A stretch of DNA of 64,000 nt. Origin: Theocolax elegans. Its lineage: Eukaryota; Arthropoda; Insecta; Hymenoptera; Cerocephalidae. This document shows positions 1-64,000 of the stretch, one piece after another. Position 1 is the first letter of the stretch, and every line of letters begins with the position of its first letter. The translations under genes and the position numbers were made by a program. The stretch lies in assembly GCA_026168455.1 (NCBI GenBank), contig CM047430.1, positions 8,142,007 through 8,206,006 on the forward strand. The letters run 5' to 3'. The notes below the pieces were generated by a model. The model saw only the letters and a list, made by a program, of their open reading frames with translations, was not told where the DNA came from and ran no database searches.

Positions 1-600
1 TTCCAGCGTATTCTTTGATGAATTCTAAAAACTTTTTATCCTATAAAATTTTTTTCTAAAGTCCATCGTTTTCTAATAAACGTTCACTGAAGTCTATTTT
101 TGTCTATTATTTACGAATTTTGCGTTATGGTTCGTTATTGTATTACTGTTTATTTCTGATTTCATATGAGATGTAACAATATTTTTTCACATTATTTTAT
201 TAAAAAATATTTCTTTACAGTATATATTTTTTTATTATTTTTATCTGTTTTTTAATATTACTGATAAATTTCATGGTCGATAATACAGAACATTGAAAAA
301 AATAGGTTTTTTGGAGATTTGCCATAAAATTGCAATTTCTTTCAAATGACGTATCTTCATAAAACAAGACATTGATAGAATAATTTCTGCTCAAAATAAT
401 AGTATTATATCTCAGTTATGAATTGTGAAGGAAATATATATAAAAGAATGCTGTAGTTTGGTAAACTAATAATATAAATAATCACTATAAGTAATTATAT
501 TACTTATAATTATACTTATATTATAATAGAACTGATATTACTTATTCAAAGTAATATAAAAATGTTGTCATCAGCAAAACGTAAATAATAGACAAAAATA

Positions 601-862
601 GACTTCAGTGAACGTTTATTAAAAAACGATGGACTTTAGAAAAAAATTTTATAGGATAAAAAGTTTTTAGAATTCATCAAAGAATACGCTGGAATTTTTT
701 CAGAATTTTTTGACGACTTTTTGGATTTTTCAAAAGTGCAAATTTTTTGAAAATTTAATAAAGTCGTCGAAAAATTCTGAAAAAATTCCAGCGTATTCTT
801 TGATGAATTCTAAGAACTTTTTATTCTATAAAATTTTTTCCTAAAGTCCATCGTTTTTGAGT
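601..862. repeat. Foldback hairpin inside the 2.3 kb unit (copy 1)
   Basis: Bases about 620-718 are the near-perfect reverse complement of 761-862, separated by a 42-base spacer. The arms share the AATTCATCAAAGAATACGCT core. The outer arm (GACTTCAGTGAACG) also recurs inverted at 60-110, so the segment is a nested palindrome. The same structure recurs in the second unit at about 2,920-3,165. This resembles a MITE or foldback element, but no target duplication could be assigned. Confidence 0.75.
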
Positions 863-1248
863 AAAAATTCCTCAAGATTTTGACATTTTTTCTATCTTTA
901 GGCCGCCATTTTGTGTATTTCCACATGAAATTTGACAATTGTCAATGACTTAACTTCAAGTTTAGGATCATTTGACGTGGTTTTCATAGTTATAACAAGA
1001 ATCCTTATGAGATTTCAATACGAAAACGTTCGATAAAAAAAAAGAGGTTCGAAAATTCGCGTTATTTTTGCAAAAAAACCTAAATAGCTCGTCAAAGGTG
1101 CATTTTTTGAAAAAATGAATATCATATTCTGAAAGATCAGTTAATTTTACGTCGGAAACACTATCTTTCAAATTTTTTACAGCTTTTTTATCAGATAGTA
1201 CAGCCGTTGAAAACCGTGATTAAAAATGTCATTTTGGGACTTAATGGG

Positions 1249-1315
1249 TTAATGAAGGATTGAAGTTATAACCTCCGACACTTCGAATGAGGTTATAACT
1301 TCAATCCTTCATTAA
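1249..1315. repeat. Perfect 27-bp palindrome with 13-nt loop (copy 1)
   Basis: Bases 1249-1275 and 1289-1315 are exact reverse complements (27 bp) around the loop cgacacttcgaat. The arms contain GAAGGATTGAAGTTATAACC. No coding context. Confidence 0.9.
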
Positions 1316-3551
1316 TATTATAACGTCAAAGCGGGGCTCACAAAGATAATTTTCCGATTTTTGTGTGTCGGCATAAGTACGGATACATGGTTGAATTTTC
1401 GGTGGAATTATGCTGACGTCGACATAATTACCCCAAAGTATGCACAATTCCCATTTCCCGTAAGAATTTGTCGGCTAAGTACCGATTCATCAATTTATAC
1501 ATATATATACTTACTAAACAATATAATTATTACTAAAGACAGGTATTATGTGGAAATAGATAAGAATTTTATAAATATTAATAATATAAGTAAGGAGATA
1601 TGAGAAGGATGAAAACAAATGGGTTCGTTAATTAATATAATTGAAAAAAAGAGGATAATAGAAATTGAATATTCTAATAATTGAGTACTAAATAGGGATA
1701 AAGAACAGGAAAAATTAGGGCTGTTAGGAATAATAAATTAATATAAACATTTGTTATTTAGACAGGAATAATTAAAGTAAGGAGTGTTGTGTGTTAAGGA
1801 GAGAGAGGGTTGATGAAAGGGAAGTAAATGTTAGATTAATCAATGTAATTAATTATGAAAATAGATAGTTATAACAACACTTACGATTATACATAATAAT
1901 GTATACTTACAAGGAGAGGTCACACCCTCTGGAAAACGGATCTTTACCAAACTCTAGGATATAATTTCTACTATAAAATCATGCAGAAACCCGGAGTTTT
2001 AGTGTCCAATAGCCATTTTTACGATAGATATAAGCAAATAATGAAAAATCGCGTCGAAAAAACCGTTGAGTTTGAATGCTAATAACTCAGAAATAATTAA
2101 AGATGTACGAATACACTAAATGGCGGCCTAAAGATAGAAAAAATGTCAAAATCTTGAGGAATTTTCAAAGTTCTTAGAATTCATCAAGAATACGGCTGGA
2201 ATTTTTTCAGAATTTTCCGACGAACTTTATTTAAATTTTCAAACACTTTGCACTTTTTGAAAAATCCAAAAGTCGTCAACAATTCTGAAAAAAATTCCAG
2301 CGTATTCTTTGATGAATTCTAAATAACTTTTTATCACTATAAATTTTTTCTAAGTCCATCGTTTTCTGAATAAAACGTTCACTGAAGTCTATTTTTGTGC
2401 TATTATTTACGGAATTTATGCGTTTATGGTTCGTTATTGTATTACTGTTTATTTCTGATTTCATATGAGATGTAACAATATTTTTTCACATTATTTTATT
2501 AACAAATATTTTCTTTACAGTATATATTTTTTTATTATTTTTTATCTGTTTTTTAAATATTACTGATAAATTTCATGGTCGCTAATACAGAACATTGAAA
2601 AAAATAGGTTTTTGGAGATTTGCCATAAAATTGCAATTTCTTTCAAATGACGTATCTTCATAAAACAAGACATTGATAGAATAATTTCTGCTCAAAATAA
2701 TAGTATTATATCTCAGTTATGAATTGTGAAGGAAATATATATAAAAGAATGCTGTAGTTTGGTAAACTAATAATATAAATAATCACTATAAGTAATTATA
2801 TTACTTATAATTATACTTATATTATAATAGAACTGATATTACTTATTCAAAGTAATATAAAATGTTGTCATCAGCAAAACGTAAATAATAGACAAAAATA
2901 GACTTCAGTGAACGTTTATTAAAAAACGATGGACTTTAGAAAAAAATTTTATAGGATAAAAAGTTTTTAGAATTCATCAAAGAATACGCTGGAATTTTTT
3001 CAGAATTTTTTGACGACTTTTTGGATTTTTCAAAAGTGCAAATTTTTTGAAAATTTAATAAAGTCGTCGAAAAATTCTGAAAAAATTCCAGCGTATTCTT
3101 TGATGAATTCTAAGAACTTTTTATTCTATAAAATTTTTTCCTAAAGTCCATCGTTTTTGAGTAAAAAATTCCTCAAGATTTTGACATTTTTTCTATCTTT
3201 AGGCCGCCATTTTGTGTATTTCCACATGAAATTTGACAATTGTCAATGACTTAACTTCAAGTTTAGGATCATTTGACGTGGTTTTCATAGTTATAACAAG
3301 AATCCTTATGAGATTTCAATACGAAAACGTTCGATAAAAAAAAAGAGGTTCGAAAATTCGCGTTATTTTTGCAAAAAAACCTAAATAGCTCGTCAAAGGT
3401 GCATTTTTTGAAAAAATGAATATCATATTCTGAAAGATCAGTTAATTTTACGTCGGAAACACTATCTTTCAAATTTTTTACAGCTTTTTTTATCAGATAG
3501 TACAGCCGTTGAAAACCGTGATTAAAAAATGTCATTTTGGGACTTAATGGG

Positions 3552-3618
3552 TTAATGAAGGATTGAAGTTATAACCTCCGACACTTCGAATGAGGTTATA
3601 ACTTCAATCCTTCATTAA
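3552..3618. repeat. Perfect 27-bp palindrome with 13-nt loop (copy 2)
   Basis: Identical counterpart of 1249-1315 in the second tandem unit: arms 3552-3578 and 3592-3618, same 13-nt loop. It has stayed perfect although the surrounding copies differ by indels. Confidence 0.9.
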
Positions 3619-4707
3619 TATTATAACGTCAAAGCGGGGCTCACAAAGATAATTTTCCGATTTTTTGTGTGTCGGCATAAGTACGGATACATGGTTGAAT
3701 TTTCGGTGGAATTATGCTGACGTCGACATAATTACCCCAAAGTATGCACAATTCCCATTTCCCGTAAGAATTTGTCGGCATAAGTACCGATTCATCAATT
3801 TATACATATATATACTTACTAAACAATATAATTATTACTAAAGACAGGTATTATGTGGAAATAGATAAGAATTTTATAAATATTAATAATATAAGTAAGG
3901 AGATATGAGAAGGATGAAAACAAATGGGTTCGTTAATTAATATAATTGAAAAAAAGAGGATAATAGAAATTGAATATTCTAATAATTGAGTACTAAATAG
4001 GGATAAAGAACAGGAAAAATTAGGGCTGTTAGGAATAATAAATTAATATAAACATTTGTTATTTAGACAGGAATAATTAAAGTAAGGAGTGTTGTGTGTT
4101 AAGGAGAGAGAGGGTTGATGAAAGGGAAGTAAATGTTAGATTAATCAATGTAATTAATTATGAAAATAGATAGTTATAACAACACTTACGATTATACATA
4201 ATAATGTATACTTACAAGGAGAGGTCACACCCTCTGGAAAACGGATCTTTACCAAACTCTAGGATATAATTTCTACTATAAAATCATGCAGAAACCCGGA
4301 GTTTTAGTGTCCAATAGCCATTTTTACGATAGATATAAGCAAATAATGAAAAATCGCGTCGAAAAAACCGTTGAGTTTGAATGCTAATAACTCAGAAATA
4401 ATTAAAGATGTACGAATACACTAAATTTTAAAAGAAAGCTGAGATTGAGTAGATACGTTTTAAAAAAAAGGAAGCTCAAATATTTTAATATGGTCAAAAG
4501 TTATGGGAGAAATAAGAATTAGACGAAATTTTGGGCTAAAAAAATAATTGAATTGTAACTTTAAATTTTCGATAAAATTTTGGCTAAGCTTTGGTTGTTT
4601 ACGTGCCGGCCCACGCTCAGTTGTCGCCATCTTGAATCGATCTAGATTCAAGCGCGCGCACACTGAACACGTGGTCCGCACTCGTATCGATACGGGGATC
4701 GCGCGCC

Positions 4708-4851
4708 ACGTACACAGTATTGTATATTCTGATCCTATCGATCACGTACACAGTATTGTATTTTCTGATCCTATCGATCACGTACACAGTATTGTATTTT
4801 CTGATTCTATCGATCGCACAAACAGTATTGTATTTTCTGATTCGATCAATC
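4708..4851. repeat. Four tandem copies of a 36-bp repeat
   Basis: Units start at 4708, 4744, 4780 and 4816, each built around ACAGTATTGTATTTTCTGAT followed by a CGATC box. The last unit is the most diverged and decays after 4851. The rest of 4426-5116 shows no gene and no other clear structure. Confidence 0.85.
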
Positions 4852-5116
4852 CTAGAATATAGTATTGTTCTTTTTTGCTTCTACCAATTTCGGAGGTTTT
4901 GAGTGATATTAACAGCAATAACAGAATTTGTCAATTTCTTTTGCTTTTATTAAGGAGTATTTACTGAGGATTAAGGAGCGATTCCGATAATATTAGTTTC
5001 CAATAGGGAGGAAACATTATTAAATATTATTTATTATCTAATTGGTTTATTTTACGGAATCCTTGGTAAGTTATTTTTATTATTAAAACACTTGGACGTT
5101 ACCTTACAATGGAGTA

Positions 5117-5222
5117 AAATTTGAAACGTATACATTGTTTTTACGAAGTGCCTGAAGAGGTCTGCAAACCAGTGGACGAAACGTTGCACGATTTTTCAAA
5201 TTGAGAATAAAAAATTTTTTTA
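5117..5222 (+). mobile_element. Penelope-type terminal fragment with hammerhead-like motif
   Basis: This block is nearly identical to 7567-7664 beside the Penelope-like element. Within it, 5148-5189 reads GTGC, CTGAAGA, a short hairpin (GTC..GAC), GAAAC, GTT, GCAC. CTGANGA and GAAA are the conserved core strings of hammerhead ribozymes, which Penelope-like elements are known to carry. Stem III and the cleavage site are not convincingly formed, so self-cleavage is not claimed. 5223-5433 holds nothing else recognisable. Confidence 0.5.
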
Positions 5223-5409
5223 TTCCTTGTTTAACTTGGATTGACCCTCAAAGATCGACATTTTCTTCCTTTTTTTATTATTAATATAATAAGTGATAAT
5301 ATTATTAGTGGGGACGGTCGGGAGTAATTCAGTGCACGATTTATTAATAAATTAAATTATTTATTTAATCAATTTAAAAGCACATTCTCTCTCTCGTAAT
5401 TAGTGATGC

Positions 5410-5435
5410 CACGGGATCTACTCTTAGATCCCGTG
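5410..5435. repeat. 11-bp perfect hairpin
   Basis: CACGGGATCTA (5410-5420) and its exact reverse complement (5425-5435) flank a CTCT loop immediately outside, and overlapping by two bases, the left end of the candidate LTR. Confidence 0.7.
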
Positions 5436-6445
5436 TAACGGTCACGCTGGGGATTAGGGCGTGGCGTCAAAGGCGAAATGAATAATTGAAATATTAAATG
5501 TAAATAAATTTATTAAATGATGCTCGTCTGCGTACGAGCTACTGCTGCTTGCTGCGCGGGGATGGGGGGGAGAGTAAACGGGAAGCACACTTACGAGTTG
5601 GAAGAAATGCGGATACCCGGCGCAGGCGTGCACCCACCTTATCAACGTGGAGATCGTCTCCTCGGATTTTGCTACGCTCGGTCGATTGCTCTCTCGTGCA
5701 CACACACACACTCAAAAATTATAATATAATATTCGGTCGTAGGACGGTGTTCCTGGTGTTGCTGTTGACCAGGTAAGCCTTTACGATCGTTCCGTTGTAT
5801 TAATTTATCGGCTAATGAGTCCACTTCGTTACAGGTGCAGACGGGACGGCCGATACTCGAGTCTTCTCTCTTACTCGCTCTCACGATGGCCGCTCAGCTG
5901 GTGCGCGTCGGGTCAGCTACTGCTGCTCTTCTTCGATGCTGCGTTGTTGCGGGGGATTCTGGTTGCTTCCTAGGTAAATATCTAGCTCCCGAGGGAGTGC
6001 TGCGTATAATATACTAGTTATTAATTGAGTGTTATGATAATGTTGTGATTACCATAACCTCACTTTTAATCCTCTCCTAGCATGTAGCTGTCAGTTACTG
6101 TGTGTAACTACATGCTTCCTTGTCTCCTCCTATTTAGGATTATTGTTCATTAGTTAAATGTTTTACAGCTTCCTGGATGTCTTATTGCTGCTTGTGCTGC
6201 TCAGTCTGGCACCTAGGGCCATCGTAGGCTGCTTCATGATCCTGGTGCGAAGCCTCCTGAAAGCCGTTTAGCGTCTCCTGCTGTGCTGCTTTATTGTGCT
6301 AAGTGGAAGGAACCAAGAGAAGTGTTGGGAATCTGGGGAGCTCATGGTTAGGTTAGGTAGGCTTAGAGTTGTGAGGGTAGGTAGGCTAGCTTATATTGGG
6401 ACTCGCTCGCTTATTATTTTGACAGGTATAACATACCTTGTCACA
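5434..6445 (-). mobile_element. Candidate LTR (about 1.0 kb) of a minus-strand retrotransposon
   Basis: The segment begins TGTAACGGTC and ends CTTGTCACA, giving TG..CA ends with matching inverted termini. Read on the minus strand it is preceded at 6446-6460 by a purine-rich tract (GGTGGAGGGGAGT), as expected for a polypurine tract before a 3' LTR. A GTAAGC..CAG pair near 5775-5834 could be a small intron. No second LTR or internal coding region is found, so it would be a truncated remnant. The short open frames inside are not convincing genes. Assignment rests only on end structure. Confidence 0.4.
6079..6116. repeat. Interrupted hairpin inside the candidate LTR
   Basis: AGCATGT..AGTTAC pairs with GTAACT..ACATGCT around a TGTGT loop. 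Function unknown. Confidence 0.55.
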
Positions 6446-6677
6446 ACTCCCCTCCACCAAACTGAAGTTACGCGCAAGTCGTAACTGAATTTTAAAACTA
6501 ACTAACTAAAAGACAATAAATTAAATAAATACTTATTTTACTAAAATAAAAAAAAAATGATTTGCTATTATCGCTGCTAGTAATGGTGGGGAGAGTAAAG
6601 CTGCTTCTTAATTATAATGAGATGGAGAGTTTATTGATCACCACGAACAATTTATAATGTGACAAAACGATCTTTAT

Positions 6678-6721
6678 GCCGACGTTTCGGATGTTTTATT
6701 TATTACATCCCTTTTCAAGGC
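6678..6721 (-). ncRNA. Hammerhead-like motif, Penelope-associated
   Basis: On the minus strand: GCC, TTGAAAAGG, stem GATG..CATC, CGAAACGTC, GGC. The GAAAC core, the preceding stem II and an outer GCC/GGC pair are present; the CTGANGA box is degenerate. It lies 3' of the minus-strand Penelope element and is closely similar to 17775-17815. The surrounding 6446-6980 has no gene. Confidence 0.4.
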
Positions 6722-6979
6722 TATAAATGCATATAAAATTATTAAAATATAAACGTTGTCAAAATAAAGAAAAATAAAATAGATATTAAAAAATAACCGA
6801 AAACTCACCAATAAGTCATGTTAAGTTATAAAAGAATCATGGTGTAACACAGTGATCTTAATAAAATTTACAAAAATTTAATAACTGACAAAGCATTTCT
6901 GGGAAAACAAAATCACCAAAAGTTCGTTAATTATTTAAAAAAAAAACCAAAAGTTAACAAATTACAAAAAGATATATAG

Positions 6980-7566
6980 TATGTAAAAAATTTTTTTCTA
7001 ATTATAATTATATTAAAATAAAAATGCTAATCAAACTCACACAATAAATTATAATACTAAAAATCACTTCAGACTTTTGCTAAGGAACACCCCAGAGGGG
7101 GTCCAAAGCGTAAATAATTAATATAAGCACGACTATTAGAGCCTAACCTCTAACCAATACTATAAAATTGTGTATATGAAAACGTTGAGAAGTGGGGGAA
7201 AAAACATAGTATATCGAAATAAGCGGGTACAAGAGAGAAAACCAATATCTATCTCTTATAAGTACAAGAACGGTAGCAAGAATAAATAGGCCTTTTTCTT
7301 ATGTGTATAAATGAATATATGATCAATGTATACATCCCACAACACTATCTAACACTATTTTATAAACATTTTTAAGATTATTTGTATCCTCCATACGGTT
7401 TAAAGTATTTTTGTTAGAATAAATATTAATTATTTCAGAAAAAAGACGTTTTTTGTAATTATTCTCTATGTCTAAAATAGTGGTCTTTTCAAAGTTAATA
7501 GTATGTCCAGCATTAATTGTATGCATCGCAACTGCAGATCTCTCATTTTTATTTTTTATATAATTT
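6980..7566 (-). mobile_element. Truncated Penelope 3' end, tandem copy
   Basis: This stretch repeats 7665-8230 almost base for base (3' untranslated region plus the C-terminal part of the GIY-YIG region, open from about 7562 down to 7323). It stops abruptly inside the endonuclease domain and joins the hammerhead-like block. Head-to-tail partial copies are typical of Penelope-like elements, which carry pseudo-LTRs. The reading frame is a fragment only; the GIY-YIG signature itself is missing from this copy. Confidence 0.75.
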
Positions 7567-7591
7567 GAAACGTATACATTGTTTTTACGAA

Positions 7592-7633
7592 GTGCCTGAA
7601 GAGGTCTGCAAACCAGTGGACGAAACGTTGCAC
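7592..7633 (+). ncRNA. Hammerhead-like motif (second copy)
   Basis: Same sequence as 5148-5189: GTGC, CTGAAGA, short stem, GAAAC, GTT, GCAC. It lies on the strand opposite to the Penelope coding region, exactly at the join of the two tandem 3' segments. Confidence 0.4.
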
Positions 7634-7989
7634 GATTTTTCAAATTGAGAATAAAAAATTTTTTTCTAATTATAATTATATTAAAATAAAAATGCTAATC
7701 AAACTCACACAATAAATTATAATACTAAAAATCACTTCAGACTTTTGCTAAGGAACACCCCAGAGGGGGTCCAAGCGTAAATAATTAATATAAGCACGAC
7801 TATTAGAGCCTAACCTCTAACCAATACTATAAAATTGTGTATATGAAAACGTTGAGAAGTGGGGGAAAAAACATAGTATATCGAAATAAGCGGGTACAAG
7901 AGAGAAAACCAATATCTATCTCTTATAAGTACAAGAACGGTAGCAAGAATAAATAGGCCTTTTTCTTATGTGTATAAATGAATATATGA

Positions 7990-9480
7990 TCAATGTATAC
8001 ATCCCACAACACTATCTAACACTATTTTATAAACATTTTTAAGATTATTTGTATCCTCCATACGGTTTAAAGTATTTTTGTTAGAATAAATATTAATTAT
8101 TTCAGAAAAAAGACGTTTTTTGTAATTATTCTCTATGTCTAAAATAGTGGTCTTTTCAAAGTTAATAGTATGTCCAGCATTAATTGTATGCATCGCAACT
8201 GCAGATCTCTCATTTTTATTTTTTATATAATTTTTGTGTTCATTTATACGTAATTTCAATTTCCTTTTGCTAGTGCCTATATAAATTGCAGTACAATCAC
8301 TACATGGAATTCTATAAACAATGTTGCATACATCTTATTTAATTAACTCATCTTTTCCCAATTTAATAATGTGATTAAACTTATTTATTGTGCAATTAAT
8401 CGATAAAAAATTATGCTTATTAAAAATATTATTAAGCTTAGGAGTTAAATTTTTAAAAAATAGTAAAACTACCTTCGGTCTGCGCATCAAATCTCTAGTT
8501 CTATTATATCTTATATTTGCAAAATTACTGTTATTATTATTATTAATATGTGCCAACCTCTTACCCATATATTTCAATATGAAATTATAGGGATAAGAAT
8601 TTTGGCTTAAGAATTCTTTAATTATTTTCAAATTTTCATGGAACGAAGAGTGCGAAAGTAATATGCCCTTGTCCACCAAGTTATAAACCATTACAATTTT
8701 TTGATGTTGTGGATGGTGGGAGAAATAATTAAGATATCGACTAGATGCTGTTTTTTTCCGGATCCAATTTGTTAACGGAAAACCATTGACCATCCTAATT
8801 ATTTCAATATCAAGGAAAGGCAACACCCTATCACACTCAACTTCCATAGTAAATTGTAAAAATTCAGAGAAACTATTAAATTTATCTAAAATTAAATCTA
8901 TTTTTTCGTTATTAACTCTAAGAAGGTTATCATCCACATACCTTTTACATAAAATAATATCATCATTAAAACCCTTTAAACATTCATTCTCCAACATTTC
9001 GATTACCAAATCTGCAAACCAAGGCCTTGTGCAAAAACCCATTGGTGCACCCATACATTGTTTAAAAAATTTATTATTAAATTGTAAATAAGTGGACTCA
9101 AGCAATTGATTAATGCCATCCAAAAACTCATTTTTTGTGAGAGGAATGTTATTCTTTAAGAATCTCCACTTTCCCGATAAAGCTTTGATAATAAGATCCT
9201 TCGGTAGATTTGAAAACAAATATACAACATCGAAAGAAACCAAACTAAAGTTAGAAGCAATAATAAGTTTGTCTAACAACTTTTTTAATTCAAAACTATT
9301 TTTTATATTAGATTTAGGTTTCGGAATGTATTTATTGAATAACTTACTCAAAGCCTTATCAAGTGCATATGTAGGACTATTAACAGCTGAGACAATAATG
9401 CGAATCGGAAAATTGTTTTTATGTATCTTGATTAATCCATAGGTTTTAGGTATATTTGTGCTTTAGGTATATTCGTTAGG
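7990..9480 (-). pseudogene. Penelope-like reverse transcriptase with GIY-YIG endonuclease
   Basis: The minus strand encodes a Penelope-type polyprotein that makes cDNA by target-primed synthesis. Visible from N to C: the IKIHK..RIIVS segment (about 9450-9400, open without a start codon), SFDVVYLFSNLP, QCMGAPMG, and the catalytic box KRYVDD (about 8960-8945). It is followed by an in-frame TAA near 8333 and then the GIY-YIG endonuclease (RIPCSDCTAIYIG, then KLRINEH) to a stop at 7990. RT and endonuclease are normally one protein, so the TAA is a break. The extreme N-terminus beyond 9480 is not readable as one frame. Identification is firm; activity is unlikely. Confidence 0.88.
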
Positions 9481-9635
9481 GGTGATTATCTAAATTCAAA
9501 ATAATATTACTAAAACACTCCTCATTATCAAAAACACCTAAATCACCATTTTGCGTACCCAAAGAAAAATCGCAAGGGGTTAATAGTTTTATTACAACAT
9601 TAAAACCTTTTCCAAAGCATTAAACTAAAGCCTTA

Positions 9636-10035
9636 AAACCTTTAAAAAATGATTTAATCGAATTTAAAAAATTAAAAATTGAGTTTTTTACAAGTATTAA
9701 AAAGATATAAAAGATCCCAAAAAATCTGGTCCTCTTTTGAACCGCTGCAAAGTAAAACAGATAGAGAAAAACTTTATAGAGAAAAAAGATGTGATTTTCC
9801 TCCCAGAATATAAAATTCTATATATTAGATAGATAAATGTTCAACCACTCATTTCAAAGCTGAAGCAATTACCTTTGAAACCCCGTTGGTTTCCTTAAGT
9901 TATCATAACAAAAATCTGCAGCGGTTCAAAAAAGGACCAGATTTTTTGGGATCTTTCATCTGTCTTTAATACTTGTAAAAAACTCCATTTTTAATTTTTT
10001 AAATTTGATAAAATCATTTTTCAAAAGTTTTAATT
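9636..10035. repeat. Foldback / MITE-like element with about 105-bp arms
   Basis: 9636-9745 and 9915-10030 are inverted copies. Both contain GATCCCAAAAAATCTGGTCC on one strand or the other and a GAACCGCTGCA inner end, with about 170 bases between. No reading frame. 10036-10523 shows no gene. Confidence 0.75.
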
Positions 10036-10524
10036 TGCTCTTTTGGTCATTATATACGACACGAGCATAATTAATATATCAAGCCCTTGATCGAAGGCTA
10101 TTCAATACACCATACCCTTTCGAAGAGGTCAATGAAAGGTGACGATTCCAGGTCCGATCCTCATACATCACGACTCTAAGATTTTGAACATCGGAAACAT
10201 AATCCACCGGGTGATCATCAACAATAACAAGCTACTTAAAAGTACATTCAATACAATTCATATTTGCTCTATTTCCAAGTATAATTAATTTAGTTTTTTT
10301 AATTAAGGCAATGTTCGTATGCAGTAGCCCAATACGAGATTTCTTGCGTATTTTCCGTCATATGAAAAACAACATGACTTATAATGTTGGGTGGATAAGA
10401 TCCTCGATGCTTTACAGATCTTTAAACTATCAGATAAAGAGTACACCAGACGTTACTTTTAAAAAGTCCGAACTATCACCATCACCTAATAAGACTGCCT
10501 GAAATCTCTCGTTAGGATAAGAAT

Positions 10525-10765
10525 ATACCCATTTAGTGGAATCGTCGGGTTCCCGGTAGCCAAGTGATAAGGCAACTGCCCGGTAAGCAGGAGACCGTCG
10601 ATTCGATCCCGATCTGGGAACGTTGATTTTTTTCTTTCTCGATCTTTTCTTAATTAATTTTCCAATACCACTGGAAACATTTAAAACTTAGCGATTGCCA
10701 GTAAGTTGCTAATAAAAGAGGGTTGTGTGCAATATTTAAAAAAAATATTGATACCCATTTAGTGG
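10525..10765 (+). mobile_element. tRNA-derived SINE with 15-bp target-site duplication
   Basis: The 15-mer ATACCCATTTAGTGG occurs at 10525-10539 and again at 10751-10765, flanking a 211-base insert. The insert starts with a tRNA-like head and ends in an A-rich tail (about 10735-10745). A tRNA-like 5' part, an A-rich 3' end and long direct flanking repeats are the hallmarks of a SINE moved by a LINE. The 3' body after 10622 shows no obvious LINE-tail similarity. Confidence 0.8.
10550..10621 (+). tRNA. tRNA-like SINE head, possible anticodon GGT
   Basis: A cloverleaf can be drawn: acceptor TTCCCGG/CTGGGAA (one G-U), T8-A9, D stem GCC/GGC, anticodon stem CTGC/GCAG with loop CCGGTAA, and T loop TTCGATC in a mostly paired arm. 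A-box (TAGCCAAGTGATAAGG) and B-box (GATTCGATCC) promoter elements are present. U33 is replaced by C and one T-stem pair is lost, so I regard it as a SINE promoter rather than a working tRNA. Confidence 0.55.
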
Positions 10766-10779
10766 TTTCATTTGAGAAA

Positions 10780-11060
10780 TTCATCGCTTTCATCCAATGC
10801 AATAGTGAATCATGATTGATAGAATCGAAGGCCTACGAAAAATTAAACAAAGTGACCAAGGTTACAAGGTTACCATTCTCAGTGCCTCTCCTAATAGTAT
10901 CGGTTAAATGGATCAGAGCTGTTTAGGTATTATTACCCGACCTAAATCCAAATTGATATAGTAAAAGCGGCGATGGTTTTCTAAATAATTATTGTTTTGA
11001 CTAGTCAACAATTTATCAAAAATTTAGCTATATTGTAGAGGTTATCTATTGGCATATTAT
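10780..11060 (-). pseudogene. LINE reverse transcriptase fragment
   Basis: Degraded minus-strand translation shows a QFGFRSGNNT block, TDTIRRGT, and FNFS followed by a stop and AFDSINHD, matching RT motifs around the first catalytic aspartate of non-LTR elements. It lies downstream (on its own strand) of the next LINE fragment although it encodes an earlier part of RT, so it is a separate or rearranged piece. 11061-11380 shows nothing clear. Confidence 0.6.
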
Positions 11061-11379
11061 AAGACGGAGACTGGGAATTCTGACAATTGTTAAAGGGTGT
11101 AAAATAAGCCCCCTTCCGAATGTCAGGATAAATAAAACTCTTAATTGAACATTTAAAAATTTGTGGCAATACGGGTGCAATCACAGTTAACACAAACGAC
11201 AGAACACTAAAGGGAAGACCATCTAATCAATCTTAAGGCAATAGAACAGTTGATATAATATTTTACAAAGCAGAGTATATTAAATTACAAATTTCGGTAC
11301 TCTCTTATAAACTAAAATAAGCTAGAAATTATCGGTAACCATTATAGATAAACATATAACTTAACAGTAATAACATTAA

Positions 11380-12650
11380 TTAAATGCTTGAATAATCTAT
11401 TTTTGAAGATGTTAATGTTAACACTGAGGTGTAGCTCGATTGGTACAGAATCCCAAAGATCCATAACACGGATTGTGAAGGAGTTTTGGAAGGTAGTTGT
11501 ATAAGATTACGAGTGCTGGAAACAAGAATGCACTCTCCGTTCAGAACGACGCACTTGACTACTAGGTGGCGGTAACAAAGAAAAAAGGTAATCTGGTCTC
11601 TTATTTGTGAGAGTCTAATAAGTTAACAGACCTAAAAAATACTTGCGTCTTTTCTCCACAGATAACCAATTTTGTTTTTATAATAAATTTCGAGCTTAGC
11701 ATCTTTCTTTAAACAAAAAATGAACCGAACGCAAACGTTTAAAAGGCGCTGAAGTTTTATATTTAAGTATTCGGGTAAATCATTGTAAACAACGCCGTAA
11801 CTAATTCTAAGCAAAAGAAAGAGAAAATATCCCCTATTTTGCAACTTATGTATTATACCATGGAATCTAGAAACTATACTAAAAATGTGTGAGTTCCAGT
11901 GGAGGTTCTCATCAATTAAGACACGCAAATTGCGCACTGAACCAAGCAATTCAATTGTATGACCATTTATTATTATGGGATACAACGCATCGTTGTTAAC
12001 AAATCGCAATTGCTGTACGGAACCAACAATGATAGCCTTGGTTTTGTTAAAATTAATGTCAAGGCTAACACTTTGGGCCCACTTATAGAGTCTTACCACT
12101 CTAGAACCGCGTTGCATCAATTTTTCAAGACAAGTGTTGCAATAGGCTGGTGTGCAGCTAATATACAGTTTCAGCTCATCAGCAAATAACATCCCTTTGG
12201 AGTAAACTACCTCATTCATAATGGAGATTATGTAAGAAATATAATTGGTTCAGGTGTCGAACATTGGAAGACAATTGATGAAGTTTTAGCAAACTCAGAG
12301 AGAACACAATTTAGATCGGGTGATAAGATGTCATTATTTTCCATGTGTTGTGTTATCTGCTGCGTAATCAATCTCTCAAAGACTTTGGAAAAGTAAGGGA
12401 GATTAGCAATTGGTCTGGTACCCTAAGGTGACAAAGGTTTAGCTATCTTGCTGAGAGGGAGAATGGAGGCCTGTTGCCACATTGTAGGGTACAAATTTGT
12501 AGAAATAGACAAGTTAAAAAGATTTGTAAAAAATGGAACAGTAATTGAAAACATAAAGTATTCTCGACTTGTACTGGAGTTCCTGGTTGAAAAGAAAAAA
12601 GCGGGTAAGATAGCGGCTTGAAGCTGAAAATGTTTTGCTTATTTTGGTAT
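11380..12650 (-). pseudogene. LINE ORF2 fragment (RT thumb and C-terminal part)
   Basis: From 12,640 downward the minus strand carries, in several frames, MWQQASILPLSKIAKPLSP, PYFSKVFERLI and ENNDILSPDL. An internal deletion follows, and then a 195-codon open stretch (12219-11632) with FADELKLYIS (the FADD box with the last Asp changed to Glu), INFNKTKAIIVGS and a LINE-type C-terminal region. A further segment (NSFTIRVMDLWDSVP) extends to about 11,380. The order of motifs is that of CR1/Jockey-like ORF2. It is similar in design to, but clearly diverged from, the LINE at 38.6-49.5 kb. Non-functional. Confidence 0.75.
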
Positions 12651-12717
12651 TTTTCAATAGAACAATTTCCTAGCGTTGAATGTTTACCCAAATTGGTATA
12701 TAATGCTTTTAGGGTTG

Positions 12718-12990
12718 CTAATTACGAATCTGACATTAAATTTTTTAAATTCAAGATGGCAGATCCAAGATGGCAGACGAAAATTTTCAAAATGCATTAA
12801 ATTTTGTGCAAATTGATTTACAAGGGTTTTCTGGGCTAATTACGAATCTGATGTCAGATTTTCAAAATTCAAGATGGTGGATCCAAGAGGGCGGTCGAAT
12901 AGGTTCAAAATTCATCAAACTTTGTGAAAATATATATTTAGGAGTTTTCGGGATTACTGATTACGAATCTATTGCCAAATTCGTCATGTA
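12718..12990. repeat. Three tandem copies of a roughly 120-bp repeat
   Basis: The phrase TTACGAATCTGA or a close variant recurs near 12720, 12838 and 12960 (spacing about 118 and 122), each followed by a TTCAAGATGG..GATCCAAGA-type block in the first two copies. Open frames through it are a by-product of the periodicity. 12991-13218 is T-rich low-complexity sequence. Confidence 0.75.
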
Positions 12991-13218
12991 GAACTGACCA
13001 AAAATCGATACTCAAATTTAGCAAATTTTTTTTTATTAATTTTGTTTCTTACCAGTAATGTCGTTTTGCCGTCGATATTTATTTCGCCCTTGCCCGACTC
13101 TAATCACGTTGAAGTAGACATTTACGAGAATCTTTTTTTTTGTTTTTTATTGTTTTTTTTTGTTTTTTTGTTTTTTTGTTTTTTTTACTGTTTTCAGTCA
13201 CTCTGTTCAAAAAAATTA

Positions 13219-14300
13219 TTACGTTTGTTTATGCAAAATTGGAAAACAATTTGAACAAATATGAAGATTGCAAGCAGTGCACATCTTTTGAGTTCTGGTC
13301 GAACATTTTGAAAAGTTGCTACAGTTTTGTTTCTTCGCTGCAACTGTCGTTTGATGCAATTCTGAACCTTTAGCTGAAACATTTACAAGATAATTTCTTG
13401 TATCTTTATATACCAAGTTCTTGAGCACTGTAGCGTTAGTTATAGATGCTTGAATTAGTCTTAATAAAATAACCAAAGTCCATTTTTTCGATCTTATTGA
13501 AGGGATCAAGTTACTGCAATGATTGTCATGTTGGTGAACTCCACCCATGTATTTGTTATACATAGCAAAAGCATTTGAAAAAGGTAACTCTTTTACATTT
13601 CTGTTCTATGAAGTAGCGTTTCATTGAAGATAAAGGTGTAACACCAGCAACTGTTGATAATAGAGAAACAGGTTTTGAATCCATGATTGTAATATAATTA
13701 ATACCACTTTTTTGTAGCCCGTAAACCAATATTGTTTAAATGCACCAATAAATATGGATCGTCAAAAAAATTATCGAAATATAGGTGATAATTTTGGTAT
13801 AACTGCAGAAAGAAGTCCTTGAATCATCGTCAAAACAACCCTGCTTCCCAAAGCGCATTTATTGAGAGTAATATTGTTTTGAATATCACAATCGAATACG
13901 TATCCTTCGGGATTGCAGCAAGACCATTTTTTTATGCCAAACTGAACAGGTTTTTCTTTCATGTACTGTTTCAATTTAGTTCTCATGTAATATTTGATCA
14001 TTGTCTCATCAATTGACAAAGTAGTTGAAAAAAATCATATTGTTTTATGTTTTTTCTAAAAATTTCGAAAGGAACGCGTACTTTCTAAGCTGGGTCAGTT
14101 TTACTTTCATCACTAGGTTATGAAAGTTTTATTTCTGATTTTATTTTGAAAAACTTCTTGCTACCTATGGCTGAAGCTATAGGCTCGCAGGCTAACAGGG
14201 GATCTGTAGACCAGTAGTCTTTCTGTGATTTTCTTGCATAGAAAATTGTCATTATGATAATTCCTAAAAATTTTATCAAATTATCAAGAGAAAGATCATA
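13219..14300 (-). pseudogene. piggyBac-like transposase relic
   Basis: Minus-strand pieces read as a piggyBac transposase: YWSTDPLLACEPIA (about 14,210), then from 14019 SIDETMIKYYMR..LKQYM..KPVQFGIK (first catalytic region), GYVFDCDI, and from 13563 YNKYMGGVHQHD followed by PSIRSKKWTLV and a Cys-rich C-terminal tail (CSNFSKC, CTACNLHICSNCF). The aspartate normally found in the GGVD box is His here, frames are shifted between blocks, and the region around 13570-13770 is eroded. No intact transposase; terminal repeats were not located. 14301-14468 holds further eroded sequence. Confidence 0.8.
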
Positions 14301-14468
14301 ACCATTCTGAACTGTACTCTCAATAATGTAACTTTTTCTTTCTGATGAAAAAAAATATTCAAAGACTTCTGTGAAAGAAGCATTACGGATTCAGACATCA
14401 GAAACTCATTAGTAAATAGTCGATTGTTGAGGGTCAATAATAAATAAATCCAATTTATTGATGTAAGT

Positions 14469-14511
14469 GCACAAAGTTTCATCTGCTAGGTTTGCAGACC
14501 TCATCAGGTGC
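14469..14511 (-). ncRNA. Hammerhead-like motif with intact core strings
   Basis: On the minus strand: GCAC, CTGATGAG, stem II GTCTGC/GCAGAT around a 7-nt loop, GAAAC, TTT, GTGC. This is the best-preserved of five such motifs here: CTGATGA and GAAA are exact and stem II has six pairs. The outer GCAC/GTGC pair is swapped relative to GTGC/GCAC at 5148-5189. A standard stem III and cleavage triplet are not evident in this short form. Confidence 0.5.
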
Positions 14512-14915
14512 TGAATTTATTGGACAAAATTATGAATATTTATATCAAATTTTACAATTCTTGTGAATAAAAAATTTAATTTTATCTTAATAATGAATAT
14601 AATGTTACAGCCCAAGTGAGCTACGTCGAATAATATCACAGCCACACAAAAAAAAAGTCAAAACCCACGGACCAGACCATATATACCTTATGTTTTTGAG
14701 GTCGCTGATTCCGAATCCGTGGTCCCTTTGACCCCATCACCTCAGGGTTAAGGTCAGGTCAAGGTCAAATATACAAAATTAACGGCAACCAAGGTTTAAC
14801 AGTATACATATATGTTTTTGAGGTCGCTGATTCCGAATCCGTGGTCTGATTTACTTGGAAATTTACTTTGAAAGTATTTGAAGCACTAGCTATCTTTATC
14901 TAAAGCTTTAACGAA

Positions 14916-15143
14916 TTATTTCATCACACCAAGTTTTATGTGTAATGGAGGAATGAGGACTCTTTTCGGATCAACCAATGGAGTAGCTATAACGTTACTC
15001 TTACCGACTTCGAGAGATTTTCTTTCAGGCCATTTATGATTTGTATAGTGCTTTGCACGGTCTCTACTATCCCATAAGCACAAGAAACATGGCGTCTTTG
15101 TAAATCCAGACTGCTGTTCGAACAATATTCCAGAAACTTTCAA
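14916..15143 (-). pseudogene. Fragment of the element's protein (left arm)
   Basis: Minus-strand 75-codon frame with LWDSRDRAKHYTNHKWPER and LIPPLHIKLGVMK. It encodes the same protein segment as 15360-15520 on the plus strand, because the two arms are inverted copies. It is cut off where the terminal repeat begins, so it is a fragment. I recognise the sequence type as a repeat-borne arthropod protein but cannot assign a function. Confidence 0.6.
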
Positions 15144-15364
15144 ATCACCACATATCCGCCATCTATGCTTATCATACTGAATATTTTGTATTATAATTTT
15201 GAGATTATCTTATGTTTCCTTCATTGTAGTGGAGTGCGCTATAAGAACTGAGGCATAGTGATTTTTTTATCTTGAGTCCATAACTTTACGCTTTTGTCTT
15301 TTTGGCCTTTCGGAAGAAAAATATTCTCATCGTCATCATCATCATCATCTGCATTTCTGCTTAT

Positions 15365-16081
15365 GGGATAGTAGAGACCGTGCAAAGCACTATACAAATC
15401 ATAAATGGCCTGAAAGAAAATCTCTCGAAGTCGGAAAGAGTAACGTTATAGCTACTCCATTGGTTGATCCGAAAAGACTTCTCATTCCTCCATTACACAT
15501 AAAACTTGGTGTGATGAAACAATTCGTTAAAGCTTTAGATAAAGATAGCCAGTGCTTCAAATACTTTCAAAGTAAATTTCCAAGTAAATCAGATGCAAAA
15601 TTGAAGGAAGGTATTTTTGACGGTCCAGAAATTAGAAAAATGATGGCTGATGACCAGTTTATTAGTTCCATGACAAACATTGAGAAAGCTGCATGGCTTA
15701 GCTTTAAGGAAGTTACTGAAAACTTTTTGGGTAATCGCAGAAGCTCAAATTACAAAGTAATTGTATCTAAAATGGTTGAGAACTATGGGAATATGGGTTG
15801 CCTAATGAATTACAAACTACATTTTCTGCACAATCACTTGAATAGTTTTCCTGAAAATTATAGCGAATTGTGGCGATTATAGCGAAGAACAGGGAGAGCG
15901 TTTTCACCAAGATGTTAAAGTAATGGAGAAGCGTTATCAAGGTAGATGGGATGCTAGTATGCTGGCCGACTACTGCTGGATGTTGAAAAGAGATTGTAAA
16001 ACTACTGGGAAAAAACGTAAATGGAAACCTTTGCACCGATCATTTGATGAGAAACGTGTAAGGTATAGTAAGAAAAAATAA
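15365..16081 (+). pseudogene. Element protein of unknown function, frameshifted
   Basis: Plus strand, starting in the same segment as the left-arm copy, then PPLHIKLGVMKQFVKALDKD, EGIFDGPEIRKMM, FLGNRRSSNY and LHFLHNHLNSFPEN to a TAG at about 15,880. A second frame continues directly with EEQGERFHQD, RYQGRWDASMLADYCWMLKRD and a basic end, stopping at 16079-16081. The two parts belong to one protein broken by a one-base shift. Similar proteins occur in many copies in arthropod genomes. No catalytic motif that I can name is visible. Confidence 0.6.
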
Positions 16082-16479
16082 ATAGCATTAAGTTTGGTTT
16101 GTTTTACAAGAATTTTGTCGATTTTACCTTCAAATAACCTTCACTATGAGGTGATGGAGTCAAATGAACCACGGATTCGGAATCAGCGACCTCAAAAACA
16201 TATATGTATACTGTTAAACCTTGGTTGCCGTTAATTTTGTAAATTTGACCTTGACCTGACCTTGACCCTGAGGTAATGGGGTCAAATAGACCACGGATTC
16301 GGAATCAGCGACCTCAAAAACATAAGGTATATATGGTCTGAGCCGTGGGTTTTGACATTTTTTTTTGTGTGGCTGTGTATTTGATACGAAATCAACGAGT
16401 ATTTATACAAAAACAAAGCAAGTGTGTGTTTACAAACTATACGTCATAGTTTGTGTACATTTGTCTCTTTAAACTATAT

Positions 16480-17550
16480 TCATAACATTTCTATATTGAC
16501 GGTTTAAATGTTGAGTATCTTCTATTCGGTTAATCGTCGAATTATAATGATTGATATATAATATTTCCGAAATGAGTCTTTTTTTATAACAAGATTCTTT
16601 ATCTATTACTTTGTATGTTCCCAGTTAAAATTATAATTTACGTTATTTAATATATGTGCAGTAACAACGGCTACTGGATTTTTATTGTTCTGATGTTCTT
16701 TTATTCGATTTTTTAGGCAGCGTTTTGTTTCTCCAATATAAATAGCCGGGCATTTAATACAAGATAACTACCTCTGTCTCCACCCATTTTGTTGTTTTGA
16801 CTTTGCCTAATTTTATAATAGTATCAAGAAGGTGATTAATTAATGTAATAGTGTTAATATTATATTTTCTTAGCATTCGGGAACATATATTGAAAAACTC
16901 TTTATTATAAGGTAGTGATATGGTCCATATTGGGATTTTTTTTATCTATTTTAACATTGTTTTTAATTGTAATATTGTGTTTTCTTTTATTTATTGCTGT
17001 ATTTATAAATTCAATAGGATAATCATTGCTTTTTAGTATTTCTGTAATAATATTTAGATTCTCTTTATGAAACTGTTTATGTGACAATATCATTGCCCTA
17101 TCTACTAAATTATAAATAATATTACGTTTATGTTGTATTGTGTGAATAGAATTAAAATTTAATAACCGATTTGATTGAGTTGGTTTTCTTTACCAGTTTG
17201 TAATAATACTATTGTTTTCTTCGATTAATGTAAGGTCAAGAAAATTTATACAATTATTATTTTCTATTTTATATGTAAATTTGAGGTGTTTGTTATAATT
17301 GTTAAAGATATTGAGAACTGTGTTTATATGACTTTTTTCTACGCATAAAATTGTGTCATCTAAATATCTATAATAAAAAATTGGTTTGCAATTGTGTTTG
17401 CTTTTTAATCAGAAGCCACAGTCATATCAACATCGTCGTTTTTCCTTTCAATATTAGCTCTCTTGCACAAGTATTTTTTAGTTTTAGAAGAGGAAGCCAT
17501 TTCAAATTTCAATACAATTTTGTGTACGACAATACTTGGAACAACAAATA
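16480..17550 (-). pseudogene. Second Penelope-like element, degenerate RT and GIY-YIG
   Basis: Minus strand. Around 17390 the box YRYLDDTILC marks the RT catalytic centre, followed by INFLDLTL, an in-frame stop near 17,195, and NLVDRAMILSHKQFHKENLN. At about 16,760-16,700 the endonuclease signature CPAIYIGETKR and IKEHQNN appear in another frame. RT upstream of the YLDD box is absent. Sequence differs strongly from the element at 8-9.5 kb, so it is another family. Non-functional. Confidence 0.8.
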
Positions 17551-17774
17551 ATGGGAGAACACTTATCAGCTTATTTTATTAAAAAATAATCATCAAACGT
17601 GTAGAAAAATCATTCTATTTTACAATACATAGTAATATTTACAAGAAATCTTTGCATAAATTACAAAAATAAATTATTATTATTTTATAGATGGTGGGAG
17701 AAATTATCATACGTCTAAAATTTGTTAATATAAAGAAGGCTTTATTGATCTCTACGAACATAGTTTTTGCTTTT

Positions 17775-17815
17775 GCCGACGTTTCGGACATTTTTTAACC
17801 GTCCCTTTTCAAGGC
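17775..17815 (-). ncRNA. Hammerhead-like motif 5' of the second Penelope element
   Basis: Minus strand: GCC, TTGAAAAGG, stem GGAC..GTCC, GAAACGTC, GGC. Same layout as 6678-6721 with a different stem II. Position upstream of the minus-strand element agrees with a pseudo-LTR. 17816-18005 shows nothing else. Confidence 0.4.
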
Positions 17816-18005
17816 TAAAAAAATAAATCGGCGAAAAAAACCTCTGTTAACATTAAAGCTGCGATTTCGATTCGAGTGATTTTAATTTTACAATAACACA
17901 CATACACATTCTGACCAACAAAAAACGCGTTGAGATACTAATCACATCCTGGAGTCAAATTTTCATCTCCAATCGCACAAAACACTACATAAAAAACCAT
18001 GTTAT

Positions 18006-18918
18006 TTAAGGTGGTTCGATACCGGTCGCGGGGGGAATCAGTGCGAGGAGGGATTGTCGATTTCAGCTATTGTCGAAGTATTATGAACGACAAAATTAAA
18101 ATACTAACCCCATGTAAAAACATTTGCCCGCGTGCTCGACGCACCGACTCGGCGAATTAAAAAAATTATTTTATTTTCAACTCGCCGTATCTCACAATGT
18201 AATTAATGGATCGTTCCAAAAAAATTACAGAGTATACATTATAAGTACTAGTCCCTTACTGCCGCATTACAAAATGACTAAGGTATTATAAAACACGTAA
18301 AAAAAATTATAAACAAAAAACATTTTTTAATACGCTACTAATTTCTTAATTGAAAAAAGTGAGTGGGGAAGTTTTAAAAAATGACAAAATAAAACTGCTG
18401 TATTATTTAAAATATATTAAAGAAGATGTGTACAAAATTTGAGGTCCAAATATGCAGTGGAAAAAAAGTTAGAGGTGATTTAGTGTTTTGCGTTCAAATA
18501 AAGACAAACGCGCACTTGGCTGACTGCGAGTCTCTCATTTCTGTCTTGTAGGGCCCTTGTAGCTTATAGCCCGCGCGACATTTTTTTCACATCTACGCTT
18601 GTATCTCGACAATAACAATGGATATGCATATTTTTTAAGACGGGAATCTCTTTAGAAATAAATATTCTTTTATTTAAAAAGTTTTTATATTCAATCATAG
18701 GTGTAGAAATATTTATAAATTACGGTAAAAGGATAAATTGTGTCATCACTCCATAAGAGCCTGTAGCAAAATTTTGAAGTTAAACTAATTTATTTAAAAA
18801 ATAAGGTCCGTGACCATATTCAAACCTTATTTGGTCATTAAAGCATATTAAATGGAATATTTATAACTTGGTTTCATTCATATCTGTTATTGTCGACTTT
18901 AGTATCGAACCACCTTAA
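18006..18918. mobile_element. Non-autonomous DNA transposon with TTAA target duplication
   Basis: GGTGGTTCGATAC begins the element at 18010 and its reverse complement ends it at 18914. TTAA lies directly outside both ends (18006-18009 and 18915-18918). The 905-base interior has no open frame of note. TTAA duplication is used by piggyBac and a few other superfamilies; the ends are not the usual CCC/GGG of piggyBac, so the superfamily is open. Confidence 0.85.
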
Positions 18919-19161
18919 AAAAAACTCAATTTAAATGATTAAAAAGGAAAAAAAAAATTAACAAATAAAAGAAAATTATATCAAAACCAAAGAGATAATT
19001 ACACACCTCACAACACTCGCAAAAAACCTCCACTTAACGTGTTTAACGAGGAATTTATATCAATATCTCGACATCGTCTAACCTCCGACAATATTTCCGT
19101 ATATACTGGGACTGTTAGATCTACCTTGTATAAGCATATGGAAAGAACATACACTAAAAGT

Positions 19162-19232
19162 AGTACGGCGAAGTGGTTAACGCGCCGGACTACTAATCGA
19201 GAGATCGACGGTTCGATCCACTCTCTCGAAAA
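19162..19232 (+). repeat. tRNA-like sequence with A and B boxes
   Basis: Contains an A-box-like GGCGAAGTGGTTAACGCG, an anticodon-loop-like CTACTAATC and a B-box-like GGTTCGATCC. No acceptor stem can be paired, so this is a pseudo-tRNA or SINE head rather than a tRNA gene. 18919-19161 and 19233-19900 have no gene; a TATA-like CTATAAGAAG at about 19607 and an 8-bp hairpin TTCCGTAG..CTACGGAA at about 19770-19803 are the only structure seen. Confidence 0.4.
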
Positions 19233-19997
19233 AGATTTATTTTTTATCATTAATTAATTTTATTTACATATAAACAAATTAAATATAAACGCATTCAATT
19301 TGTTGAAAAGATTATTTTAGTCTATTTTATTTTTGCAAATTATTGTTTTGTACATTTAAAATCTAGGCTAAATCTGAACAGTTTCTTATCTTTATTTATT
19401 AAACCATTAAGTTTGTAAATAAATAAACGAATAATTCAATCCTTCGTTTATTTATAATAATATTGAATTTATAATAAAAATTATTGCATAAAAGAAAGAT
19501 ATAACATGTGAACACGTGTTTCATAGTATATATGAAAAAACCAGAGAAGCAAAGTGGGGAAGCGTGACGTCACCAGGCGCGAGAGAGGTGGCAGCTGAAC
19601 CAAAAACTATAAGAAGCCCGCAGTTCCTCACTCGGGAGCATTTGTCCAACGGACAACTATAGGCACACTCTGCGCTCGCTCATTCTCCGAGCCGGAAGCC
19701 TTTTCTCTCGATGGACTTTTGACGCTCGTTTTTTCATTCAAATTAAAGAATTTCTTACAACGCATCTGTTTCCGTAGAAGGCCACTGTGTGTCGACTACG
19801 GAATCAGAATGGGTTTGTTAATTTATCTTTATTGTAATATAGTTTAATTTAAAAGGTTATTAAGTAAAATAATTATTTTAAATATAACTTATTTCTTCTC
19901 CTTGAAACATAAGTCCTATAATATAATGCCTGAACTAACACTCACACCAGTAGTAAGGATACCTTATAGCGCGCCGACATGGGCGTGGCCTAACAAC

Positions 19998-20135
19998 AAT
20001 GGTGTCTGGCGCGAACAATGGGAACAATGGGATTGTCTAGCGCGAACAATGGGAACAATGGGAACAATGGGAAACAATGGGAACAATGAGGAACAATGGG
20101 GTTGTCTAGCGTGGACAATGGGGTGTCTACCCCGG
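19998..20135. repeat. AACAATGGG-type short tandem repeats
   Basis: GAACAATGGG and close variants are repeated about a dozen times, with GTCTAGCG interruptions forming a higher-order unit. The open frames across it follow from the repeat. Confidence 0.8.
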
Positions 20136-20159
20136 TGGTGACGTCACGGTGGGGGCCCG

Positions 20160-20188
20160 CGCGTGCCAGAGAGGGAGTGAGAGGGAAA

Positions 20189-20219
<31 letters not shown>

Positions 20220-20640
20220 CTTCGCGAAGCGAACTCTCTCTCTCTCTCGTACTTATGTATAGGTAGGGTGGAACGGACTCTGTGACGTCACAGCGGGCCC
20301 CGTCGGAGTACATGGGTGCGAGAGAGAGAGGTAGAGGGAGTGCGCGCGCAGTGCGTCTCTCTCGTGCTGAGGTTGCTCCGGCGTCATAGACGCCCCGATG
20401 CAGTGCGTGGGTGTGAGAGAGAGAGGTAGAGGGAGTGCGCGCGCAGTGCGTCTCTCTCTCGTACTGAGAGTGTTCTGACGTTACAGCGGGGCCGGAGGCC
20501 CGCGCGTGTATGTGTGAGAGAGAGAGCAAGAGGGGTTGCGCGCGCAGTGCGTTTCTTGCAGTAAGAAGAGTGATGCATGTAAGAGAGAGAGAGAGAGAGA
20601 GAGCACTACTGCGCGTACCCACGCTCTCTTCCTCTACCTC
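20160..20640. repeat. GA-rich microsatellite with a higher-order unit
   Basis: Long (GA)n runs are interspersed with a recurring block containing GTGCGCGCGCAGTGCGTCTC (about 20340, 20432 and a variant near 20536). These blocks sit directly outside the left Polinton inverted repeat. A 220-codon minus-strand frame across it is an artefact of the repeat. Confidence 0.8.
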
Positions 20641-20641
20641 T

Positions 20642-20742
20642 CTCTCTCGCACTCACGCAGAGATACTGATGATGCGCTAGGGTATTCTGACGCCGTGTTA
20701 TAATAGCTGACCCAGAGCGTCTATGTTGGTGTGAGAGAGAGA
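20642..20742. repeat. Polinton left inverted repeat (inner part)
   Basis: 101 bases, from CTCTCTCGCACTC to GTTGGTGTGAGAG, that recur inverted at 38473-38573. The internal sequence is complex, not microsatellite, so the match is significant. 20743-21213 shows no gene, only AT-rich sequence. Confidence 0.9.
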
Positions 20743-21213
20743 GAGAGAGAGAGAGAGTGTGTGTATACAGTATGCGTATAGACTTATATTTAGCATGGTA
20801 CGAATGGGAGTTGGAGGTGAGAGGGTTCAATAATTATATGTACGTAATTTGTAGATAAATTCCCAGATGTTTATTCAAGTATTATAATATAAAAGGAGAG
20901 AACGAGACATAGAATGAATAATTACGCACGCAGAGATATACATATAGATGATTATACAAACATAAAATTAAAACTAGATTTGACACTCGGTTAATATTAA
21001 GTATAAGAGTAGCTTAAGAATAGACGCAAAGACACTCACACACATTTTATTATACGAAACTTATAAATAGACAGTGATTCCGGTTGACCTGATAAAACTT
21101 ATAGTAATTCACACACTTAGATTTAGAGTAAATAAGAGTAAAATTATACGTGTTTTGCATTCGGTTAAATATATATTACGTTAATAATAGAAACTTACAC
21201 CTAATGTACCTGT

Positions 21214-21768
21214 TTATATATTATAATTAAAATTATTATTATTATTGTTATTATGTATTCTTTTACATGTTTGCAAATGAGTTATACAATGAACATTCTT
21301 CTTACAATTATTATTATAATGAAAATTATTGTTGATATTCTTATAAAATAATTTTAAATTTAATTTATCGTTGTATGCAGTATCGTCGGTGAACAATCTC
21401 CAAAAACTGTCCATGCAATGACCGTGAGAAATGTGATGAATGAAATTAACGCAATACTGACCACACAGGATAGAAGCGAAATCTTGTAGCTGCTTAGGAC
21501 TCCAGGTGTAAACCTTACAGTTTCTTCGGAGACATTGAATATGTTGTGGTACGGTGGGTGGTCGACCGACACTGTCAAAGAAGTATCCGATTCCGCGTTT
21601 ATCGATGTAGATGGCCAGCCAATGCTCACCGGGTTTTCGGTGGTCCTCATTGTTAACAACAATTGCAGTCGGCTTCGTCAGAATCTGAGGAATCTTGTCC
21701 GCAGGGTACACTCCCACTGTCTGCAGAGGCAAAATTTTTATTGCGTTGAGTATTTGCAACGTGTTCAT
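21214..21768 (-). CDS. Polinton adenain-like cysteine protease
   Basis: A 184-residue protein of the adenovirus-protease (C5) family, expected to cut capsid precursors during virion maturation. The catalytic set is in the right order: His49 (GEHWLAIYID), Asp65 (YFFDSVG), Gln95 and Cys102 (ILCGQYC), with the Gln seven residues before the Cys as in adenain. The N-terminal GVYPADKIP and PTAIVVNN segments are typical of Polinton proteases. The last 45 residues are Asn-rich and probably dispensable. The start at 21768 lies inside the end of the next upstream frame (116-base overlap in another frame). No break is visible, so it may be functional. Confidence 0.9.
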   Translation of the reverse strand: MNTLQILNAIKILPLQTVGVYPADKIPQILTKPTAIVVNNEDHRKPGEHWLAIYIDKRGIGYFFDSVGRPPTVPQHIQCLRRNCKVYTWSPKQLQDFASILCGQYCVNFIHHISHGHCMDSFWRLFTDDTAYNDKLNLKLFYKNINNNFHYNNNCKKNVHCITHLQTCKRIHNNNNNNNFNYNI

Positions 21769-22642
21769 GCTTTGCAGCGGCTTCCTCCTCCACGCGTACT
21801 ATGTCGTATAAATGATCGGCATCGATCGTATCTTGGGAGATTGTGGAAATACTTGTGTTGCTAGCATCTATAGGAGTTGAGTATGCAGTACAAGTTACGG
21901 TTATCGGAGTGCTCTGTCTTGATTTGGTTGGTGTTGGCGTTTTTTGTCGTGGTTTCCCAGACGGAGTTCCTTGTCTCGTAGACGCAATAATTGTATGTCG
22001 TCTTTTGTCCTTGTTGATGTCCTCTTTTTCCGTTTCCTTCTTTTTTTCTTTTAGATCGATGACTTTGCTGGTTGAAGGGCGATAGGCTAATGTTTTATGC
22101 AGCCAAATACGTAGTTTATATGCATATGTCAATGCACAACTCATGTACTCCCTTTTCCGTCCATGTAAAAAACAAAAGTGGTCGTTAACGCGTGGAAGGT
22201 TTCTAAACGACGGACAGTTAAACTCCTCCAAATTGATTATTTGTCTAGCGAGAAGGTTTTGAAGGAATAAAACTTTAGGTATTCCCCTAACGTAGATCCT
22301 CAAAGCGTTTCGTGCAACTTCTCGTAGACTGTTGTACACGTCGACACTGTTGGATTCACCGTCGAACCATTCTATGCCATGGTGATAGCACATTAAGTAA
22401 CTGTTAGTGGCTACGATACCCTTGGACAGTTCTGTGTAGTCGTATGGAGCCTTGATCAGCCAGTGCGCTATGAAATTGCAATCTACGCCGAGAACAGCAA
22501 TTTCTTTCGGTAGAAAGAGACCTTCCTTGTCGTGAAACGCTTGAATATCGATTATATAATCGAGCTTCTCCATGCCGTTTGAGTTGCGGAGAACTTGAGT
22601 CACTTGTACTACACCACTCAAGGTAACAAGCTGAACTGACAA
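21653..22642 (-). CDS. Polinton-associated protein of unknown function, 329 aa
   Basis: Residues 1-190 form a folded-looking domain: DYIIDIQAFHDKEGLFLPKE, then HWLIKAPYDY, YLMCYHHGIEWFDGE and a Cys/His segment. Comparable proteins recur in arthropod mobile elements, and the alternation of strands and DIQ-type acidic box faintly suggests a degenerate RNase-H-like exonuclease fold; this is inference only. Residues about 200-330 are low complexity: a Lys/Glu run, then Thr/Ser-Pro repeats and a Cys-rich end. It lies between capsid and protease genes on the same strand and overlaps the protease start in a different frame, so the true C-terminus is uncertain. Confidence 0.6.
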   Translation of the reverse strand: MSVQLVTLSGVVQVTQVLRNSNGMEKLDYIIDIQAFHDKEGLFLPKEIAVLGVDCNFIAHWLIKAPYDYTELSKGIVATNSYLMCYHHGIEWFDGESNSVDVYNSLREVARNALRIYVRGIPKVLFLQNLLARQIINLEEFNCPSFRNLPRVNDHFCFLHGRKREYMSCALTYAYKLRIWLHKTLAYRPSTSKVIDLKEKKKETEKEDINKDKRRHTIIASTRQGTPSGKPRQKTPTPTKSRQSTPITVTCTAYSTPIDASNTSISTISQDTIDADHLYDIVRVEEEAAAKHEHVANTQRNKNFASADSGSVPCGQDSSDSDEADCNCC

Positions 22643-22760
22643 AATGTTTTTCCTTGGCTCAGCAGAATACCTTTAAGACGTCCTTCTTCTCACTGAATTG
22701 AAAAGAAAAGTTTTCAAAGAAAATCCCTACCATTTTTTTTTGACTACTCCTACTTTGAGT

Positions 22761-24077
22761 TTAAGAAGGAAAATCTGTTACGACCTGTCTAGCAGAGTCG
22801 ATTTCAAGAACGTTGTCAAACTCGGCATAAACGATACAATTAATCGTTTTATTCAATGCACTTTGAAATTTAACTTCGATTCTGAGACTTCCAGATTTTA
22901 CTAAATTCCAATGAGAAAAACTATTTGCCGAAAAATCTGGTGTAAGATCGAAAGCGAATAGACAATAACCATTAGGGTAATTCTCTCTACTGATAGAATT
23001 TCCTTCGTTAAGAAAATGTACACCAGTACCTGAGAACAAGGTGTGATATGCGTCAACGTACATTGGTCTTGTATTCGAAAACGTAGGTTGTAAAGGTTTC
23101 GAAGGTACTTGTACACCATCTACGTAGAGAGACAAGTAATTTATACCGTAATTTTGAAAATTGAAAGGATTCAAAGTTTTGTTTCCATTGAAAGCCTTAT
23201 TATCAACAAATCCCAGTATCACTCGTTTCGGTAGTTGTCCTAAAATCACGTTGTCGAGTGTTTCACCCAAGACACCGCTATGTATCGTGAATGTTTTGAT
23301 TTCCACTCTGGTTATGGGATATTTAGCGGTTGTAGTTGCGAGAGTTTTTGCATGGGCCAATAGAATTCCAGGACTTATTTTCACGCGTCTTACGAGTAAA
23401 TTTGCTTCGGTGATGTTTACGGTGTATGAGCCTGCGGCTGACGAATCCATTAAACAAAATGAGTCCTTTGAACGTACAAGACGTATTTTCATTTCGACGC
23501 CATTGATGAGTAATTTATCCTGATTAAAAATATCGCAATGCAAATGTCCAATGAGATCGACGGTTTTGCCATCGGATGTAAAATTTTGTCTGCTTGCAAG
23601 TCCTGCGTTTGTACCCTCGTCAGGGGTGCTGTCCATCTGTCTAGGTGTATCTGCGTACCACAAAGTCGTCGATAGATGCGATTCTTTAGCTGCTGGGCCG
23701 TAATTCAAGAGTGTTTCTATGTACGCTCTGTACGGATAAGCGTTATTCGGAGGAGTGATTGGTTTCTGATTAAAATAAATATCGATTTGATTAAATAACG
23801 AGTGTAAGAAATTATTTACAGGTCCTACGTGTTTGTCATCGTCTTTCGAATAAGGCTTGATTTTTACACAAACTTTGAGAAGTGTATGCGCAAGATCCAG
23901 GTAATCTTCTCCTTGATTTTGAACGCAAAATTCGATGGGCGAATCGTCGTTTGACGACGAAATTGGATTATAAGTAGTCCAACAACTCGATTCGATACTG
24001 GTTTGCGTTTGAGGGAGTGAAAATATATCCAACTCGCTTTTGAGACACTCTGAGCTGTGAGAATGTAAAAACGCCAT
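22761..24077 (-). CDS. Polinton major capsid protein (double jelly roll)
   Basis: A 438-residue intact frame recognisable as the Polinton major capsid protein, the family to which the nematode protein F54H12.2 belongs. It would form pseudo-hexameric capsomers of an icosahedral particle. Recognition rests on the N-terminus (FLHSHSSECLKSELDIFSLP, then QTSIESSCWTTYNP), the PVNNFLHSLFNQIDIYFN segment, the YPYRAYIETLLNYG segment, and the C-terminal Gly/Asn-rich strands. Its length is a little below the usual 450-600 residues. It starts three bases downstream of the core-like protein gene, so the two were probably expressed together. No frameshift, in contrast to the replication genes. Confidence 0.88.
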   Translation of the reverse strand: MAFLHSHSSECLKSELDIFSLPQTQTSIESSCWTTYNPISSSNDDSPIEFCVQNQGEDYLDLAHTLLKVCVKIKPYSKDDDKHVGPVNNFLHSLFNQIDIYFNQKPITPPNNAYPYRAYIETLLNYGPAAKESHLSTTLWYADTPRQMDSTPDEGTNAGLASRQNFTSDGKTVDLIGHLHCDIFNQDKLLINGVEMKIRLVRSKDSFCLMDSSAAGSYTVNITEANLLVRRVKISPGILLAHAKTLATTTAKYPITRVEIKTFTIHSGVLGETLDNVILGQLPKRVILGFVDNKAFNGNKTLNPFNFQNYGINYLSLYVDGVQVPSKPLQPTFSNTRPMYVDAYHTLFSGTGVHFLNEGNSISRENYPNGYCLFAFDLTPDFSANSFSHWNLVKSGSLRIEVKFQSALNKTINCIVYAEFDNVLEIDSARQVVTDFPS

Positions 24078-24079
24078 TT

Positions 24080-24562
24080 TTAATTGAAAACGTCAAAATT
24101 ATTCTTTGTCTTTTTTTTTGTTTTCGATATTTTCCTCGATTTCTTCTTTTTATTCTGTTTCTTACGCTTCACTTTTGGTTGTAACCGTTTTAAAGACTTG
24201 GTTTTTTTTGTACGTTTCCTTTTCTTTATACTTTGACGACGTTTGTACTTTTTACGAGGTTTAAGCTGTTTGATATGTACACTTTCACCGTTCCACGGAA
24301 ACTGTAGAGCTCTCCTTTTGTCGAATGTTTTATATCCAGACTCCTCCATCATTTTATTAATTTTGTCTACGGCTTTACGTTTCAAATTTTTACCAGATTC
24401 GTTCATACGATTATTAAACGATTCTTTGAACGACAGATTTCCATCCGACACGTCATCTAATATGTTGACGCCTGCTCGGACTGCTTCTTTACCAAGGGCG
24501 CGAGCACCTTTAGCAATCAAAGGCACCGCTCTTCTAAATAAACCTGCGAGCCAACTACCCAC
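24080..24562 (-). CDS. Polinton basic core-like / minor virion protein
   Basis: A 160-residue protein with two parts: an amphipathic N-terminal helix region (GSWLAGLFRRAVPLIAKGAR, then KEAVRAGVNILDDVSDG) and an extremely Lys/Arg-rich C-terminal half (residues about 100-153). Proteins with this layout sit beside the capsid gene in many Polintons and recall adenovirus internal virion and core proteins, which bind DNA or membrane. Function by analogy only. It sits between the penton-like and major capsid genes, on the same strand, two bases from the latter. Confidence 0.75.
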   Translation of the reverse strand: MGSWLAGLFRRAVPLIAKGARALGKEAVRAGVNILDDVSDGNLSFKESFNNRMNESGKNLKRKAVDKINKMMEESGYKTFDKRRALQFPWNGESVHIKQLKPRKKYKRRQSIKKRKRTKKTKSLKRLQPKVKRKKQNKKKKSRKISKTKKKTKNNFDVFN

Positions 24563-24674
24563 ACCGTGTCCTCGTTACGATGTTGAACCTGCATAAACGT
24601 GATGTACGCCCCGTCCGCTTCCAATTTGACTATCGTAATAAACAGAGTAATAAGCCATGCCAAACGAACGACAC

Positions 24675-25457
24675 TTAATCAATCCTTTTAAAATGTAACG
24701 CTGCGGTCAACGTACCAAACTCGAATGGTATTGGTATTGGATGACCATATTGATCTCTTATATCAATGTCGATAACTTGAAAACAATTGTAAAGTATGGG
24801 TGTATAACTGACGGGTGCAAAACGTTTAACTACAGTTTTTCCATAATTAAAGTGTTTCGATTGAATATTCACTATGCGAAGCAGTGGTGCGTGAGAATCT
24901 CCTACTATACAAGGTTCACACAGATTTGAATAAACAAAAAGTTGATCGGGTATGGCTCTCGAGAGGCTGGCGGGAAAATTTGCTACTTGAATCGTCGATC
25001 CATCGTAACTTTCAAATTCTAACGTTTCGTTCAAATCGAAACCTAAAATACGATTAACCGTCGTTGAAACTGTAGCAAACGGTTTCGTACGATTTTCATT
25101 TTCTTTGAATTTTATCATTTGTACGAAACCTCCGTTTTCGTTATAGACTAATTTTTCAATTTCAGTGTTGCAGTGATATTTGAATAAACTGTCGTTTATA
25201 CAATCGACAAGCTGATTAATATCATCGTATATACCGTGTTGAAAATAATAGTTTTCCGTTGCCGATAATTTTGATTCCTCTCTGCTCAAGTGCAGGGTAG
25301 TGCAGGGTACGTGTATCTCGGATAGTCCAACCATCCATCGTCCTTGTAAAGCTATCTGCTTTGGTAATTTAGTTGAAAAGCACGTCGTTGTATTGTCTGG
25401 AAAATATTTCATACTACTGTTGCTCGGTAAAACAATGGTAAAATCGTCGGAATCCAT
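24675..25457 (-). CDS. Polinton minor capsid (penton-like) protein
   Basis: A 260-residue intact frame beginning DSDDFTIVLPSNSSMKYFPD, with LPKQIALQGRWMVGLSEIHVP and a C-terminal QVIDIDIRDQYGHPIPIPFE segment. These are hallmark strings of the Polinton minor capsid protein, a single jelly roll expected to occupy the fivefold vertices. Length and start fit the family. It begins one base downstream of the integrase stop, so genes in this cluster are packed end to end. No break visible. Confidence 0.88.
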   Translation of the reverse strand: MDSDDFTIVLPSNSSMKYFPDNTTTCFSTKLPKQIALQGRWMVGLSEIHVPCTTLHLSREESKLSATENYYFQHGIYDDINQLVDCINDSLFKYHCNTEIEKLVYNENGGFVQMIKFKENENRTKPFATVSTTVNRILGFDLNETLEFESYDGSTIQVANFPASLSRAIPDQLFVYSNLCEPCIVGDSHAPLLRIVNIQSKHFNYGKTVVKRFAPVSYTPILYNCFQVIDIDIRDQYGHPIPIPFEFGTLTAALHFKRID

Positions 25458-25458
25458 T

Positions 25459-26562
25459 TTACAATGCTTTTAAATCGTTGACAGAGACCCACGAATTAAA
25501 TTTTTCAGGATATCCAACCCAACTGACGAAATACTGTTTACGTTTACCTTTGCCTTTACTACGTAAAATTTTATCTATTTTATGTTCACGATTTTCTACG
25601 CGACAACTATCAACGGCCGTGAGTTCTTCAGGATAAAAGAATCCTTCAATGCTTTCACCGTCCAAATCGGTCAAAGTATAAACGTAAATGTTTTGTTTTT
25701 TCGCAACACTTTTAATTATACAAATTTCCTCTTGCCATCCTCTGACGTAACCTTTTTCAAAAGCGTTCTAGTCTCTACTGATTCGAACGTAACTACCGAC
25801 TTTGTATATATTCTTTTTCCGTTTCGGTAATTTATTTCTGCACAGACGTTCTAAATTTTTTCGCGCAATCTCTTCGTTGTGAATAGTTACCGAAGCCGGT
25901 GTCATTTTAATGCTAGAATGTCTTGTGTTATTGTAAGCCTTGACGACGTGTTGTAATACGTCAATGTACCTACGAGTATTTTTATGTGTGAAATAACGCC
26001 ACATACGTTCTTTCAGAGTTCTATTTACTCGTTCAACCACCGCAGCCTTCACATCCGGATTACGCACAACGCGAAATCGAATGTCGTTACGCTTTAAAAA
26101 ATTTAGCATAAATTTACCGAGAAACTCCTTTCCTCGATCGCTTTGAACCATGTACGGAAAACGTTCTCCGCTTCGTTTTAAAATTTTTTTGAATGCCTCG
26201 GTTACTTGGTCACTCGATTTGTCTTTTAAAGGTTCCACCCACACAAATTTACTTAAAACGTCGATCGCCACCAAAACGTAAGACACTCCGTCGTTGTAAT
26301 TTTTGATTGAGCGCAAGTCCTGTAAATCGACCTCCCAAACTTGATCTAAATACGACACGTTGTAACACAATCTCTTAAACTTTCTTCGTACAGGACGATG
26401 TAAAGTATAAGCGTCGTATTTTTCCAACCATTTATAGATCTGTTCCCGCGGTACATCTTTATTCGATCTGATTAAATTTCTTGCACCCGAAAACCCTGCT
26501 TCGTGCGAAGGATCAAAATACTGAGACTCTAACCTTTTATTTACATATTTAGACTGAGCCAT
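25459..26562 (-). pseudogene. Polinton integrase with C-terminal chromodomain, one stop
   Basis: A retrovirus-type integrase that inserts the element. Catalytic triad: Asp79 (VWEVDLQDL), Asp142 (QSDRGKEF) and Glu177 (VVERVNRT), all present. Two-thirds of the way along, after VRISRD, an in-frame TAG (25768-25770) interrupts the frame, which then runs on in register through a short linker to a chromodomain (ENREHKIDKILRSKGKG, QYFVSWVGYPEKFNSWV) ending at 25459. Catalytic core and chromodomain are each intact, so the stop is the only visible lesion. It could be a mutation or a sequencing error. The first 21 bases overlap the upstream gene. Confidence 0.88.
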
Positions 26563-27329
26563 TTTTTTTTAATTTCCTTTTTTTTCGAAGGCGGTTTTTG
26601 GACAATGGTACTGTTTTTAAGACTGTCGAAACTATTATTAAACATCGAGTTATATTCGTCACTGTCGGATTGATGTACATCTTTTGATTTCGGAATGTCT
26701 GAAAAACTTAACTTTCGAGTCACATCGTCAAACATTCTTCTATTACCGATATACTCTTGAGGTGTCAAGACATCCTTTAAAAACTTGGTAAATTCTCTTT
26801 TTCCCTCTGGATTGGTCGTTTTTCTGTGTCGTGCAGCAAAATTGATTAAATCAATGATATTTGAATTTTTGATCGTCTTACCGTCAATGGTCACCAGTCC
26901 CTTTCTGTTCCAAAAAATTCTAGTCTTAAAATTATTCAAGTGGTTCAACAAAAGTTCTGATTTTCTTTTATAAACGGATGGAACACTGTTTATTATTTTA
27001 TCGTAAGTAATTTCGTTTTCAATCTCTTCAAATGTATCGTTTGTCAGTGGGTTTGGATATTTTTTTTCAGATTTAAAAAATAAGTAACGTTGTAACAACT
27101 GTATATACTGTTTTAAACGATCTCTGTCATCTAAAATGTTTGTAGAATCTAAAACTCTTTTCATTTCATCGTCGAGTCTGGAGAGATTATCGCCTACAGT
27201 TTGCGTTGTTTGTAAGTTTGAAACATTTTCGTTGGGTTTACCGTCCGTAGAGTTTGATGTAACTGATTGCTTTTGAATTCTTTCCATCTGTTCGGCGGGG
27301 ACAAGAATCATTTTCTTTGTTCTTTCCAT
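26541..27329 (-). CDS. Polinton-specific protein of unknown function, 262 aa
   Basis: Begins MERTKKMILVPAEQ, has a Ser/Thr-rich stretch, then a helical region (NLSRLDDEMKRVLDS, KQYIQLLQRYLFF) and a central segment (FWNRKGLVTIDGKTIKNSNI, then DLINFAARHRK) before a Ser/Asn-rich basic tail. I recognise it as one of the recurrent unassigned Polinton proteins between integrase and ATPase; no enzymatic motif is visible. Intact; its stop overlaps the integrase start by about 20 bases and its start lies two bases past the next gene's stop, consistent with a compact cluster. A virion or assembly role is only a guess from position. Confidence 0.65.
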   Translation of the reverse strand: MERTKKMILVPAEQMERIQKQSVTSNSTDGKPNENVSNLQTTQTVGDNLSRLDDEMKRVLDSTNILDDRDRLKQYIQLLQRYLFFKSEKKYPNPLTNDTFEEIENEITYDKIINSVPSVYKRKSELLLNHLNNFKTRIFWNRKGLVTIDGKTIKNSNIIDLINFAARHRKTTNPEGKREFTKFLKDVLTPQEYIGNRRMFDDVTRKLSFSDIPKSKDVHQSDSDEYNSMFNNSFDSLKNSTIVQKPPSKKKEIKKKWLSLNM

Positions 27330-27331
27330 TA

Positions 27332-27706
27332 TTACTGTAAAAGCGTGGAAAAGAGCGTCGATATTATAGGCTGTAGTAGAAACGGTAAGAAACTACCACC
27401 CTTTTGCACGATTATACGCTTCTTTTTTTTCCAGCAGCCGTTAGTCTTGTTGCATAATTTTCTGAGAATATTTTTGTGACGTTTTAATTTTTTAAATTGA
27501 CAATCTTTCAAAGGTACTACACCTTGTAAAGTATTTAAAGCGCACTCACAAATATATTTAATTAATTTTTTATCGGCGGTTTTTAATATTGCTAAACGTT
27601 GCTCTTTGTTTGCTCGTGCTAAAGCGTGCAACAGAACAACGTACCTTTGTTCAAATACTTTTGATTTATTTTTTACTCGGAAAGATTTCGATGTAGTCTT
27701 TGCCAT
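27332..27706 (-). CDS. Small Polinton protein with adenain-type cleavage motif, 124 aa
   Basis: A basic, helical body (RYVVLLHALARANKEQRL, KLIKYICECALNTLQG, KKLKRHKNILRKL) is followed by a Lys cluster and Q101-K-G-G104 directly before a hydrophobic C-terminal peptide of 20 residues. Q-x-G-G followed by a small residue fits the specificity known for adenovirus protease ((M/I/L/N/Q)-x-G-G or -x-G-x-G), and the element encodes such a protease. I infer that a hydrophobic, possibly membrane-active peptide is released on maturation, by analogy with adenovirus protein VI. Intact. The gene type is recurrent in invertebrate Polintons. Confidence 0.7.
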   Translation of the reverse strand: MAKTTSKSFRVKNKSKVFEQRYVVLLHALARANKEQRLAILKTADKKLIKYICECALNTLQGVVPLKDCQFKKLKRHKNILRKLCNKTNGCWKKKKRIIVQKGGSFLPFLLQPIISTLFSTLLQ

Positions 27707-27759
27707 TATCGTTCTTAAACTGAAGTAGCATCTGCTTGATACTTTTATTTATTGTATTT

Positions 27760-28403
27760 TTAAATATATTTTATAAATGTACTACTACGATTTTTAGGCA
27801 CATAGACGTAATGAAACTCGTCGTCTGGAAATATACAGCTTCGAAATCGAAACTCGTCGGGTGTTGCCTGCGTCAAATCTAATAAAAGACAGCATCTAGA
27901 TATGCTTCCTGCAAAAATTTAGCGTCTTCGGGGTACACTTGTCGCGCGAGATATCGAATTTGAGCTTGGTCCCGAGGATTTTTAAACAACACTATGTAAT
28001 TTGAGTTTAAGCTGACGTCGCATTGACCCTGTCCTTGATGAAAAATATTTTGAGTTATAAAAATAACACTTATATTTTTATGATGACATCCTTTGGTAAA
28101 TAAATCGACTATAACACTGTTTGACGATTCACGCATCAAGTCGTCGATTATAATTAATTTTTTCAAATGTGGATCGTTTGAATAATCTTCGGGTCTCGGT
28201 AGACCCTCGCGAAATTCAACACACGAATACTCTTGACTTTTGTAACCGTCTTGCCACTCTCCGTAATAAAAAATAATCCTATCGAAAACAACGTCGGTCA
28301 TTTGAGTACGAAACTTTATGAATTTTCGAACCCACACCGATTTACCACAACTCGTAGGACCGGAAATCGTACAAGTCCACGGATGACGCCAACGCGTATC
28401 CAT
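27760..28403 (-). pseudogene. Polinton packaging ATPase (A32/FtsK-HerA-like), frameshifted
   Basis: A genome-packaging ATPase. Walker A GPTSCGKS (residues 15-22), Walker B KKLIIIDDLM (Asp87, Asp88), then the sensor-like VIFITQNIFHQG segment and a conserved arginine region (FKNPRDQAQIRYLARQVYP). The first frame stops at 27879-27881 after 174 residues. A further conserved C-terminal stretch (LDLTQATPDEF, then DDEFHYVYVP) is readable at 27882-27760 in the frame one base away. The lesion is a one-base change in an A/T run. The catalytic core is complete; the lost part is the C-terminal tail. The gene starts just inside a GCC microsatellite. Confidence 0.88.
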
Positions 28404-28427
28404 TTTGTGATAAGGTCGTTCCGCGTT

Positions 28428-28448
28428 CGGCGGCGGCGGCGGCGGCGG
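28428..28448. repeat. GGC microsatellite upstream of the ATPase gene
   Basis: About seven GGC repeats in otherwise AT-rich DNA, 25-45 bases upstream of the ATPase start. Confidence 0.8.
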
Positions 28449-28540
28449 TCAACGCGCTGCTAGAGTTTTAGCGTCGTTTTATTTAATCAGCTAAACGCGG
28501 AATAAAAAGCATATTTAGCGGACGCTGCGCAATGTTAATT

Positions 28541-28882
28541 TTACAGCGTTGCGCAGACCAGCTGACCCAGCGACGTACGCGGGAAAACCTTGCTTGTACG
28601 CGCACACTGAAAAAAGCTTGTTTGAACGCGCACGCGGAAAAACCTTTTTTGAACGCGTTCGCTTAGAATAGCTGATTTATGAGCGCGGGTGAGCGGACGA
28701 GGTACTATTTCACTAAAACTATTATTATGTAACGCCATCTGTTCAAAATCACAACCATTAAGCGTATAATTTATCGATTTTTCCTTTTTTTGAATCCAAT
28801 ATTCTCCCACGACAGGATGACTGCGATTTAACAAATTAACAAAGGAAGGCGTAGTTTTTATTACGAGGTATTGTTGACTCAT
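28541..28882 (-). CDS. Possible small Polinton gene, 113 aa
   Basis: A minus-strand frame MSQQYLVIKTTPSFVNLLNR.. with VGEYWIQKKEKSINYTLNG. The first 60 residues look protein-like; the C-terminal half runs through a degenerate repeat (AAAAAGCTTGTTTGAACGCG-like blocks at about 28,570-28,665) and is probably not a real domain. No family recognised. It may be the first gene of the minus-strand cluster or a chance frame in its promoter region. Confidence 0.3.
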   Translation of the reverse strand: MSQQYLVIKTTPSFVNLLNRSHPVVGEYWIQKKEKSINYTLNGCDFEQMALHNNSFSEIVPRPLTRAHKSAILSERVQKRFFRVRVQTSFFQCARTSKVFPRTSLGQLVCATL

Positions 28883-29700
28883 CTACAAAGGAAGATGCGT
28901 TGTCCTTTTTCCTTTTTTACAGAAAGAAATGTAATAAAAAAATTTGACTACTTTTCTATTGTACGTTTTCTAAATTTATATCTGTTTGTCAATTTATTAG
29001 TTTGTCAATGTATTAGTTTTTCAAATATTTAAAAATAGAATTCCGCGAAGACAAGGTGTCCAAGAAGAATACATGAAAAAATCTTTTGAGTACACGTAAC
29101 GTATAAAATTTAATTTACGAGATTGAGTAAAAGCTTGAGCATACGATTGTTAAACTTTTTTTAAATAACAATATTCAAATATTAGATTCCCACACTTTTA
29201 GAGAATGACATCTGTTCAAAGATTATCGTTAAATGAATTATTTATAGAATTTTCTTTACACTCTCAAAATTATTCCACGACTCTATAAAAATTTATGTAA
29301 TTCTTAAAATTTTAAAAATTTACAAAAGACGTTTTTATTTATTACGCGTATTGTTCATTTACCGACAAACGTAGACGCGTGAACTTTCTTTATAGTAAGA
29401 AATAAATAATCTTTACGACTTTTTATTGTATATTTTTAAATTTATGACGTTTCATCCGTTTCTTACTTTGTCAACTACACAAAAACGTACACGGAATAAA
29501 AATCTATTCAAACTTTTCTTGCGATATTGCGAGAAAAAATAATTTTTACGTATACGCACCTTCCCACGATATCCTCCCTTACAACTTACCCTCGATTTTC
29601 CTTGGAGGTGGTACCTAAGTAACGCTGCAACCTCACCATTGGCCAAAATTTTTTCCTATTTTATTTTACTCCCTCTGCTAAGTTTTCCACCTCTACTCGT
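28883..29700. other. Intergenic divergent region of the Polinton
   Basis: AT-rich, without a credible gene. It separates the minus-strand morphogenesis cluster from the plus-strand Tudor gene and presumably holds promoters for both. Confidence 0.6.
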
Positions 29701-29707
29701 CGTCGAC

Positions 29708-29742
29708 TTAAATATCGAAACTTTGTGTAGGGAGAGTCAGTC
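29708..29742 (+). promoter_or_regulatory. Core promoter of the Tudor gene (TATA-like and Inr)
   Basis: TTAAATA at 29708-29714 lies about 30 bases before TCAGTC (29737-29742), the arthropod initiator consensus; the ATG follows at 29781. Spacing is that of a standard TATA/Inr RNA polymerase II promoter. Confidence 0.6.
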
Positions 29743-29780
29743 ATTTTTTAAAACTACAGCTAAAATAGAATTTTGGCAAA

Positions 29781-30610
29781 ATGTCGAGTAACTGTAGGAT
29801 ACACGTTTTGAGAGATTTAAAACATCGCGACATGAGAAGAATAATTTATTCGAAACAAAGTGTAAGAGTGTCAACGTTTCATACCCCTTCGTCTTTCTAC
29901 GTACAAATAATCGACGAAGACGAAGCGTACAGTGCTCAACAGAAGGAAATCAACGAGTATTACGAAGTAGTACCGAAATACATTCACACCGAAAAAATTG
30001 TGTCTGAAAATAATCAAGAAAGAGTAGTCATTGTACCTGTGACTAGTAAATTAAATTATGCAGACCTTTATGTAAGTAAACAAATAAATTTAAACAATGA
30101 CAATGAAAATTAATTTAATAATTAAATAATTTATTAATATTATTTTTTCAGCCAAGTCAGTTTATAGCTATAAAGGTAAACGGTGAATGGGGACGATATA
30201 TCACGGATGACGTCATCGAACGCTGCAGATCGGTAGACACTGGAGATAGTATCGAGCTTACCCAAGACGTAATAGAAAATGGGATCTATGACTTGGACGA
30301 TCGTTTCATGCTGCTACCCTCGAGAGTCATACTATGCGGACTTTCAAACATATTACCAAAAACTGATAAACCGCATCGATGGACCGTCAAAGCTTGTAAA
30401 ATTATGAAGGACGTAATGACTGATCGAAAGTTAACCGCAATTTTTCAGCATAAAGGACTATTTCACGACTCTGCGTATACTTGCTTAACGTGTCAAGATA
30501 ACGATAATACCGAGATACATTTAGGCTGGTTACTCGTAGCGTTAGATTTAGCGATATTCGATGCAAGCGGAATTCATCATCCACTCCGGCCAACCGATAC
30601 ACCTTGTTAA
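29781..30610 (+). CDS. Single extended Tudor-domain protein, two exons
   Basis: Exon 1 is 29781-30071, the intron 30072-30151 (GTAAGT..TTTTTCAG, 80 bases, phase 0), exon 2 30152-30610. The 249-residue product has an extended-Tudor layout: a staphylococcal-nuclease-like N-terminal part (RVSTFHTPSSFYVQIIDEDE, then KEINEYYE), a core (FIAIKVNGEWGRYIT, IYDLDDRFMLLPSRVILCGL) and a C-terminal helix-strand part (PHRWTVKACKIMKDV). The closest style is Papi/TDRKH and other piRNA-pathway Tudor proteins that bind methylated Argonautes. The usual D-(Y/F)-G-(N/D) cage motif is not evident. No KH, LOTUS or membrane segment is attached. It lies inside the Polinton, convergent with polymerase B. Intact. Captured host gene is the likeliest origin; its role is unknown. 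Confidence 0.72.
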
Positions 30611-30870
30611 TATTAAAAATAAAAACTCTTACCTTGGAAATATTATATTATTGTTATTAGTATTTAAAAATTTGATAATAAATATATGTTTGAAATATAA
30701 TTGATTGTAAGTTTATTTAAATACCTGAAAATAAAAATAAAAGGATAAGGAACAGAATAGGGGAAAAAAAGTAAATTACAAATGTTTAATTTTTAAAATA
30801 AATATTTAATTATCATTAACGTTATATTTATATACATATATACATAGAGTTATAATTGAACGCAGGACAA
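30611..30870. other. Convergent intergenic gap
   Basis: AT-rich gap between the stops of the Tudor gene (plus) and polymerase (minus). AATAAA-like signals occur on both strands. No gene. Confidence 0.6.
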
Positions 30871-33800
30871 TTATATATGACCGAACGGAAGAGACAAAGT
30901 ATTTGAAACAAATCTTCGTTTTTTCAAAACGACGCTACAAGTTTTTGTTTCTTCGCGAGTGATAACTTCGTGGAATCGGGTCCTTGCAATCGAATTGAAC
31001 TGCAATTGTATTTTATTTTTATCGTCATCGTTTCTATTATTAATAAGATTTACGATACTGTCAAAATTAATCTTTTTTGAATTTTCATAATTTAATTTTA
31101 TTCCTTTAATTTTACAAATTTCAAATGTTTCATTTTTACTATTTCTTACCTTAAAAGCATAAAATTTTGGACCTCCTGAAACAAATTTTTCAATATATGA
31201 ACCTTTACCGTAAATTTCCAATTCGCAGGTTAATTCGCCTAGCATGGACCCTACCTTTGGTTCGTACGTATCACTCGGTTTACTTGTAAAAATAATTGAG
31301 TCGGTGTCGTAGTAAAGTACGCGTCTATCTAGTTTTTCTAAATACGAGTACAATAACAAACGAGCCTGTGCTGTAGTGTAGGCGGCGATCGCTACGTTAC
31401 TACCCCCCGACTCAGTTTCTGTTTCTTTAATGTATTCTATAGAGACATAGAGTACCTCGTCGTTCGTTATAACGATTTGTTTCACATTTATCTCGGGGTC
31501 TGAAAAAAGTTTGAGCAAGCTTTGATAATCTTTGACGATTTCCGTTCTCGTCAGATTATCGCGTTGCCCAAACTTTCCCCAGAATGAATTTAAACATAAT
31601 TTAGCTACCGAGCGTAAACCAGGGTTTTTTTTAATTAATTTCGGATCTAAATTTATACCCTCTTTATTTTTATACTCTTCTATAAATTGTTTTTCTTTTA
31701 TGTCGTCTGTACATTCACTGGGATACCCACTGGCCTCTTGCTTTAATTTTAAAAAAGTATTAATATATTCGTTAAAAAGACCGTCTGTATTGGCTGTATA
31801 CTGACAAACACTATACTGCCAAATCGCGTGAATTTTTATTAATTTATAGCCGCGTTCTAAACTTTTTTTATTTCATCAGACACCCATGTACCGGTAAAAA
31901 TACGTTCTTCTTCCCGGTCGTGCGTACACTCTTGCTCATTTAGCATTTCTGTACACGTACGACACAATGGAAAAAGTAATCTTTCGTGCATTTTTACCGG
32001 TAACACGGGATGAAATAAATTTCGCGGAGGTAAAATGTCGCATTTTACTAAACCTTCGACATTATTGAAATTTTTAAAATCGGTACCTGCTAAGTCGTTA
32101 CAATTTTGACCAATATAAATTTTTGGATGACCTAGCGGGTATTTTCCGTACTTGTTAATGTACGGATACAGCGAACATACATCTAAATATTTAATTTTTT
32201 CGCTGTCTTTCGTCTCGTACATAATTACGGTATTACCTGTACGACCACCGTAAAACGCATCCCTCGGTTCTATTTTAATCCCTTTTAAAAGAGGATGTGA
32301 TTTTAAAAAGTTATTTAAATCGGTATTATCTGATAAATATTCTTTGAAATCACACCCTCACATTTCTATTACAATATATCCGAAGTTTTCAATGTGTTTA
32401 GTTTTTAAAACGGTTTTTTCGTAACGACTGTTAAAAGTCGAACCGTCTGTTAAAATTTTATCACGACTCGACGAAGAACAGCGAGGACACCCGTGGTAAA
32501 AACAACCGTGATATTCATAAACGGTACCCTTATGGTTTACGCTCGGTAAAAAACCATCAACTCGGAAACCTTCGGTTAAAATATATTCACGAGCGCGTGC
32601 GGCGTGTATAATTTCGCGACCGATTTTTTTTTTCTTCGCACAGAAGCCACGAAATAGCTTCTTGTGAATTTTGTCCCGTTTGCGCATAGCCAGTTGACGG
32701 TATTATACCTATTGTATCTTTTTTTAAAAAATTTTTACAGTATAATATCGAACAGGCTGAAGCTATCGTTACAGCTTCTTCAAATGGGCAAACGTTATAT
32801 TTTTTAAATATTTCGCGAAAATTTATACACGCCTCTCGCAATATATTTACATCGTCTATACAATATTTTATTATTTCGTTGCGTAAATCATATACATTAT
32901 TTTTGTCAATACTATTGTACCAATTATAGAAGGTTTGTCGATCTTCGTTCGACATCGTTTCGGGGGAAAAATATTTATCATCCGGAATCGAGCCTACATA
33001 ATTTATATTTTCTGTTGTATTAAAAAGATGTGGAAAGTAGCCTTTCTTCACATCAACTGAAAGCCCAAATGCTTTGGGTAAATTTGCCAATTTCATTGGC
33101 ATGTAATTGATACTATCAATAAATTTTGTATTTTTTAATTGCAATTTTATAATATTTCGACCGTTCATAATAACGGTTGGCGAAACATTTTCATTAAAAT
33201 AAATTTTAGAAAAATCGATTAAATATTTTAAAATAAATTGAGAGTCGAAAGCCCGTGCGTTATGCGCAATACAAATAATATCATTAAAATTCGTTTTTCT
33301 TCTAATGACTAAATTTAAGAAATCACGTATCGAATTATCACCTTCGAATACGTTTGACGAACACCGCAAAACGAACACAAATTTTTCAAATCGGTTTTTT
33401 TACAATCGTCGCAACATAATTGTGCGACACATAAATTAACGCTATGTTTCAAAGATTTTTCTCCGTAAATTTCATCTTGACGGGTCTCAAAATCATAAAA
33501 AATAAATTGAGTAGTCGGATGATAATTATTTTTCCTCCTTACACTCGTTTCTTGAATTGGTTCAATATTACATAATTTATTTATAGAATGTCTCGAACGA
33601 CATCTACTACAATATTTTTCACCGCAAATGTGTAATTCTTTTCTTAAATCTACAATAAGGTTACATGTAGAACAATATTTTAAACTATCGCATACGCTTT
33701 TTACAGTTTTTTTTGATGCTTTGCAGCTTATCGAGCCGGGTCGCTTGTGCATTTGAAAACACGCGTCATTATAAAATACGCGCTTACAATCAATGCACGA

Positions 33801-36076
33801 AATTTCGTTTAATTTTTCACAATTTGAATCATTTAAACATTGAGTGCATTGTTTCGTACACTTGTGAGACAGAACGTTTTTGTATGCTACATTGCAATTT
33901 ATGTAATATCGAAATTTTGACACGATACCTAATATATTTAAGATTAAATCAAAATGTTTATTATTAAAATTATACAATAAATAAATTGTTTTAATATTTA
34001 TACTTTCGTCAGAAAAATACGATGTTCCGTCAAAAATCGGTTTTGCGCCTTTTCCAAAATTATTTTCTTCAAAAATTATTAATTTTATATTTTTTTCAAG
34101 AAAATAATTTTGAAATAACATAAATTCATCAGGATCACATCCGTTTTCTGGAACTTTTATTTTCGCAAGAGTGCACAAGTTTCGTGCACACTCTGTTTGT
34201 CGAAAACGCATGTGGTGAGAAATAGCCTTCCATTCGCTTCGCCATTCGGGAGTGTCTACTTTCCTCGAGTAGACTTCACCGCAAGCAAGAGCGCGGGGTA
34301 GACATAAATTATGTTTATTTTTTATTCTGAGAATTGATTTTTTATGAAAATCAACCTCTTTGTTCTCAACACCTGAATTTCCCTTTCCGACGGGCATTTC
34401 AACGTAAACAACACTGATACTCAACGATTCATCAATTGAAAAATCGGTATTGCTTTGACAGACCTTGCCAAACAATTCCCATATTTCTTTTGATTGAAAA
34501 TCTTGTACGCGTGTAAAACGCGACCCGGCACTTCCTAACGCAAATTTGTTGGAACTTAAAGTTATTCCAATCATATCACTGTTCGAGCGATCTTTTAATA
34601 TATAACGAGTTATTTCATGAAACGCGTCTTCGACATATTTAACAGGATTTTCGTTTCCTGCATAATCTGTAATCTTAAATTTTATCTCGCGACCTAATGT
34701 ACGAAAACGGGGCACGTATCGTTCGCTATTTGCCTGAAGATGTACACGCTGAAATTCAGCTGTACGGCCTCCACCTATTTGTTTTTCACACGAAGACGCT
34801 AAATAAAAATATAATATTATTATTACTATATAATTCGCTTACTAATTTTATAAAAATTTAAAAGTTATTATTTTAATTATTTTTCAACGCGATGCCGTAA
34901 AGAATCGAACGCTCGTAAAATTGAATCGGCTGTTGGCGGATATAAGTGAGGGGACAGCTCGTACTCCTCGCTTATCCATACCCCGACTCGCCAAGCCGTC
35001 GACAGATATTCTCGATTGTCGAAAAACAATCGTCTTCGAGCTTAAATATATATTATTAAATTAATATTACTTTTAAACCTATATATGTTTACAATTATAG
35101 AATTATTTTAACACGTTTTATTATTTTCATTATTTTAATTTTTAATTTTCAATACAGATTATTGTAGTGTTGTATTGAACAAAAAGTGTTAAAATATTTC
35201 TATATCTATTGTAAAAAGTAATAGAGTGTTACTCACCGATTTGCGATATCTGACCTAATGCGTAATCATTTAACGCATATTCTGATACTTTAGGAGTTTT
35301 GCAACATATCCATCCAGATCCAAGTGGCCTCTCGTCGCGACCCGGTATCCTCCTTTTACGACTACAATTTGGGGCTGCTTGGACAACATAGTCGTCATCT
35401 TCATCGTCCGAGAGATTTTCATGTCGGCTGGACATTTGAATTTCCATCCTCTCGATAGCTTGTTTGGAATTTCGCGCAAGCTTTTTGTCGATGCAAGCAG
35501 CCTCGCGCTCGAGTTCACTTAGCGTCCTCTGCCCTCGACTACGTATCTCCGCGATACGTTCTGCTTGACGAATGGTTGGTTCGGGTATTTCTCTCTGAAC
35601 CGCTATGTCGCCTAACTGCCGACGTAATCGAGGAATACAGCTGTCCTCCGTATCCGTTATAATTTCTAAAATTTATTTAAGATAAATAATTAAAAAATTG
35701 TATAATTATTATTTGTATTTATATTTTTAAAACCGAAATAACTACCTAATCTTTCGTAATGTTTAAAAAATTCGTCCAATAACATATGGTTTCTAAGACC
35801 GCGAGAAATTAATATATCACCCGCGATCAACGTTGCAAACTCTTCGTCATGTAAAAACATTTTATAAATTAAAATAAACTGTTCTACACTTAAAATTTGG
35901 ATAATTTCGATCATACAATCGCGAGCCTGATTTAACGTCATGTTGCTCCCTAAGAAAATAAAAAACTCGCGATCGAACGTTTCCGTTAATGACGGTATAA
36001 AAACCGATAAAAATCCAATAATGCGAGATAAAATTAATATAAACTTATTATAAATTTTTCGTTCCATTGCGAACAC
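30871..36076 (-). pseudogene. Polinton protein-primed DNA polymerase B, three exons, broken
   Basis: Exon 3 (34798-30871) encodes the polymerase: ERYVPRFRTLGREI, Cys/His clusters, exonuclease motifs FIFYDFET, AHNARAFDSQF and YCIDDVNIL, polymerase A (LDVCSLYPYINKYGKYP), B (KLCLNSFWGKFGQ) and C (YYDTDSIIF). It contains frameshifts near 33,350, at an A/T run near 32,635 and at an A7 run near 31,860, plus an in-frame TGA at 32358-32360. Two upstream exons join in phase: exon 1 36076-35746, intron 35745-35666; exon 2 35665-35237, intron 35236-34799; both introns phase 1. They add about 250 residues: a helical part, then an acidic/basic coil. All catalytic motifs survive, so decay is recent or partly due to sequencing error. 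Confidence 0.87.
34767..34781 (-). other. QIGGG motif at the extension/polymerase join
   Basis: Seven residues into exon 3 the polymerase reads Q-I-G-G-G, matching the adenain-type pattern Q-x-G-G before a small residue. A cut here would separate the exon 1-2 extension from the polymerase. Inference from motif and position only. Confidence 0.4.
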
Positions 36077-36799
36077 TTGTTTTATTTATCGTTGCGCGAT
36101 TTCTATTTTTAATAATTATTTTAAACGTTCGTTTTTTGCAGTTTAAAATTTTTCCTGCGTTAACTTGCGAATGTGTGTACTTTTTTATTCAGTGTCACTT
36201 TTTTCAGTACATTCACAAATACACTTTCACAGTTTTATAATATATAGTTTTTATAATAGAACTCGAACACGAAATTATATTTTTATGTAGGCGTTAAGGT
36301 TCTTTCGCGTCGAAAGCAAGATTTGAACTAACTACGATCTCCATTTTTTCCTAGCAAATTAACTTTTTCTATGACAACCCCACTCTTACTTTTTTTTTGT
36401 AAATTTCTAGACACAACGAAAAACCTCAAAGACGTTTAGAAAAATCTTTCGAAAAACGTTACCTACGATTGATTGAAAAAGAAGGAAACATAAATTTTTT
36501 GCGTTTCGCGTTACTTTACCAACGTCTTACAAATTTTCAATAATTGGCAGAATTTTACGATCAGGGTTTTCTTTTGAAATTTGTACGAACAAAAATTTTC
36601 TTTCGAGGCATCGTCGTCTTTTGCCTTATGCATTTTCGTTCAAAACAAGTATCTTTACGCGTTTTCCTTCTCTTCTAAAATATGTAAAAGAACCTCTTTC
36701 TTAATACATGTGACTTTGAAGTTACTTGTACAAACCCGTAACCCTCTAAATAGACCCCCTCCTATTTTACGAGCGACCTTTGCGCGGGACCGGCCAGGG

Positions 36800-36807
36800 T
36801 TTAAAAG
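36800..36807 (+). promoter_or_regulatory. TATA-like box upstream of the 280-codon gene
   Basis: TTTAAAAG about 30 bases before GCAGTA, 116 bases before the ATG at 36916. The same arrangement is in copy 2. Suggestive only. Confidence 0.4.
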
Positions 36808-36915
36808 GGACACACCGTTCACCCTGAATGCAGTATTACAGCATCTTTTCTGTAAACTAGTTTTCCTATAATCGGTAAACTCGTCGAGACCTGTGCGACA
36901 TAAAGTATTACAAAG

Positions 36916-37755
36916 ATGACTCAAGCATTGTTAGAAACTGATTTTATTTTTACCGAAGACGAAACCTTCAAACAAATGGATAGTGAGAAAAAAGTGTCTG
37001 TGAATTTAGAAGATAAAAGACATACGCTGCATCGAAATTTACTCGAAACTTCGTACTCGCTAAATAAATCGGCTACAAAAATAATAAATGTCAGTGTACA
37101 AGTTTTTCATAATCAAAAAATGTAACCCGTTATTCAATTGTTAAATCAAACTCACTCGACAGGACTAGTAATCGATTCGGATACTTGGGTAGAACTACAA
37201 AATAAACTCGACGAAATATCAGAATATTTTAATAACGACAATGACTTATCTTATAAAAGTCGAACAAGAATCTACATTAACGATTTGGAAATAATTTTTG
37301 CTACTTCGTATGGAGGAAAATCTATTATTTTGAATAAAACGTCAAAATTATCCAACGGAAACGAAACAGAAAAGAAGAGAAAATGTTTTCAACCAGCTAT
37401 AGTTATGCAAAAATCAACTTTCGAAGGACTAAAGGATAGTATTTTTTGTGTAGAAGAACGATATCGTTGACTCGAACGCTATATCAACGATATTGAAAAA
37501 TGTAAAAATTTTATTTGCGATATTGTGAAAGAAAAAGTTACCGATTATAATTTAAATTCACGCGAAGGACGAAATTTCTTTAAAAGTTTTGTGATCGGTA
37601 ATTATGACATAAAATTGAGAGTAAAAGATCGATTTAATTACGAAGAGTCTAAATTTTTCTTAGAATATTACTTTGATATTGTATACTTGGAGTTAACATG
37701 CTTTCATTCTAATTATATTTGTGATGAAATAATACATATGTATTACAATGTATAA
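36916..37755 (+). pseudogene. Polinton plus-strand gene, about 280 codons, two in-frame stops
   Basis: One register from MTQALLETDFIFTEDE to the stop at 37755, interrupted by TAA (37123-37125) and TGA (37468-37470). Between the stops: SDTWVELQNKLDEISEYF, RTRIYINDLEIIFATSYGGK and CFQPAIVMQKSTFEGLKDS; then NFFKSFVIGNYDIKLRV and a long C-terminal helix region. This resembles a recurrent unassigned Polinton protein. The strand-rich middle with a TFEGLK helix could be a PC4-like single-stranded-DNA-binding fold, which is only a guess. Both duplication copies share the two stops, so these predate the duplication and are not random read errors. Confidence 0.6.
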
Positions 37756-38472
37756 TATATATTGCCTGTAATATCTCGTAAAATATTTAAATAAATCGGC
37801 ACTTACCTCGTACATAATTTTGTATTTCGTATTTACTTACCTAACATTTTTCCTTCCTGCTACAACATGAAAATAAAAAGAAAATCTTCTCACGCGGTTA
37901 TTCTATTTTCTTAAATACGCTCACCGTACGATAATTTATTGCTTCTCTTTCGTACTAACCGCAATACTTACTTTACCTATGAAGATAAATAGTTTCCCGG
38001 TAAACCAAAATCCTCCGGTCACCCTCGCCTCTATTGTCTGCACACCTGCACTTTTGGGTATACGACCTTTTCTCACGACGAGTCGACTTTTAACCTTTTT
38101 GAATACACCTACGACATTTATATTTTATAAAATAAGCTTACGTTCAAATTTTATTTCATTTCCGTTTGATTATTCAAACACGATGGGTCCAAAAGTTCAG
38201 ATCGAGTTCCTCTCATCGATAAAAAATCCAATACTAAGGATAACAGTAATCATCATTCAATGTCGTCGCAATGGAAAAAATATACGGAAAAAGTTTCAAT
38301 AAATAATAAATCATTGCCACAGAAAGACGGTTACAAAAAATTGTAAATTTATATTTAATAAATAATAATAAACGGCCCTTTTTAGGGCCACCAATAATAA
38401 ACGTAAATAACATATTCGTTCAATATCTAAAATTGTCACCTATCATTTCCTCTCTCTCTTACAAATGCATAC
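37756..38472. other. Polinton right-end noncoding region
   Basis: AT-rich, no credible gene. A short hairpin ACGGCCCTTTTTAGGGCCACC lies at about 38372-38392. It leads into the inverted repeat. Confidence 0.5.
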
Positions 38473-38573
38473 TCTCTCTCTCACACCAACATAGACGCTC
38501 TGGGTCAGCTATTATAACACGGCGTCAGAATACCCTAGCGCATCATCAGTATCTCTGCGTGAGTGCGAGAGAG
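38473..38573. repeat. Polinton right inverted repeat (inner part)
   Basis: Inverted match of 20642-20742. It ends in GCGAGAGAG exactly where the TTGAG-repeat tail of the LINE begins, so the outer part of the right terminus has been displaced by the LINE. The same sequence recurs in duplication copy 2 at about 45334-45430. Confidence 0.9.
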
Positions 38574-39069
38574 TTGAGTTGAGTTGAGTCTTTATTTGGG
38601 TATTCTGGGGAAAACCCCGTATACCCATCGGTCTGGCTAGGTATAGATTTTTACAATAAAATACAGGAATATAAACGCTGTTGCCATCGCAAGTATAAAA
38701 ACAGTATTTAAAATAAATAACATGATTTAAAAACAATGACAATAATAAAATTAAAAAGGCAAATACAACGATATAAACTTAACAACTAATGGTTAAAAGA
38801 AAATAAAAATAAAATAATAAATAAAGTAATAAAAGTAATAAAAGCACGCAGAATATCCATACGAAGCGGTAAAAGTGACAGCTTAGAAATAAAATAAGAA
38901 TTAAATATTAAAATATCCTGTATTAGGCGAATAAAATTGCAGCGCTCGCAGTGAAAAATACAAAGTAAAAATAACACAAATTCGCAATACAAAGTATACA
39001 ATACAATAAAACGAAGAAATAAATAAATAAATAATTAACATGACAGACAATTTCAATGAACGACTAGAC

Positions 39070-41880
39070 TCAGAGATCAGGCAAGGGAGGGCTCTCCAAT
39101 CCCTCATTAACCATCCTTAATTCCCACGCCTGCCGATCGAGCTCAGCAAGGTGCAGTGCCAAAGCGGACTTGAAGGAAGGGAAAAGGAGTGGATCAAAGT
39201 TAGTAAAAGGTAAAGAGTTAATGAGGCGAGAGGCAGTAATCTGGTAGGAATTGTTAAGGGCTTCTGTTCTAGGAGGTAGGTAGAAAAGGGACGAGGGAGG
39301 TAGACGAGATGAAGAACGGGATGGAAAGGAGGAATCACGTAGGACAAAATGGCTAGCGATGTAGGATGGGGAACTATGGGAAATGATGTTGTAGGCACTG
39401 CAGCCGATGAATAGAGATCTTCTAAGCCCGACCGACAACCAACCTAACTTAAGGCGGTAAGGCGTTACGTGCTCTCTCCATGGGATGTTTCCCCACACGA
39501 ATCGAACACACGCGTTTAAAAGTCGGTGTAATTTCAGATTCAAAGTGGCATCAAGGTCGTGGTAGACTGCGCACGCGTAGTCAAAGTGTGGGAAAACAAG
39601 CGCTTCTACTAGGTGTTTTCTGTTTTGGCGCGAGAGAGCACGTTTAAAAAATCTTAAGGAGTGTAGGACACCGTGGACCCGCTGCGATATCGACGCGACC
39701 TGGCGAGACCAATCCAGGGTAGGGGAAATCCATACACCCAACGATTTGACTTCCGTAGAGTAATCGAGGAAGCAGTTTCCTATTTTAATTTTAGGGGCCG
39801 AATCCAGGTTAATGCGCGAGATAAAAGTCTGACTCCCCAAGATCATCACTTTCGTTTTGTTTACATTTAAATTTAAGCCATTTGATCTCGCCCAACCATC
39901 TACCGCGTTTGCATCTTCTGTAATTCTCTGAACACCTTGGGCGAGATCAGCGGGGAAAAACGAGTGATAGATCTGGGTGTCATCTGCAAAAACCATATGA
40001 TTTGAGTGTTTTAAGATCCCCGGCAAGTCGTTTATAAAGATGGAGAATAAAAGTGGTCCCAAAACACTTCCTTGCGGAACTCCCCTGGACGTGTCAAGCC
40101 AAGCCGAACACGTACCTAGATCGTCCACCACCGCCTGGGAACGGCCCACTAGGTAGTGGAAAAACCAGGTCATGACCGCGTCGGAACAACCCAAAGAACG
40201 CAATTTGTATAGTAGGATGTCGTGCGGAACCGAATCGAATGCCTTGGAAAAGTCGAACAGGATGAGGACTGTGATCATGCGCTTATCAATAGCACGCCTA
40301 ACATCATCAAGAACACCAAGTAAAGCCGTCTGCGTACTGTGCCCCCGGCGAAAGCCCGCTTGTCTCTCCATAATTAGGTTATTTTTATTTAAGTAATCTA
40401 AAAGCTGGTCATGTACGATTTTCTCGAGAATCTTGGAGATTTCGCAGAGCTTAGCGATGGGCTTAGTGTCAGACGGCGAGATCACCCTGGTCGACTTGGC
40501 TAATGGAAAGAGAAGAGATCTAGTCCAAGGCTTCGGAAAGGTTCCGGTTGCTAGAGATAAATTGAATAGTTCAGCAAGAAGAGGTGCGATCTTGGGAGCC
40601 AAGCACTTTAGCATGGGCACGGAAATTCCATCAAAGCCTATGGCCTTAGATGAGGCCCTGGATATGGTAGAGAGGACCCTAAAAGGAGAGATAGGAACGA
40701 AGTGGAAGGAAGTTTCGGGATAAGAGGAGGGTAAAACACTTGGTGATGAGATGAGAGACTGAAGATGGTTATGAGTGAAACGAGAAGGTGAGTACGAAAT
40801 GGCTGCATAATGGGTGTTAAGTTGATCCAATGAAAACATGGTAAGAGGTGACCGAGATGGTTTAGTCACTAGACCCATGTTCCTGAGCTCCTTCCACAGA
40901 CCAGCTGTATTTGATGAAGAAGTAATTTGTTGTTAAGGTGTAGATATTTACTAGAATCAATTGAATTTTTAACTAGTCTGCGGAGATCCTTATAAATGTG
41001 GTAGTCTGAGCTCAGGCCCGTGGCTACGTACCTCTTATAAGCCATATTACGAGCTTTGATGTTGAGTCTTATACAAGGTGTGATCCAGGGTTTAAAGGAG
41101 TTTCTAATGGACGTGAGTCTAGATGGTGCAAGAGAGTCGAAAGTGTGCAAAATCGATGAGACGAGAGTGGAAAGGAGATTGTTGATAGGAATAGGTGACG
41201 GAGAGGGCGACGATAAGGTAGAAGGAGAGGAGGAGAAAGAGAGAGAGCGGCCAGGCTGAGTAGGTGCTAGATGGGATGCAGATGAAGAAGACGAAATAGT
41301 AGAGGTGGTGAAATGCGATGAAGCACGATCATAAGCGACCGAGAAGATCGCAGCAGCCTCCGACAGGTTGGCCTGGGCAAAATTGCGCGACCAAATCTTT
41401 TTAGAAACCGGTAACGGTTTAGCAAAATCCAGCTGAAGGACAATATGGTCGTGCCCCGCTGCGAAGGGCACAGCTGATTTAAAATAATTAAAACTTGGCG
41501 GAGGGTTGCGTACGATAAACAGGTCAAGCCATGTATGTGTCGAGGTGTTAGAAGTATGAGTGTGATGAGTAGGGTCTGATTTGATCAGGAAAAGGTTTAG
41601 TGAGTCGAGGTATGACTCCAACATGGCGGACGACCCATCTTTCTTACACATATTAATATTAAAATCTCCGGTGATGACAACTTGATCACAAGTGTGTAAG
41701 AAATTCGCCACTGAATCAAAGAATTTTGATGGGTAGGCCGCAGAGGGCCTTCTATAAACTACACAAAAGAGAAGCGAGCTAGTGAACTAAGAATTTGAAA
41801 AATCATGTACTCCGGAGAATTAGAATAAACAGGGTCAGAGTGAGCTACAAGCCTAACATTGAGATTACTCTTGATGTAGG
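39070..41880 (-). pseudogene. CR1-like LINE ORF2, copy 1, one-base break
   Basis: Same protein as 45931-48852. The frame is broken at about 40,925, where copy 1 has one T fewer than copy 2 in a T run; this separates the endonuclease-side part (ending about 40,869) from the RT part (40878-39070, 602 residues with FDFSKAFDSVPHD, RGVPQGSVLGPLLF and HMVFADDTQIY). A second indel near 41,780 breaks the endonuclease. Otherwise nearly identical to copy 2, so this may be a real lesion or a homopolymer error. Confidence 0.85.
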
Positions 41881-42393
41881 CTGCAACACCCCCCCCCCCT
41901 CCTTTCTCGGAATCTCGGTAGCCAGTCCCTGCACCGAAGACTCGATGCGTGAAACCGAACTCTCGAGCTTCGATTCCAACCGGTCCGCAAACTCGGTAAA
42001 CAGAGCGGCCATATCTACGGCGCCGGTCGCTCGCACGGGTAGGCCGGCGCAGCTCTCGGTGGGCGCGGCGCCGCGAGGTTGCTTGGCAACCTGCGACGTT
42101 GATGGCGACGGGGGCGAGGCTATACGCTTAGCACTGGAGGGAGACGGAGTGGGCGTGGCCGCGAGCTCGGTAGCGCAGATCTCTCTCGATTGTCGCGGCA
42201 ACCGAGGCGGTGGCGCCCTCGCATCAGTGGGAGCCGCGATTAGTGCTGTAGCTTGCGCTAACGCGCAACAGCGGCGCTCAGAAGAGCCCGGCGCGACCTC
42301 GAAGCAGTGCGCGTGCGTTGTTTTATTACAAGTTTGGCAGACCTCTGTATAATCCTTCCTCGTGAGCCTCCCTCCACAAACATAGCAGCTGCG
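41845..42393 (-). CDS. LINE ORF1 with PHD-like zinc finger, copy 1
   Basis: Open from the TAG at 42394-42396, without an upstream ATG in frame. Starts with a Cys-rich finger (CYVCGGRLTRKDY, then VCQTCNKTTHAHCF) of PHD type, as in several CR1-clade ORF1 proteins. It continues with a Pro/Ser-rich basic linker (TPSPSSAKRIASPPSPST) and a short helical coil (FTEFADRLESKLESSVSRIE). It then runs into a C-run and enters what should be ORF2 sequence. Normal ORF1 C-terminal parts (esterase or RRM-like) are missing. The product would bind RNA or chromatin; inferred from the family. Confidence 0.55.
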   Translation of the reverse strand, partial: RSCYVCGGRLTRKDYTEVCQTCNKTTHAHCFEVAPGSSERRCCALAQATALIAAPTDARAPPPRLPRQSREICATELAATPTPSPSSAKRIASPPSPSTSQVAKQPRGAAPTESCAGLPVRATGAVDMAALFTEFADRLESKLESSVSRIESSVQGLATEIPRKEGGGVLQPTSRVISMLGL

Positions 42394-45300
42394 CTAAGAC
42401 GCCATACTGCCAACACGACGTCCACCGGCGAAGGTCGATGAGTGCGCAGAAAACCCGTGCGAAAATTTTGCAGCCGTTGGAAGCACTGCGAGACTGGACT
42501 TGAGCGATGAGTTGTCCTTCCCTCTCGACTCTAACCTCCAAAAAGATGAACGAATATAATGCGAAATAGCGGGATACATACTTGGCAAAACAAACTGGAT
42601 CAGCATCTAAACAAACAGATACCAATTGAGGAGCTGGATCCAAGAACACGCCGAGCGCGGCGAATGGATAGAGGAGGCGGAGAGAAATTAAGAAATTGAC
42701 GTCATCGTGACCAAATTTTTTAATTTGCCGAATTTAATTTAAAAAAATACTGTTGTATGCAGAATTAAAAGACGCAACTTTTTCTATTTAATGTTTTCTG
42801 TACGATGTGCAGATCAGATGAAAAAAATTAAGAATATAAAGATAAATAAAGATATTTTATAGCATCAAAAGCAGTTATTATTTAAACCATTTTATGATGT
42901 AGTTGGATACAATATTACAATGCGATTTCAATAAATAACAAAGACGGCCACTGATTTATGCCGCGAAGCAGATGACCATTACGGCGGCGAAGTCGATGTT
43001 CATTTGTTTACAATTTTTCCTGCGTTAACTTGCGAATGTGTGTACTTTTTATTCAGTGTCACTTTTTTCAGTACATTCACAAATACACTTTCACAGTTTT
43101 ATAATATATAGTTTTTATAATAGAACTCGAACACGAAATTATATTTTTATGTAGGCGTTAAGGTTCTTTCGCGTCGAAAGCAAGATTTGAACTAACTACG
43201 ATCTCCATTTTTTCCTAGCAAATTAACTTTTTCTATGACAACCCCACTCTTACTTTTTTTTTTGTAAATTTCTAGACACAACGAAAAACCTCAAAGACGT
43301 TTAGAAAAATCTTTCGAAAAACGTTACCTACGATTGATTGAAAAAGAAGGAAACATAAATTTTTTGCGTTTCGCGTTACTTTACCAACGTCTTACAAATT
43401 TTCAATAATTGGCAGAATTTTACGATCAGGGTTTTCTTTTGAAATTTGTACGAACAAAAATTTTCTTTCGAGGCATCGTCGTCTTTTGCCTTATGCATTT
43501 TCGTTCAAAACAAGTATCTTTACGCGTTTTCCTTCTCTTCTAAAATGTGTAAAAGAACCTCTTTCTTAATACATGTGACTTTGAAGTTACTTGTACAAAC
43601 CCGTAACCCTCTAAATAGACCCCCTCCTATTTTACGAGCGACCTTTGCGCGGGACCGGCCAGGGTTTAAAAGGGACACACCGTTCACCCTGAATGCAGTA
43701 TTACAGCATCTTTTCTGTAAACTAGTTTTCCTATAATCGGTAAACTCGTCGAGACCTGTGCGACATAAAGTATTACAAAGATGACTCAAGCATTGTTAGA
43801 AACTGATTTTATTTTTACCGAAGACGAAACCTTCAAACAAATGGATAGTGAGAAAAAAGTGTCTGTGAATTTAGAAGATAAAAGACATACGCTGCATCGA
43901 AATTTACTCGAACTTCGTACTCGCTAAATAAATCGGCTACAAAAATAATAAATGTCAGTGTACAAGTTTTTCATAATCAAAAAATGTAACCCGTTATTCA
44001 ATTGTTAAATCAAACTCACTCGACAGGACTAGTAATCGATTCGGATACTTGGGTAGAACTACAAAATAAACTCGACGAAATATCAGAATATTTTAATAAC
44101 GACAATGACTTATCTTATAAAAGTCGAACAAGAATCTACATTAACGATTTGGAAATAATTTTTGCTACTTCGTATGGAGGAAAATCTATTATTTTGAATA
44201 AAACGTCAAAATTATCCAACGGAAACGAAACAGAAAAGAAGAGAAAATGTTTTCAACCAGCTATAGTTATGCAAAATCAACTTTCGAAGGACTAAAGGAT
44301 AGTATTTTTTGTGTAGAAGAACGATATCGTTGACTCGAACGCTATATCAACGATATTGAAAAATGTAAAAATTTTATTTGCGATATTGTGAAAGAAAAAG
44401 TTACCGATTATAATTTAAATTCACGCGAAGGACGAAATTTCTTTAAAAGTTTTGTGATCGGTAATTATGACATAAAATTGAGAGTAAAAGATCGATTTAA
44501 TTACGAAGAGTCTAAATTTTCTTAGAATATTACTTTGATATTGTATACTTGGAGTTAACATGCTTTCATTCTAATTATATTTGTGATGAAATAATACATA
44601 TGTATTACAATGTATAATATATTGCCTGTAATATCTCGTAAAATATTTAAATAAATCGGCACTTACCTCGTACATAATTTTGTATTTCGTATTTACTTAC
44701 CTAACATTTTTCCTTCCTGCTACAACATGAAAATAAAAGAAAATCTTCTCACGCGGTTATTCTATTTTCTTAAATACGCTCACCGTACGATAATTTATTG
44801 CTTCTCTTTCGTACTAACCGCAATACTTACTTTACCTATGAAGATAAATAGTTTCCCGGTAAACCAAAATCCTCCGGTCACCCTCGCCTCTATTGTCTGC
44901 ACACCTGCACTTTTGGGTATACGACCTTTTCTCACGACGAGTCGACTTTTAACCTTTTTGAATACACCTACGACATTTATATTTTATAAAATAAGCTTAC
45001 GTTCAAATTTTATTTCATTTCCGTTTGATTATTCAAACACGATGGGTCCAAAAGTTCAGATCGAGTTCCTCTCATCGATAAAAATCCAATACTAAGGATA
45101 ACAGTAATCATCATTCAATGTCGTCGCAATGGAAAAAATATACGGAAAAAGTTTCAATAAATAATAAATCATTGCCACAGAAAGACGGTTACAAAAATTG
45201 TAAATTTATATTTAATAAATAATAATAAACGGCCCTTTTTAGGGCCACCAATAATAAACGTAAATAACATATTCGTTCAATATCTAAAATTGTCACCTAT

Positions 45301-45930
45301 CATTTCCTCTCTCTCTTACAAATGCATACTCTCTCTCTCACACCAACATAGACGCTCTGGGTCAGCTATTATAACACGGCGTCAGAATACCCTAGCGCAT
45401 CATCAGTATCTCTGCGTGAGTGCGAGAGAGTTGAGTTGAGTTGAGTCTTTATTTGGGTATTCTGGGGAAAACCCCGTATACCCATCGGTCTGGCTAGGTA
45501 TAGATTTTTACAATAAAAATACAGGAATATAAACGCTGTTGCCATCGCAAGTATAAAAACAGTATTTAAAATAAATAACATGATTTAAAAACAATGACAA
45601 TAATAAAATTAAAAAGGCAAATACAACGATATAAAACTTAACAACTAATGGTTAAAAGAAAATAAAAATAAAATAATAAATAAAAGTAATAAAAGTAATA
45701 AAAGCACGCAGAATATCCATACGAAGCGGTAAAAGTGACAGCTTAGAAATAAAATAAGAATTAAATATTAAAATATCCTGTATTAGGCGAATAAAATTGC
45801 AGCGCTCGCAGTGAAAAATACAAAGTAAAAATAACACAAATTCGCAATACAAAGTATACAATACAATAAAACGAAGAAAATAAATAAATAAATAATTAAC
45901 ATGACAGACAATTTCAATGAACGACTAGAC

Positions 45931-48852
45931 TCAGAGATCAGGCAAGGGAGGGCTCTCCAATCCCTCATTAACCATCCTTAATTCCCACGCCTGCCGATCG
46001 AGCTCAGCAAGGTGCAGTGCCAAAGCGGACTTGAAGGAAGGGAAAAGGAGTGGATCAAAGTTAGTAAAAGGTAAAGAGTTAATGAGGCGAGAGGCAGTAA
46101 TCTGGTAGGAATTGTTAAGGGCTTCTGTTCTAGGAGGTAGGTAGAAAAGGGACGAGGGAGGTAGACGAGATGAAGAACGGGATGGAAAGGAGGAATCACG
46201 TAGGACAAAATGGCTAGCGATGTAGGATGGGGAACTATGGGAAATGATGTTGTAGGCACTGCAGCCGATGAATAGAGATCTTCTAAGCCCGACCGACAAC
46301 CAACCTAACTTAAGGCGGTAAGGCGTTACGTGCTCTCTCCATGGGATGTTTCCCCACACGAATCGAACACACGCGTTTAAAAGTCTGTGTAATTTCAGAT
46401 TCAAAGTGGCATCAAGGTCGTGGTAGACTGCGCACGCGTAGTCAAAGTGTGGGAAAACAAGCGCTTCTACTAGGTGTTTTCTGTTTTGGCGCGAGAGAGC
46501 ACGTTTAAAAAATCTTAAGGAGTGTAGGACACCGTGGACCCGCTGCGATATCGACGCGACCTGGCGAGACCAATCCAGGGTAGGGGAAATCCATACACCC
46601 AACGATTTGACTTCCGTAGAGTAATCGAGGAAGCAGTTTCCTATTTTAATTTTAGGGGCCGAATCCAGGTTAATGCGCGAGATAAAAGCCTGACTCCCCA
46701 AGATCATCACTTTCGTTTTGTTTACATTTAAATTTAAGCCATTTGATCTCGCCCAACCATCTACCGCGTTTGCATCTTCTGTAATTCTCTGAACACCTTG
46801 GGCGAGATCAGCGGGGAAAAACGAGTGATAGATCTGGGTGTCATCTGCAAAAACCATATGATTTGAGTGTTTTAAGATCCCCGGCAAGTCGTTTATAAAG
46901 ATGGAGAATAAAAGTGGTCCCAAAACACTTCCTTGCGGAACTCCCCTGGACGTGTCAAGCCAAGCCGAACACGTACCTAGATCGTCCACCACCGCCTGGG
47001 AACGGCCCACTAGGTAGTGGAAAAACCAGGTCATGACCGCGTCGGAACAACCCAAAGAACGCAATTTGTATAGTAGGATGTCGTGCGGAACCGAATCGAA
47101 TGCCTTGGAAAAGTCGAACAGGATGAGGACTGTGATCATGCGCTTATCAATAGCACGCCTAACATCATCAAGAACACCAAGTAAAGCCGTCTGCGTACTG
47201 TGCCCCCGGCGAAAGCCCGCTTGTCTCTCCATAATTAGGTTATTTTTATTTAAGTAATCTAAAAGCTGGTCATGTACGATTTTCTCGAGAATCTTGGAGA
47301 TTTCGCAGAGCTTAGCGATGGGCTTAGTGTCAGACGGCGAGATCACCCTGGTCGACTTGGCTAATGGAAAGAGAAGAGATCTAGTCCAAGGCTTCGGAAA
47401 GGTTCCGGTTGCTAGAGATAAATTGAATAGTTCAGCAAGAAGAGGTGCGATCTTGGGAGCCAAGCACTTTAGCATGGGCACGGAAATTCCATCAAAGCCT
47501 ATGGCCTTAGATGAGGCCCTGGATATGGTAGAGAGGACCCTAAAAGGAGAGATAGGAACGAAGTGGAAGGAAGTTTCGGGATAAGAGGAGGGTAAAACAC
47601 TTGGTGATGAGATGAGAGACTGAAGATGGTTATGAGTGAAACGAGAAGGTGAGTACGAAATGGCTGCATAATGGGTGTTAAGTTGATCCAATGAAAACAT
47701 GGTAAGAGGTGACCGAGATGGTTTAGTCACTAGACCCATGTTCCTGAGCTCCTTCCACAGACCAGCTGTATTTGATGAAGAAGTAATTTTGTTGTTAAGG
47801 TGTAGATATTTACTAGAATCAATTGAATTTTTAACTAGTCTGCGGAGATCCTTATAAATGTGGTAGTCTGAGCTCAGGCCCGTGGCTACGTACCTCTTAT
47901 AAGCCATATTACGAGCTTTGATGTTGAGTCTTATACAAGGTGTGATCCAGGGTTTAAAGGAGTTTCTAATGGACGTGAGTCTAGATGGTGCAAGAGAGTC
48001 GAAAGTGTGCAAAATCGATGAGACGAGAGTGGAAAGGAGATTGTTGATAGGAATAGGTGACGGAGAGGGCGACGATAAGGTAGAAGGAGAGGAGGAGAAA
48101 GAGAGAGAGCGGCCAGGCTGAGTAGGTGCTAGATGGGATGCAGATGAAGAAGACGAAATAGTAGAGGTGGTGAAATGCGATGAAGCACGATCATAAGCGA
48201 CCGAGAAGATCGCAGCAGCCTCCGACAGGTTGGCCTGGGCAAAATTGCGCGACCAAATCTTTTTAGAAACCGGTAACGGTTTAGCAAAATCCAGCTGAAG
48301 GACAATATGGTCGTGCCCCGCTGCGAAGGGCACAGCTGATTTAAAATAATTAAAACTTGGCGGAGGGTTGCGTACGATAAACAGGTCAAGCCATGTATGT
48401 GTCGAGGTGTTAGAAGTATGAGTGTGATGAGTAGGGTCTGATTTGATCAGGAAAAGGTTTAGTGAGTCGAGGTATGACTCCAACATGGCGGACGACCCAT
48501 CTTTCTTACACATATTAATATTAAAATCTCCGGTGATGACAACTTGATCACAAGTGTGTAAGAAATTCGCCACTGAATCAAAGAATTTTGATGGGTAGGC
48601 CGCAGAGGGCCTTCTATAAACTACACAAAAGAGAAGCGAGCTAGTTGAACTAAGAATTTGAAAAATCATGTACTCCGGAGAATTAGAATAAACAGGGTCA
48701 GAGTGAGCTACAAGCCTAACATTGAGATTACTCTTGATGTAGGCTGCAACACCCCCCCCCCTCCTTTCTCGGAATCTCGGTAGCCAGTCCCTGCACCGAA
48801 GACTCGATGCGTGAAACCGAACTCTCGAGCTTCGATTCCAACCGGTCCGCAA
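45931..48852 (-). CDS. CR1-like LINE ORF2, endonuclease and reverse transcriptase
   Basis: 973 codons without a stop. Residues about 30-240 are an apurinic-type endonuclease (GGGVAAYIKSNL, VITGDFNIN, THTWLDLFIV, GHDHIVLQLDF). RT follows: PIAKLCEISKILEKIV, QAGFRRGHSTQTALL, LFDFSKAFDSVPHD, RGVPQGSVLGPLLF, FADDTQIYHSF (catalytic Asp pair), NVNKTKVMILG, SLGVWISPTLDW; then a CR1/Jockey-type C-terminal region. The first 30 residues are out-of-frame ORF1 sequence: the true endonuclease N-terminus, with its first catalytic residues, is absent, joined at a G/C run. The open frame is therefore long but encodes an incomplete endonuclease. It would need help in trans. Confidence 0.85.
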   Translation of the reverse strand: MRTGWNRSSRVRFHASSLRCRDWLPRFRERRGGGVAAYIKSNLNVRLVAHSDPVYSNSPEYMIFQILSSTSSLLFCVVYRRPSAAYPSKFFDSVANFLHTCDQVVITGDFNINMCKKDGSSAMLESYLDSLNLFLIKSDPTHHTHTSNTSTHTWLDLFIVRNPPPSFNYFKSAVPFAAGHDHIVLQLDFAKPLPVSKKIWSRNFAQANLSEAAAIFSVAYDRASSHFTTSTISSSSSASHLAPTQPGRSLSFSSSPSTLSSPSPSPIPINNLLSTLVSSILHTFDSLAPSRLTSIRNSFKPWITPCIRLNIKARNMAYKRYVATGLSSDYHIYKDLRRLVKNSIDSSKYLHLNNKITSSSNTAGLWKELRNMGLVTKPSRSPLTMFSLDQLNTHYAAISYSPSRFTHNHLQSLISSPSVLPSSYPETSFHFVPISPFRVLSTISRASSKAIGFDGISVPMLKCLAPKIAPLLAELFNLSLATGTFPKPWTRSLLFPLAKSTRVISPSDTKPIAKLCEISKILEKIVHDQLLDYLNKNNLIMERQAGFRRGHSTQTALLGVLDDVRRAIDKRMITVLILFDFSKAFDSVPHDILLYKLRSLGCSDAVMTWFFHYLVGRSQAVVDDLGTCSAWLDTSRGVPQGSVLGPLLFSIFINDLPGILKHSNHMVFADDTQIYHSFFPADLAQGVQRITEDANAVDGWARSNGLNLNVNKTKVMILGSQAFISRINLDSAPKIKIGNCFLDYSTEVKSLGVWISPTLDWSRQVASISQRVHGVLHSLRFFKRALSRQNRKHLVEALVFPHFDYACAVYHDLDATLNLKLHRLLNACVRFVWGNIPWREHVTPYRLKLGWLSVGLRRSLFIGCSAYNIISHSSPSYIASHFVLRDSSFPSRSSSRLPPSSLFYLPPRTEALNNSYQITASRLINSLPFTNFDPLLFPSFKSALALHLAELDRQAWELRMVNEGLESPPLPDL

Positions 48853-49255
48853 ACTCGGTAAACAGAGCGGCCATATCTACGGCGCCGGTCGCTCGCACGG
48901 GTAGGCCGGCGCAGCTCTCGGTGGGCGCGGCGCCGCGAGGTTGCTTGGCAACCTGCGACGTTGATGGCGACGGGGGCGAGGCTATACGCTTAGCACTGGA
49001 GGGAGACGGAGTGGGCGTGGCCGCGAGCTCGGTAGCGCAGATCTCTCTCGATTGTCGCGGCAACCGAGGCGGTGGCGCCCTCGCATCAGTGGGAGCCGCG
49101 ATTAGTGCTGTAGCTTGCGCTAACGCGCAACAGCGGCGCTCAGAAGAGCCCGGCGCGACCTCGAAGCAGTGCGCGTGCGTTGTTTTATTACAAGTTTGGC
49201 AGACCTCTGTATAATCCTTCCTCGTGAGCCTCCCTCCACAAACATAGCAGCTGCG
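48728..49255 (-). CDS. LINE ORF1 with PHD-like zinc finger, copy 2
   Basis: Same as 41845-42393. It differs at the C-terminus because the C run at about 48,752 has a different length, so it ends after EGGGCCSLHQE. The overlap with the ORF2 frame here follows from the deletion described for ORF2. Confidence 0.55.
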   Translation of the reverse strand, partial: RSCYVCGGRLTRKDYTEVCQTCNKTTHAHCFEVAPGSSERRCCALAQATALIAAPTDARAPPPRLPRQSREICATELAATPTPSPSSAKRIASPPSPSTSQVAKQPRGAAPTESCAGLPVRATGAVDMAALFTEFADRLESKLESSVSRIESSVQGLATEIPRKEGGGCCSLHQE

Positions 49256-49883
49256 CTAAGACGCCATACTGCCAACACGACGTCCACCGGCGAAGGTCGA
49301 TGAGTGCGCAGAAAACCCGTGCGAAAATTTTGCAGCCGTTGGAAGCACTGCGAGACTGGACTTGAGCGATGAGTTGTCCTTCCCTCTCGACTCTAACCTC
49401 CAAAAAGATGAACGAATATAATGCGAAATAGCGGGATACATACTTGGCAAAACAAACTGGATCAGCATCTAAACAAACAGATACCAATTGAGGAGCTGGA
49501 TCCAAGAACACGCCGAGCGCGGCGAATGGATAGAGGAGGCGGAGAGAAATTAAGAAATTGACGTCATCGTGACCAAATTTTTTAATTTGCCGAATTTAAT
49601 TTAAAAAAATACTGTTGTATGCAGAATTAAAAGACGCAACTTTTTTCTATTTAATGTTTTTCTGTACGATGTGCAGATCAGATGAAAAAAATTAAGAATA
49701 TAAAGATAAATAAAGATATTTTATAGCATCAAAAAGCAGTTATTATTTAAACCATTTTTATGATGTAGTTGGATACAATATTACAATGCGATTTTCAATA
49801 AATAACAAAGACGGCCACTGATTTATGCCGCGAAGCAGATGACCATTACGGCGGCGAAGTCGATGTTCATTTGTTTACAATTT

Positions 49884-50604
49884 CGTTGTTTATATTGATG
49901 AGTGTACACAAAATTTATTTCTCTGATTTTGGCGCTTGCTCTATCTGCGAAATTTTTTATCCAAATAAGCTGAAATTTTTAAGAAATTATCTTCAAATAT
50001 AAACGAACAAATCTCTCGCTGGAAGTTTGCGAAGTCTAAGACTTTACAACACTCTTTCGGGTACTAAATACTGAAACCGTATTAAAAGCTTGTTATTTAC
50101 GTTAAGTTCAATTGTTGTATAAAATTTGTTTAAAGTAGAATTTGTTACAGGTTTATATTTATCGTTAGACTATATTAAGTATCTGTACGAAAAATCAGGG
50201 AATTTCATTAAGATTTGTTAAAGTTACAGCGATTCAATTTTGAAAAATGGATTAAAAATCCGTTCTCTAAATTTCCAGTTCTTAATTTTTTTCATCTGAT
50301 CTGCACATCTTAAACATCTTATAATTGACTGTAAGACCGATAAAAATATTAATCAATTTGATCTGCACATCGTACAGAAAAACATTAAATAGAAAAAAGT
50401 TGCCTCTTTTAATTCTGCATACGACAGTATTTTTTTAAATTAAATTCGGCAAATTAAAAAATTTGGTCACGGTGACGTCAATTTCTTAATTTCTCTCCGC
50501 CTCCTCTATCCATTCGCCGCGCTCGGCGTGTTCTTGCATCCAGCTCCTCAATTGTCAGGGTCATTCCAATCTCAGAGTAAATTCCATTAGCCTAACTTAA
50601 CTAA
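49884..50604. other. Non-coding stretch with inverted LINE 5' region
   Basis: 49884-50280 shows no gene. 50290-50556 is the reverse complement of 42,640-42,830 (and 49,500-49,690), the 5' region of the LINE, ending at CAATTG. It is a separate inverted fragment of the same LINE family, 99% similar by eye apart from small indels. A second short copy of the CTGATCTGCACATC phrase lies at about 50,297. Confidence 0.75.
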
Positions 50605-50824
50605 CTAACGCTTTGTCATACCTCGTGGTCGACCTTTACCACGTTTAACTTGTGCACGGTGACTTACATTAGAGACAACATTAGCTCGGTTTCGCGGTAT
50701 CGCAACGACTCTAGCATGTTTGCGCGGCCTACCTGTACTTCGTTTAATAGGGGACGCGTTCTCGGTCGGATTACCGTCATGTTCCTCGCATGGAAATTCG
50801 CTCGCTTGCGTCTCGCCGTTCGAT
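50605..50824 (-). pseudogene. Out-of-frame Gypsy C-terminal tail with two AT-hooks
   Basis: Minus strand, one base out of frame with the pol stop at 50834. Opens at TSNGETQASEFPCEEHDG and continues through GRPRK (50733-50719) and GRPRG (50634-50620) to a TAG at 50605-50607. GRP cores in basic context are AT-hook motifs that bind the DNA minor groove. It may be the original end of the integrase, cut off by a frameshift, or a small separate frame. Confidence 0.45.
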
Positions 50825-50833
50825 GTCGTCTAC

Positions 50834-52256
50834 TTATCCGTACTTATCCCCGTGATCTTCGGATAAGTACGGTTTGAGATACTGTACGTGACATTTCTCT
50901 TCATTACCTCGGGCATCTTGTATCTTGACGGTGTTTGGGCCGTAGCTATAAACTACCAGGTATGGGCCAACGTATTTCGGGGATAACTTGGCCGAAATAC
51001 CTTGAGCACTGGATGAAAGGACTCGATTATTCTTCCACACTAGGTTTCCAACTTCAAAAGATGCAGCCCTTCGCCCGGCATTGTAACCGGCTTGTCTTTC
51101 ATGAGCTTTACTCGCATTGGCCGATGCTTTCTTATAAAGCTCAGGTAATCTTGACAGCCGATCACTCCACTCAAGCAAACGTTGGTATTCCACACGTTGT
51201 TGAACCAGCTCGTCTTGCGCTCTACGAGCTGTACCGGGTGGCTCGGGTTGCCGGCCATAGTTTAACATGGCCAGGCTCCATCCTGTCGAGCTTTGTATCG
51301 CTGTATTTAGAGCGAATACTAAGTCGGGGAGTTTCTCATCCCATGTGTTGTGCTTTTCTGTGATATAGGACGCGATCATTGTCTTCAACGTCCTATTAGC
51401 ACGTTCAACAGGATTAGCCTGAGCATGGTAAGGAGGAATCGTCGTATGGAAAATCCCTCGTTCCACTAGGTAGTCATCCACGAGTTTATTTTTAAACTCA
51501 GTTCCGTTGTCGGACAGAAACACCTCTGGGATAACATAACGTGTGATGACTCGCTCATGCAACTCTTTTACGATGGTCCTAGCATTAGCTTTCCGAATCG
51601 GGACCGCCTCGATCCAGCGCGTAAACAAATCCTGAAAGACCAAAATGTATTCGTAACCATGTGTCGACCGCGGAAGTGGGCCAGTGGCGTCACCTGCTAC
51701 AACTTGCCATGGTTTCTCTATCACGCGTCTACCCATCAAACCCATGGGTGGACGTTGCTCCACCTTACACTGTTGGCAGACCTGACATTTGCGTACATAT
51801 TCTCCGACTTCGGCGTAGTACCGCGGCCAATAATACATTTTAGCCACTCTAGCAAATGTCTTTTCCCTACCTAAGTGTCCAGCAGTCGGATCGTCATGAC
51901 ACTCCCGGAGTATGGCTTGCCTATGCTCCTCTGGTACAACCAGTTTCCAAGCGTCTTGATCCTCCATCACGTCGTCTAACTCGTTATCGACGCGATACGA
52001 ATACAAATTGTTACCTATTATCTTCCATTTCGGAAAATCTCTAGGTCGCTCTGTTACGTCTTTCAGCCATGAGAGGTGCCAAGGCTCGTCTTCCTCGTAC
52101 ATGCGAGAAAGTGCATCAGGAACATAATTTAGAGCTCCCTTCCTGTACTCAATTGTAAAATTATGAGACTGGAGTTCCAATGCCCATCTGGCGAGCCGAC
52201 TCGTTGGATTGTGTATATTGCACAACCAACGAAGACTACTATGATCAGTTATAACC
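50834..52256 (-). pseudogene. Outer Gypsy pol: RNase H end and integrase
   Basis: Minus strand. Starts with the end of RNase H (VITDHSSLRWL, then RKGALNYVPDALSR), followed by the integrase: an HHCC zinc finger (ECHDDPTAGHLG, CQVCQQCK) and a DDE core with Asp in VVAGDATGPL, Asp in FLSDNGTEF and Glu in NPVERANRTLK. The C-terminal part includes LSPKYVGPYLVV and KIQDARGNEEKC. The integrase reads through without a stop. The gene is pseudogenic because the younger Gypsy splits it within RNase H at 52256/63050. Confidence 0.9.
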
Positions 52257-53289
52257 TGTGACGGAAATCGTCACACAATCTATTCACGACGAATAGAGTA
52301 TTTAAATTGTCGAATTGTAAGTCGTCGGAGCCTTTCGTATGTCAAGGCCAACCGACGACATTTGTTTACGTCGATCAAATATACAATTACGCGCGCAATA
52401 GTACGTAGGGATGAGAGCGCGAGAGTGTGTGTGTGTTTCCCACTCTCATCCCTTTTTCGAAAATTAGGCGATTGCCTAATTAGTATGTCCCGATCCGCCG
52501 ATCGAGGCGGACAAACATCTTTCCGGTGCCGAATATAGTGTTTACGGCTAATAAGGCGCGTGAGGCGCAACAAAGCCATCGGTTACCCGGAACATCCTCG
52601 TGAGTGAGCCGCGAGTGACGTGGTGAGTGTGAGCAAGGACGGGAAGTGTTGTGTGAGTGCGGACGCGGTTCGCGAGGCACTCGCCGCGGCACAGGGCCGC
52701 CTTCCACCACCGCAGCCGACGTCGTCCTCCGTTGCCCAGGAGGACACAGGGACAAGGATCGGCTGGGCCATCCACGGGGCGCACCCCGGTAAGTCCTCTT
52801 GTATTACCGCGCGTTCCCCCCTTTCCCCGAGTGTATGTGTGTGAGTACATCGGGAGTGTATTCGGGTACGCCGGTACCCGAATAGCGGAGTTCAGGAAGG
52901 AGTCAACCGCAGGCGAGGATCTCGATCCGGTTGACTCCCGGACTTCCGCCCGCGCGAAAGAACATTGTCGCGGCACGAGGCCTGGATGGCCAATTGTTAA
53001 TTAAATACATTTAATAAATGTTTTATTCGATTTTATTTTAATTTATTGTGTTTCTTTTGTTCTCCCCGCTCCCGCCGACATCCTTTAATTAATATAAATC
53101 GCGTCGAGGCAAGGAGGATCGCCCGAATCCTCCATACCGTGCGTCCCAGCGAACTCGCGTTCCTGGCGACAGCCCGCAGTTCGACAAATTAAATAACTTG
53201 TGTGCGCGGTATTGGGCAACGCGGCCCAACGGTTAATATTAATTATATAAATTAATTAATTTAATCGGGTTCGCGAATACCACGTCACA
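52257..53289 (+). repeat. Gypsy 5' LTR
   Basis: 1,033 bp, same as 62017-63049. Open frames inside it (to 142 codons, both strands) recur in the other LTR and have no recognisable domain; I treat them as chance. Confidence 0.95.
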
Positions 53290-53291
53290 AA

Positions 53292-53309
53292 TGGCGACCG
53301 TGACAGGAC
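53292..53309 (+). promoter_or_regulatory. Primer-binding site, tRNA-Arg
   Basis: TGGCGACCGTGACAGGAC, two bases after the 5' LTR, is complementary to the 3' end (with CCA) of an animal tRNA-Arg ending GTCCTGTCACGGTCG. It primes minus-strand DNA synthesis. Confidence 0.85.
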
Positions 53310-54297
53310 GTTCGGTTTCGTCCTCACCGAATTTAAATTAAAGTGTATATTTGTCGGCCATATTTTCGCGCGCGAGCAGTGTCGCGGCGAAACGGAGCGG
53401 GTAAAGAGAGAGAGAGAGAGAGAGAGAGAGTGAGTTGTACGAGTTAGAGTGAGAGAGAGAGAGAGAGCGCGAGAGACGGCGTGTGAGACGCGTCTCTATA
53501 CCGGAGTATTCCCCCTCTTGCTCGGGTATCCGAGGAGAGGTATACACCGGTATATCGGGAGAGAGTTCGCGCGCGACCGTGTTTAGCCGGAAGCGCCCGA
53601 TCTCACCGAGATCGGTCTCTCTCGATCGCAAGCTTGACGGGAGAACTTTGCCTAGCTTGTATGGGAGCGGCAAAGTAGGGAGAGAGTAGCTTGCGCCGCG
53701 GATCGCGGGCAGCGAGAATCCCCCCCCGAATAGCGCAAAGGAGAGACTTCGCGAGAGCCGATCACCATCGGCTCTCTCCGATTGCGCCCGCGAGTGGGAG
53801 AGAGAGAGAGAATCCCTAGTCGCGGGGAATCGGAGTAAGGTGCTAGGCGGGCTATAGGTGTGTGAGTGAGAGAGATAGCGCGATCGCCTAGCCCCTTCGC
53901 GTGTATAAGTCTTCGCAGCTGGTTTCGCTGATAGAAACCACTGCGGCGAATTATTTTTATTCCGTTTAATAAAATAAATTCGTTCCCGCGCGGGATCTAA
54001 TTTATATTTTTTGTGTGAGAGTGTTTTAAAATTAGATCCTTTCGGGAGAGGTAGTTGCCCCACCCCCTCCCTTTTTAAAGAAAATTTTAAAACTATAAAA
54101 TTTGTTTTCTTTTTATACGGGACGCGGCGAAATTTTAATTGAAATTATTTTTGAGTTGAGAGCGAAAATTTTGTTGCTTTCTCCCCTCCCTGACATATAT
54201 GTAATTATAATTTAGTAATTGTATATATTATTTATTGCTATTTATATTTATGATATATGTTATATCATTTTATTTGTGTGTGAATAAAATATACTTT

Positions 54298-54431
54298 ACA
54301 ACTATTGTTAATTATTTAGATTTGTTTGCAAGTTAAATAATTAACATTAAGTAACTTTGTGTGAATCAGCCGCAAAGTTACAATAGTTGTAATATTAATT
54401 ATTTAAGCTCGTGTGTGAGTAAAATAATTAA
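54298..54431 (+). ncRNA. Structured leader unit A: three-way junction plus hairpin
   Basis: Outer stem ACAACTATTG (54298-54307) / CAATAGTTGT (54381-54390) encloses hairpin 1 (TTAATTATTTAG..TTAAATAATTAA, 54308-54344) and hairpin 2 (GTAACTTTG 54351-54359 / CAAAGTTAC 54373-54381, 13-nt loop tgtgaatcagccg). A third hairpin with GCTCG..GAG follows at about 54395-54431. All stems can be drawn from the sequence without forcing; biological role unknown. Confidence 0.6.
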
Positions 54432-54560
54432 AATTATTTCTTTATTACAATTATCTGACAGTAATTACTTGATCTAATATTTGGTATTTATTGAGTATTA
54501 CTGTTCACGATACTTGTAATATATTTTTGTAAATTTTTGAGTGTGAGAAAATTTTTTTTT

Positions 54561-54694
54561 ATAACTCGTGTTAATTGTTTAGACTTGTTGCAAGTTAAAC
54601 AATTAATGTTAAGTATCTTTGTGTGATTGTTCCGCAAAGATACGAGAGTTGTAAAATATAATTATTTAGACTCGAGAGTGAGTTAAATAATTGA
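54561..54694 (+). ncRNA. Structured leader unit B: same plan with compensatory changes
   Basis: Outer stem ATAACTC (54561-54567) / GAGTTGT (54646-54652), hairpin 1 (TTAATTGTTTAGACTTG 54571-54587 / CAAGTTAAACAATTAA 54591-54606), hairpin 2 (GTATCTTTG 54613-54621 / CAAAGATAC 54635-54643, 13-nt loop tgtgattgttccg), then a GACTC..GAGTT hairpin at about 54659-54694. Relative to unit A, T-A pairs replaced A-T in hairpin 2 and G-C replaced A-T in hairpin 1, always on both sides. Confidence 0.6.
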
Positions 54695-54832
54695 ATTTTT
54701 TTTGCATGTATTTTAATGATCGGCATTTAACCTAATATTTCGTATTCGTTATTTGCTGTGAAATTTTAATATATGTTAAAACCTTTCTTTTCTCTTTTTG
54801 TGTGTTTAAATTATATCTCCACACATTTTTAC

Positions 54833-55920
54833 CAATTATTTAGACTTGTTTGTTAGTTAAATAATTGGTTATAATTTTTTTTTGGTGTGTTTGAGTAAAA
54901 TTATTCGGTGTATAAATTTAATTGTTTAGACTTGTTAGCAAGTTAAATAATTAAATTTTCATTTCCTTTTCGTTCAATTTAATTAAAAAAGGAAATATAA
55001 ATTATTTCAACTTGGTAGCAACATAAATTATTTATTTAGTCCTTCTTAGGATAAAATAAATATATTTCGCTAAAAAATTGTCGTTTGGGACGACAATTAG
55101 TGAAATAATTATTTTGTTGCAAACCTACCGTTGAAATAATTTAATTAAATTTGTGTTTGTTGTGTAGTGTAAATTATAAAGGAAATTTTTTTTTTTTTTG
55201 TTGTTGTGAGCTTGGAAAAGCAAAATAATAAATAGTGTCTTGGTGTGTGTGAATCACAAGACACTGTATTTATTTTTATATTTATTTTAAATTTAATTAT
55301 TTAGGCTCGTTAGTGAGATAAATAATTTAATTTTTTTCTTTGTCTTTTCTTCCTTTATAATTTGTTGTTCTGTATTTATTAATAGATTGAAACTTTAATT
55401 ATTTCATTTTCCATAACAAAATAAATTCTTTTCGCCAGTGAGGAATCTTTTGGATTATAACTGGTGAGAGAGATATTTTGGGAAATCGTTAAATTTACCA
55501 TTACTGGTAAATTACCGACGATATTGAAATAATTTAAGGATTTCTTTTTGTTAATAATTAATTATTTTTGCTTGCAGAAGCAATTGTATAGAGTCTTGGT
55601 GCGTGTGAGTCACAAGACACTATTATAAACATTAATTATTTAGACTTGTGAGCAAGTTAAATAATTAATTTTAATTTGGTGCAAGTGTTAAGTGTGTGAT
55701 TTGCCACAACTTTAACCAACAAAATTTAATTATTTTGTCCTTCTAAGGACGAAATAAATTCCTTTTAAAGAAAATCTTTTGGATTTTAATTAAGTGAATT
55801 AATTTTGTTGGTACACTAGTCGGTGCATTTTTACAATTTATTGTAATTAAGCCGACACCAAAGTTTTTTTTTTACTCGTTGGGAGTAATAATTATTTTAT
55901 TGTGGTGAGTCCAATAAAAT
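54833..55920 (+). repeat. Further hairpins of the leader array
   Basis: Hairpins of the same family at about 54833-54869 (CCAATTATTTAGACTTG..AGTTAAATAATTGG), 54918-54953, 54990-55030, 55293-55328 (GGCTCG..GTGAG), 55630-55666 and 55723-55757 (GTCCTT..AAGGAC). In addition, two AGTGTCTTG / CAAGACACT-type hairpins with GTGTGTGAATCA-like loops lie at 55234-55265 and about 55592-55620. Arms pair in each although sequences differ. Confidence 0.6.
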
Positions 55921-56041
55921 AATTTCCAATTGAAAATTGGATACTTCCGAAGTATTTGAAACACTAGGGATTTCATCTGAAATCCCGGTTGAGAGTACTT
56001 CTCCCGACGTAACACGTCGGCTGCTGCTGGTCAAAAAAATA

Positions 56042-58729
56042 ATGGCCAGCAGCTATGAAGCCCGAATGGCCCAGCTTATGCGTGAATCACGCATAGCTAG
56101 GGATATTCGTCGGGAAACGAAGAAGCTTCCGATTGAGGCAGTGTATGCCCAGTTGGAGCATCTGAGTTTAAACGCAAATGGCGAAGAGGCGGAGTGCCGC
56201 GAACGCCTTTTGCGTCACCGGATAAGATGTGTAGACATTAATCTGGAAATACCATGGTTCCCTGAATACGATGAGAATGTAAGGGCAGAGCCTGCACATA
56301 AACCTCTAGTATGTCAGGAACTGTGGGAAATTAGGAAACCTCGTTCCAGGAAAGGGAGTGTGGTCCCATCAGGAACGGAAGTTTCCTGCGAGTCCGAAAT
56401 GTCGGATCGCGAAAGGGTTGCTAGTGACAGAGCACCTATCCCTGAAGAAGATGGAGCTCTGTCACCAAGTGGTCTGTCTAGAAACTCGCCAATGAGTACT
56501 GCACAGAGCCCGAGGTTGGCATCAACAGGTGCTATACCTAAACGGTTTGGTGAGGTACTGGCAGCTAACATGACCACGACTGCAATCCCTTATGTTCCTG
56601 TTTCGGTGGCTGCAACCTCGTGCACAACCACTACGTCGACGGTTACGACCGTGACGACTGCTCAACTCGGAGGTTTTTATGCACCCGCACATTACCTCCC
56701 AATTGAAGAGCAGAGAAACAGTGGACATCTTGGCACTAGAGAGAGTGAAGTGCCAACACAACATTTTGACTTGGGTTCGCAGACGGAAGCCGACCGTCGT
56801 ACGTCACGAGGATACACCTCTAGACAATACGACAACAGGCAACCTGAAGCTAATACAACCGAACGTCAATTTGTTGATGATAGGAATGGATATGACCTTC
56901 CTAATGACGTCAGTGTTCAATCTTACGAAAAACCGAGATTTGAACAGAGACGTCGTGAGACCTCTTCTAAGACTTGTGAAGGACAAGATAGAAGAGAGAG
57001 GCGTGAGTACACGACTCCAAACAGAAATTCACGACACCATCGTTCTGTGAGTAGAGCCTCAAGCAACGATGAACGTCGTGAAAGCTGTACGGAGAGACGT
57101 ACTCATAAACGTCAGTCCAACCGTAAACTCGACGACCGAGCACAGACGGAAATTCCGGAGCAAGGTCACAAAGAGAGGTCGGACAGACGTAGAGAAACGC
57201 CTCGAGAGAAACGTGCGGTGGCCACTTGCGATCAGTGCACTCAGACGGATTCGTCCGATGGGTATCAGTCTGATCGCGAACCTGCTCGTAGGAGATCCGA
57301 TTCTCGTAGGGCGGCTGAAGGCCGACAAGAGAATAGGAATCCTTCTACCAGCAGGCGTAGGAGTTCCCGGACGGATAATAGAGACGACCGTCGAGAAAGA
57401 GAGTCCTACGAAGCCAGGCCAAGGTATCGTGAAGACGATAACCGAACGCACGAACGGACAGGGTGCGCACGAGAGCTGCGTATCTGGAACATGTCCTTTG
57501 ATGGTGAGACCAAAAAGGACGCGGAAGAATTTCTGAACCGTTTGCACGACTTCAGAAATGACAACGAGTTCTCAGATCGCAGGATGTTCAGTGCCCTGCC
57601 CAATGTGTTCTCAAAATCAGCACTGTTCTGGTATAGAACAGTTCAGCCATCTCTTCGAGATTGGCGTGATTTTGAGATCGAGTTCCTAAATGAGTATGGC
57701 CGTATAATAAATGACGAAGATTTACTCATGGAACTTCGATCAAGAACACAAAATGAGGGAGAAAAGGCTACGACGTTCTTGAACTGTTTCAGAGCGATCG
57801 TAAATAAGTTTAAAAGCCCTCCCTCATTAGAACAACAGGTGAAGATGGCCTACTCGCAGATGAGGCCAGATTACCGTAGGTACATACCAGTACGTCAAAT
57901 CAGGAATTTCTCTGATTTGACAAGCTACGGTAAAGAGTACGAGCAGCATTTAACATGGGACACGAAATTTTCCAGTTCCAACGTTAAGCGCGAGAAGCTC
58001 GTACCAGAAGCTTTCCCGAAACAGAGTGGTGGAGCACGAGTTTCGGGCAAAGTGGCGACTGTTACCGAAAAGAGTAAGGATGAGTCTTCTCATGCGGATA
58101 AACAGTCGTCGAAGAAAACTATTAAGAAGAAGAGCAAGAAAAGTGCGAAAAACTCGCCAAACTCTTCTTCAAGCGAATACGAAGCAGCCGCTGTCTACGG
58201 TACTTCCAACGTCGCTAATAGTTTTCAGAAACGATACGGCAAATCGAATAACGGAGTGAGTGCCTCCAATTCGAAATCCTTATCGTATGTGCCTGTTTCT
58301 CAACAGTCACCTGGGTAACAAAAACAGAGCTCGGGCAAAAGAGAAAGACGTGTTTTGACGAATTCTCAACTGCCCCAGCAAAACGTTTTTGTCCCACAAA
58401 TGGCACAAAACCTGGTGAGGTATGTGCAACCACAGGCGACGGCAGTAAATCCAACGAACCTGAGTACCAACTTTGTCGGCGTGTGTTTCACATGCCAAAA
58501 AGTCGGTCATAGGTCGTCGGATTGCCCGAGCCGAACATGCTACCGATGCGGAAACATTGGGCACTCCGCTGAGCAGTGCTCTACCGAATTGGTAGCAAAG
58601 GAGTGCCAGCTGTGTGGAACTAGTGGCGTTACACTCCAAACATGTCCTAACTGCGTCAGATTCCTCCAAAACGTGGGAAACCTGAACGCAGGGCACCCGA
58701 GCTGCCCCGGGCGCCCTGCACTGCAGTAA
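56042..58729 (+). CDS. gag: Gypsy Gag, with an in-frame TAA before nucleocapsid
   Basis: The frame opens at 55934, after a TGA, but its first ATG is 56042. Residues after the start include a SAP-like helix pair (AVYAQLEHLSLNANGEEAEC), then a very Arg-rich, low-complexity middle (about 56,700-57,450), then a Retrotrans_gag capsid domain (RIWNMSFDGETKKDAEEFLN, ALFWYRTVQPSLRDW, MAYSQMRPDYRRYIPVRQ). A TAA at 58316-58318 interrupts, and the same frame runs on to 58729 with two CCHC knuckles (CFTCQKVGHRSSDC, CYRCGNIGHSAEQC) and a third Cys cluster. The TAA could be a nonsense change or a readthrough site. Gag packages the RNA; the nucleocapsid would bind it. Confidence 0.85.
58675..58719 (+). promoter_or_regulatory. 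-1 ribosomal frameshift signal between gag and pol
   Basis: GGGAAAC at 58675-58681 is in the required phase (G GGA AAC in the gag frame). After a 6-base spacer, GCAGGGC (58688-58694) pairs perfectly with GCCCTGC (58713-58719), with CCCG/CGGG inside. Slipping by -1 enters the pol frame, which is open from here to 61602; gag would otherwise stop at 58727-58729. Confidence 0.85.
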
Positions 58730-61602
58730 GTAAACCGCATGGTTTACAAGGGCAAGAGTTTAAGGTTGGAGAACCCTCTAAACTCTTTAAGAAGTCTAGC
58801 AAATCATTTGCTGACTTCTCTAAAGTCCTTAACGGAGATCAAATTCCCTCTCAGACCGAAGTTGGTGTCGAAAGTAAGTCTGAGTGTAAGGATTCTAAAC
58901 GTTCTGGGGATTCGACAGATGGAAAAGTTCTTAGAACACAACCTGTCAATCCCACCCGAGCTTTGCAAGGTAAAACAGAACAAGGAACCTTATTAGACCA
59001 ACAAAAGCGTGAGGCTAAAGATTGGTCTAAGGAACTCCAAAGGCAAATATACTCTGATAGCAGAGATATTATTGGTGAAGAAAGCGTAAAGAGATCGTTA
59101 TCTCAGCCGCTTAGCACCATCGGAGTGAACGACCTTGGTTGTTGCTCATCGTCACCCCGTTGTGACACACCTAGTAATGAGGACAAGAAGCCCTTGGTGG
59201 AGAAGGAGATTGTCCTCAACAACGAGCCCTTGGTGGAGAAGGTAGTTGTCGATGGTGTGCATAACATGAACCGTACAAGCTCGTTGCCGAGAAGTACAGT
59301 TCAGGGGGGGGCAGATGCCGTACCAAGTACGTCTAAAATGACGCACACGGCATCGACTCCTAACGACGATAGTCAAACCGATCAGATAATTGCTGGAATC
59401 CAATCGGATAACCGGCTATTCTTTTTGGTACGACTCGGTGGAAAGGACTTTAAAGCACTTTTCGATCCTGGCGCCATGGTCTCTCTTGTACGATCAGATG
59501 TTGTCGAACAGTACAAGTTTAAATGGAGACCCGTCAAGGTTATCGTGAAAGGTGTGGCTGGACCAGCTCTTAAAGTTCTTGGCCTAATTGACATCCTATT
59601 CTGTGTAGAAGGCCTTGATGGCAATATCCAACTGAGAATTGTAGAGAATATTGAGCATTCCATCATTCTCGGTATGGATTTTCTACAACATTGGAATATG
59701 GAAGTCAAACTAGGCGAAGCTATTTGGCGTATTGGCGAGAGTGATTGGAGACACTTCGTCAGAGATACATCTCATGACATCGATTCGAGGATTTCCGCTG
59801 AATGTGCTGGTATAATTGAGATACAGGACGACCAGCGGAAACAAGTCAAAGAGTTAGTTGAAAGCCTACTCTTGCCCTCGGGAGACGTCCACGGCTTTAC
59901 GACGTTAACGGAGCACCACATAGAGGTTGATCCTGGTGCAAGACCGGTTCGTCATAAGCCAAGACGTATGTCTCCCAAGGTCCTCGAATTTGCCCAGAGC
60001 GAGGTCAAAAAGATGTTTGACAAGGGCATTATTGAACCGAGTGCGAGTGATTGGTCAGCTGCTCCGGTCATCGTCCGCAAGGACGAAGGAAGTTATCGCT
60101 TCTGTATCGATTTTCGAGACCTTAATGCAGTCACAAAACGTGATTCTTATCCAATTCCTAATATGGATACCATATTGGATAAGCTGCATAATGCAAGGTA
60201 TATATCGAAAATTGATCTTAAGAAAGCGTACTTCCAAATATTAATGGCCGAGGCGAGCCGGCATTATACTGCATTTGCTGTACCAGGGTCGGGGCTGTGG
60301 CAGTTCACGAGAATGCCTTTTGGCCTCATGAATGCTCCTATGACCTTTGCACGGCTTATAGATGCAATTTTCGGGCCTAAGGTGGAACCTCATGTGTTTG
60401 GTTATTTAGACGACTTGATCGTCATTACCGAAACTTTTGAGGACCATCTGAAATGGCTCGAATACGTACTAAGGACGTTGAATGACGCTGGACTCGAAGT
60501 GAATCGAGAGAAGTGTGAATTCTGTTGTTCCAGCGTAACGTTCCTTGGGTACAAATTGGACGCGGACGGCTTGAGGCCTGACGAGGAACGAGTCGCTCCA
60601 GTCCTTAATTACCCTACTCCTCGTAATGTCAAACAGCTGAGGTCCTTTCTCGGGATGGTAGGCTGGTACTCTCGATTCATTAATCGAGAAGCTGACATTA
60701 AAGCTCCCCTTACCAAGTTGCTGCGTAAAGACCAGGCTTGGGATTGGGGCGAGGAGCAGGAGGAGGCGTTTCGTCAGCTTAGAATTGCGTTAGCTGAAGC
60801 GCCTGTACTAGCCCGTCCAGACTTTTCTAAGCCATTTACCGTCCAAAGTGACGCTAGTGACTTAGCAATAGGTGCGGTGTTGACGCAACTGGACGACGAG
60901 GGTTTCGAGCATCCGATTGTCTACGTCAGCCGATTATTAAATCGCGCTGAACGTAATTACATGACAACGGAAAAAGAATGCTTGGCCCTCATATGGGCTA
61001 TTAAGAGATTGAGACCATATATTGAGGCCTATCGATTCACGGCTGTGACCGACCATAGTGCTCTCATATGGCTCAAAAATCTCAAGGAGCCGTCGGGTAG
61101 GTTGGCACGATGGATACTTGAAATGCAGCAATGGGACTTTGAAATAGTGCATAAGAAAGGAGCCTTGCACTATGTCCCGGACGCGCTTTCTCGTGCCATC
61201 AACCCAGACCCCGACGAAGAAGAGATTGCCTCGTTCGAAGTAATTACAGACCCATGGTATATTGCTAGATTAAACGATGTACGCTCATGCCCTCAAAGAT
61301 TTCCGGAGTGGAAAATTGAGGATGATATGCTATATCGTTTTACAAGTGATAAACTCTTGGACTCTGTAACAGAACGAGATGAAGGCTGGCGTCTTGTGCT
61401 ACCCTTAGAGCAGAGGAACCGAGTTCTAGTAGATTCTCATTTCCACCCAGCTATGGGTCATATGGGAATTGAAAAAACTTACGAACGCGTTGCAAGAGAC
61501 TATTATTGGCCAGGTATCTACCACGATACCCACCAATTGGTCTTACGGTGTCTGATATGTCAGAACTATAAGATGTCTCAAGCAGGTCCTCAAGGCTTAT
61601 GA
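58681..61602 (+). CDS. pol: Gypsy Pol: protease, RT, RNase H, integrase zinc finger
   Basis: Expressed by -1 frameshift from gag. Order: a linker of about 240 residues; aspartic protease (ALFDPGAMVSLV, with DPG in place of the usual DTG/DSG, and a flap-side HSIILGMDF); RT (FCIDFRDLNAVTKRDSYPIP, KIDLKKAYFQI, TRMPFGLMNAP, catalytic GYLDDLIVI); RNase H (TVQSDASDLAIGAVL, TTEKECLALIWAI, AVTDHSALIWL); and the integrase HHCC finger (HFHPAMGHMG..CLICQ). It ends at a TGA soon after the finger, because the integrase catalytic core is deleted. RT and RNase H look intact; the DPG protease box is unusual and may impair processing. Confidence 0.9.
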   Translation, partial: PERRAPELPRAPCTAVSKPHGLQGQEFKVGEPSKLFKKSSKSFADFSKVLNGDQIPSQTEVGVESKSECKDSKRSGDSTDGKVLRTQPVNPTRALQGKTEQGTLLDQQKREAKDWSKELQRQIYSDSRDIIGEESVKRSLSQPLSTIGVNDLGCCSSSPRCDTPSNEDKKPLVEKEIVLNNEPLVEKVVVDGVHNMNRTSSLPRSTVQGGADAVPSTSKMTHTASTPNDDSQTDQIIAGIQSDNRLFFLVRLGGKDFKALFDPGAMVSLVRSDVVEQYKFKWRPVKVIVKGVAGPALKVLGLIDILFCVEGLDGNIQLRIVENIEHSIILGMDFLQHWNMEVKLGEAIWRIGESDWRHFVRDTSHDIDSRISAECAGIIEIQDDQRKQVKELVESLLLPSGDVHGFTTLTEHHIEVDPGARPVRHKPRRMSPKVLEFAQSEVKKMFDKGIIEPSASDWSAAPVIVRKDEGSYRFCIDFRDLNAVTKRDSYPIPNMDTILDKLHNARYISKIDLKKAYFQILMAEASRHYTAFAVPGSGLWQFTRMPFGLMNAPMTFARLIDAIFGPKVEPHVFGYLDDLIVITETFEDHLKWLEYVLRTLNDAGLEVNREKCEFCCSSVTFLGYKLDADGLRPDEERVAPVLNYPTPRNVKQLRSFLGMVGWYSRFINREADIKAPLTKLLRKDQAWDWGEEQEEAFRQLRIALAEAPVLARPDFSKPFTVQSDASDLAIGAVLTQLDDEGFEHPIVYVSRLLNRAERNYMTTEKECLALIWAIKRLRPYIEAYRFTAVTDHSALIWLKNLKEPSGRLARWILEMQQWDFEIVHKKGALHYVPDALSRAINPDPDEEEIASFEVITDPWYIARLNDVRSCPQRFPEWKIEDDMLYRFTSDKLLDSVTERDEGWRLVLPLEQRNRVLVDSHFHPAMGHMGIEKTYERVARDYYWPGIYHDTHQLVLRCLICQNYKMSQAGPQGL

Positions 61603-61640
61603 TTTAAATTGGCCGTACACTTTCCTAAGGTGCGTAAGGC

Positions 61641-61796
61641 ATGTCTGCTAAACTGGCACCGAGGTATGACAGACCCTTTGATGTTAAAGAAGTACTATCT
61701 CCAGTAGTTCTGAGACTAGAAGAGTCTGGTCGGAAACGAACCGAGGTACACATATCCGATGTGAAGAGATATGTACCACCTCGGGTTGCCATGTAA
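61641..61796 (+). pseudogene. Integrase C-terminal remnant
   Basis: AKLAPRYDRPFDVKEVLSP, then VVLRLEESGRKR and VHISDVKRYVPPRV: the C-terminal end of a Gypsy integrase. It lies 38 bases after the pol stop and in a different frame from the deleted core, so the deletion removed the DDE domain and changed the frame. The ATG at 61641 is just the first one available. Confidence 0.75.
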
Positions 61797-61994
61797 AGCG
61801 GTAAGAAAAACGTATCGGCGTACCTGAGAACAGTCAGCGAAGGCTAGGCCTGGTGACTGTATGCCACGTCAATATCATCCGAAGCACGAAGAATCATCGA
61901 AGCAGCCTCCAATTGAAGAAAAGAAGAGAAGCGTACAGCGCGCAGTCGTGGATAGATTGTGCCTTTCTTTCGACTCGGCCTTCCCGAAGGAAGT

Positions 61995-62014
61995 GGAGTC
62001 TAGGGGGGGGGGGC
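61995..62014 (+). promoter_or_regulatory. Polypurine tract
   Basis: GTGGAGTCTAGGGGGGGGGG-type purine run ending three bases before the 3' LTR (62017). It primes plus-strand DNA synthesis. 61797-61994 has no gene. Confidence 0.8.
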
Positions 62015-62016
62015 TT

Positions 62017-63049
62017 TGTGACGGAAATCGTCACACAATCTATTCACGACGAATAGAGTATTTAAATTGTCGAATTGTAAGTCGTCGGAGCCTTTCGTAT
62101 GTCAAGGCCAACCGACGACATTTGTTTACGTCGATCAAATATACAATTACGCGCGCAATAGTACGTAGGGATGAGAGCGCGAGAGTGTGTGTGTGTTTCC
62201 CACTCTCATCCCTTTTTCGAAAATTAGGCGATTGCCTAATTAGTATGTCCCGATCCGCCGATCGAGGCGGACAAACATCTTTCCGGTGCCGAATATAGTG
62301 TTTACGGCTAATAAGGCGCGTGAGGCGCAACAAAGCCATCGGTTACCCGGAACATCCTCGTGAGTGAGCCGCGAGTGACGTGGTGAGTGTGAGCAAGGAC
62401 GGGAAGTGTTGTGTGAGTGCGGACGCGGTTCGCGAGGCACTCGCCGCGGCACAGGGCCGCCTTCCACCACCGCAGCCGACGTCGTCCTCCGTTGCCCAGG
62501 AGGACACAGGGACAAGGATCGGCTGGGCCATCCACGGGGCGCACCCCGGTAAGTCCTCTTGTATTACCGCGCGTTCCCCCCTTTCCCCGAGTGTATGTGT
62601 GTGAGTACATCGGGAGTGTATTCGGGTACGCCGGTACCCGAATAGCGGAGTTCAGGAAGGAGTCAACCGCAGGCGAGGATCTCGATCCGGTTGACTCCCG
62701 GACTTCCGCCCGCGCGAAAGAACATTGTCGCGGCACGAGGCCTGGATGGCCAATTGTTAATTAAATACATTTAATAAATGTTTTATTCGATTTTATTTTA
62801 ATTTATTGTGTTTCTTTTGTTCTCCCCGCTCCCGCCGACATCCTTTAATTAATATAAATCGCGTCGAGGCAAGGAGGATCGCCCGAATCCTCCATACCGT
62901 GCGTCCCAGCGAACTCGCGTTCCTGGCGACAGCCCGCAGTTCGACAAATTAAATAACTTGTGTGCGCGGTATTGGGCAACGCGGCCCAACGGTTAATATT
63001 AATTATATAAATTAATTAATTTAATCGGGTTCGCGAATACCACGTCACA
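62017..63049 (+). repeat. Gypsy 3' LTR
   Basis: 1,033 bp, equal in length to the 5' LTR; I noticed no difference on reading. Followed by AACC, the target duplication. Confidence 0.95.
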
Positions 63050-64000
63050 AACCTTAAACTGGTAACCCTCAATATACTGTCGAAATTTTCTAATTGCCCA
63101 TACTACGGCCAAGCATTCCCGTTCTGAGACGCTATAGTTGCGTTCTGCTGGCGAGAGTACTCTACTGGCAGACTCCAGGACTCTCTCGACTCCATCAACG
63201 ACCTGTGTTAATACTGCACCGATACCGCTGTCACTAGCGTCTGTTTGAATGGTATAATCGTCATTCTCATCGGGAGTCTGTAGAACGGGTGCAGTCATCA
63301 GCAGCGCTTCGAGTCGCTGAAATGCACCTTCTTGTTCTTGGAGCCATTCATACTTTTGGTCTTTCTTTGTAAGACGTGTTAAAGGCTCCGCTATCGTAGC
63401 ATAGTCGGGTATAAATCGTCTGTACCAAGATGCCATCCCGAGGAATCGTCTCAGCTGCTTGAGATTTCGGGGAGCCGGATATTCTTGAATCGGCTCCGTC
63501 TTAGCTGGATCAGGTCTTATCCCATCGCGATTGACCCGTACACCCTAGTATCTCACTTCGGGTTGACAGAAAACACATTTTTCTCGGTTTACCGATAAAC
63601 CGGCTTCAGTCAAACGAGTCAACACCTCCTTTAGCAACAGTTTGTGCTCTTCGAAGGTCTCCGTCACGACAATGATATCGTCGAGATAGGAGTAAGCATT
63701 CGGTTCGAGAGCAGGTCCAATCACCTGGTCTATCATACGTTGAAACGTCGCGCCAGCATTTGCCAACCCAAAGGGCATACGAGTAAACTGGAACAAACCC
63801 ATTCCATTATTTGGTGATAGGCGCAGTTCATATCTATCGTAGATATATATCGGGCTCTTTTGAGTTTGCGTAAAATATCCTGCATAAACGGCAAAGGATA
63901 CGCTTCAGGTTTGGTCAAAGCGTTGACCTTCCTGAAATCAATGCAAAAACGTCTTGCATTTTCGCCCTTCTTAGCCATCACCACTGGACTGGACCAACCG
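63050..64000 (-). pseudogene. Outer Gypsy pol: RT and RNase H, broken
   Basis: Minus strand, continuing off the right edge of the window. RT: FCIDFRKVNALTKPEAYPLP, STIDMNCAYHQI, then a deletion of about 40 bases with a frame change near 63,800, MGLFQFTRMPFGLANAGATF, catalytic YSYLDDIIVV, and an in-frame TAG at about 63545-63547. RNase H follows from MASWYRRFIPDY to IQTDASDSGIGAVLTQ, SERECLAVVWAIRKF and YQFKV, where the younger Gypsy interrupts; the gene resumes at 52256. About 75% of the catalytic motifs survive. A different lineage from the nested Gypsy. Confidence 0.88.

Follow-up and report, generated by a model that had tools for sequence, protein, structure and literature searches.

In a young Ty3/Gypsy-type LTR retrotransposon of Theocolax elegans, the leader forms the 5′ untranslated region of the genomic RNA. 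Folding predictions give it tandem hairpins plus five multibranch domains; its paired positions have changed together, and changes that break pairs are depleted among the alleles that two or more copies of the element share. We infer from this that selection acts on the plus-strand RNA, and selection on plus-strand RNA structure appears to us very probable. Our best explanation as a whole, held tentatively and somewhat short of even, is that the leader of the genomic RNA is structured as a multivalent packaging/dimerisation array read by Gag. Among LTR elements, leaders with RNA structure and leaders with many repeats are each known already. What is apparently new is a tandem array that keeps its pairing by two-sided changes, in an element whose coding RNA has more structure than its protein would demand. 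The scope is one genome, one family, related copies, and predicted folds.

The window, i.e., the whole 64,000-nucleotide stretch analyzed, holds the element between two LTRs that are 100% identical over 991 nt. The primer site, gag, and pol, with the order protease, reverse transcriptase, RNase H, and integrase, identify it as Ty3/Gypsy, where the integrase evidence is the zinc-binding domain only and the gag match lies below the Pfam cut-off. Its parts are as follows.

52301-53291, plus strand: 5′ LTR, minimum extent (same as 62061-63051, 100% over 991 nt; it may start earlier than 52301, as the alignment ran to the query start)
53292-53309, plus strand: primer binding site TGGCGACCGTGACAGGAC, directly 3′ of the LTR
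53310-54149, plus strand: GC-rich first part of the leader, by composition and folding
56042-58315, plus strand: gag open frame of the window copy (Retrotrans_gag 20.4 bits, under the cut-off of 24.1)
58319-58729, plus strand: zinc-knuckle frame, nucleocapsid-like (PF00098, E 1.7e-10, two stretches)
58651-61599, plus strand: pol open frame with protease, reverse transcriptase, RNase H, and integrase zinc domain (Pfam domains)
62061-63051, plus strand: 3′ LTR, identical to the 5′ LTR stretch

Since the primer binding site starts at 53292 and the gag ATG lies at 56042, the leader measures 2.75 kb, in agreement with the preliminary description, which had about 2.7 kb before gag. The primer binding site, which we take to be complementary to tRNA-Arg, has a sequence that also occurs at 221 genomic sites with another base next to it. 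With regard to an env gene, the mark of an endogenous retrovirus or errantivirus, the stretch between the pol frame and the 3′ LTR is only about 460 nt long and has one 156-codon frame (61828-62298). Minus-strand Gypsy-like frames flank the element (50834-52270 and 62999-63544, translations read by eye), an arrangement that suggests insertion within another Gypsy-like element. The family is large: there are 1454 first-look gag candidates, and all 150 that were scored are 98-100% identical to the query; for the leader, 868 first-look candidates were obtained and 40 scored. In a protein search with gag, 7999 candidates were scored and no relative emerged at E 0.001; therefore, the comparison is limited to one genome, with no other species.

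Several side observations concern the element and its surroundings. The GC-rich part of the leader carries a GA-rich simple repeat (53366-53492), and similar stretches lie upstream of gag at the loci L033, L035, L036, L040, and L045. In the gag region (55934-58318), the frame is open for 794 codons in the window copy, with the zinc knuckles in another frame; a 931-codon gag frame is present in about one third of the 150 listed copies, as counted by eye. Elsewhere in the window, on the minus strand, translations point to two closely similar LINE-type copies a few kb apart (39070-42733 and 45931-49595) and to a Polinton/Maverick-like cluster (21214-34838), named by reading translations, with frames for a protein-primed polymerase, an integrase, a packaging ATPase, and a capsid-like protein.

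The AT-rich array spans about 54.2-55.93 kb. Stem-loops with 9 or more contiguous bp number 26 between 54180 and 55930, against 9.2 in 60 dinucleotide shuffles (SD 2.3, maximum 15), and the stems comprise 292 pairs, against 91 in shuffles (maximum 144). The five predicted multibranch domains have z from −6.7 to −10. The features of the array and of the adjoining gag start are these.

54296-54392, plus strand: unit A three-way junction, with hairpin h1 at 54305-54347 (z −8.0 for 54296-54433; covariance model R2)
54392-54434, plus strand: hairpin h2, outside the outer stem of A (repeated family, covariance model)
54559-54654, plus strand: unit B three-way junction, with hairpin h3 at 54568-54609 (z −8.6 for 54559-54696; covariance model R2)
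54655-54697, plus strand: hairpin h4, outside the outer stem of B (repeated family, covariance model)
54829-54871, plus strand: hairpin h5 (repeated family, covariance model)
54915-54957, plus strand: hairpin h6 (repeated family, covariance model)
55003-55138, plus strand: multibranch domain, the most significant fold of the array (z −10.0, 0/200 shuffles)
55232-55267, plus strand: TGTGA-loop hairpin, a listed stem-loop
55290-55332, plus strand: hairpin h7 (repeated family, covariance model)
55393-55538, plus strand: multibranch domain (z −7.7)
55588-55621, plus strand: TGTGA-loop hairpin, paralogue of 55232-55265 (91%)
55629-55671, plus strand: hairpin h8 (repeated family, covariance model)
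55715-55812, plus strand: multibranch domain (z −6.7)
55890-55924, plus strand: final AT stem-loop of the array (55886-55932, z −2.8, 2/200 shuffles as good)
56020-56112, plus strand: two strong hairpins at the gag start, with the gag ATG (56042) atop the first stem (z −6.9)

Units A and B lie where the preliminary description placed them, and neither unit was equalled in folding by any of 200 shuffles. As tandem duplicates, they lie 263 nt apart and share 80% identity over 168 nt. The plan given for each unit, an outer stem enclosing hairpins, is right as far as it goes; a third hairpin per unit, outside the outer stem (h2 and h4), had gone unreported. Likewise, the 13-nt loop exists as read and becomes 9 nt once two inner pairs form. 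To the two three-way junctions, three further multibranch domains have to be added, making five in all. "At least eight related hairpins" following the units was an over-count, since the family has eight members in all, four in or beside A and B and four after them, and the other stems are of other types. The array had been ended at 55920; the structure goes on into gag, and it is raised through the element.

An Rfam search of 52300-56300 returned two matches (E 0.34 and 0.95), both far under the gathering scores. The more constant parts of the hairpin head are a mostly constant G before the upper stem and a short loop that is closed by G and ends in G. This more constant head looks like a recognition head, which would fit a protein ligand. 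As a separate observation, TGTGTGA occurs six times in the array (54276-55700) against 0.2 expected, several times in or beside hairpin loops; judging from the sequence, it is a possible protein-binding motif.

Covariation among the paralogues within the window is the stronger leg of the case for selection on pairing, and the results from the copies support it without being proof alone. The eight 43-nt hairpins align under one 19-pair structure. Of the cells in this alignment, 94.1% are paired (86.7% in shuffles), two-sided changes occur in 14 cells (5.2 in shuffles), and 7 pairs show a two-sided change (3.5 in shuffles); by each of these measures, 0/500 shuffles were as high. For the number of pair types, 5/500 shuffles were as high, and slid-structure controls gave two-sided changes in at most 2 cells. 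In the junction, 31 of the 39 pairs are constant between A and B, 3 have changed on both sides, 4 have a one-sided change that yields G-U, and 1 has lost its pairing; in other words, 7 of the 8 differing pairs are still paired. The paired changes quoted in the preliminary description are real, and the two-sided ones fall one per helix in three helices. Stem changes confined to one side, which it had named as evidence against its reading, are not what was found. For A and B alone, 58/500 shuffles did as well, the shuffle test on two sequences being weak, and a rough Poisson estimate for at least three compensated pairs is 0.004 (expectation about 0.3).

The array arose in part by duplication and divergence. 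Expansion of a simple palindromic microsatellite, the other contrary outcome foreseen, was rejected, because the units, 40-260 nt long, are complex and fall into several types.

G-U counts as a pair in RNA only. The mismatch-type cells of the eight hairpins comprise 11 G-U, of which 4 stem from one pair, no A-C, and 9 others, and A and B differ by 4 G-U against 0 A-C. Since a cruciform treats G-U and A-C alike, these counts favor plus-strand RNA. A-to-G editing could contribute to the G-U excess, and editing also needs folded RNA. It had been proposed that the array reflects selection for RNA or cruciform structure: selection is supported, by the covariation and the depletion of shared pair-breaking alleles, and the equal standing of the cruciform is not. 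The suggested insulator-like role is disfavored on the same G-U to A-C ratio. If protein bound the palindromes of an insulator or other chromatin element, in duplex or cruciform form, this would accommodate the excess structure seen on both strands, and insulators do sit in the tandem-repeat leaders of gypsy, ZAM, and Idefix (excerpts of PMC8872304). A cruciform or duplex site, however, would have no preference for G-U over A-C, and the depletion of ATG described below suggests that the leader is selected as RNA; hence, we regard a DNA-level array as very improbable.

The comparison among copies used partial leaders from 34 of 35 loci mapped to the window, 35 sequences in all; L016, of which only 295 nt mapped, was dropped, and L070 had no match. 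Five loci (L007, L016, L019, L021, and L023) were left out of one comparison for length. Stem and unpaired classes were taken from the local pairing probabilities of the window copy. Alleles were called shared when present in at least two copies and single when present in one; we read single alleles as mostly post-insertion decay and shared alleles as having passed through replication. Pair-breaking changes in stems are depleted among shared alleles (33 shared and 180 single; at unpaired sites, changes of these types number 73 and 176; p 5e-4), also at a pairing probability of 0.8 (17 and 114 against 73 and 176, p 3e-4). Changes that make G-U pairs are not rarer among shared alleles (40 and 61, against 41 and 75 for all unpaired transitions, p 0.57). 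Where the common state is a G-U pair, shared changes at probability 0.8 lead to Watson-Crick 10 times and to a broken pair 0 times, and single changes 6 and 6 times; at probability 0.5, the corresponding counts are 14 and 2 for shared and 17 and 12 for single changes.

The hairpin search of the copies (L016 not included; best 150 of 264 matches) gave 33 distinct rows with 48 two-sided cells, against 17.7 in shuffles (0/500). With model R2, the junction search (L019 not included; matches worse than E 1e-13 dropped) gave 63 full matches and 43 distinct rows with 67 two-sided cells, against 29.8 (0/500); both alignments were built with the structure as guide, from related rows. In the same fitted alignments, 31/500 (hairpin) and 19/500 (junction) shuffles had as many pairs with a two-sided change, and further pair types were at chance (268/500 and 367/500 as high). 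Junction alleles that keep or break pairing number 12 and 5 among shared alleles and 9 and 29 among single ones (p 0.002).

Over the whole array, two-sided changes among copies number 10 against 5.1 in shuffles (3/500 as high), with no excess over slid partners (5-12). With a pairing probability of 0.8, variable pairs have more paired cells than shuffles do (0/500); with 0.5 they do not (86/500). The odds ratio of kept versus broken pairs is 7.0 at probability 0.8, against 1.6-5.7 in slid controls, and 3.58 at 0.5, against about 1.3-3.6, where one slid value of 3.62 is slightly higher. The G-U to A-C ratio in shared alleles, 34:5 for 32 sequences and 38:11 for 35, is only suggestive, because slid pairs and unpaired sites shift likewise, and it is confounded, because the excess is mostly A>G, which RNA editing could cause. 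Raw transition counts at stem and unpaired sites are not relied on because base composition and single alleles also differ.

These data bear on the view that the array has no function, i.e., that tandem duplication, together with template switching by reverse transcriptase within hairpins, perfects palindromes and mimics covariation. A and B are indeed tandem duplicates, the whole-array two-sided changes stay within the slid controls, and hairpin number varies between copies (8 in the window, 9 in L018, of which one is weak, and 6 in L065), L018 having a repeated stretch. Repeat-rich leaders are also common, with 19 of 49 Drosophila LTR-element 5′-UTRs so described in the excerpted text of PMC8872304. 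Template correction, however, should yield perfect Watson-Crick stems, yet G-U is kept and A-C is absent, and 9 other mismatch cells remain. Nor does it account for pair-breaking changes being depleted among shared alleles where G-U-making ones are not, or for the much smaller excess of folding at other Gypsy-type loci (−1.5 to +0.6 at 16 loci; −1.3 to +1.3 in 24 frames). We therefore consider absence of function improbable. Independently of this question, leader and gag-start segments are repeated or rearranged in the copies L018, L019, L021, and L023; therefore, leader units and larger pieces duplicate.

Folding beyond dinucleotide shuffles extends over 52301-61600, i.e., through LTR, leader, gag, and pol. 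On the plus strand, mean z in 150-nt windows runs from −1.7 (LTR) to −3.3 (array), against −0.6 to +0.2 for the LINE, Polinton-like, and other parts of the window. The sixteen Gypsy-type loci of the preceding paragraph are non-members of the family and their values are likewise mean z; the members L065 and L054, the latter with a large insertion, had −2.5 and −1.0. When the coding frames were shuffled synonymously, keeping protein and codon usage (40 shuffles, 150-nt windows), mean z was −2.5 for gag (SEM 0.4) and −1.7 for pol (SEM 0.3), as expected of genome-scale ordered RNA structure. Control frames gave 0.0 and 0.3 (LINE), 0.05 and −1.0 (Polinton-like), and −0.7 (outer Gypsy-like). The further members L060 and L065 had −1.9 and −1.7; two similar GC-rich loci, L033 and L036, gave the lowest of the 24 values for frames from other loci.

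Matches to the hairpin model R1 were obtained in the window and in four of the five member loci, the fifth (L054) ending before its array, which is L069; at E 0.05, there was none in 35 other loci. The latter comprise 20 loci upstream of Retrotrans_gag matches (L029-L048; L032 partly N) and 15 following the same primer site (L049-L053, L055-L058, L062-L064, and L066-L068; Gypsy identity not checked for each). As several look like copies of one family, they stand for fewer than 35 independent families. By blastn, the 15 same-primer-site loci had no match to the leader at E 1e-5, and five of the 20 gag-upstream loci matched the GA-rich repeat. Two of these 20 matched the array weakly, which we ascribe to chance similarity of AT-rich sequence: L042 at E 2e-6 (63% over 214 nt) and L045 at E 6e-6 (72% over 85 nt). 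Within the loci sampled, the structure is thus a family-specific, element-wide RNA structure.

Such structure invites the boldest alternative, in which element-wide ordered RNA structure, with the array as its densest part, shields the transcript by short imperfect helices from piRNA/siRNA slicing or from sensors of long duplexes. It would be in keeping with gag and pol of this family exceeding synonymous shuffles where LINE and Polinton-like frames do not, with the same behavior of L060 and L065 relative to frames from other loci, and with the numerousness of the family (1454 first-look gag candidates, 150 scored). Comparable structure is described for persistent RNA viruses in excerpts of PMC3950689 and PMC3695492. 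Shielding does not account, however, for the eightfold repetition of one hairpin with a similar loop, and the matches listed for literature on piRNA target accessibility held no such title. We rate it as unlikely. The wider proposition, that this Gypsy lineage evolved genome-scale ordered RNA structure and a hairpin array in an AUG-purged leader, and that armor against small-RNA-guided silencing is partly why the family is numerous, is in our estimate rather unlikely.

The leader is purged of ATG. In 53292-56041, ATG occurs 8 times against 46.1 expected (z −7.5), the most depleted of the 64 trinucleotides; GAT follows with 29 against 59.5 (z −5.6), and the complement CAT has 16 against 24.5 (z −2.1). 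Both parts are affected, with 1 against 8.3 in 53292-54149 and 7 against 35.8 within the array, and the remaining upstream frames have at most 28 codons. An intron in the leader is disfavored, because the array is purged and an intron need not be. Internal initiation is found in Idefix-type leaders. The preliminary description had listed it among the possibilities, and it is disfavored here because the whole leader is depleted, whereas the part upstream of an IRES need not be.

The depletion could instead point to translational control, the array slowing or shunting scanning ribosomes, or binding host repressors through TGTGTGA, and so holding the RNA for packaging. Besides the rank of ATG among the trinucleotides, the excess of TGTGTGA in the array and the position of the gag AUG within a hairpin would suit such a role. 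ATG is also scarce, however, in the leaders of another family that has this primer site (observed/expected 10/23.6 in L050, 15/29.9 in L051, and 6/24.9 in L055), and L050, the only one whose folding was computed, is unstructured (mean z 0.2). Because its leader is depleted and yet unstructured, ATG purging and structure are separate traits, and the depletion does not need the array. Furthermore, changes that create an ATG show no significant shortage among shared alleles (6 shared and 29 single, against 185 and 463, p 0.18). As the purpose of the array, translational control seems to us decidedly unlikely.

Among the functions offered, packaging/dimerisation is the most likely candidate, and as the use of the structure it is a tentative choice, at a little under even. 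The prediction and covariation together provide the structured leader RNA expected of a packaging signal. The repeated hairpins would act as a multivalent array that the element's own Gag recognizes and binds through its zinc-knuckle domain; this binding would select full-length RNA for packaging and dimer formation, and repetition of the hairpin would raise avidity. On this proposal, the number of hairpin units would be free to change, because avidity, not exact count, matters. Ribosomes might reach the gag AUG by scanning or shunting through the AUG-poor leader. The structure of gag and pol could compact the same RNA, and element-wide folding may have a second, general role, e.g., compaction or protection from guided slicing. 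Against packaging stands the position of the array, 1 kb downstream of the primer binding site. A packaging array of 1.75 kb would also be unusual, since Ty3 nt 429 to 4979 are dispensable in cis according to excerpts of PMC4974528.

Our findings open the question of whether retrotransposon packaging can be multivalent, with the copy number of the signal as an evolving trait. They also raise the question of whether a retroelement can evade small-RNA silencing more readily when its RNA is structured at genome scale. Among the matches listed from the open-access literature, we found no covarying hairpin array in a Gypsy leader combined with folded coding RNA.

Retroviral psi elements consist of a few distinct stem-loops within a few hundred bases, whereas here eight copies of one hairpin and five multibranch domains extend over 1.7 kb. 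The likeness lies in a structured leader RNA, which in MMTV and FIV is read by Gag (PMC8096270 and PMC10726167, as excerpted) and which we presume to be so read here. In Drosophila, the LTR elements gypsy, ZAM, Idefix, Tirant, and accord have tandem-repeat 5′-UTRs of polymorphic organization, and the roles named for these repeats are at the DNA level, i.e., insulator, enhancer, silencer, and protein-DNA binding (excerpts of PMC8872304). The present leader resembles them in carrying repeats in a Gypsy-type leader; unlike those leaders as described there, it has paired positions that covary and belongs to an element with element-wide RNA folding. The genomic RNA of yeast Ty3, likewise of Ty3/Gypsy type, folds well in its core, carries palindromes for dimerisation at its 5′ end, and has further structure scattered through its coding sequence (PMC11381356, in part); structure in the coding part is common to both. 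Ty3 differs in its short 5′ cis region (PMC4974528, in part), in being A-rich, and in having no repeated hairpin array in the parts compared. Finally, persistent positive-strand RNA viruses show pervasive structure beyond sequence-order controls (PMC3950689 and PMC3695492, in part). The element is like them in genome-scale structure and differs as a chromosomal LTR retrotransposon.
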